Below, piece after piece: positions 1-35,463 of a stretch of DNA of 35,463 bases. The notes beneath the pieces are model-generated. The model had not been told where the DNA came from and made no database searches. It was given only the letters and a program-made list of their open reading frames with translations. Location of the stretch: the IMG/VR virus record IMGVR_UViG_3300023435_000062, positions 1 through 35,463 of that record. One strand, written 5' to 3'. This DNA is from a virus. The first letter of the stretch is position 1. Each line of letters opens with the position of its first letter. The position numbers and the translations under genes were made by a program.

Positions 1-23
1 TGAGAAACGGCTCAGGTGGTGAT

Positions 24-227
24 GTGAGTGAGGCAAAAGAAATGGGGAACGTTGGCTGGCGCAAACAGATCGGAAAGCAATCCAGATGTTTCCCAGTGAT
101 AGATTTTAGGCTTTACAGGGCGATGTTGAAGGAAGCGATTGAGTTACTAGACAAGAATGAGGTCGAGAAGGCTGAACGTTGCCTTAAACGGTTGATTAAG
201 ATGCTTGAGGATAAACTGAAGCCATGA
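24..227 (+). CDS. Small helical protein of unknown function (possibly 5'-partial)
   Basis: I do not recognise the family. The 67-residue product is charged and its C-terminal half (about residues 30-66) is rich in Leu, Glu and Lys with helix-forming spacing, so it is probably a small helical, perhaps dimeric, protein. I chose the GTG at 24 because AGGTGGT lies just upstream. The frame stays open to the left edge of the window, so a longer N-terminus is possible. Its stop overlaps an ATG at 224 (ATGA), which begins a chain of coupled small genes that continues to base 893. A separate reading frame ends with TGA at 20-22 and may be the tail of an upstream gene. Confidence 0.55.
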   Translation: MSEAKEMGNVGWRKQIGKQSRCFPVIDFRLYRAMLKEAIELLDKNEVEKAERCLKRLIKMLEDKLKP

Positions 228-292
228 TTGAGCGAGAGATAATCGCAGATGCGTGTGGGCGCATAATGGGAGTATTAAAGGAGGTTAAGTGA
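224..292 (+). CDS. Tiny 22-residue ORF coupled to both neighbours
   Basis: This short frame starts at an ATG that overlaps the stop of the preceding gene (ATGA) and ends in a TGA that overlaps the GTG start of the following gene (GTGA). Such tail-to-head overlaps on both sides are what translational coupling looks like, and they favour real translation despite the length. The peptide is charged and could form one amphipathic helix. Its last codons contain the AAGGAGGT ribosome binding site of the next gene. It may therefore act mainly as a leader that brings ribosomes to that site. No family is recognised. Confidence 0.35.
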   Translation: MIEREIIADACGRIMGVLKEVK

Positions 293-474
293 ACATTCAC
301 GAAAAGGTTGATAAGGAAATGGAGAAGTACGAGAGGACCGTTGTTTCTAACCCTGCGGTTGTCAAGTGGAGAAGAACCCTTCACTACGTTAGGGAATATC
401 GTTGGGATGGTGAGAGGGTAAGCGCAACCGAGTTCCTAAAGAGGTTAAGAAAAAGAAAGGGGGTGATAGCATGA
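289..474 (+). CDS. Small basic protein of unknown function
   Basis: The product has 61 residues, is strongly basic and contains several Trp, Tyr and Arg residues in its middle, followed by a Lys/Arg-rich C-terminus (about residues 50-58). The GTG start follows an AAGGAGGT ribosome binding site at 279-286 and overlaps the preceding stop. The end overlaps the ATG of the next gene (ATGA at 471-474). The basic surface would suit nucleic-acid binding, but this is an inference from composition only. Confidence 0.55.
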   Translation: MNIHEKVDKEMEKYERTVVSNPAVVKWRRTLHYVREYRWDGERVSATEFLKRLRKRKGVIA

Positions 475-893
475 AACGAATAACTGTTTATGCGAACATC
501 ATAGTAACGCCGCCGGATGATTGCAAAGATCCGGATGCGGAGATACTAAAGCTAGAGCAAGCCCTTAACGAACAATGTGGTCTTATGGTGACTGGTCGAG
601 GGACAGATGAGGAAAAGAAGATACCCCTGAGGTTTCACTTCGTAGGAAGGGAGAAGGCCTCCCCGGTGGAAGAACCGAAGATCATCTTAAACGCCGGACT
701 TGACATGCATGTGTGTGTTCCCGATTTATGGTCAGATGAAAAGGTTATAGCGTTTTGCGAGCAGAAGAACCCCTGCGGCACAGAAGGTGGGTGGGGAATT
801 AGGAGGGCCGGGGATAAGCGGTTATGGGGTATGCCGGAAAGGAACCCCTGCGATACCAGGGATGGGTATGTTCACATGGCATTGGAGGCGTAA
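471..893 (+). CDS. Conserved-looking hypothetical protein, 140 aa
   Basis: No known family is recognised. The N-terminal 60 residues begin with a beta-strand-like segment (residues 2-13) and a charged helix. The C-terminal part (residues 85-140) is rich in Trp, Cys, Gly and Arg and contains two similar Asn-Pro-Cys motifs (near residues 100 and 126) that might form a metal or structural site. The start is coupled to the upstream gene through an ATGA overlap, with a GGGGGTGAT-type site just before it. It sits among small early-type phage genes, so a role in host take-over or DNA metabolism is possible but unproven. Confidence 0.55.
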   Translation: MKRITVYANIIVTPPDDCKDPDAEILKLEQALNEQCGLMVTGRGTDEEKKIPLRFHFVGREKASPVEEPKIILNAGLDMHVCVPDLWSDEKVIAFCEQKNPCGTEGGWGIRRAGDKRLWGMPERNPCDTRDGYVHMALEA

Positions 894-896
894 ATT

Positions 897-1079
897 GTGG
901 GATTATTTATCAGGCATCCTGAGAAATTATTTTGTCCTGTGTGTGGTTGTGGTGATATTCACTATTGGCCCGAAGTGCTTAAGTGGAAAACAATGTCTGA
1001 TAAAGAAAAATGTCATTTTGAGGTTTGCCCTGCATGTGGCTATGGTAATGCAGATTTTCCATACGAGGGGTTCGCCTAA
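897..1079 (+). CDS. Small zinc-ribbon protein
   Basis: The 60-residue product carries two cysteine knuckles, CPVCGC at about residues 13-18 and CPACGYG at 44-50, with another Cys at 39. This is the pattern of a treble-clef or zinc-ribbon fold binding one zinc ion. The GTG start at 897 is supported by GGAGG at 884-888 with 8 bases of spacing. The stop shares one base with the ATG of the next gene (TAATG). Small phage zinc ribbons often act as adaptors for protein or nucleic-acid contacts. The exact role here is unknown. An overlapping frame at 787-1116 was discarded because this frame has the better start and the metal motif. Confidence 0.6.
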   Translation: MGLFIRHPEKLFCPVCGCGDIHYWPEVLKWKTMSDKEKCHFEVCPACGYGNADFPYEGFA

Positions 1080-1600
1080 TGTACTACAACCCACAAGACA
1101 CCCGGTACGATTTTGATACCGATGTAACGATTGAGGATATCAAGACGTTTTTTTGGCGAGATCACAATAAAGGTGCGTATTTCAGCATGTTTGAAACGGG
1201 GGTTGGCAGGGTAAAAACGGGTGAGGGGGTTAGGTTTGATCTGATCAGAATTGATCCCCGGAAAAAATACGTCAGGATCTTCGAGTTTAAAAGCAGTCGG
1301 GCTGATTTCCTTCGGGATAAGAAGTGGGAGAAGTACCTGGCTTATTGCAATACGCTCACATTTGTGTGTGGGAGAGATCGGATTAAAAAGGATGATCTGC
1401 CGAGTGGGATCGGGCTAATGTGGGTGTGGAAGCGCAAACGGAAAGACCAGGAAGCATTGAAAGGGTTAGAGCCATTGTGGGAATACGAGTACGAGTGGGT
1501 TAAAAAGGTGAGAAAGCACGATCTTGATCGGGAAGTCTTATTAGATCTTGCCATGATGTTGATGTTTAGGACGATATGGCGAAAGGATGATGTTTTTTGA
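1079..1600 (+). CDS. MmcB-like PD-(D/E)XK nuclease-fold protein
   Basis: The 173-residue protein resembles the MmcB family, small nuclease-fold proteins linked to DNA repair. Visible features are the core of the PD-(D/E)XK fold, Asp54 in the FDLIRID strand followed by the E-x-K pair at Glu69/Lys71. This is followed by the SRADFxxDKKWxxYL stretch (about residues 73-87) and a Pro-Ser-Gly-Ile-Gly-Leu strand near 108-113, all typical of that family. It should be a metal-dependent DNA-binding or cleaving protein. It lies with radical SAM and RusA genes in a DNA-metabolism cassette. The family assignment comes from motif recognition. Activity is inferred. Confidence 0.7.
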   Translation: MYYNPQDTRYDFDTDVTIEDIKTFFWRDHNKGAYFSMFETGVGRVKTGEGVRFDLIRIDPRKKYVRIFEFKSSRADFLRDKKWEKYLAYCNTLTFVCGRDRIKKDDLPSGIGLMWVWKRKRKDQEALKGLEPLWEYEYEWVKKVRKHDLDREVLLDLAMMLMFRTIWRKDDVF

Positions 1601-1612
1601 AAGGAGGTTAAG

Positions 1613-1828
1613 GTGGATCTTTTTGTGTTTCGTATTTGTGTTGGAGGTTTTGAAACCTCTATTGTGGTGGTGCGGGATTGGGATGAAGCGCTTAAAATAG
1701 CGGCGAACAGGGTTAAGTCTTATGAGGGCGAGAAGGAGTTTGTCAAGGTTGAATATGTCGGCCTGGTAGAATTCTTTGCTAATAGCATTTTAAAAGACTG
1801 GGAACCCACGAAGGCAAACACGATATGA
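1613..1828 (+). CDS. Small hypothetical protein, 71 aa
   Basis: This protein has an alternating beta-strand and helix look, with aromatic and valine-rich strands at residues 2-20 and 44-55 around a helix near 22-40. No family is recognised. The GTG start at 1613 follows AAGGAGGT at 1601-1608, a strong site with short spacing. Its stop overlaps the ATG of the short basic gene at 1825 (ATGA). Confidence 0.55.
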   Translation: MDLFVFRICVGGFETSIVVVRDWDEALKIAANRVKSYEGEKEFVKVEYVGLVEFFANSILKDWEPTKANTI

Positions 1829-1959
1829 GAGGAAAAACTGCTCGACTCGCACGAAAAGTGGCCCGGAAGAAGATGCACAAGTTTTACGATAAGATTGGCC
1901 GGGATAACCTTGTGTCCCGACTTAAACTGGCCTGGAAAATAGTGAGGGGGAAAGAATGA
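1825..1959 (+). CDS. Short highly basic 44-residue protein
   Basis: This reading frame of 44 codons is joined to both neighbours by ATGA overlaps (1825-1828 and 1956-1959), which strongly suggests a real coupled gene. Roughly a third of the residues are Arg or Lys, with only two aromatic positions in the first half and one Trp near the C-terminus. It is likely a small helical nucleic-acid-binding peptide. It directly precedes the radical SAM gene and may control or accompany it. That link is inferred from position only. Confidence 0.5.
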   Translation: MRGKTARLARKVARKKMHKFYDKIGRDNLVSRLKLAWKIVRGKE

Positions 1960-2789
1960 TTGCGAGGGTGTTCACCCGGAAAACAAAACAGAGTCCAGGT
2001 GATAGGCATTGCTATTTTACCGTTCCCGGTTTGGTTGGGATAGATCCAGAGTATGACGAGGTTCGGGTTTCCGTTACGTTCACCTGGGATATTGAGCATG
2101 GCGAGCACCTTAAAAAACAATGGGGAATGGTCTGCGACAACGTGAAGATCGGTGGGCCGGCCTTCGGTGATCGTGGTGGGGATTTTGTGGGCGGTCGGTA
2201 TTTGAGAAATGGCGTAACGATAACCTCAAGAGGTTGCCCGAACAACTGTTCCTTTTGCTTCGTTCCCCAAAGAGAGGGCCAGATTAGGGAATTGAAGATC
2301 ACCCCCGGCAATTTCGTTCAAGACAACAATCTGCTGGCGTGTAGCAGGAATCACATAGACAGGGTATTTGAAATGCTGAAAGGACAGAAAGGGGTCGAGT
2401 TCCCCGGTGGGCTGGAACCGGCAAGGATTGATGATTATATCGTTGAAAAATTGAGGGGAATCTCAATCGAGCAGATATGGCTGTCCCATGACTACGAGGG
2501 TGCGGAAAAGGCGCTGCGGTATGCGGTTGAGAAATTGAGGAAGCATTTTAAACGAAGGCAGATGCGGTGCTATGTCCTGGTCGGCGGACCTTATGAAGAT
2601 ACGGTTGAGAAAGCCGAAGCAAGACTTATTAAAGCCTGGGAGATCGGAACCCTACCGTTTGCTATGTTGTGGCAGCAAGTAGAATTTGAAGATTACTCCC
2701 CCCGGTGGAAGAAGCTGGTCCGGAATTGGACAAGACCGGCATTTGTGAAGGAAATGGCGAAAAGCAACTTTAAAAACGCGAGGTATTGA
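1956..2789 (+). CDS. Phage radical SAM enzyme
   Basis: The 277-residue protein carries the radical SAM cluster motif CxxxCxxC as Cys94, Cys98 and Cys101 in the context SRGCPNNCSFC. These residues bind a 4Fe-4S cluster that cleaves S-adenosylmethionine. The N-terminal 80 residues end in a KIGGPAFGD stretch that resembles a reduced B12-binding-like domain seen in front of some radical SAM cores. Downstream, a VEFPGGLEPAR strand-helix and an LVGGPYED segment fit the partial TIM barrel. Proteins with this order occur in phages and prophages, but I know of no assigned substrate. It lies between small basic genes and RusA, so modification of nucleic acid or of a host protein are both possible. QueE seems unlikely because the cluster motif sits far from the N-terminus. 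Confidence 0.8.
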   Translation: MIARVFTRKTKQSPGDRHCYFTVPGLVGIDPEYDEVRVSVTFTWDIEHGEHLKKQWGMVCDNVKIGGPAFGDRGGDFVGGRYLRNGVTITSRGCPNNCSFCFVPQREGQIRELKITPGNFVQDNNLLACSRNHIDRVFEMLKGQKGVEFPGGLEPARIDDYIVEKLRGISIEQIWLSHDYEGAEKALRYAVEKLRKHFKRRQMRCYVLVGGPYEDTVEKAEARLIKAWEIGTLPFAMLWQQVEFEDYSPRWKKLVRNWTRPAFVKEMAKSNFKNARY

Positions 2790-2790
2790 A

Positions 2791-3261
2791 ATGAGAACAC
2801 GAAGAAAGCTCACCCCGGAAGGGGAAGGCTGCAGGATGACGTTCACCATAGAGGGAACCCCGAAGGCAAAGCCACGCCAGACAAAGAGTGATGTGTGGAA
2901 AAAGCGGAAGTGTGTCGTTGAGTACAGAGCGTGGGCCGATAAAGCGAGGGAACGTGCGCCCCTTGATTTACCGGCAGAGCCAAAGACCGTATTGATAAAG
3001 GCTTTTTCTGGAATTCCAATATCGTGGAGCAAGAAAAAGAAGGCAGCGTTAGTAGGGCAGCCACACAGACAGAAGCCGGACTGGGATAATGTCGGCAAGG
3101 CGGTATGTGATGCTTTGTGGAAAAAAGATCAGTTGATCTCTGACGCGTTGGTGATAAAGCGGTGGGACGATGGCAAGGGGGCCAGGGTTGAGGTATGTAT
3201 TGTCGCAAGGAGTTTAGACGATGTCATTGATGCTCTCGGTTTTGGAAAAAAAATTATCTGA
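2791..3261 (+). CDS. rusA: RusA-family Holliday junction resolvase
   Basis: The protein matches RusA endonucleases, which cut four-way DNA junctions as dimers during phage recombination or before packaging. The diagnostic acidic motif KPDWDN lies at residues 95-100, followed by a Asp-Ala-Leu helix at 107-109 and a further Asp at 118. The opening strand with Gly-Thr-Pro-Lys-Ala-Lys-Pro-Arg (about residues 22-29) is also typical. With the ATG at 2791 the protein has 156 residues. An internal ATG at 2836 would begin right at the usual RusA N-terminus and may be the true start. The gene follows the radical SAM stop by one base and overlaps the next gene by 41 bases. Confidence 0.85.
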   Translation: MRTRRKLTPEGEGCRMTFTIEGTPKAKPRQTKSDVWKKRKCVVEYRAWADKARERAPLDLPAEPKTVLIKAFSGIPISWSKKKKAALVGQPHRQKPDWDNVGKAVCDALWKKDQLISDALVIKRWDDGKGARVEVCIVARSLDDVIDALGFGKKII

Positions 3262-3589
3262 TCTTAAAGGCTATGCGAAAGTACATTTTAAATGCGAGAG
3301 GTTAAATGCAAGCAAGGTGTCAAAACGAGTTTGCATTAAGAGGCAGTATTTCGCACAGCAGTGGACCAGGGAAGGGATACAGAAGGTGCGAAGCCCCCTC
3401 CTGTATTCCGAATGTAAGGATTGCAAGAAAGGCCGGAAGATTGCAGACAAGCTAGGGTTGGGTGAGTTCTTGAACACAAAAAAGAAAAAGAGGACGAAGT
3501 GCAGCCGAAAGAGTTGTAACCAAGAAGTGTTTGGCGGTGGCATGTGCCGGGAACACTACTTGAATTATTTTGCAAGGGAAAACGACTAG
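3221..3589 (+). CDS. Small Cys/His zinc-binding protein
   Basis: The 122-residue basic protein has a C-terminal metal site of the form C-x4-C-x9-C-x2-H (Cys94, Cys99, Cys109, His112), a pattern common in small phage zinc proteins related to HNH-type folds. Further cysteines at 65 and 68 may form a second knuckle. I kept the ATG at 3221 because AAGGAG at 3207-3212 is well spaced from it, although it lies inside the rusA gene. The position next to rusA suggests a role in DNA transactions. No catalytic HNH residues are evident, so nuclease activity is not claimed. Confidence 0.6.
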   Translation: MSLMLSVLEKKLSDLKGYAKVHFKCERLNASKVSKRVCIKRQYFAQQWTREGIQKVRSPLLYSECKDCKKGRKIADKLGLGEFLNTKKKKRTKCSRKSCNQEVFGGGMCREHYLNYFAREND

Positions 3590-3610
3590 CCTTTTTACAG
3601 GAGAAAGAAA

Positions 3611-4177
3611 ATGGAAAGAGTGTTTTTAATTAGAAGCGAAGATAGCACGTATGTATGCCCCTCAATCAATGCCACGGTATCACTTGCGAGGAAGTTCTTA
3701 GAAATGGGAGAAGCTGGAGGCGAAAAGCTCTGCATCGAAACCAGGAGCAAGGAATCATTTGATAGTTTTTTGAATGACACTTCCGCTACCGAGCCCCCCG
3801 GCAAAAAGAGGAAATACAAAAAGAGAGAGAAAAAAGAGAAAAAGGAAAAGAAGGTAGTGCCTATCGCTACCAAACGGGGCCGAAAAAGGGGGACACCGGC
3901 GAAAATCATGCTTCTCTTGGGCAGAAAAGGTGAGCTTGCCGTTGATCAGTTACAAGGTGATTTGGGGATCACCGGAGAAGCGGTGAGACAAAACATGCAA
4001 AAATTAATCGCTCAAAAAAAAGTTGAGATCTCCGGGGAAAAACCACGAACATTTAAACTCAAGAACGCGGTTAGCTTTCAATGTGCTGCCAGGGGAAGAA
4101 AGATTGACCTGGCAGAATGTGTCCCGAATGGGGATAACCACGATTGTGAGATTTGTGACTATAAAAATGGAGACTAG
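3611..4177 (+). CDS. Winged-helix DNA-binding protein with Lys-rich linker and Cys site
   Basis: Three parts can be seen. Residues 1-60 form a small domain. Residues 64-94 are an extremely Lys/Arg-rich linker. Residues 97-150 read as a winged helix-turn-helix, with an alanine-lysine-isoleucine helix, a DLGITGEAVRQNMQKL recognition region and a Phe-Lys-Leu wing. The last 35 residues carry four cysteines (158, 170, 179, 182) that could bind zinc. A good AGGAG site precedes the ATG. It is the last sizeable gene before the late-type promoter gap at 4431-4520, so it is a candidate regulator of the structural operon. That role is inferred from position. Confidence 0.6.
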   Translation: MERVFLIRSEDSTYVCPSINATVSLARKFLEMGEAGGEKLCIETRSKESFDSFLNDTSATEPPGKKRKYKKREKKEKKEKKVVPIATKRGRKRGTPAKIMLLLGRKGELAVDQLQGDLGITGEAVRQNMQKLIAQKKVEISGEKPRTFKLKNAVSFQCAARGRKIDLAECVPNGDNHDCEICDYKNGD

Positions 4178-4430
4178 GGAAGAAGATTTTGAAAAATTTT
4201 ACATCTGCCCGGAATGCCACCAGGGAGAATGCTGTGGCAAGCTAGGCTATTTTATTATGAATGATATTTGGGGAAAGTGTTTTTCGTGCTATAAAAAAAC
4301 AGAAAGCAATAGCTGCCCCGACTGCGGATCTACCGGCATACAGATGGAAAAAACTGCCCGTTGGTATATTTGCCACAATTGCCACAAAAGATTTTCTCGC
4401 GCAGAAATGATAGACAAACCCGCCAGTTAA
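4167..4430 (+). CDS. Small multi-zinc-ribbon protein
   Basis: The 87-residue product has four to five cysteine pairs: 14/17, 22/23, 38/41, 50/53 and 69/72. This is enough for two zinc ribbons in series. I chose the ATG at 4167, which overlaps the previous gene by 11 bases. The frame is open further upstream to an ATG at 4023, but that extension only mirrors the winged-helix gene and lacks protein-like character. Two-ribbon proteins of this type usually bind nucleic acids or RNA polymerase parts. The function here is not known. The gene closes the left-hand block before the promoter gap. Confidence 0.6.
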   Translation: METREEDFEKFYICPECHQGECCGKLGYFIMNDIWGKCFSCYKKTESNSCPDCGSTGIQMEKTARWYICHNCHKRFSRAEMIDKPAS

Positions 4431-4452
4431 AAAAATCCATAAAAAAAAAGAC

Positions 4453-4482
4453 TTGACATACTTGTTTTGTTGTGCTCGGAAT
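4453..4482 (+). promoter_or_regulatory. Probable promoter of the packaging/structural operon
   Basis: The 4431-4520 gap is the clearest intergenic space in the left half. It holds a perfect -35 box TTGACA at 4453-4458. The best -10 position (about 4477-4482, CGGAAT) is poor, so help from an activator is plausible. Overlapping this position is a short inverted repeat, GTGC-N7-GCAC, at 4472-4486, which might be an operator. Very AT-rich DNA follows at 4491-4515, directly before the terminase small subunit gene. Confidence 0.4.
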
Positions 4483-4520
4483 GCACCGGCAAATAATTTA
4501 ATAAATTAAATTTTCGGGAT

Positions 4521-5126
4521 ATGACAGACAACAATGAGTTAGTCAAAGAAAAAAAAGAATCCTCTCATGGCAACTCTCTTTATCGGGCAGAGTTTGTTGA
4601 GCTTGTAAGGGCTATCTGCGCCGAAACTTGCCCCACCGATAAACAGATTTGTATAATCCTTGGCAAGTATATCCAGGGGAAAAAACTCGATCACCAAACA
4701 ATTATCAACTGGAGAAATGAATATTCCGACTTCAATAGTGCGCTTATAGAGGGCCGGGATGAGTTTAATAGTAAAGATGTAGAAAAAGCCCTTTTGAAAA
4801 GTGCGAAGGGCTTTCATTTTACAGAGGTAACGAAAGAACCGGCAATTCTGAGAATGCCGGGGAAAGATCCGGCACTCCTAGCAAAAACGCTCCACGTTAC
4901 CAAGCGTGTCCGAAAATTCACACCCCCCAACTCCAGGTCGATTCAATATTTTCTAAACAATAGAAGTCAGGAAAGATGGAAGAACCGGCAGATCCATGAG
5001 ATTACCGGCAAAGACGGAAGTCCGCTTACCATAACCCATGAAGCACGACTAAACGCCATGATGGATGAAGTGAGGGAAATTGAAAGCGCAGAAGCAAAAG
5101 AAGCAGAAAAAACAGCCGAAGTATGA
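4521..5126 (+). CDS. terS: Terminase small subunit
   Basis: The 201-residue protein has the layout of phage small terminases: an N-terminal helix-turn-helix region (about residues 38-72, including a GKKLDHQTIINWRNEY stretch), a conserved segment in which a run of small helices leads to a Lys-Gly-Phe-His motif, and a C-terminal part with the typical NNRSQERWKNRQ sequence (about residues 146-157). It would recognise the packaging site on DNA and load the large subunit. It is first in the late operon and overlaps the large subunit gene if that uses its TTG start. The ribosome binding site is weak (CGGGAT close to the ATG). Confidence 0.75.
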   Translation: MTDNNELVKEKKESSHGNSLYRAEFVELVRAICAETCPTDKQICIILGKYIQGKKLDHQTIINWRNEYSDFNSALIEGRDEFNSKDVEKALLKSAKGFHFTEVTKEPAILRMPGKDPALLAKTLHVTKRVRKFTPPNSRSIQYFLNNRSQERWKNRQIHEITGKDGSPLTITHEARLNAMMDEVREIESAEAKEAEKTAEV

Positions 5127-6774
5127 TGAAACACCCGAAATGATCGAACTCCGAAGATGTACCGGTGTTTCCTTTCAATCCAGGCTAAGGGGCTTTCTTT
5201 ATTTTGTCAATAAATACGTTTGGATTGAGGACAGGAAATCAAAGAGGGCTATTCGCTTTATACTGTGGCCTGGTCAGACGGAAGTCGTACCCAGATTTTT
5301 TAAGTCGAAACTCCTGATTGTTCTCAAGGCAAGGCAGCTTGGCCTTACCTGGCTTACTGCTGCCTATGTTCTCTGGCGCGCAATATTCAACTACCATGAG
5401 TTTATCGTTGTCATAAGCGCAAAAGAGGATCTCGCTATTGAGTTTCTTGATCGGGTGAAATTTATGTTTGATCGGTTGCCCGGTTGGATGAAACCGATTG
5501 TGTTTAAACGATCAACCATTGAACTCACTTTTGGGGTCGAAACCAAAGACGAAAAGGGAAACGTGGTTCTTGAAGGACTCAATAGCGTTATAAAATCCAT
5601 CCCCTCTACTCCCGAAGCCGGTCAATCGAAAACTATCACTCTCCTTATTCTCGATGAATCGGCATTAAACCGCTATTGCAAGGAAATATGGGGCGCTGCG
5701 AACCCCACGCTGGAACACGCAGGAGGACAGGCGATCATAGTTTCTAATCCATCAAAAAATAGACCGGGCTGGCCTTGGACTAGAGATCTCTATACAAAGG
5801 CCATGAAAGGAATGAATAAATTTTCAAGGATCTTCCTTGATTGGCGTTGCGTTCCAGGCAGAGGACCGGACTTCCTTGCGAAAAAGGCCAACGAAGAAAA
5901 CCTGGATGAAGAAGACATACAGATGCAGTATCCTTCAAGCGAAGCGGAAGCGGTCAGCACGTTGGGTGGATCTTACTTCGGCAGATCGCTTGGCGATTTT
6001 GCTGGCGAGAGTGGAGAACGTGGGTATTTCAAAGAGTACAACGGTGAAATTCAGTTTGTTCCAGACAAAAACGGTATAGTTGAGATTTGGAAGCACCCGG
6101 ACAACACGATGCTCAACCGTTACGCTGAAGGATCTGATGTGTCCGAAGGTCTAGGGGAATCGTATTCAGTTGGCTATGCGTATGACCGGCTTGAAAATGA
6201 GTTTGTTGCAAGGATACGCTCAAATAAGATCGATGCTGATGTGTGGGCTGACGAACTGATTTTGCTTGGTAGGTACTATGGTGATGCCATGATAGGCGTT
6301 GAGAGGAATGGTGCCGGCATCACTACTGTCATGCACCTGGCAGAAAAATACGACAACCTGTTTTACCGGAGAAGGCCGGGGAAAATGAAAGGGGCGTATG
6401 TCCTTGAATATGGCTGGCTGGAAACCAGGGAAAACAAACAGATCCTTGCAGACGAATTGAGAAGGCACTATAGGCTGGTTTTTACAAGAGTGCCTTGTCA
6501 AATTCTGATTGATGAATGTTCAACATTTATCCGGCATGATAGCGGAAAACTGGAACACGAAGAAGGGAAGATGGATGATTGCGTTATCGCTGCCGGTGTA
6601 ACCCTTCAAGTCAGCATAATGATGAATACGATAGTTGAGAAGGAAATAAAGCCAGCAAAGAGCATGACGGAAAAAAGAATCGAGGCCCTGGAAAAAGTTT
6701 CAGACGATGATTATGAAACCTTTATGTCCACGGAAAGCCTGAAAACTGTCCAGGACCTTGACAATTATTTTTAA
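5080..6774 (+). CDS. terL: Terminase large subunit (packaging ATPase and nuclease)
   Basis: This is the motor that pumps and cuts phage DNA. The N-terminal ATPase shows a variant Walker A, KARQLGLT at residues 83-90, and Walker B LLILDES with Asp192/Glu193. The C-terminal RNase H-like nuclease shows acidic residues Asp353, Glu408 (GVERNG) and Asp499/Asp500. The length of 564 residues is normal for the family. The TTG at 5080 overlaps terS by 47 bases, after AGGGAAAT. An in-frame ATG at 5140, 13 bases after the terS stop, is the alternative and would lose only a Lys/Gln-rich leader. Confidence 0.9.
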   Translation: MKAQKQKKQKKQPKYDETPEMIELRRCTGVSFQSRLRGFLYFVNKYVWIEDRKSKRAIRFILWPGQTEVVPRFFKSKLLIVLKARQLGLTWLTAAYVLWRAIFNYHEFIVVISAKEDLAIEFLDRVKFMFDRLPGWMKPIVFKRSTIELTFGVETKDEKGNVVLEGLNSVIKSIPSTPEAGQSKTITLLILDESALNRYCKEIWGAANPTLEHAGGQAIIVSNPSKNRPGWPWTRDLYTKAMKGMNKFSRIFLDWRCVPGRGPDFLAKKANEENLDEEDIQMQYPSSEAEAVSTLGGSYFGRSLGDFAGESGERGYFKEYNGEIQFVPDKNGIVEIWKHPDNTMLNRYAEGSDVSEGLGESYSVGYAYDRLENEFVARIRSNKIDADVWADELILLGRYYGDAMIGVERNGAGITTVMHLAEKYDNLFYRRRPGKMKGAYVLEYGWLETRENKQILADELRRHYRLVFTRVPCQILIDECSTFIRHDSGKLEHEEGKMDDCVIAAGVTLQVSIMMNTIVEKEIKPAKSMTEKRIEALEKVSDDDYETFMSTESLKTVQDLDNYF

Positions 6775-6833
6775 ACCCTTTAACAAAGCGAGGTGCGCTA
6801 TGACAAGAGAAGAAGTCGTAGAAGTGGTGAAAG
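6772..6833 (+). repeat. Direct repeat copy 1: translation leader plus first codons
   Basis: These bases recur at 7081-7142 with only 3 mismatches in the first 60 bases, at an offset of 309 bases. The first 35 bases are identical. The unit covers the untranslated leader, the ribosome binding site region (GCGAGGTGCGCT), the ATG and about ten codons. All three differences lie within the coding part. Confidence 0.9.
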
Positions 6834-7063
6834 AAGAAGTTGTCAGGCTTTTTGGCAAGCCAGTAGATCAAGACCTGGCCATGGAAAAACTGAAGAAGGA
6901 TAGAGCAGACCGGCAGCTTGTTGAAGAAAGAATAGAAACCGAAAAAGTTGAGCAGATGGTTAAAAAGGCCGGGATGGAGAATGATAAAGCAAGACTCCGA
7001 ATGGAAGAAAAGAGGGTAGATGCTGAAATAGCAGCATGGATTAAAGAAGGCAAGAAAGTTTAA
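6800..7063 (+). CDS. Chimeric small coiled-coil protein: duplicated start plus portal C-terminal helix
   Basis: The 87-residue product combines two duplicated pieces. Residues 1-11 and the leader match the start of the next gene (7109). Residues from about 25 to 80 match the C-terminal helix of the portal protein (8090-10210), with shared stretches such as DLAMEKLKK, RADRQLVEE and VDAEI. The coding frame is the same in both copies. The product is almost entirely helical, rich in Glu, Lys and Arg, and should form a coiled coil. A free copy of the portal barrel helix might regulate portal assembly or bind the same partner. This is inference. A longer frame from 6758 overlaps terL and was not used because the repeated leader marks the ATG at 6800. 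Confidence 0.65.
   Translation: MTREEVVEVVKEEVVRLFGKPVDQDLAMEKLKKDRADRQLVEERIETEKVEQMVKKAGMENDKARLRMEEKRVDAEIAAWIKEGKKV
6872..7039 (+). repeat. Diverged duplicate of the portal C-terminal coding region (copy A)
   Basis: This stretch aligns without gaps and in the same codon frame with 9956-10123 at a constant offset of 3084 bases. Roughly two thirds of the encoded residues are identical by eye. Near-identical nucleotide blocks, for example around 6872-6910, show that this is true duplication and not convergence of coiled coils. Confidence 0.85.
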
Positions 7064-7080
7064 AGATGTATCAGAGCCTA

Positions 7081-7142
7081 TAAACCCTTTAACAAAGCGA
7101 GGTGCGCTATGACAAAAGAAGAAGTTGTAGAAATGGTGAAAG
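7081..7142 (+). repeat. Direct repeat copy 2: translation leader plus first codons
   Basis: This is the second copy of the unit at 6772-6833. It provides the leader, ribosome binding site and first codons of the gene at 7109. Identity extends upstream of the ATG to the TAAACCC sequence, which in copy 1 includes the terL stop codon. The duplication therefore probably arose by copying DNA across a gene junction. Confidence 0.9.
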
Positions 7143-7351
7143 CAAAGGTCGGTGAAATCGGCAACAGGGAAAAACCGCCAACCTTGATGCTTCAGGTTGA
7201 AGCGTTAATCCACGTTATCTGTGATATGGCGAGTCTCCCCAATGCAAATATCGTGGGGAGCGATGATGATGTGCCGACAATCGACAAAACCCCAGAGGAT
7301 GAAGCTGCAACCGAAACTGCAAACGAAACGGAGGAAGTGAAAGATGTTTGA
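7109..7351 (+). CDS. Small acidic protein of unknown function
   Basis: The 80-residue protein begins with a helix almost identical to that of the upstream chimeric gene (MT-K/R-EEVVE). It then carries a hydrophobic helix near residues 26-42 and an acidic tail rich in Asp, Glu and Thr from about 50 to the end. The acidic tail is probably disordered. The leader is shared with the gene at 6800. The stop overlaps the ATG of the membrane peptide at 7344. No family is recognised. The place between terminase and portal suggests an accessory packaging or head role. Confidence 0.5.
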   Translation: MTKEEVVEMVKAKVGEIGNREKPPTLMLQVEALIHVICDMASLPNANIVGSDDDVPTIDKTPEDEAATETANETEEVKDV

Positions 7352-7568
7352 GTCTGCGGTTTTAGTCGGGAGTTTCCTGTTGACAGCTTTAGGCTTCCTG
7401 ATTGTTGGCTTTGTGATGGGAAGAAAAACTAATTTTGCGCCAGTAGTGAAGGAGAAAATTGAAAAGGCTAAAGAATCACAGCCATTCGTTGATGACATTA
7501 ACGAGGATCCCTACGCTATTGCGCTAGAGGAAGATAAGACAAGGCCGAAGGTTGTGGGCTCACTATAG
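7344..7568 (+). CDS. Single-pass membrane protein, 74 aa
   Basis: Residues 4-25 are a clear hydrophobic segment without charges, followed by Gly-Arg-Lys and then a charged C-terminal tail of about 45 residues. This predicts one transmembrane helix with the tail probably in the cytoplasm. The ATG overlaps the end of the previous gene by eight bases, following a GGAGG at 7331-7335. Single-span phage proteins can be holins, spanin parts or superinfection factors. Nothing in the sequence decides between these, and no lysozyme or endolysin is seen nearby. Confidence 0.55.
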   Translation: MFESAVLVGSFLLTALGFLIVGFVMGRKTNFAPVVKEKIEKAKESQPFVDDINEDPYAIALEEDKTRPKVVGSL

Positions 7569-7575
7569 GTGATTT

Positions 7576-8097
7576 ATGGCAAAAATCGGAAGGAAGAAAA
7601 GGCCGGGAAGAAAAAGGACAAAACCCCCAATAGTGCGGGCAAAAAAGCAGATGCCAAAGCTGCTTATGAAGTGCCGGATCTGTGAGGAAACAATCGCCTC
7701 ATTTTACCCGGAGAAGATTACGAGGCCCTTAAAGTCAGAAATGTTTGTTGGTATCGACCACACTTATGCAAAGCCTTTTTATGACGGTGTGTTTTGGGTA
7801 GATTTCGTGTGCCCTTACTGTTTAAACCAGCCATTTTGGGTTACTGAAGAAATAGCCCAGGAGTGGAATGGCGGCAAGGGCAAGGGCGTTAATGAAATCC
7901 TTACCGATAAAGGAATATTTCACGTTGATGTCTGCAAGATTTTTACCAGGCAGGGAGAGCCGGTTGAGATGGAGGGCGGTTGGGTATGTAAGCAATGTGG
8001 CAAAACTTTTCAGAAGTCGCAAAGTCTTTCGGCCCACATGAGGGGCCACAAGAAAGATAACCCGCAAACCCCAAAAAAGAGGGCGGTAAATGAGTAA
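7576..8097 (+). CDS. Zinc-finger protein with classical C2H2 finger
   Basis: The 173-residue basic protein has two metal sites. The first is made of CRIC (33-36) and CPYC (79-82), which could form a split zinc ribbon. The second, near the C-terminus, fits the classical C2H2 consensus exactly: Cys138, Cys141, Phe145, Leu151, His154 and His158, i.e. C-x2-C-x3-F-x5-L-x2-H-x3-H. The N-terminal 25 residues are very rich in Lys, Arg and Pro. It probably binds nucleic acid or a head protein. The last eight bases overlap the portal gene, so production of both is likely coupled. Confidence 0.65.
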   Translation: MAKIGRKKRPGRKRTKPPIVRAKKQMPKLLMKCRICEETIASFYPEKITRPLKSEMFVGIDHTYAKPFYDGVFWVDFVCPYCLNQPFWVTEEIAQEWNGGKGKGVNEILTDKGIFHVDVCKIFTRQGEPVEMEGGWVCKQCGKTFQKSQSLSAHMRGHKKDNPQTPKKRAVNE

Positions 8098-10210
8098 ATG
8101 GGCCTATCCAGAGCTATTGCCACCCGAAGGAAATGCGGAAGTCGGCAGCCGGGTGTTTGAATTGCTTGGTAAAATAGTAGCCGATAAGATCAATCTCGGA
8201 CTTCATAAAAAGTGGCTCAATAATTACAAGCTCGGCAGAAATAAGCATTGGAATAGAGAATCGACTACCGTTCCCCTCATAACTGGAAATCTCCTAAATG
8301 TCCATAGACAAAGAACTGTCAATATGCTTACCGATAACAACCCGATCTTCAATGTCGTGCAGCTTGGTGGTAAGCCGGATCAGCCGATTTACGAAAAACT
8401 CCATCAGGCTTCTATGTGTTGGTGGATTGAACAGGAGCAGCAGGACAGGTATGAAGAAAGCGTTTTGAATGGTGAAACCTACGGTGTGTGTATTGAAAAG
8501 AGCATTTTCAATCCCGAATTGGAGTATAACCTGGGTGAAGTCGAAACCGTTATAGTCGATCCTTTCAGGTTTGGGTTTTGGCCTTTGAAATGTAGGGACA
8601 TACAAAAAGCCGAAGCGGTGTTTCACTATTACCCGATGGGTGTTGCAGAAGCAAAAAGAAGATGGCCCAATCTTTCAAACCTGATTAAGCCCGACAGCCA
8701 ATGGTTGAGCGAAATGGGAGAAGAAAGGCGAGAGCTGGTAACTGGCAACAACAAGGATAGTATCACCGCCACAATAGCCGGGACAATAAAAACGCTCTTT
8801 ACCGGTGGGACAGAAAAATCGTATGACGCAGACGATACGCTCGTAGCCGAATGTTGGGCTAAAGACTACACGAGAGATCCAGAAAGCAAAGCATACATCT
8901 ACACAGGAAAGATCAGATGCGTTACCGTTTGTAATGGTGGGAAACTCGTTCTTTCCGACAGACCAAACCCGTCCATTAACCCAAAGTACGATATTAAAAA
9001 AGCGCAGAACTCCTACCTCTACGACAAGTTTCCTTTTATCATGGTGAACAGCGCTAAGGATACCTCAACCGCCTGGGGCAGCTGCGACTTTGAGCAGCTC
9101 GAGCAGCTAAACAGGGAATTCAATAAATCCGTTTCTCAAATGGTGTTTCTCAAAGACAAAGCAGCCAGACCTAAAATCGTCAATCCTAAATCATCCGGCA
9201 TACCGAATAGCCACTTCACCAACATTCCAAGTGTGGTTAATCCCAAAAACGCAGTTGAGGCAGCAGCATTGAGATATATGGACTTCCCAAATATGCCGGT
9301 TGACGTTAAGGAATCAGTAGCACTATTAAAAGAGATTTTCTTCCTGATCTCCGGCTCATTCGATCTTGAACAGGCGCAAACCCCAGGCAGAGAGGTGATC
9401 GCTTACAAGGCTATCGCTGCGCTACTCGAGAAAGCAGCAACTATGATGCGTGGGAAAATAAGGAATTACTCCAGGCTACTTCGGGAACGCGGGAGAATGT
9501 ATTTATCACACTTGCAGAATTGGTACACCGAGGATCGCTGGTTTTACTATGAAGAAGCCGGGGAGTCAAAAACAGACAAGATAAATGCGGAGGAAGTAAA
9601 TTTTCCCGTAAAACTTACCGTTGTTATTGGCTCAATGCTTCCTGTTTCAAAAGTACAGCAAAGAGAAGAAGCCCTGGTCCTCTTTGAGAAACAGGCAATC
9701 GATCAGCAAGACCTCCTTGAAAAACTGGATTGGTCAAACAGGAGCAAGCTGCTCGAGAGGATGAAAGCCGGTCCTTTGGGCGAGCTGGTTATGAAACTTG
9801 AAGCTATGGGCGCACCGGACGAAGTCCTTGAGCTGATCAACATGATTGCACCAATGGAAGAAGAAGATTTTGAAAAGGCAGTCGAGGGTGGGGATCTACC
9901 GCCTATTGATTGGCCCAATGTGCAAGATAAGGAATCGAGGGTCGCGATTGAAAATGACCTGGCTATGGAAAAACTGAAGAAGGAAAGAGCAGACCGGCAA
10001 CTCGTTGAAGAAAAAATCACAACCGAAAGAGTTGAACAGACCATTAAACAGGCCGGCGCCGAATTTGATAAAGAGAAATTAAGGATCGAAGAAAAAAAAG
10101 TAGATGCGGAAATCGAGGCAATCAAAAAAGCCCCCCTTACCCAAACATCGAAAGAAAAGAACGTAACGGAGAAAGGGCTAAAAAGCAATAATGAAAAAAA
10201 TTTGCAATAG
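8090..10210 (+). CDS. Portal protein (P22-like)
   Basis: The 706-residue protein fits large podoviral portal proteins, the twelve-part ring through which DNA enters and leaves the head. The N-terminus (LHKKWLNNYKLGRNKHW region), the DNNPIF motif (residues 82-87) and the central domain with the SAKDTSTAWGSCDFEQLEQLNREFNK region typify the family; the C-terminal 130 residues are a long helix rich in Glu, Lys and Arg, like the barrel of P22 portals. The C-terminal coding region has a second copy inside the gene at 6800. The start overlaps the zinc-finger gene by eight bases. Confidence 0.85.
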   Translation: MSKWAYPELLPPEGNAEVGSRVFELLGKIVADKINLGLHKKWLNNYKLGRNKHWNRESTTVPLITGNLLNVHRQRTVNMLTDNNPIFNVVQLGGKPDQPIYEKLHQASMCWWIEQEQQDRYEESVLNGETYGVCIEKSIFNPELEYNLGEVETVIVDPFRFGFWPLKCRDIQKAEAVFHYYPMGVAEAKRRWPNLSNLIKPDSQWLSEMGEERRELVTGNNKDSITATIAGTIKTLFTGGTEKSYDADDTLVAECWAKDYTRDPESKAYIYTGKIRCVTVCNGGKLVLSDRPNPSINPKYDIKKAQNSYLYDKFPFIMVNSAKDTSTAWGSCDFEQLEQLNREFNKSVSQMVFLKDKAARPKIVNPKSSGIPNSHFTNIPSVVNPKNAVEAAALRYMDFPNMPVDVKESVALLKEIFFLISGSFDLEQAQTPGREVIAYKAIAALLEKAATMMRGKIRNYSRLLRERGRMYLSHLQNWYTEDRWFYYEEAGESKTDKINAEEVNFPVKLTVVIGSMLPVSKVQQREEALVLFEKQAIDQQDLLEKLDWSNRSKLLERMKAGPLGELVMKLEAMGAPDEVLELINMIAPMEEEDFEKAVEGGDLPPIDWPNVQDKESRVAIENDLAMEKLKKERADRQLVEEKITTERVEQTIKQAGAEFDKEKLRIEEKKVDAEIEAIKKAPLTQTSKEKNVTEKGLKSNNEKNLQ
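9956..10123 (+). repeat. Diverged duplicate of the portal C-terminal coding region (copy B)
   Basis: This part of the portal gene encodes the helical tail and aligns with 6872-7039. It is the likely donor, because here the helix continues naturally from the preceding portal domain, whereas in the small gene it is joined to a copied leader. Confidence 0.8.
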
Positions 10211-10211
10211 A

Positions 10212-10230
10212 TAGTGTGTTTTTCACACTA
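10212..10230 (+). other. Perfect 7-bp hairpin after the portal gene
   Basis: TAGTGTG and CACACTA flank a five-T loop just after the portal stop. No T-run follows, so it is not a standard terminator. It ends a few bases before the GGGAG ribosome binding site of the next gene and could influence its translation or protect upstream RNA from decay. Confidence 0.45.
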
Positions 10231-10242
10231 CAGGGAGACCCC

Positions 10243-10554
10243 ATGACCGAGGAAAAGGATAAAAAATTTGAGCTTCATGTGTCCGAAAAAAAAGAGGTGA
10301 AGCCCGGCAAGGTTGTAGGCGTTTGCCCGGCCTGTAAAACAAAGATAAGGGCTAATACCCCCATTGTCCTTACTCAATACCTGATCTCTACCCCCCAGGG
10401 AGTACAGCCAGCCATACCGAAGGTTGCCTGCCTTAGTTGTGGGTGTGAATATTTTGCTACCGCAGAGCTGGAACACCTAAAGAAAAAAATAGCAGAAGGC
10501 CAAAGCAGGATTATACTTGCACCGCCAGGATCGGTAGTGCCAAGACCTAATTGA
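10243..10554 (+). CDS. Small zinc-ribbon protein, 103 aa
   Basis: Two cysteine pairs, CPAC at residues 28-31 and CLSCGC at 63-68, frame a beta-rich central part, as in zinc ribbons. The first 20 residues are charged and the last 20 are Pro-rich. I chose the ATG at 10243 because GGGAG lies seven to eight bases upstream. The frame could extend to a GTG at 10216, but that start would lie inside the hairpin at 10212-10230. Comparable small zinc-ribbon genes sit beside portal genes in other phages. The function is unknown. Confidence 0.6.
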   Translation: MTEEKDKKFELHVSEKKEVKPGKVVGVCPACKTKIRANTPIVLTQYLISTPQGVQPAIPKVACLSCGCEYFATAELEHLKKKIAEGQSRIILAPPGSVVPRPN

Positions 10555-10584
10555 ATTTTTAATCTAACAAAAGGAGGAAGGAAA

Positions 10585-11505
10585 ATGAAGAAACTAAAAA
10601 CACTTGCAGCGATAGTTTTTGCCCTTGTCTTGGCTAGTGGGATCGGCGTTGCCGAAGAAAAAGTACCCACCATTCATGGCCCAGGTTCATATTTGTCAGT
10701 CATTAACACCGATACCGGATCTACCAAGCCAGCAAGGGAGGTCCCCACCTTCAATGCGCTTAAAGATATGCTTGAGTTTGACCTGGTAACAGTTAGCACA
10801 ATGACGAATGGCTCAACCGAAACCACAAGCTATATGGACGATGATCCGGCGAGCTGGTTTGGTGGTGCCGAAAGAGGCGCAGGGCCTAACCCGGTTGATA
10901 CTAATAGCACGACTGCAAAGATCGGCACAAACTCGCTCATACTTCAGTTTCCAGCCGATGCCCCCGTAAGTGCCGGTGTGCAGAGAACTATTGTATCGGA
11001 TGATCTGGAAGCAAATGAAAGCGTAGGATTCTGGTTTAGATCATCTACTGCACTTACGTCAGGGGATCTTATTCTCACCATGTTAGACGATAGTGCAGGG
11101 ACTACAACCGACTTTAACTTTCCAGCAGTTGCAGCTAACGCAGTTGACACCTGGACATGGACAGAGATTGACATATCAGGGCTTGGGGCCCCCTTTGGTG
11201 ATGCGATCACCGAAATAGGGATCAGGCTATCATCTGCCGGTGCTGCAAGTCTTGGTGCGTTCAGTTGCTACATTGATGGAATGTGGAAATGGGATGCAGC
11301 CGATGAAGAAACATTGTCACACCCCATAAGAGATAGCGGTGTTATTTCGGTTTTAACTTACCCTTATAGCGAGGCCACTAGCAACGTAATGACAAAGTTA
11401 ACCGAGAACACAGATTATTTCCCTCACTACCAATCAGGGAATGATGCCATCGTGATTATTACGGATCAATCGCTCTATAGTGGTATGGCTTTGGTTCTTT
11501 ACTAA
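10585..11505 (+). CDS. Predicted secreted beta-rich protein with Sec signal peptide
   Basis: The first 24 residues are a textbook signal peptide: Met-Lys-Lys-Leu-Lys, a hydrophobic core to about residue 19, and a Gly-Val-Ala cleavage site before Glu24. The remaining 280 residues are rich in Ser, Thr, Gly and Asp with strand-forming segments, and the part around residues 145-235 has the look of a jelly-roll or carbohydrate-binding fold. The gene has a strong AAAGGAGG site. A true signal peptide is unusual inside a phage head operon, since head proteins assemble in the cytoplasm. The product may be exported to the cell surface during infection or lysogeny. Alternatively the hydrophobic start is processed during assembly. 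Confidence 0.55.
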   Translation: MKKLKTLAAIVFALVLASGIGVAEEKVPTIHGPGSYLSVINTDTGSTKPAREVPTFNALKDMLEFDLVTVSTMTNGSTETTSYMDDDPASWFGGAERGAGPNPVDTNSTTAKIGTNSLILQFPADAPVSAGVQRTIVSDDLEANESVGFWFRSSTALTSGDLILTMLDDSAGTTTDFNFPAVAANAVDTWTWTEIDISGLGAPFGDAITEIGIRLSSAGAASLGAFSCYIDGMWKWDAADEETLSHPIRDSGVISVLTYPYSEATSNVMTKLTENTDYFPHYQSGNDAIVIITDQSLYSGMALVLY

Positions 11506-11518
11506 GGAGGCATTTGTT

Positions 11519-11851
11519 ATGGCTTTAATAGACATGAAAAGGCCGAAGGAAAAGAAAAGCTCGAATATGGAAGTGGCATCTGTTGATGAAGGCGAAAGGT
11601 ACCCCTATGGTCTGCGGATCACGCTGGAAGATGCCGAGCTTGGCAAGTTGGGGATCAGCGTTAAGGAATTAGATGTTGGCAAGGAATTAAGCATTAATGC
11701 GATTGCCAAAGTTGATAGGCTTGAGGATAGGGATAGCAGAAATCAGGGGCATAATCAGAGCGTGAGCTTGCAGATAATCAAACTTGATGTTGAAAAACCC
11801 AAAAGCAAGACTGCGAAGCACTTTAGCAATTTAAGGAGAGGACCGGGTTAA
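11519..11851 (+). CDS. Capsid-staple-like small head protein
   Basis: The 110-residue protein starts with Met-Ala-Leu-Ile-Asp-Met-Lys-Arg-Pro and has a conserved-looking centre with Tyr-Pro-Tyr-Gly-Leu-Arg, then a KLGIS turn and a C-terminal SVSLQI strand. This order resembles small proteins encoded beside the scaffold gene in short-tailed phages, some of which have been described as capsid staples. The ATG at 11519 follows AAGGAGG. A longer frame from 11480 would overlap the secreted-protein gene and lacks support. The assignment rests on my memory of the family pattern and is moderate. Confidence 0.5.
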   Translation: MALIDMKRPKEKKSSNMEVASVDEGERYPYGLRITLEDAELGKLGISVKELDVGKELSINAIAKVDRLEDRDSRNQGHNQSVSLQIIKLDVEKPKSKTAKHFSNLRRGPG

Positions 11852-12090
11852 TGCTTATCCAATATCCACTTACCGAGGATGAGTTGAATCAACATTTACA
11901 AAATCCAGATACTAACCATTTGGTTGTTTCTATTTTATGGTTGGCTCAGACATTAAATGCCCCAAAACCATTTCCTGCGGGGAATCTTCCAGGCGAAGAT
12001 CCAGAAGAAATGATCGAGAGGCTAAAGAAGGAAGGAAAAGATTTTACCGTTACTAGGTATGGCCCAAACGCAAACAAGGAAAAAGGTTAA
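11851..12090 (+). CDS. Small hypothetical protein, 79 aa
   Basis: The protein is not recognised. A hydrophobic helix (residues 22-36, containing Trp) is followed by a Pro/Gly-rich bend and a charged C-terminal helix. Start and stop both share one base with their neighbours (TAATG at 11849-11853 and 12088-12092), which places it firmly in the head operon. AAGGAGAGG upstream serves as its ribosome binding site. Confidence 0.55.
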   Translation: MLIQYPLTEDELNQHLQNPDTNHLVVSILWLAQTLNAPKPFPAGNLPGEDPEEMIERLKKEGKDFTVTRYGPNANKEKG

Positions 12091-12488
12091 TGCCACTCTA
12101 TGACTATGAATGCAAAAGATGTGGGCACATCACCGAAATAATAAGGCCAGTGGATGATGTGATTATAGGGTGCCCCAAATGCAACAATGGGGTGGCCACC
12201 AGGATCATATCTGCGTCTGGCGTTAATTGTGCCAATGAAGATGCTGCGTGGATCAGATCGGTGAGAGAGGTAGTGGAAAAGGGCACAAATAAGCCCCATT
12301 GTGTTGAATTCCTGAAAAATCCTACCCGGTCAACTCTGAAAAACTGGATGAAGGGCGAAGGATTAAGACACAAGGAAGACGGGGAAGATCGAAGGCCGAG
12401 CAAAAGTGAAACCACAGAGGAACACAGGAAAATAACTCAATTACTCAAAAAAAAGAAAGAGAGGGAAAAAATTGTCGTCAGAGGATAA
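12090..12488 (+). CDS. FmdB-type zinc-ribbon protein
   Basis: The N-terminus is a typical FmdB-family zinc ribbon: Met-Pro-Leu-Tyr-Asp-Tyr-Glu-Cys-x2-Cys-Gly, with the second pair CPKC at residues 28-31. Residues 43-90 form a second part with Trp and Cys residues, and the last 35 residues are a Lys/Glu-rich helix. Proteins of this kind occur in phage head operons between portal and scaffold. Their role is not settled. The start overlaps the preceding stop by one base. Confidence 0.7.
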   Translation: MPLYDYECKRCGHITEIIRPVDDVIIGCPKCNNGVATRIISASGVNCANEDAAWIRSVREVVEKGTNKPHCVEFLKNPTRSTLKNWMKGEGLRHKEDGEDRRPSKSETTEEHRKITQLLKKKKEREKIVVRG

Positions 12489-12684
12489 GGATATTGAAAC
12501 AATCTTGGGGAGTACCGGAAGAACCCTAACCGGGTTAAGTGAGCAGAAGTATTCCGGCAAGGTAAATATCCAGTTTAATATGTCCAAGGGAGGCATAACA
12601 GATGCCTTTATGAATCTCTACACCCGAATGGGTTTAAAGAAAAAGGAGAAAAAGAATGTCGAGAGAACATCAGACGATAAATGA
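12472..12684 (+). CDS. Small basic protein, 70 aa
   Basis: Unrecognised. The TTG start lies 17 bases inside the FmdB-type gene behind a GAGAGGGA site. The middle of the protein holds a predicted strand (VNIQFNM) and the C-terminus is Lys-rich. The end overlaps the scaffold gene by 29 bases, so its translation and that of the scaffold may be coupled. Confidence 0.45.
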   Translation: MSSEDKDIETILGSTGRTLTGLSEQKYSGKVNIQFNMSKGGITDAFMNLYTRMGLKKKEKKNVERTSDDK

Positions 12685-13597
12685 AACGGTTTTAACACCG
12701 GAATCAGGGCCCTCGTCAACCCCTGATACGTCAGCAGACACCTCTAAGGGATCGTCAGGCGCCGCAGACGCTAAAGGCGCAGATGGAGTGCAGACGTTAA
12801 ACGAGGATGGAACACCGAAAGTAGCAGGAAAAGAAGCAGAGGCAGGGAAAGAAGCAGAGGCAGGGAAAGGAAAGGGACTTGAGGGGGCTGAAGATCGGCT
12901 TGATAAGCATCCCCGGTTCCAAGAAGTGATCAAGGCCCGAAAGGATGCTGAGGGAAAAGCAGCAACCTTACTGGCAGAAAACGCAGCGCTAAAAGCGCAG
13001 ATGACAACGGTGCAACCGGCAAGGCCAGCCGAAGCCAAGCCCGATGGGAGGAATTATCAACAGGAATTGGGCGAGCTTAACAAAAAGCTAGATGAAGGCG
13101 ATATAGCACAGGGTGAGTATATGACAAAATATACAGAAATCATCCGAGCCGAAAGTAAGGACCAGGCACAGGCTATGATCGAAAGAAGTCAGCAAGAATC
13201 AAAGGTAAGCTCGCTTGAAGATCAATTCTTGAAAGATAATCCTGGCTACATGGAAGTATTTAAGACTGGAAAGCTGGATGCTATCAAGGCCGGATCTCCG
13301 ATCTTTGATAATATTTCAGCTTACAAAGAGCACCAAAGGCTCGAAGCAGAAGCAAGCGTTGAAACAAAAGTTAAAGAGGCGGTTGACGAAGCGGTAGAAA
13401 AAACGAAAAAGGAAATGATCGATCAGTTTAAGGCGAAAGGAAGTGCTGCTGTTTTGGGCGAAGGCCCGGCTGCGACTCCTACTGAAAAGTCGGCAAAGGA
13501 TAGCCCGGAAATGAAAACGCCAAAGAAATTTGGTGGCACTACGAATGTCCTGGCTAACAGGCTTGCTCAAAGAAGGAAGGCGAAGGCCGGTTTATAG
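12656..13597 (+). CDS. Scaffolding protein
   Basis: The 313-residue protein has no fixed-fold signature but the usual composition of phage scaffolds: a disordered N-terminus rich in Ser, Thr, Ala and Gly, long charged helices from about residue 75, and a basic C-terminus (last 12 residues rich in Arg and Lys) that would contact the capsid protein. Residues 59-71 contain two copies of an EAEAGK unit, an 18-base tandem repeat at about 12831-12866. It lies directly before the major capsid gene, as expected. AAGGAG at 12643-12648 sets the ATG at 12656. Confidence 0.75.
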   Translation: MSREHQTINETVLTPESGPSSTPDTSADTSKGSSGAADAKGADGVQTLNEDGTPKVAGKEAEAGKEAEAGKGKGLEGAEDRLDKHPRFQEVIKARKDAEGKAATLLAENAALKAQMTTVQPARPAEAKPDGRNYQQELGELNKKLDEGDIAQGEYMTKYTEIIRAESKDQAQAMIERSQQESKVSSLEDQFLKDNPGYMEVFKTGKLDAIKAGSPIFDNISAYKEHQRLEAEASVETKVKEAVDEAVEKTKKEMIDQFKAKGSAAVLGEGPAATPTEKSAKDSPEMKTPKKFGGTTNVLANRLAQRRKAKAGL

Positions 13598-13619
13598 TTT
13601 TTAACGGTTACTTGGTAAG

Positions 13620-13636
13620 TCGCTGAATTATAGCGT
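13620..13636 (+). other. Small hairpin upstream of the capsid terminator
   Basis: CGCT at 13621-13624 and AGCG at 13632-13635 enclose a seven-base loop. It lies between the scaffold stop and the terminator and could form a structured untranslated region with it. The stem is short, so this is tentative. Confidence 0.3.
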
Positions 13637-13647
13637 AACTTCGAGAG

Positions 13648-13687
13648 TCCGATGGGAGAGTTGTTTTTTCTCTATCGGATTTTTTTA
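13648..13687 (+). terminator. Intrinsic terminator (or attenuator) between scaffold and capsid genes
   Basis: TCCGAT (13648-13653) pairs with ATCGGA (13674-13679), and AGAG (13657-13660) with CTCT (13670-13673), leaving a three-G bulge and a T-rich loop. A run of seven Ts (13680-13686) follows directly. The capsid ribosome binding site AAAGGAGG comes about ten bases later, so transcription of the capsid gene must either read through or start very near. Confidence 0.7.
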
Positions 13688-13709
13688 TTTTAGAAAGGAG
13701 GAAACGAAG

Positions 13710-14681
13710 ATGATCTTAGAAGAACTCAACGAAATAACCAATGATTATTTCTTGCTTGAAGATGGGTCGGCAACGGACATCTATTTCACCACATCATTCC
13801 TAGTGGATTATCTGATGAAGCAGCAGAATGGTCTTTGGGAAAGGCCGAATGGCGGTAAGAAAATCAGAGTACCGCTAGAGTATGACGAGAGCGAGGGTGG
13901 CTGGTATCAGAGGAATGACCCCCTGTCAAGTGATGATCGGGAGATCATAGATGCTGCGTACTTTGCCTGGAAGCACGTTTATGGCAACGCAACTATTTAC
14001 CGGACAGACTCCCTTTACAATGCCGGTGAGTATGCGGAAGTGCAGCTCGTAACTTCAAAGGTTAAGAATGCACAAAAAACCGCCAGGAATAAGATTGCGA
14101 AGACTATCTACTCTGCATCTGGTGATGCAGCTTCATCTCTTACGGGGCTGCTTTCGTGTTGTAGCGCAGCGACTACCACGCCATACGGTGAAATTACCGA
14201 GGACGGTCTTGTGGCTGCTGATGGCACAAAGAGGTGGAAAGGTAACGTCAATGCCACAGGTGGCACAATCACCCTGGACATTATCAGGACAATCGCATCC
14301 GAGGCCAAGATCCACGATGGCACAGATGGCAAGCCCAACCTGGGAACAACTACCGAAGTGCTTTTCAATAAGGTTAATAGCCTTCTTCAAACACAGCAAC
14401 GCTATGTGAAAGAGGAAGATAGTGTAAAGGCCGGTTTCTTGAGACTCGTTTTTGAGGGGAAAATTATTGCTGCTGACGATTATGTTCCAACTGGTTACTA
14501 CTTCAACATGAACGGCAATCACATCGGTTTTGGTATCCACGCCAAAGGCTATTTTGCGAGAACGGAATGGATGGATCTGCATGGGCCAGCCGGTCAGACC
14601 ATGAAAGTCTTTTGGGATGGGAACATGATTTGTAATCACCGGCTTGCTCAAGGCTGCGGTAGTGGCTTAACGCCTACATAA
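13710..14681 (+). CDS. Major capsid protein
   Basis: At 323 residues, in the right place after the scaffold and with a strong GGAGG site, this is the best candidate for the shell protein. The N-terminal helix and strand (residues 1-35), the long extended segment around residues 38-70, the helix of conserved KNAQKTARNKIAKTIY type near residues 117-132 and a beta-rich C-terminus agree with HK97-fold proteins of short-tailed phages. A GGLWERP-like Pro/Gly segment (about 39-48) occurs in related capsid proteins. It is encoded after a terminator, which suggests separate dosage control. Confidence 0.8.
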   Translation: MILEELNEITNDYFLLEDGSATDIYFTTSFLVDYLMKQQNGLWERPNGGKKIRVPLEYDESEGGWYQRNDPLSSDDREIIDAAYFAWKHVYGNATIYRTDSLYNAGEYAEVQLVTSKVKNAQKTARNKIAKTIYSASGDAASSLTGLLSCCSAATTTPYGEITEDGLVAADGTKRWKGNVNATGGTITLDIIRTIASEAKIHDGTDGKPNLGTTTEVLFNKVNSLLQTQQRYVKEEDSVKAGFLRLVFEGKIIAADDYVPTGYYFNMNGNHIGFGIHAKGYFARTEWMDLHGPAGQTMKVFWDGNMICNHRLAQGCGSGLTPT

Positions 14682-14716
14682 TTTAACCCTCAGAACTAGA
14701 AAGGAGGAAATTTGCA

Positions 14717-15430
14717 ATGAATGAACCTATGAAAACTACATTTAGTCAAAGCATCTATGCACAAAGCTCGGTTAGGAAAGAGATTTTGGGATGCTTGAGG
14801 ACTTTGGACGATGGCAGAAAGTTCAACTATGCCAGAGCCGGTGGGATTGCGCTTACTGCCGGTGCGCCCGTTGAGGGCGTTGATGCGGTAGGCCACCATT
14901 GGAACCGTGCGGTAGTTGGAACCGCCATTGCGGTAGGGTCAACGACTGTACTCGTAACCCTGGGCGCAACCTTAGTAACAGAAAATCAGTATCAGTTTGG
15001 ATTTTTACAGATCAACGCTGGTGCTGGAATTGGAAGATCCTATCGGATTGCAAGCCATCCGGCTGCTGCTCTTTCCACCAATGTTCTCATCCAGTTAGAT
15101 GAGCCTATCGGGGTCGCTCTGGCTGCTGCAACTTCAAAAGCATCTTTGATTTATAACGATTTTCAAGATGTTGTGGTTTCTACTGCTGCGACTAAAACCC
15201 CTGCCGGCGTACCGCCTATCGCAGTTACCGCAGAGTATTACTTTTGGAGTCAGACTTTTGGACCGGCGGGTGCGATTGTGGATAATGCTGTAGCAGTAGG
15301 AACAGAACTGTCCGGTGGCGCGGGAATACTCGCAGCGAGAACAGCCTGGACCGACAACAGCTATGGTTTTTGCCGAGGGACTGCTGGTGTTACTGCCGAG
15401 TTAAAGCCGGTTATGTTGACAATGGGCTAA
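14717..15430 (+). CDS. Probable capsid decoration or head-associated protein
   Basis: The 237-residue protein follows the capsid gene behind AAAGGAGG. It is rich in Ala, Val, Gly and Thr with many short strands, a composition common in head-decoration proteins. Conserved-looking segments include FNYARAGG near the N-terminus and GRSYRIASHP in the middle. I do not recognise a specific family. The strong ribosome binding site and placement imply high expression together with the capsid protein. Confidence 0.55.
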   Translation: MNEPMKTTFSQSIYAQSSVRKEILGCLRTLDDGRKFNYARAGGIALTAGAPVEGVDAVGHHWNRAVVGTAIAVGSTTVLVTLGATLVTENQYQFGFLQINAGAGIGRSYRIASHPAAALSTNVLIQLDEPIGVALAAATSKASLIYNDFQDVVVSTAATKTPAGVPPIAVTAEYYFWSQTFGPAGAIVDNAVAVGTELSGGAGILAARTAWTDNSYGFCRGTAGVTAELKPVMLTMG

Positions 15431-15476
15431 GATTTTGTTGTCAACCGGTTAATCAAAAATCGGGTAGGGGGTAAAG

Positions 15477-16124
15477 ATGAAATTAGGCGATCTGGTCGAA
15501 GAAATACTTAATATTGTCCAGGACCCATCGATTGATGCGAAAAAAGTAAAAAGCCTTGTAAATGATGGAATCTTGGAGGCGGCTTCACGTTCTGATACCC
15601 CCCTACCCGATCTTGAAATAAGTGAGAACGTAGAAACAAAAACTGATCGAGCTTGGGTTACACTGCCGGCGAATTACCACAGAAAGCTGAATTTCTGTTA
15701 CAGCGTAGCTCAAAATGGTCGAGTGAAGATCCTGAAAAGCCTTCAACATCTCAAATCTAAATATCCTGGGCTCATTCAAACAGGGAATGTCTGGCATGTA
15801 ACTCAAAGTGGTGGAAGGATCTATTACCAGGGGATCCCGAGTACGGTTGACACCTTAACGCTCGGCTACTACAAATTGCCACCCATTCTCAACAAGGATG
15901 ACGAGACACCCACCTTTCTCCCAAACCATCTTCATAAAAAATTGCTTGTCAACTATGCGTGCAAGGAACTATTCAGCGTTATCGAAGATGGAGTTGAAGG
16001 GAGAAAAGTAAATACCAGTTATCACGAAGGGGAAGGGGAAAAGGCTTTGGCAGATCTTGAGAAGTTTCTCGGTCCGGAACAAGATGAACCTAAACTAATA
16101 AACGACATGCTATGTCTGTCTTAA
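15477..16124 (+). CDS. Head-tail adaptor (P22 gp4-like)
   Basis: The 215-residue protein has the pattern of podoviral connector proteins that sit under the portal: an N-terminal helix pair with an LVNDGILEAASRS region (27-39), a WVTLPANYHR strand (59-68), an IYYQGIPSTVDTLTLGYY segment in the middle, and a C-terminal helix that packs on the portal. The order adaptor then hub also matches P22 gp4-gp10. It ends by overlapping the next gene by 13 bases. Confidence 0.65.
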   Translation: MKLGDLVEEILNIVQDPSIDAKKVKSLVNDGILEAASRSDTPLPDLEISENVETKTDRAWVTLPANYHRKLNFCYSVAQNGRVKILKSLQHLKSKYPGLIQTGNVWHVTQSGGRIYYQGIPSTVDTLTLGYYKLPPILNKDDETPTFLPNHLHKKLLVNYACKELFSVIEDGVEGRKVNTSYHEGEGEKALADLEKFLGPEQDEPKLINDMLCLS

Positions 16125-17041
16125 CCATACTGAAAGCAACCAAAGGGCTAAACACAAAACATGATCCAGCCAGGCTAAAGTATGACCCCGAAGTGGGAAT
16201 CCAGGAATTACCGGTAGCAGTAAATATTGACGTTGACGATACTGGAAGACCATCGAGAAGGAAAGGGTTTACCAGGCAAGCAGCCGGATCATTTCACAGC
16301 CTGTTTTGTGATAGTGGAACTGCCTTGATCTGTAGCGGTGGCGGTCTTTTTGTGCTTCATCCTGATTACACGAGGACAGGCATAAGGAATGTTACTGCTG
16401 GCAAAAGGATGAGCTATTGCCAGATCGATGATAAGATCTACTATACGAATGGCTATGAAACCGGGTATGTGAAAAATGAAGTAAGTTATGCGTGGACAGT
16501 CTTAACTTACTATGGCCCGGACACGAAGAGAGTGCTTTCCGGCCCACCGATAGGGAAGCATCTTGAGTTTTACAATGGGCGAATCTACATCACGCAAAAA
16601 GATGTAGCGTGGTATTCAGAACCCCTTGACTACAACAGTTTTGATCTCCACAAGAACTTTCTTCAATTCCCCTCTACCGCAATAATGATAAGGGCGGTTA
16701 AAGACGGTATTTATGTTAGTACCGACAAGGCAACCTATTTCTGTTTTGGCCCTAATCCAGACGAGGGGCTTGATTGGATCATGGTAGCCCCTTATCCAGC
16801 GATAGAATATTCTGAAATAACGATTAATGGGCGAATGATTGTAACTCAAGAAGGAGATCCGGTAATCGATACTACTGTTAATGAGAAGGCTGCCATGTGG
16901 GTATCGACAAAAGGGGTTTGTTACGGTGGATCAAGCGGAAGGTTTGCGAACATCACACAAGAGAAGATTGATCTTCCCACAGCTTTAATCGCAAACAGTT
17001 TTTTAGTAGACGATAAGTTTTTGACAACTTTAGAACCCTAA
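16112..17041 (+). CDS. Tail hub / stabilisation protein (P22 gp10-like)
   Basis: The 309-residue protein starts with a region typical of gp10-like tail proteins, with an NIDVDDTGRPSRRKGF motif (38-53). It continues with repeated strand blocks containing IDDKIYYTNG and EFYNGRIYI that look like blades of a beta-propeller. In P22 the equivalent protein binds below gp4 and closes the channel. It is shorter than P22 gp10 (472 residues). The ATG lies within the adaptor gene, so the two are probably co-translated. Confidence 0.6.
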   Translation: MSVLTILKATKGLNTKHDPARLKYDPEVGIQELPVAVNIDVDDTGRPSRRKGFTRQAAGSFHSLFCDSGTALICSGGGLFVLHPDYTRTGIRNVTAGKRMSYCQIDDKIYYTNGYETGYVKNEVSYAWTVLTYYGPDTKRVLSGPPIGKHLEFYNGRIYITQKDVAWYSEPLDYNSFDLHKNFLQFPSTAIMIRAVKDGIYVSTDKATYFCFGPNPDEGLDWIMVAPYPAIEYSEITINGRMIVTQEGDPVIDTTVNEKAAMWVSTKGVCYGGSSGRFANITQEKIDLPTALIANSFLVDDKFLTTLEP

Positions 17042-17055
17042 AAGGAGGAAGGCAA

Positions 17056-17805
17056 ATGGCTTTAAGACTTTCAACGGGGATACGAAACAATATGCTTGGG
17101 GATGTGGCGCTTGTTGGAGGGGCGGTGATCGGTGCTGGCATGAATTTTGATGATAATGACGCTAGCGAGGACACCATCACCGATGGTGGAACTGGCTTTG
17201 TAGCTGCCGGGTTTATGGTTGGTGATATACTTTTTTGCCAGGGTGCGACAACTGGTGCGAATGATACTGCTATAACAGGGGCGGTATTAACTGCGGTTGC
17301 TGCTGGACTACTTACCTTCGCAACTGGAACGGTTGATACTGACGAGGCTGGCGCAGCTGGAACGGTTGTTGCCTATGCAAGAGGTGGATCACTAAAAGAC
17401 CGGTTCAAAAACGGTGTCCTCCGGATTTATAGCGGATCACAGCCAGCCAACCCCGATACTGCGGTGGCTGGCACTCTGCTTATCGAAGTAACTGTTGCGA
17501 GTGGTGTATTTGCTCATGGCGCAGAAGCAAACGGACTTGAATTCGGTGCTGCTGCGAGTGGGGCAATCGACAAGGATGCCGATGTATGGTCAGGTGTTGG
17601 TCTTTCTGCCGGAACTGCTGCATGGTTCAGATTGTGTGCTAATCCAAACGATGCTGGCGGTGCAAGCACTACCCTGGATAGAATTGACGGAACAGTTGGC
17701 ACAAGTGGTGCGGATCTGAATATAACCAACACCACGATAGCAGTAGGCGCAACCCATACAATCGATCAGTTTCAGTTTACCTTACCGTTACAGTATGGCT
17801 CTTAA
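17056..17805 (+). CDS. Beta-rich virion protein, 249 aa
   Basis: The sequence is rich in Gly, Ala, Thr and Asp. The C-terminal two thirds (about 110-249) contain a recognisable phage structural pattern: a GVLRIYSGSQP strand, an ANGLEFGAA turn, a WFRLCAN strand and a RIDGTVGTSGADLN segment ending in FTLPLQY. I know this pattern from short-tailed phage structural operons but cannot name the role. A strong AAAGGAGGAAGG site precedes the ATG. It is likely an exposed head or tail part. Confidence 0.55.
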   Translation: MALRLSTGIRNNMLGDVALVGGAVIGAGMNFDDNDASEDTITDGGTGFVAAGFMVGDILFCQGATTGANDTAITGAVLTAVAAGLLTFATGTVDTDEAGAAGTVVAYARGGSLKDRFKNGVLRIYSGSQPANPDTAVAGTLLIEVTVASGVFAHGAEANGLEFGAAASGAIDKDADVWSGVGLSAGTAAWFRLCANPNDAGGASTTLDRIDGTVGTSGADLNITNTTIAVGATHTIDQFQFTLPLQYGS

Positions 17806-17827
17806 TCCCTAACCGGAGGCATACTGA

Positions 17828-18745
17828 ATGGCTACAGAAACATTAGATTTAGGGATTGATGCCCTATTAAACTCTACAGATGAATCCGGCTTTGTTTTCC
17901 TTGATGCCATCCTGATTACTACTGAACATGGCAGCTTGGATGCAACTTTGCCCGACCTGCAACTCACCGCAGAGCAAGGGGGGGCAAGGAGTGATGCCAA
18001 CCTTCCTGATCTACGGTTAAGCGGTCAGTTTGGCGAGAATGGCTGGACAGGGAATAGGGGGCTTGAAGATTGGGGTCTTAATCTTCCGGTCCTTGAGCTT
18101 AATGCTACCTTTGGCGAAAGGGTAGAGCTTGAGAAAGACATACCTGGTCTGGAACTGGAAGCCCGGTTCGGGTTAAGGCTTGACGATCTGGAACTTCTCC
18201 CCGATTTAAGATTATCTGCAAGTGCATCGTGGGAAACCTTCTTATCGCTCGACGAAAAACTCCCACAGCTTACCTTAAACGCTGGCAGATCAGGCGGTCA
18301 ATGTGATGAAAACCTACCGAACCTCACCATTTCTGCGACTTTCTCAACAGACGTTACCGGGGGTTTAACAAAAGACCTTACCTTCCCCACCCTTTCAGCC
18401 AGCATGGTGACTCCCTATACTGGCACATTGAGTAAATCCTTAACATTTCCCACTTTAATTGCATCGGCAATATCAGATGCCAGGGGAAGCCTATCGGCTA
18501 ATCTGCCTGGGCTTCAATTAGCTACTTCTGCCTATGCTGGTGGGATTGGAACGCTTGACGCAACCATGCCGGATCTTCAAATAACTGCAACCGGCTATGG
18601 AGAAGAAACAGCGACACTAGATGCTAGCCTCCCGGCAATTCAGATGGGGGCTGGTACGAGTGGGGGAACAGGGGGGCAGAGTGGTGGGATAATGTCAAAT
18701 AAGGACAGGTTTACAGATTATGTAATGAGGTATTCAAGATGGTAA
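17828..18745 (+). CDS. Repeat protein with about 12 LPxLxLxA units (probable tail fibre or solenoid)
   Basis: From residue 41 to 275 a unit with the core (L/I/F/M)-P-x-L-x-L-x-A recurs about twelve times. The Pro positions fall roughly every 18-27 residues (42, 60, 87, 106, 125, 146, 164, 187, 208, 227, 248, 270). Between the cores lie short acidic-polar turns such as DATLPDLQL and DENLPNLTI. Regular short strands with turns suggest a beta-solenoid or trimeric beta-fibre. The C-terminus ends in a Gly/Ser-rich linker and a distinct basic-aromatic tag (residues 291-305, NKDRFTDYVMRYSRW), possibly an attachment or assembly tag. It is probably a host-facing tail part. Confidence 0.6.
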   Translation: MATETLDLGIDALLNSTDESGFVFLDAILITTEHGSLDATLPDLQLTAEQGGARSDANLPDLRLSGQFGENGWTGNRGLEDWGLNLPVLELNATFGERVELEKDIPGLELEARFGLRLDDLELLPDLRLSASASWETFLSLDEKLPQLTLNAGRSGGQCDENLPNLTISATFSTDVTGGLTKDLTFPTLSASMVTPYTGTLSKSLTFPTLIASAISDARGSLSANLPGLQLATSAYAGGIGTLDATMPDLQITATGYGEETATLDASLPAIQMGAGTSGGTGGQSGGIMSNKDRFTDYVMRYSRW

Positions 18746-18754
18746 AGGAGAGTT

Positions 18755-19231
18755 ATGGCAACCGATAGGCTTTGTTTGTGCATTAACGTGAGGAACAATG
18801 CACCATCACAATATGCTAACTACAACTTCAATTCCTTTGCACTTGTGAATGGGCTACAGGTTGGTGTCAACGAAGATGGGATCTACACTTTAGATGATGC
18901 GGAAAACGATCATGGTTCTGAAATCTATGCGTTCTTTGAAACAGTAACAACGGATTTCGGCATTAAAAACGCAAAGAGAATGAGGAAGGGCTATGTTGGA
19001 TATGAGGCAAGCGGTAATCTCATTCTCAAGGTAAAGGCCGATGATGAAATAGAAAGAACGTATCTCTTGAAGCCGGTAAAGAAGGGGCAGTTGCAGCATA
19101 AGGCAATCGTGCCATTGGGGAGAGATCTCAAGGGAACTTATTTTATGTATCGATTGGAAAATAAAGATGGGTGTGATTTTAGCCTGGATTCTCTTGAGGT
19201 ATTACCTGTTATTTTAAGTATGGGGAGATAA
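18755..19231 (+). CDS. Conserved phage tail-associated protein, 158 aa
   Basis: Beta-rich protein with an NFNSFALVNG motif near residues 24-33, then an acidic turn, an FETVTTDFGIKNAKRMRKGYVG region (about 56-77), and a C-terminal half with two further strands. Proteins of this kind lie next to repeat-bearing tail proteins in short-tailed phages, but no function is known to me. The gene has a GGAGAG site, and its stop shares a base with the next ATG (TAATG). Confidence 0.55.
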   Translation: MATDRLCLCINVRNNAPSQYANYNFNSFALVNGLQVGVNEDGIYTLDDAENDHGSEIYAFFETVTTDFGIKNAKRMRKGYVGYEASGNLILKVKADDEIERTYLLKPVKKGQLQHKAIVPLGRDLKGTYFMYRLENKDGCDFSLDSLEVLPVILSMGR

Positions 19232-20637
19232 TGGGAACACACTATTGGTTAAAAGGCGATCTTGAAAAAGCGAGGGAGTATCTTCAATCTGCAAAAATGT
19301 TAAGAAGGCAGATGAACGATATGAACAAAAACAAATTACCACAGATCTATGCAAATAAAACAATGCCTGACGGAACGGTTATTAAAGCACAGGAAGTATT
19401 TGGTCATAACCAGGCAGTCATTGAAGTGCCTGTTGGAGTTGAGCCGGTTGAACCACCAAAAGAAACTAGGGTAGGGCAAAAAATCGGTGGGTTGTACCAA
19501 AGATTAGTTCCTGCGGTTGATATGAAAAATGCAGCAAGCGGGGGGGATCTTGTAGGCTATGTAATGAGTAAAGCCGGGAATAGAGAGTTTAGTGGAGGGT
19601 ATATACCCTACGCCCCTTATGTGGAAAACCAGGCAGAGAATAGACTTTGGAGTTTATCGTCAGATGAAGTGGACACAGAACTTTTGATAAGAAGGGGTGA
19701 GTCAGCTAATATGGGGGCTGCTGGAAATGGGATGATGAACAATGCTTTGATTCTCTATAGAGAACTTGAACCAATCGGTAAGCACACTACGGAAATGATT
19801 ACATCCTCCACCGTAACAGGGCAGAGCATAAGAATAACCGTAGATGGGTGGCATCACTACGTTATAAACCAAATACACACCATTACAAAGTATATAAGTT
19901 TTTGGGATAATGATAGTGAAGAATCAGTCGGACCAACCATTGTTGGGCCATACACTTATGCTTATAATTATGTAGAGGAGTCCTGGTACTATGCTGGCAA
20001 TTATTTTTTTAACTATGGATGGTATTACTATGATTACCTTTATGGAACATACCTTACCCACACATTTGAAGGGTTTGGAACAGCCGATTTCAAAAGGTGG
20101 GGTTTACTCTATGGTTTGACCCCTCAAGCTGATAAATTTCGTTACCAATTTTGGGATTATGCTGGTGGCTATCACATAACCATAAACCCACAACAATCCT
20201 GGTATATTCAAGTTGATGACAGTGAACCCTACAAACTTGATACTGCTGGATTTGCTACTAGTGGTGCGAGACAATGGTTTACGCCAGCCCTATATAAATA
20301 CAAGGAGAAGGGTGAAGAAAAAACAATAATGACCTGGTATTGGAATCCCTGGTATAACAGTGAGGAATACCCCTTACAAGCAAGGTATAAGAATACTTGG
20401 TTGGGGGTTACTCAATGGGATAAAAACAACTATACCCTTTTCCCTTCAGGGTCAGATTCGTACTATGCCAATATCGAGGGCCGACAAGGGAAGATAGAAA
20501 TTGATGGAGAATTAGTCTGGATTCATCGAAGCACTAGGTTATTTGAAGAAACAACGATAGAAATAGGTTCATTGCATTCAGGGCCTTTGGGCGGTGGTAA
20601 TGTAGATTTGCCATTTCCAGGGCGATTAGGAGGATAA
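19231..20637 (+). CDS. Tyr/Trp-rich tail protein
   Basis: The 468-residue protein has an N-terminal helical part (residues 5-35), a middle part around residues 60-190, and then about 200 residues with an extreme content of Tyr, Trp, Phe and Asn. The richest segment, about 240-275, contains runs such as YYAGNYFFNYGWYYYDYLYG. The C-terminus is Gly/Pro-rich. Aromatic-rich surfaces are typical of sugar or receptor binding, so a role as receptor-binding or fibre-tip protein is likely but inferred. No known domain is recognised. The gene lies between the LPxL repeat cassette and the Pro-rich/helical protein. Confidence 0.5.
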   Translation: MGTHYWLKGDLEKAREYLQSAKMLRRQMNDMNKNKLPQIYANKTMPDGTVIKAQEVFGHNQAVIEVPVGVEPVEPPKETRVGQKIGGLYQRLVPAVDMKNAASGGDLVGYVMSKAGNREFSGGYIPYAPYVENQAENRLWSLSSDEVDTELLIRRGESANMGAAGNGMMNNALILYRELEPIGKHTTEMITSSTVTGQSIRITVDGWHHYVINQIHTITKYISFWDNDSEESVGPTIVGPYTYAYNYVEESWYYAGNYFFNYGWYYYDYLYGTYLTHTFEGFGTADFKRWGLLYGLTPQADKFRYQFWDYAGGYHITINPQQSWYIQVDDSEPYKLDTAGFATSGARQWFTPALYKYKEKGEEKTIMTWYWNPWYNSEEYPLQARYKNTWLGVTQWDKNNYTLFPSGSDSYYANIEGRQGKIEIDGELVWIHRSTRLFEETTIEIGSLHSGPLGGGNVDLPFPGRLGG

Positions 20638-20641
20638 GACA

Positions 20642-22618
20642 ATGATAGGTTATCCAAGTACAATTACAGGTAGTGGGGCATCACATGCTAGTAGTTTGGC
20701 AGGCACTCGTTTTAACCTTGGCACTTTTTCAGTTTCTGCGGCCTATAGTAATTTTACAGCAGCGCTTGAATCATTGAGAGAGATGTCGGAGGAATTCCCC
20801 TGGCCTTACGACCCTATCCCCTTTGATACTGTTGACCTCATGGGGCTTGATGGATTTCGTTTATACGATCCAGAACCGCCAGACATAGAAGATATTGACG
20901 TTCAACTACCCCCCTTCCCACATACTCCCCCTGAAATGCCAGCGTTTCAATTCGATGCTGTGGACATTCCTACTTTTGATGTGGTTGTTCCTGCGTTCTC
21001 CATTCCAGATCCACCTGATGTGGTTTGGCCTACTTTAGACACTGAACCGCCAACACCAACAGACATAACTATTCCAACAGCACCAAGCATTACTTTACCA
21101 GCACTCCCAACGCTTGATGGTATAAGCGTTCCTTCTCCCCCTGAGATTACCATGCCAACATTTGAAGGGGTTGCACCATCGATGGACCTTACACCGCCAG
21201 AACCAGCATTTTCATGGGATGAGGCAGATTATGATAGCGATTTAATGCAAGAACTGAAATCAAAACTCCTTCTCGATCTTCAAAACGGAGGATCAGGGTT
21301 AGGTGCTGTAATCGAACAGGCAATATGGGATCGAGCGCTAGAAAGACAGGAAGTAGAAACTGAAAAGACCTACAATGAAGCGTTAAATATGTGGTCAGCT
21401 AAAGGCCATTCATTACCCCAGGGCGCTCTTGTAAGTAGATTGGCAGAAGTGAGGGCAAGGATCGACCAACTTAACGAAGATCTCAACAATGATATTCTAA
21501 TCCAAGAATCCAAATTAGCACAGGAGAATACACATTTTATTATTAAGGCAGTAGTCGATTGGGAAAAAACCTATATGACCCACCTAAGCGGTGTCCAGCA
21601 AAGAGCATTAGAGGCTGCTGCGAAAACCGTAGAAATGGCAATAATGATTTATGGTGCGAAAGTCGAGGCTTACAAGGCTCAACTTGAAGCATACAAAACC
21701 TATGCACAGGTATTTGAATCAAGGATCAGGGCAGAGATAGCAAAGGTGGAGATCTACAAAGCACAGGTTGAAGGGATTAAGGTTTCTGTCCAGATCCAGG
21801 CAGCCCTTATAGATGCTTATAAAGCTCAAATCGCAGGGATCGCTACGCTTATTGATTTATATAAAGCACAGATGGAAGGGGCGAACATCCAGGCTCAATA
21901 TGATGCGACAAGAATACAGGCATATAAAGCTGTTGTAGAAGCCTATGGTATAAGGGTTGGTGCTATTACCAGCCGATATAACGCATATCAGGCACAAATA
22001 GGCGGTGAAGCAGAAAAAGCCAATATGTATAAGACACAGGTTGATGCCTATTCTGCAAGGATCGCTGCCTCTAAAGTTGTTGCGGATATTGATATGACGG
22101 AAATGCAATTAAGGGTCGAGCATAACAAAGGAGAAGTTCAGACATACTTGGGATTGATCGAGAAGTTCAAAGCAGATATTCAAAGAGCGATAGCAGAAGC
22201 CGAAATGATTGCGAAAGAGATGGGATACAAAACAGATGTATATACCGCAGAAGTAGGAGAGTTTAGCGCAAAAGCCGATGCCCTGTCTAAAGTGTATACT
22301 GGCCGGGTATCGGAAAGGGTGGCAGAGTATGATGTTCGGGTAAAAGAATCAGAGATCTACATGAAAAAATCAGTTGCACTTTATGAGTTGCAAGTCGAAA
22401 GCATGAAAGCTGCTGCACAAGTATCAGCACAGATTTGCGCCTCTGCCATATCTTCAGCTAGTGCATCTGTTCATCTTGGGTTAAGCGAGTCAAGGTCAGA
22501 CTCAAGAGCTGGATCTGCTGTTAATTCGGAGAGTGACAGTAGCGTAAAATATACCGAAGTAAAGGCTGGCGTAAAAAGGTTTAGTGATAACGTACAACAT
22601 ATTTTCCAGGGCGAATAA
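20642..22618 (+). CDS. Pro-rich and helical-repeat tail protein, 658 aa
   Basis: Two contrasting halves are visible. Residues about 50-195 are Pro-rich with short repeats of the type (I/V)P-x-(P/F), likely an extended or spike-like part. Residues about 200-590 are long helices with repeated (A/I/L)-YKAQ-(L/V/I/M)-(E/D/A) motifs that recur on an 11-residue-like spacing, for example in 335-470, and should form an elongated coiled bundle. The end is Ser-rich (about 595-630). The architecture fits a tail needle or shaft, or an internal protein that extends during DNA ejection. GGAGGA just upstream supports the ATG. Confidence 0.5.
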   Translation: MIGYPSTITGSGASHASSLAGTRFNLGTFSVSAAYSNFTAALESLREMSEEFPWPYDPIPFDTVDLMGLDGFRLYDPEPPDIEDIDVQLPPFPHTPPEMPAFQFDAVDIPTFDVVVPAFSIPDPPDVVWPTLDTEPPTPTDITIPTAPSITLPALPTLDGISVPSPPEITMPTFEGVAPSMDLTPPEPAFSWDEADYDSDLMQELKSKLLLDLQNGGSGLGAVIEQAIWDRALERQEVETEKTYNEALNMWSAKGHSLPQGALVSRLAEVRARIDQLNEDLNNDILIQESKLAQENTHFIIKAVVDWEKTYMTHLSGVQQRALEAAAKTVEMAIMIYGAKVEAYKAQLEAYKTYAQVFESRIRAEIAKVEIYKAQVEGIKVSVQIQAALIDAYKAQIAGIATLIDLYKAQMEGANIQAQYDATRIQAYKAVVEAYGIRVGAITSRYNAYQAQIGGEAEKANMYKTQVDAYSARIAASKVVADIDMTEMQLRVEHNKGEVQTYLGLIEKFKADIQRAIAEAEMIAKEMGYKTDVYTAEVGEFSAKADALSKVYTGRVSERVAEYDVRVKESEIYMKKSVALYELQVESMKAAAQVSAQICASAISSASASVHLGLSESRSDSRAGSAVNSESDSSVKYTEVKAGVKRFSDNVQHIFQGE

Positions 22619-22631
22619 GGGAGGCTGGCAA

Positions 22632-22889
22632 ATGTTAAGTTCAAATGCAAAGAAATCGTTGTTAGGGCTGCCAGCATCGGTCAATGCGAGAAAGACTACA
22701 GGGTGGAGAGGGACCGGGATTAGAAACAAGGAAGGGGCGGAAATGCTGATACACCCTGATTTAAGGAGAAGGGTGGCAAGGGCAGCCATGAAACCAGCAC
22801 CCATGCAACCCCTATTAAGAAGAAGAAATTTGCGGTTAGGGGCAAGGGAAATAACAGATAAGTTCAACTTATTGAAAAACTGGAAGTAA
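22632..22889 (+). CDS. Small basic protein, 85 aa
   Basis: The product is very basic, with Arg clusters near residues 45-48 and 63-68 and no acidic tail. It is preceded by GGGAGG. An in-frame ATG at 22584 lies inside the previous gene and was rejected. Its position before the probable ejection proteins suggests a DNA-associated internal protein. No family is recognised. Confidence 0.5.
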   Translation: MLSSNAKKSLLGLPASVNARKTTGWRGTGIRNKEGAEMLIHPDLRRRVARAAMKPAPMQPLLRRRNLRLGAREITDKFNLLKNWK

Positions 22890-22904
22890 AGGGAGGACTT
22901 GGAA

Positions 22905-23996
22905 ATGGCCATGTATGGATTAAGGGATGAATTTTCTAGCTTTAATAAAAGGAGAGGCCCTGACATAAGAGCCAGGGTTAGGTCTTTCCTTGATCGCAGG
23001 AAAGAAGGGTATGCCGGGGTAAAACAAAAGCTCAAGGGAATAGCCGGGTACATGCCGGAAGCCTATTATAGAGCAACTTCTTTAGGGGGAGGAAGGTCTA
23101 AAGAAACCCCTGCCGGTCCTACCCCCTTGTCTGGCAGAGGCGTTAATCCTGGTGAAAGAATGAGGGAGGTTGCCGGAACTGCAAAGTTGCCAAGAATTTC
23201 AAGCGAAATTACACCTAAAAGAGTAGCCAATGTTCTCGAAGTCGGGGGTAAGGCTTTATTAAAAAGCGGTGGGAATCCTCTTTTGGCTGCTGGCGCTGCT
23301 GGTTATGAAGTAGGACAGAAACTAAAAGGACCTGGTGGAACTGCCCCGGAAGCACTTGCACAACCGGATGATGGAACACAACCATTGGGCTTTAGGTCAT
23401 TAATGATAGATGCAAAATCAAGAGAACCGGATCTCACCAAAAGGGCAACGGAAGTGGCTGCCGGTGGAAAATTCCAGCCGGATTTTAATAAAGCCTGGTG
23501 GTGGCTTGATGAACGGTTGGGGAAAAGCAAACCGATCAGAGTAATACAGGGAACGGAAAGCCATTGGGTAAGCCCGATTACAGGCGGGAGTTACGCTACC
23601 CCAAAAGAAGCGTATGAAGGAGTAGGAATTGATGTAAAAGCAGTACAGGCAGAAAGAACGCATGAGCTGGCGGTAGAAAGATTAAAGGGTAGATATGGAT
23701 TGCTTGAACAGCAAGCAAAACCTTTTAAGAGGTATGAGGAATTAGGATCAAGCCCAATGGGTGAACCATCTATTTTAGATCAGCTTACTGGAGGTGTTTC
23801 TACTCCTGGAGCTGGATTGCCAGGGGGCGCACAGGAAGGACTTGACGCTGTTGCAGATGCCCTTAGTGCTGCCGAACCGGAGGTTGCAGCGACTCAATTA
23901 GCTTCTATTCCTGACAAAAAACAGAGAAATGCGATTTTTAATCTCCTGCCAACAGAAAAGCAGAAGAAGATATTGAAGATATGGAGAAGCCTCTAA
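22905..23996 (+). CDS. Probable internal or ejection protein, 363 aa
   Basis: The start is chosen at ATG 22905, eight bases after GGGAGGA. An upstream in-frame TTG (22899) and a later ATG (22911) are alternatives. The protein has a basic N-terminus, a Gly/Ala-rich hydrophobic stretch (about residues 105-140, LLKSGGNPLLAAGAAG) that could touch membranes, a Trp-rich region (190-200) and a helical C-terminus ending in a basic patch. This make-up, and the place directly before the giant polyvalent protein, match proteins packed in the head and ejected with the DNA. The role is inferred. Confidence 0.5.
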   Translation: MAMYGLRDEFSSFNKRRGPDIRARVRSFLDRRKEGYAGVKQKLKGIAGYMPEAYYRATSLGGGRSKETPAGPTPLSGRGVNPGERMREVAGTAKLPRISSEITPKRVANVLEVGGKALLKSGGNPLLAAGAAGYEVGQKLKGPGGTAPEALAQPDDGTQPLGFRSLMIDAKSREPDLTKRATEVAAGGKFQPDFNKAWWWLDERLGKSKPIRVIQGTESHWVSPITGGSYATPKEAYEGVGIDVKAVQAERTHELAVERLKGRYGLLEQQAKPFKRYEELGSSPMGEPSILDQLTGGVSTPGAGLPGGAQEGLDAVADALSAAEPEVAATQLASIPDKKQRNAIFNLLPTEKQKKILKIWRSL

Positions 23997-24009
23997 AGGG
24001 AAGTTATAA

Positions 24010-27000
24010 ATGCCTATACCATCGAAAGAAGAAATACAGGAGCTAGGACAGCTTATAAGAGGTAAACCCGGAAGGGCAACCCCTACTCAAAAAACTGGCA
24101 TAACACCGCCTGACCTCAAAATTCTTGAGGGCGTCCACCAGGAACGGTTGAAAAGGGATCGGAAAGAAGCCGTTGGGGAAAGATCTGCATTGGGCGAAAT
24201 AGCATTGGGTGTGCCGAGAGGCGTTGTTGGCGCTACTGAATTAACGGCGAAAGCTGGTAGGGCAGTAGAAGGCGCATTAATCCCTGGTACTGAAAGAGGT
24301 CCAATAGCAAACCGACTATTAACTCCTTTTCTTGAGGCGGTTGAAGAAAAAAGAAAAGTAAGCCCCTGGATGCAGACAGCACCAAGATACGAGGAAGGAA
24401 TTGTCGGGACCATATCACAGGGGACGGAGCAGGCCGTTCAGTCTATTATAGCCGGTATCCCAGGCGGTGTTGCCGGCAGAGCTTTAGGTGCAGGGATAGG
24501 CGCTTCTCTGGGGTCCGTCACATTGCCTGGCGTTGGCACCGTGACCGGCGCTACACTAGGTATGATCGGCGGTTATGCTTTAAGTGGCGGTACTATCTTT
24601 GGCCTGGCTCAATATGATGATGTGATAAGCAGAGCTGATGAAAAAAGAATACCTAGAGAGATAAGCCAGCCGGTAGCTATCAGATCGGCAATCTACGAAG
24701 GCGGCTTCGAGTTTATATCGGACCTCCTTGAAATGGGATTTATGAAAGTGGGAAAACCCCTTACCGCGCCAGCTCAACAAACAGTTAAAAAGGGGATAGG
24801 AGAATTATTCAAGGTAGGATGGAAAGGGTATCTAGCGAGGCTAGGCGGGGTTATCGGTGCGGAAGTGCCTACAGAAATGGCTACTGCTGCCCTGCAAGCT
24901 GAAGAAGAAAGGAAGATCGGGCTTGGCGAAACTAAAATGTGGGACGCAGCAAAACAGGCGTTTGGGCCTTCTCTTGTTGCCTCTGTTATTTTTGGCGGTA
25001 CATTCGGCACGATTAATAAACTTCAGAGAACGAATGTAAGGAGAAAACTAGAAAATCCGGATGCGCCAAAAGAGGATCGTAAAAAGGCAGCCCTTGAAGT
25101 CGAGCAGATCCTAAAAGAATTTGATCCGGAGATAGCCCAGGTATGGGGGCATAATGCCTTCGTAGCCATTGAAAACGGGGAGGCCATAAAAGCGGAAACC
25201 CCGATTGAAGAAGTTGGGGGATTTGCGCCAACCGCGCCAGCCGAAGAAGTGATCGAGGAAGCGCCTACCGTAACTCCACCCGAAGCGGAGTTAGCCACTA
25301 CAGAGGAAGATATTGAAAGGATCTATACCCCGGAGCAGCTCGCAGAGCTGGAAAAGGGAGCAGACAAAGGAATACAGGATCACCTAAATGCCCTCAACAA
25401 AAGAATTGCAAACCTTGAAAGCATGAAAAAGAGATCACCGAAACAAGAGGCCAATTTAAAGGCATATCAGGAAGAACGAAAAACCATCATGGAGGAACAG
25501 GGCTATGATAAGGAAGGTGAAGGGAGGCTACCAGGTGCAATCCGAGAAGGGGAAGAACCTGGGAGGCCCCTACAAGACCGAGAAGGCAGCAAAAAAGAGA
25601 TTAAAGCAGGTGGAATTTTTCAAACATCGGAAGGGGAAGAAATAGAAGTACCTGGCATCGAGTTTAGGGATGATATGACACCGGCTGATCTTGACGATCA
25701 ATGGGGCAAGATGGTTACAATTCAGGATCAGCTCACCGAGAAGAATGAACCCCGATTAAAGGAGATCGAGAAGGAACTTGCAGCCCTTAAAGGCAAACGG
25801 GAGAAACCGGATCAGGAGAAGCGGAAAGCATTAAGAGAAGAAGCGCAGAAACTAAAAGATGAACCGGCTGCTTTTATGGCTGGCGCTGAAAACAGTTTTA
25901 TCAATGCACAGGAAGATTTCAATGATCGGGTGATTGCAAAAGCGAAGGAGAGAGGGGTAGAGGATGAAGAAACCCAGGGAGAAATTGCCGAGCTTGCCGG
26001 GAGGATGCTGACGGAAAGACAGTACACCGAGCAGACCTGGAACTGGCCTATAAGCAAGGTAATTGATGAAGCGATTAGTGAATATGTAGAGCAAGAAGAA
26101 GCGGTGCCGGCAGCGCCGGAGAAGCCAGCCAAGGAAGCTGAAAAGGTAGGAAAAGAGCAAACAGAACAAGAAAAGCTACAAGCGATAGAGGAGTTCTTTG
26201 GTGGAGAAGAAAAGAAACCAAGAGAGAAGAAAGTAGGCGACAAGCTGAAAGTTGCGAATAAAGATGCCGTTGTGAAAAGGGTGCAGAAAATAGACGGGGT
26301 AGAATATGAGCTATATGGTGCGGGAGAGGGCGGTATCATTCGGATATTCGATACAGATGCGAATGAAGTAGTACAGGCAAAAACATTCCCGAAATTTGGA
26401 GATGCCGAAAAAGCCTATCTTGAGGCCGTTAAGACATTACGGAAGCCAGCCAAACCAACCAAAACCGGGAAACCCTACAAATCAAAGCCCGGAGATACCC
26501 CACAAGGAATTGTTAAGGCATTGGGCGGTATTTATATAGAAGAAGGGGGAGAGGCTGACTTTGCAAAAGTCAAGGAAGGTGGCGGTACGAACATAGGCAT
26601 AGTGAGTAAAGAAGGGCTACCCTTTGATATGTTAAGGGAGCGTTTCGTAGAAGAAGGGATAATTAACTCCGATACCACCTTATCTGATTTCAAGGTGTGG
26701 TTGAAAGACAACTGGACTAAACCTGTTACGGAGAAAGGTATTGAAAAAGCAGCAGAGGAAGAACATGCAAAAGAGATGGAAAGGCCGGAAGAAAAAGGTC
26801 TTGAGGAAAAAGTAATAGCGGATCTGGACCTTGAGGAAGGTGATGTTGTCTATACTGCCGGTGATATTTACAAGGTTAAGAAGGTTGCCGAAGGAGAAGT
26901 AACCCTAGAAGATGATTTCACCATTACCAAAGATGAATTTGACAAGATCACTCTTGAGAAGCCGGTTGTCAGGGCGAAAGACATTGGGAAGCTGCCTACA

Positions 27001-30000
27001 GAAGTAAAGAAGCAGTTGCATATCACAAAGAAGCCAGCCGAAGAAGTAACCGAGAAGAACTATCAAGATTATTGGGATAGTAAATTAAAATTGGGTCGCA
27101 AGGTAGAATTGGCAAAAGACGCTGGATGGATTACCAGGAGTGGCCAATTATCAAAATTGGGAGAAAAAATATCATCATCAAGATGGGAGGAGCTTTCTCC
27201 TGCAGCACAAAATGTATTAAAGCCAAGGATTGATAATTTATATAAGCCCGGAGCCAAAACCAATCCGGTATCCGAGTGGGTAGTTGAGCAGATAGGCAAA
27301 AAGAGGCTTTTCGTTGCCAAAGATCTATTCGACCAGGCCGACAAACATTTTGGTGGCACACAGGCCCAGGGGAAATATGTTGCGAAAGATGCCTATGATC
27401 TGATGGAATTGGGCGTTAATCAATACCTGGATCAAGTCGATCTAACCTCTAATCCTACTGCCGATATAAAACAAGCGAAACAGATCGTTGTTGCATTAAA
27501 GCAGCTCGTCAACAAACTCCCTACCCAAACTAAGAGGACCGAGGAATCAGACGAGTTTCAGCAATTCTCCACCCCCCCTCACCTGGCCTTTGTGGTTAAT
27601 TGGGCTGCCAACCTCAATAAAGATGATGTGGTCCTTGAACCATCCGCAGGGATCGGGGGGATCGCAGTATTCGCTAAACAAGCCGATGTATCAAAGGTAA
27701 TCGTAAACGAGCTTTCTAAAAAAAGGCTGGACCTTCTTCAGCAACTTGATTTCGATGAATACTACAACTTAAACGCAGAGCAGATTGATAACACCCTTCC
27801 CGATACCGTAAAGCCAACGGTAGTCGTAATGAATCCCCCCTTTAGCTCTACCGCCGGTAGGATGGAGGGGAAAAGAGATACTAAATTCGCTACCAGGCAT
27901 ATTGAGCAGGCTATGGCAAGATTGGAACCTGGGGGAAGGCTGGTTACCATTGTTGGCAAGGGAATGGGCCTTAATTCACCGGTCTTCAGGGAATGGTGGG
28001 ATAAGAAAGATTACAATGTAAGAGCCAACATCAGGATAAGTGGCCGGGAATATAAGAAGTACGGCAATACCTTTGACAACAGGATAATAGTTATTGACAA
28101 AACAAGTAAAAAAGCAGATAATATAATAACAGGCAAAGTCGAAAAGGTTGAAGATTTATTGCCTTTATTGGAGGGAATAAGAAATGACCGAGCCTATCCC
28201 GCAAAACAACTCACCACTCAACCAACTGGCGAAAAAACACCTACTGAAAGTGGACAAGGAGTACAGCGACCGGCATCTGTACCATCTCCAACTGGCGTTG
28301 TGGGCATTGGACAAGGGGGAGGTGGAACTGAAGGACAAAAGGCCCCTGCTGGTGAACGTGGAGGAACTGCTACTCCAGTGGAAACCGGAGAACGCCCACA
28401 AGTTCCTACTTCTAAACCAATCGGAGGACAACCTGGAACCCCAACTGGTGAACGAGAAGGCAAGCCCCCAGGAGTTAGCCCTGGGCATACTCCAAGTGCT
28501 GGACAGCAAGCTAGTGGAAAGCCAGACGAACTATCCAAGCGCAAGCGACCTACCCTAAAACCCAAGAAATTTACCGATTCAGTTTTCGAGGATTTTGAAC
28601 CGGAACAAGCTCGAATAGAAGGCTCGAAACCTCACCCTACCCCATTAGTCCAATCGGCAGCCATGGCTGCGGTTGAGCCTCCAGGAACAGACTACATCCC
28701 CAACCTACCAAAAGAACCCATCAAGTCAGGCGCTTTAAGCAGCGCGCAGCTAGATCCTATTATCGGCGCTGGTCAGGCCCATTCCGAAATATTGCCGAAT
28801 GGAGAAAGAAGGGGTTATTTCATCGGTGATGGCGCAGGAGTGGGAAAGGGCCGAGAAATTGCCGGTATCCTTTGGGATAATTGGAACAGAGGCAGGAAAA
28901 AGGCTGTATGGGTTTCTGCGAAATGGACACTTTTTGAAGATGCCAAGAGAGATGTAGAGGACATTGGATGGGATAAAACCCTTCTTTTCAAACAAGGGCA
29001 TGGGAATTATAAAATATCAGATGAATTTAAAGAAGAAGAAGGGATTGCCTTTACTACCTACAATACTTTAGTGAAGGAAAAAGGCGAAGAAGAAACCGAG
29101 GTATCCCGATTAGAGCAGATCAGAAAATGGTTTGGTGAAGATTTTGACGGAGCAATCGTCTTTGACGAATCGCACAAAATGGGAAATGCCCTGGAAGTAA
29201 AAGGAAAGATGGGAATCTCAAAACCCTCCCAAACTGCACTAAAGGGTATCGACTTTCAAAGGGCGTTTCCTAACGCCAGACTTCTCTATGTATCAGCCAC
29301 AGGCGCAACGGAAGTATTGAATCTTGCGTATGCTGAACGCCTGGGGTTGTGGGGAGAGGGGACGGCATTCGGGAAGAAAACCTCTTTTGTCAATCAAATA
29401 GCGAGTGCCGGTCTTGCAGCCATGGAGCTTGTGGCCAGGGACCTAAAGGCATTCGGCAGTTATGTTTCCCGATCACTTTCTTTTGATGGAGTTGAATACC
29501 AAAGAGTTGAACACAAATTAAACGAAAAGCAGAAAAAAGAATGGGATATAGTTGTAGACGCATGGCAAATGGTACTTGACAATATTGAAGATGCCCTGGG
29601 CGTAACCTCACAGGATTCAAACTCGAAAAGCAAAAGATCTATTAATTCTCGTTTTTGGAATGAACACCAGAGATTTTTCAACCAGGTCCTCACTACCATG
29701 CAGATGCCTTCGGCCCTGGAACATGCCAAAAAGGAAATAGAAAAGGGAAATGCGGTTATCTTCCAGCTCGTTAATACCAATGAGGCCCAACAGCAGAGAT
29801 CATTTGCAAAAATGCAGGAAGGTGATGAGATAGAAGATCTCGACATGACCCCGAAGGAAAGGCTTATTGACTTTGTTGAAAATGGCTTTCCTACTCAACA
29901 ATACGAAGAATTCACAGATCCAGATGGGAATACTCGCTCAAGGCCATTGTTTAATGCGGATGGCAGCAAGATGGTTAACAAGGAAGCCATGCGCTTGAAA

Positions 30001-33000
30001 GAGCAACTCTTAAACCAACTTTCCGGGCTAAAGGGGTTAGCAGGTCCCCTTGATGCTCTTATTGATTTTTTTGGCGCAGACAAGATTGCTGAAGTAACAG
30101 GGAGGGGCCGAAGGGTTGTAGTAGATCCCAACACAAAGAAAAAGATAATACAGAAAAGATCACCGAGTTCAATAAAAGCAGAAGTTGATGATTTCCTTGA
30201 CGATAAACTACAAGCCCTAGCGTTTTCCGATGCTGGTGGAACAGGGGTAAGCTATCACGCTGACAGGCGATATAAAAACCAGAGAAAGAGAATCCACTAT
30301 GTTCTTCAAGCTGGTTGGAGAGCTGATAACGCAGTTCAGGGAATGGGGAGATCTCATAGGTCAAATGAGGCCCAACCGCCCGAATATGTGCTAGTGCATA
30401 CCGACCTTCAGGGTCAAAAGAGATTTATCTCGACCATTGCCCGAAGGCTGGATCAGCTTGGCGCATTAACAAAGGGGCAAAGACAGGCCGGTAGTCAGGG
30501 AATCTTTAAGGCAGCCGACAACCTGGAAAGCTCTCATGCCAGGGATGCCCTACGAGTATTTTTAAGAGACATTGTAAGTGGAAAAATCCCCGAAATTTCC
30601 GTTGAAGAATTTGAAAAACAGACGAGGTTAGAAATAGTTGACGAGCATGGGAACATACTCTCAAATCTTCCAGAAATGAATCGGTTTTTAAACCGGCTAC
30701 TTAACCTCAAAGTTGATTTTATGGATAAGGTCTTTGATGCTTTTGAGCAAAGGCTACAAGACAATGTAAGGGCGCATGAGGAAGCAGGTACCCTTGATGT
30801 AGGCATCGAGAATCTTACGGGTCAGAGCGTTGATAAAGCAAGTGAGCAAGTAGTATATACGGATGAAAGAACAGGCGCAGAAACGAAATATGTTGAGCTA
30901 GACGTTGTTAAGCCAGCAGAGAGATTAACCTTTGAAGATGCCAAAAGTCATTTTAGGGGTGGGAAGGGATTTTACCAAAACAAGCAAAGTGGAATGGTAT
31001 GGGTATCTTCAAAAGAGCGAGATCATACTGACCTTACTTCGGGTGTTGCAAGAAGGGTCTTTCATCTTGTTAATGCCGGTAGCCATAGACAAAGAGTATA
31101 CACATCCACCCTTGAAGATAGCGATAAGTGGGAACATCTGACTCCTGAAGAAGCAGCGGGGATTTGGGATAAGGCATATAGTGAGATGCCAGCTACCAGG
31201 ACCGAGCGACACAATCTTGTTACCGGTGCGATACTTCCCGTGTGGGATCGGCTCCCGACCAAACATACCAGGGTATTAAGAACACAAACATCGGAAGGAG
31301 AGCTTCTTTTAGGCCGAGTTGTTCACCCCAATGAAGTACAGGAAACCTTAAAGAAACTAGGGGCAACTGCAACCGGAGTAGAATTAAAACCATCGGAAGC
31401 CTTTGATAAAATTTACAATGAACGGTATCAGGCAGAGCTTTCAAATGATTGGAAAATCGTCAATCGCAGGGTAGCCGGGGAATCGAGAATAGAGATTATT
31501 GGCCCCGATTGGGAACACACAGAAGAATTAAGAAAACATGGAGTATTTACAGAGCGCATAAATTATAATCTTCGTTACTTTATCCCGGTAGGCGATCAAG
31601 GCATTAAAACCTTTGAAGCAATCATCAAGAATCGGCCCATCATCCAAATAACCCCGCCATCTTCTGCCCGGTTTGCCAGGGCAGCTAAAGAGGCTACCGG
31701 AATTCCTGTTGAGGAAATAAATAATACAATCAACCCCATCTTAAAAAACCTCAAAGGATTAACCCCTGGGGTTAATGTGGTAAATTCAATCTCCGAACTG
31801 TCTTCAGAGCTGCAAAAGGAGGCAAAGAAGGTAGAAGGCGCAGGGGTAAAGGCTGTATTCGACAAGGAAACCAACGAAATAACGCTTGTTGCCGAAGGAT
31901 TTTCAAGTGTTGATGAGGCCAAGGAAGCACTTTTCCATGAGCTGTACGGCCATTTTGGCGCAAGGAGGCTTTTTGGCAAGGCTTTTGATCCTTTCCTGGT
32001 ACAAGTCTATAATTCCTATGGGCCTAAAAAGTTAAAGGACATCGCAGATCTCTATGGACTTGATTTCAGCAAAAAGGAAGATCGGCTTACCGCAGCCGAA
32101 GAAAAGCTGGCACAGATGGCCGCGAAAAATGAAAAGCCTGGCCTTTTAAGAAGGATATATGCCTATATCAAAAACTGGTTGCGAAAGATGGGGTTTAACT
32201 TCAAGATTACCGATGATGATCTCAAGATAATTGTTTGCGCAACAAAAAGGGCTATAGAGGAAGGATATGACATCGGAGAATTAAGGGGTGCTGCAACAAA
32301 GTTTGCCAGGGAAAGAGAGCCGGTAGCGGTGAAGGCCGAAAAAGTCCTCAAACAATTCCCCGTAAAATATGAAGGGATACAGAAAGGCTTTATGGGGCAG
32401 GAAGATGTAGTTGCCTTTAAGGACAGGAAGAAAAAGCTGCACTTTATACCGGTATCAGAGTTTAGCGAGGAAGCAGTCAGGAAGAAATTAGGGATTAAAG
32501 AGCCTTCAAAACAAATGGGTTTTAAGTTTGCCAAAGAGAAAGAGGTATCTCCCACTAAAGAGCCGATGGCAGCGCTACCCACTCAAGTAAGGCCGAGGAT
32601 CGAGGCAGCGAGAGGGATACCTAAAACACCTATATTGGAGAGAGCAGAAAGACTAGGAGAGAAGATAAAGGCATCTACAACTCGTCATTTTGCAGATCTC
32701 GATCCGAAACTTCACGCATATGCTATAAACCAGTTGAGAAGGTTTCAGGAGATCGGGGAAGCGACAAAAGAATCGGCCCTTAATTTTCTAAAAGATACCC
32801 TGTCTGATTTAACCCCGGCTGAATATGATGCGTTCTCTATGAATCTACTTTTGTCCGATATGCTGCATGATATTGATGCTATCTCCGATCCGGAAACCGG
32901 CAAACGGTTACTAGATCCGGCTGACGGACTTCCCTTTGAATTTAAAGACAGGGCAGAAGTAGTCAGCACGTTGAATAAGTTTAAGAAGATGGCAGAAGAA

Positions 33001-35463: not shown

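Follow-up and report, generated by a model that had tools for sequence, protein, structure and literature searches.

A single frame of 3,818 codons fills the last third of an uncultivated viral contig, which raises the questions of what kind of protein it encodes and what that protein might do for the virus. The window analyzed here is a whole IMG/VR virus record of 35,463 bp, and the giant gene, its domains, and the two genes described directly before it lie on its plus strand. The giant gene (24010..35463) begins with ATG, contains no stop codon, and is still open at the right end, where it is cut by the end of the contig. A relative on contig L002 forms a complete frame (6683..18442, 3,919 aa), and in the alignment it is 65% identical to the window protein over residues 1083-3818. 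The N-termini of both proteins read MPIP..EEIQ, and the L002 protein continues for 63 residues past the last codon of the window. Because this relative is complete, we take the missing 3' end of the window gene to encode about 63 C-terminal residues, giving an expected protein of ~3,880 aa. The nearest relative with the same overall organization is found on two other contigs, L002 and L003. Between the giant genes of the window and L002, the first, second, and third codon positions differ at 0.26, 0.19, and 0.47, respectively, with dN at 0.26 and dS at 1.35. Since third positions are the most changed and dN is smaller than dS, the whole giant gene is under purifying selection.

The center of the protein is a methylase-helicase unit (residues ~1101-2547). 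It opens with a DNA methyltransferase of the gamma class (N6-adenine type; residues ~1101-1417, 27310..28260), assigned from Pfam, alignment, and motifs. The Pfam match is to the MTS methylase family (E 3e-5, above its cut-off), and the motifs comprise an N-terminal FGGTQAQG, QFSTP at residue 1185, EPSAG at residue 1210, and the catalytic NPPF at residues 1275-1278 (27832..27843). The TP and NPPF motifs are typical of gamma-class adenine methylases. The segment N-terminal to the methylase is conserved as FGG(T/S)xAxG, which is not literally GXGU, the LPD36 motif. A Strawberry-notch type SF2/SWI2-SNF2-like helicase follows (residues 1541-2267, 28630..30810; Pfam and alignment), in which AAA_34 (residues 1541-1846, E 2e-112) and Helicase_C_4 (residues 2013-2267, E 4e-82) both score far above their curated cut-offs. 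As in Strawberry-notch SWI2/SNF2 ATPases generally, these two families occur together with an intact Walker A (GAGVGKGR, residues 1608-1615, 28831..28854), a DExH-type Walker B (DESH, residues 1719-1722, 29164..29175), and motif VI (QGMGRSHRSN, residues 2110-2119, 30337..30366); a VSATG motif lies at residue 1761. The C-terminal end of the unit (residues 2268-2547, 30811..31650) is common to the plasmid proteins described below. A preliminary description of this DNA had proposed one uninterrupted frame encoding a polyvalent protein with methylase, Strawberry-notch helicase, and metallopeptidase, all with intact motifs. The open frame, the Pfam matches, the location of every named motif, and the zincin model presented below bear this out, with the correction that the methylase-helicase unit reaches ~residue 2547.

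The architecture of the unit is of the DarB type, with a TP/NPP(Y/F) adenine methylase of EcoKI/TaqI-like type fused C-terminally to an SF2 helicase. The helicase itself belongs to the Strawberry-notch Pfam families and not to the DarB family, and for this reason we file the protein as one that most likely works like DarB, not as DarB. A tblastn search with the helicase against 50,697 isolated-phage records gave no match at E 1e-3. Giants of isolated phages were matched in the methylase part only, with ~26-35% identity over part of the domain.

Among viral contigs, a scan with the single protein recovered only L002 and L003, and two-sequence alignments added none; relatives of the unit were found by searching with a phage-plus-plasmid alignment (A4). 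They occur on at least 226 uncultivated viral contigs, whose viral status is that assigned by IMG/VR, and 80 of these contigs were kept. The kept set holds 61 frames complete at both ends, 58 of which encode proteins of 2,677-6,160 aa with the unit inside. The methylase-helicase unit recurs as a core part of giant proteins across uncultivated viruses. The combination that had appeared suggestive in the single sequence is thus not unusual, as the same central unit is found in giants on many such contigs. These frames also bear on whether the giant is an artefact of assembly or sequencing, either two fused genes or a frame with a hidden stop, as could be suspected of a gene at the end of a single metagenomic contig. 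The relatives of the same overall organization on L002 and L003, the 58 complete frames built around the unit, and purifying selection throughout the gene already contradict this explanation, including the hidden stop or frameshift that the preliminary description had named as its own refutation, and we consider it hardly credible. The giant gene is real, and it is intact up to the contig end.

Downstream of the unit, residues 2566-2753 (31705..32268) form a zincin-like metallopeptidase domain with HELYGH at residues 2643-2648 and a glutamate at residue 2698. The peptidase motif is present as first noticed, in the form HExxxH and not as the classical HExxH; Iyer et al. 2017 (PMC5512222) report this variant in one group of peptidases from polyvalent proteins. 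In an alignment of 18 sequences, both histidines, the glutamate, and the downstream glutamate (2698) are conserved, giving the motif HEx(2-3)H...E. A Pfam search with the domain returned no match. The AlphaFold2 model of the peptidase (pLDDT 87, pTM 0.83) has a core of helix, three strands, helix, and helix. Its matches, which are mostly zincins, include the lethal factor catalytic domain, IrrE/PprI, plasmid ArdC, MATCAP, and Wss1. The top solved matches in VIA-align are zincins with a best Z of 7.2, where values below 8 are weak when taken alone, and the E-values of a Foldseek search with the model were likewise not significant alone. It is the motif, the topology, and the consistent list of matches that jointly identify a predicted zincin fold, of the kind expected of polyvalent-protein zincins. 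A zincin was recognized in 20 of 81 giants, and it stands N-terminal of the unit in two of them (L042 and L047).

The protein ends in a helical block of ~1,000 residues (residues ~2851-3818 plus ~63 off the contig; 32560..35463), which is one conserved block and not two unnamed parts. It is uncatalogued, as searches against Pfam, PHROGs, and PDB sequences gave nothing significant, tblastn with the blocks of the window and L053 found no match in isolated phages, and the LPD38 model of Pfam (PF18857) had 0 matches at its gathering score in the block family of the window. Profile-profile comparison by hhalign aligned the window-type block with the LPD38-type block at a probability of 95% (E 2.5e-8), whereas an unrelated profile used as a control reached 0.3%. 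LPD39, tried as a relative of the window-type block, gave a weak hhalign probability of 13% and was set aside. The structure model of the block is only moderately confident (pLDDT 71, pTM 0.64). Foldseek with this model returned 42 viral matches at E <= 1e-3, many of the named ones being called large polyvalent protein associated domain, and nothing significant in the PDB. Judged from profile and model, the block is remotely related to LPD38, which is a phage-specific domain (Iyer et al., PMC5512222). The stretch of residues 2750-3340, which had been left without a name, can now be placed by the profile-profile comparison and the structure model as the first half of this remotely LPD38-related terminal block. 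When 59 C-terminal ends of giants were compared, 16 were of the window type, 17 of a second type, whose tested members match Pfam LPD38, and 15 of a third type, two of which match LPD39. The block is interchangeable with LPD38 and LPD39 blocks among the giants.

The N-terminal segment (residues 1-347, 24010..25050) has a glycine-rich hydrophobic stretch near residues 145-195, is weakly tape-measure-like (phrog_794, E 4e-5), and is common to only a few giants. A simple Kyte-Doolittle scan of the giant showed no hydrophobic transmembrane helices, only a glycine-rich stretch, and comparison of the giants revealed no common N-terminal packaging motif. Residues 348-1080 (25051..27249) form a Lys/Glu-rich charged region with no named domain, conserved only in the nearest relative, L002. 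The other stretch that had been listed as unnamed, residues 390-1015, is ~28% Lys/Glu, occurs only in that relative, and stays without a name.

The giant gene is the last of a run on the same strand that includes the genes of the terminase, portal, major head protein, and head-closure protein. The window gene is thereby linked to packaging and late genes, and its product joins several biochemically unrelated domains in one polypeptide, both of which characterize polyvalent proteins. Directly upstream lies a 365-aa gene (22899..23996) that is conserved in the nearest relative and has no family match, and within the virion module a 658-aa gene (20642..22618) belongs to phrog_10969 (E 3e-105). 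Homologues of the latter occur in Hollowayvirus phages and in podovirus ctwe8250, with a giant gene shortly downstream. The giant of Hollowayvirus Epa33 (3,799 aa) is annotated as 'structural protein 5' and is followed by holin and lysis genes, and that of ctwe8250 has 2,166 aa. Both share with the window their placement after this homologue, but they are without the Strawberry-notch helicase, and the Epa33 giant has an LPD39-type end. As a side observation, the product of 20642-22618 is a possible loading partner of the giant. Elsewhere in the window, a gene for a RusA-like resolvase is closely preceded by one for a radical SAM domain protein (1956-2789; phrog_9298, E 1e-22). A small ORF upstream of the portal gene contains a 165-nt duplicate of the portal gene 3' end (6872-7036 versus 9956-10120, 78%), and two neighboring small ORFs have a common 69-nt start region (6772-6840 and 7081-7149, 91%). 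Scans of the window for promoters and terminators remained at chance level.

Beyond viral contigs, the unit is 45-47% identical over its full length to proteins of Methylomonas and Thioflavicoccus plasmids. The protein of Methylomonas sp. LL1 (WP_230874547.1) aligns throughout residues 1101-2547 with 45% identity (47.5% in the core). As in the window, its unit is fused to an HExxH peptidase region within a large protein (3,236 aa), here beside tra genes; the LL1 gene adjoins traI, traF, and topoisomerase genes. The plasmid proteins differ from the phage giant in their other parts, which in LL1 are ArdC-like and primase-like by eye, and others are stand-alone proteins of ~1,400 aa; in place of such parts, the phage giant ends in a block of phage type. 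Among the 80 best matches in cellular genomes, 65 fall in frames of 1,200-1,800 aa, for the most part from Alphaproteobacteria; five assemblies, including Syntrophaceae, Humidesulfovibrio, and Magnetococcales bins, hold giants that end in LPD38 or LPD39 blocks. The trees of the methylase and of the helicase both place the Methylomonas and Thioflavicoccus plasmid units among the viral-contig units, next to L058, and the unit thus appears to move between plasmids and phages, in one direction or both. We also observed that L058, L083, L010, L011, and L102, with plasmid units grouping within viral-contig units, point to plasmid-phage exchange. On an Azospirillum plasmid (L012:7272-14170), the methylase-helicase gene stands alone, with a type I-E CRISPR-Cas operon on one side and, on the other, a gene whose annotation is phosphorothioated-DNA-binding restriction endonuclease; the methylase-helicase gene might belong to a defence locus there.

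Within the phage giants, the helicase shows a separate pattern of divergence. Between the window and L002, the methylase and zincin segments share 79% and 84% of their amino acids, respectively, and the helicases 55%. Identity at fourfold-degenerate sites reaches 0.65 and 0.67 on the two sides of residues 1480-2520 and falls to 0.29 within them, close to the chance expectation of 0.26 (Fisher p 4e-10 and 2e-10). Synonymous sites in this segment (~nt 28447-31569) are thus saturated relative to L002, while those of the flanks are not. Furthermore, the helicases of the window and L002 are approximately as close to those of other contigs as they are to each other. The pattern points to a segmental exchange in which one of the two lineages had its helicase replaced by a diverged homologue, and the case is based on synonymous divergence and not on tree topology. 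A different tree position of the window helicase compared with the methylase was looked for and not found, as both group with those of L002, and the helicase tree pairs the window and L002 with a support of 97. Given this grouping, the donor of the exchange would have been a related lineage, or else the segment evolves unusually fast; the latter, which would have to extend to synonymous sites, is the less likely alternative.

Comparison with characterized phage proteins gives an indication of what the giant may do. In phage P1, DarB is located in the head and forms part of the Dar system, which is carried by the virion and protects P1 DNA from type I restriction (PMC9024508). JC1 gp69, a DarB-like protein of 4,515 aa from a Bcep22-like podovirus, was found in purified virions with 51 unique peptides, and its gene stands at the end of the morphogenesis module (PMC9144972). 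Both resemble the window protein in methylase-helicase architecture and giant size, and JC1 gp69 also in being encoded by the last gene of the structural module; both have been demonstrated in virions, and the window giant differs from them in its Strawberry-notch helicase. Like the polyvalent proteins of Iyer et al. 2017 (PMC5512222), the window giant combines many unrelated enzymatic domains in one polypeptide encoded beside packaging genes, including a methylase-helicase dyad, an HExxxH zincin, and a terminal block remotely related to LPD38; by sequence, the block of the window falls outside the Pfam LPD domains. Because the helicase is not of the DarB family, the antirestriction role is carried over by architecture, and by this analogy the window giant most likely works like DarB. 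The methylase-Strawberry-notch unit is also found beside tra genes on plasmids and so suits elements that transfer DNA in general.

Taken as a whole, we read the giant as a polyvalent protein that a podovirus-like phage makes late and associates with its virion, packaged and ejected with the DNA and carrying a DarB-like unit and a self-processing zincin, a reading to which we give a probability of about two in three. The giant would probably be loaded into the capsid and ejected together with the DNA, and delivery of this kind, as already proposed in the preliminary description, is well supported by analogy with the JC1 virion protein and the structural-module position in podoviruses. The Strawberry-notch motor would translocate on the entering double-stranded DNA, and the fused N6-adenine methylase would mark or shield that DNA in cis against host restriction. 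The zincin would most likely cut the giant into working units, either in the capsid or after entry, and the C-terminal helical block and the glycine-rich N-terminal segment would most likely serve packaging and ejection. Since the C-terminal block has no match among solved structures, we treat its packaging role as conjecture, and in P1 the capsid-targeting signal is N-terminal, not C-terminal (PMC9024508). More tentatively, and with clearly less than even confidence, the block could be an uncatalogued phage-specific docking module for packaging or ejection to which the LPD38 and LPD39 blocks are alternatives. The making of new giants would then consist in exchanging the cargo (methylase-helicase units of plasmid type, peptidases, and others) that lies between this block and an N-terminal part specific to phages.

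Other readings differ in what the delivered protein does, or in whether it is delivered at all. Once delivered, the zincin could cleave a host protein as an effector instead of serving as a processing peptidase, in line with the target cleavage initially suggested. There are zincins that act as effectors, solved zincins with effector and regulatory roles resemble the predicted fold, and host cleavage is listed as a possibility by Iyer et al., whose main argument is nevertheless for self-processing (PMC5512222). In addition, the zincin sits between other domains and shifts its position among the giants, as expected of a processing module, and was recognized in only a minority of them, so that we regard the effector role as unlikely and processing of the giant as the better account. 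A delivered giant might also use its unit to start phage gene expression or replication, as a RapA-like remodeller that clears the incoming DNA and for which methylation is a mark, and not to escape restriction. RapA and other SWI2/SNF2 relatives have a role in the recycling of polymerase, and establishing transcription is the primary early challenge of phages according to Iyer et al. (PMC5512222). The adenine methylase fusion, however, is the signature of DarB, and conjugative elements, which face the same restriction problem, carry the unit as well; we therefore consider this role distinctly unlikely.

Alternatively, the giant could be made late without being a virion component and act on phage or host DNA before packaging. 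Its membership in the virion is derived by analogy, which leaves some room for this explanation. The position of the gene in the structural module, the remote relation of the block to a phage-specific terminal domain, and the detection of DarB-like giants in the virions of JC1 and P1 all speak against it, and we judge it very improbable. Protection of the entering DNA by a packaged, DarB-like giant remains our preferred reading.

The class of proteins to which the giant belongs, proposed to enter the host together with phage or plasmid DNA and to protect it, has already been described, and Strawberry-notch versions were noted 'in a few instances', e.g., Methylomonas WP_020485828.1 (Iyer et al. 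2017, PMC5512222). New here are the frequency of the Strawberry-notch version among uncultivated viruses, the assignment of the terminal block, and the signs of modular exchange. Because few polyvalent cases are known, isolated phages gave no match to the helicase, and the unit nevertheless occurs on such a large number of viral contigs, the Strawberry-notch DarB-like machine appears to be a counter-restriction device that has been overlooked and is probably widespread in environmental phages. The link between the plasmid and phage units points to traffic of anti-defence machinery between both kinds of element, and the interchangeability of the terminal blocks gives a starting point for tests of how giant enzymes may be loaded into virions.

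Follow-up and report, generated by a model that had tools for sequence, protein, structure and literature searches.

In phage lambda, the small gene Rz1 is fully nested within Rz, on the same strand and in a shifted frame. A comparable layout has been described for the ShiLan element, an HNH homing endonuclease with a GTG start that lies out of frame in actinophage methylase genes and shows a scattered distribution (PMC11855218). Nested out-of-frame genes are thus a known kind, and ShiLan, residing in a phage methylase, is a direct precedent for the layout of the locus analysed here. The DNA methylase-helicase dyad of polyvalent proteins, including DarB of phage P1, was described by Iyer et al. 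in 2017, with the Methylomonas SnoC-wHTH protein WP_020485828.1 as an example; a text search of that paper for 'overlapping' and 'alternative frame' retrieved neither term (PMC5512222). P1 also encodes the small helper proteins Hdf and DarA, both required to package the DarB methylase-helicase into the virion (PMC12810830).

The window, that is, the whole 35,463-base stretch of viral DNA that was analysed, carries terminase, portal, major head and head-closure genes (PHROGs). The sole match of its portal protein (8090-10210) among 50,697 phage records was Methanosarcina virus MetMV at 24.5% identity, which places this phage at a distance from sequenced isolates. A Radical SAM domain protein (phrog_9298) is encoded near the contig start (1956-2789). 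Downstream lies a giant polyvalent gene with the domain layout of the published dyad (PMC5512222), in which an adenine-methylase-like domain with an NPPF motif precedes a Strawberry-notch SF2 ATPase and which occurs in phages and conjugative plasmids. Although the methylase match falls slightly below its Pfam cut-off (1.4e-4), the translation contains VVVMNPPFSS, and the gene was classed as DarB-like on the fusion of an adenine-methylase domain bearing NPP(F/Y) to an SF2/Strawberry-notch ATPase. To this known architecture our analysis adds a second gene, nested within the first (Table 1).

Table 1. Features of the giant gene and of the frame nested within it (window positions).
Feature	Position	Strand	Basis or remark
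Giant host gene for a polyvalent protein of at least 3818 aa	24010..35463	+	ORF still open at window end
Methyltransferase domain (MTS) of host protein	27625..27972	+	Weak Pfam match; NPPF motif in translation
Shine-Dalgarno-like GGAGG of nested gene	28170..28174	+	Inside host codons Leu-Glu-Gly
In-frame TAA shutting the +1 frame	28178..28180	+	Window sequence; translation 'WRE*EM'
Nested +1-frame gene, 124 aa, predicted all-helical, new family	28184..28558	+	ORF listing, relatives, AlphaFold
AAA_34, Strawberry-notch-type helicase N-terminal domain of host protein	28630..29547	+	E 5.9e-113
Helicase_C_4 (Strawberry notch C-terminal) of host protein	30046..30810	+	E 1.1e-82

An earlier note on this DNA had pointed to a 124-codon frame wholly within the giant gene, over the linker that joins methylase and helicase, and to an ATG preceded at nine bases by GGAGG; the coordinates were verified, and both signals were found in the window sequence, the ATG starting nine bases 3' of GGAGG. 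The frame is +1 relative to the host frame, and the host residues above it are those of a G/P/T/Q-rich linker (24 G, 19 P, 15 T and 10 Q of 125). The same note had urged caution because of minus-strand frames in the area. Two such ORFs do exist (28165-28509 and 28218-28565), but they are not conserved: the three minus frames are open over the nested ORF in 8, 11 and 10 of the 73 relatives that carry it and the +2 frame in none, against 73 of 73 for +1, and the minus-strand ORFs were ruled out as genes.

Conservation was assessed in 84 relatives, the window included, drawn from viral contigs, plasmids and bacterial genomes by host-based searches and aligned over methylase and helicase; they were picked by the host protein alone and not by the ORF. 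A +1 ORF of 87-145 codons, starting on the methylase side, was present in 73 of the 84. Among the carriers are Methylotuvimicrobium buryatense 5G and Methylomonas plasmid carriers (loci L015 and L003). By the criterion of the earlier note, the idea would fall if relatives with an open linker had stops in the +1 frame or had lost its ATG; instead, host and +1 frames are both open in 72 of the 73, and the ATG is retained at the identical host position in 71. The nested products align across relatives and share an N-x-x-P-[LIV]-N motif plus other conserved positions. Linker length tracks the presence of the nested gene: the ORF is absent from all nine loci with linkers of at most 90 host codons and present in 73 of the 75 with linkers of at least 120. 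The gene-less loci comprise alphaproteobacterial and cyanobacterial ones with 15-90-codon linkers and one viral short-linker locus (L087), together with L086 and L089, which have long linkers and no clear nested homologue. In eight loci (L005, L022, L064, L069, L077, L082, L083 and L084) the linker extends to 243-413 codons, and additional sequence separates the nested gene from the helicase.

The gene is unannotated. In the plasmid records of relatives, the annotation under the nested match consists of the host gene only, or of nothing. In the Thioflavicoccus plasmid pTHIMO01 (L004), the methylase-linker-helicase part (3001-5589) is open and has no gene in the annotation, which assigns one only to the helicase C-terminal part downstream.

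An open +1 frame is by itself weak evidence here, since a +1 stop requires a host codon whose second base is T, and the linker has few of these, so that such stops are scarcer than usual. Under host-synonymous shuffling, the frame remained open in 32% of shuffles as a mean over relatives; for the window the value was 4%, and 0.25% with codon shuffling. The Leu-rich make-up of the product is likewise partly mechanical, as host NCT codons are read as CTN in +1. Substitution patterns are more telling. In close pairs, the usual excess of third-position differences in the methylase and helicase parts is gone over the nested ORF, so that the suppressed synonymous change proposed as a check in the earlier note was found and is limited to this ORF. 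Between L003 and L034, differences at host positions 1/2/3 number 5/2/36 in the methylase, 12/4/3 in the nested region and 11/4/87 in the helicase; pooled over 171 non-independent pairs, the counts are 7596/4142/20457 in the methylase flank, 8626/5647/4556 in the nested region and 8208/4714/26939 in the helicase. Sliding windows place the third-position drop over the nested ORF, most clearly in L034/L003, L010/L011 and L015/L038. Along the giant gene, no second overprinted region was evident in these three pairs, window/L039 and L002/L041 being partly saturated. When 13 independent pairs are compared by the codons of the nested frame, the differences at positions 1/2/3 number 256/233/454, a coding-frame pattern. 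The substitution signal of the window and its nearest relative, L039, is modest on its own because their nested proteins already differ by 56%. In the reverse direction, the host frame stayed open in 72 of 73 relatives against 4.1 expected were the nested codons swapped for synonyms.

Collectively, these comparisons show the nested ORF to be a genuine +1-frame protein-coding gene in a DarB-like linker, with both frames under selection; we place at about 0.94 the probability of a dual-coded gene with a product of its own. Of the two frames, the nested one shows the stronger conservation, and linker length follows the gene, so that the nested gene looks to have shaped the linker and not the other way round.

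The nested proteins constitute a new family. Pfam, NCBIfam, PHROGs and PADLOC contained no family for them, giving only sporadic single-member or weak matches, and a PDB sequence search gave no convincing match beyond sporadic or weak ones. A tblastn search of phages and plasmids with the window's product returned no matches, because the family diverges fast and only a profile built from the host-anchored relatives detects its members. AlphaFold2 predicted a confident, mainly helical structure for the window protein (pLDDT 82.6, pTM 0.75) and for a Methylomonas member (pLDDT 89.9, pTM 0.84), in agreement with the folded, Leu-rich helical product anticipated in the earlier note. Foldseek against PDB and BFVD yielded no match with E < 0.001, and the best VIA-align Z was 2.7; therefore no known fold was recognised, and a new fold is not thereby proven. 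An acidic DNA mimic of the Ocr or ArdA antirestriction type was considered and ruled out, because the net charge is modest rather than very highly negative: the window protein has -6, and the median over the family is -7 for a length of about 120 residues.

The profile also detected members that stand alone as genes, in the phylum to which a Syntrophaceae genome belongs. There, a chromosomal gene of ~120 aa without a Pfam or NCBIfam name (L134, L136-L142 and L144) comes close to being core in one bacterial class, where 37 of 46 genomes have it as a single copy. These homologues begin at the matching place, just ahead of the shared N-x-x-P-[LVI]-N motif, and have a conserved motif of their own, W-R-P...N-F-F-M...H-F-P. 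Eight of the nine have no other open frame across them; L144 has a minus-strand one. In a tree that is not rootable, they cluster with good support as a single group close to the window's clade. No methylase-helicase was found next to them in the loci looked at, and their neighbours vary and give no consistent functional hint. In two loci (L167, 737-1624; L153, 5086-5908) the homologue either shares one 295-aa open frame with a NUDIX hydrolase gene or overlaps or abuts the end of such a gene, and a functional link to NUDIX is possible. A further bacterial genome (L143, 1492-1825, minus strand) holds a remnant of the nested gene with host linker and neither methylase nor helicase, which is a decayed mobile element.

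As to mechanism, the nested gene would be translated from its own Shine-Dalgarno sequence and ATG by internal initiation on the giant host mRNA. The product would be a distinct protein of ~14 kDa, mildly acidic and mostly helical, synthesised alongside the giant protein. With less certainty, this protein may serve the methylase-helicase machine as a dedicated partner until the latter acts on incoming DNA, for example by keeping it inactive or soluble or by aiding its entry into the virion or transfer complex. The proposal draws on the occurrence of the nested gene solely inside this host gene in the mobile elements examined, across several phyla, on the co-inheritance of the two genes, and on a parallel with P1, whose Hdf and DarA offer a possible model of how such a protein might work, although these are separate genes and no homology to them was seen in family libraries. 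We regard the partner role as tentative. The free-standing homologues, with no methylase-helicase nearby, speak against a role wholly dependent on the giant protein, and they fit an alternative in which the small protein acts on a cellular target without the giant protein as its partner, its place in the giant gene serving co-expression and compactness only. That alternative leaves unexplained why, in mobile elements of several phyla, the gene is never found outside this one gene. Given the free-standing genes, we consider the two roles about as likely as each other, each falling somewhat short of an even chance.

Two further explanations concern whether a separate, resident gene exists at all. 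Programmed frameshifting, which is common in phages, could join the nested frame to the methylase as a fusion without a separate protein, and the overlap of both frames on one strand is compatible with this. However, the TAA two codons ahead of the window's ATG shuts the +1 frame, the free-standing homologues start at the same place as the nested genes, and the initiation signals are enriched above what the host codons require: against host-synonymous shuffles, the ATG was observed in 72 of 73 relatives (31.7 expected) and Shine-Dalgarno 4-mers in 58 of 73 (33.9 expected). Frameshifting is accordingly very unlikely.

A selfish homing insertion would resemble ShiLan, with which the locus shares an unannotated gene lying out of frame within a phage methylase gene whose own frame is kept free of stops (PMC11855218). 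Unlike ShiLan, the nested gene has an ATG and a Shine-Dalgarno sequence, sits in an interdomain linker and gave no match to a nuclease family, HNH included (68 members against Pfam, NCBIfam and PHROG). It is also near-universal in long-linker relatives rather than scattered. Divergence of the nested gene correlates with that of the host gene (Spearman 0.34, Mantel p 0.001), and distant hosts were not found to have closely similar nested genes. From this we conclude that the two genes are passed on together and that the nested one is no homing element; the homing explanation retains scarcely any probability. Weakest of all, a chance open frame, with ORF and Leu-rich composition as by-products of a hydrophobic-poor linker that rarely yields +1 stops, draws some support from the mean shuffle result but not from the window's own value, leaves the fixed ATG, the protein conservation, the third-position suppression, the free-standing homologues and the confident predicted fold unexplained, and can be set aside.

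With a separate, co-inherited gene as the preferred reading, its history can be considered. The host tree, rooted at the midpoint only, places the main gene-less group within gene-bearing groups, which suggests that this group may have arisen by loss of the nested gene. A gene born by overprinting within a phage or plasmid anti-restriction gene might have escaped to become a near-core chromosomal gene of a bacterial class, an origin that we consider conceivable but somewhat doubtful. Equally open is the opposite direction, in which a small gene resident between methylase and helicase was swallowed at their fusion and the linker is the overprint. As regards the direction of origin, codon usage looks more normal in the nested frame, which fits local usage better than the linker frame does.

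The nested gene resembles lambda Rz1 in lying wholly within another gene, on the same strand and in a shifted frame, and differs from it in function, in having a giant polyvalent gene as host and in having free-standing chromosomal homologues; we know of no sequence relation between the two. As far as the literature was searched, the protein family, its residence in DarB-like linkers over phages, plasmids and several phyla, and the free-standing cellular form are new.

Documented cases of long, ancient overprinted genes common to phages, plasmids and several bacterial phyla are few, since annotation pipelines leave such genes out; here each claim has many natural replicates. Since a free-standing cellular version exists, tests of function and of the direction of gene birth can leave the host frame intact. 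The finding adds a nearly always present extra protein to DarB-like anti-restriction machines, and suggests that the disordered linkers of other polyvalent proteins should be scanned for hidden genes.
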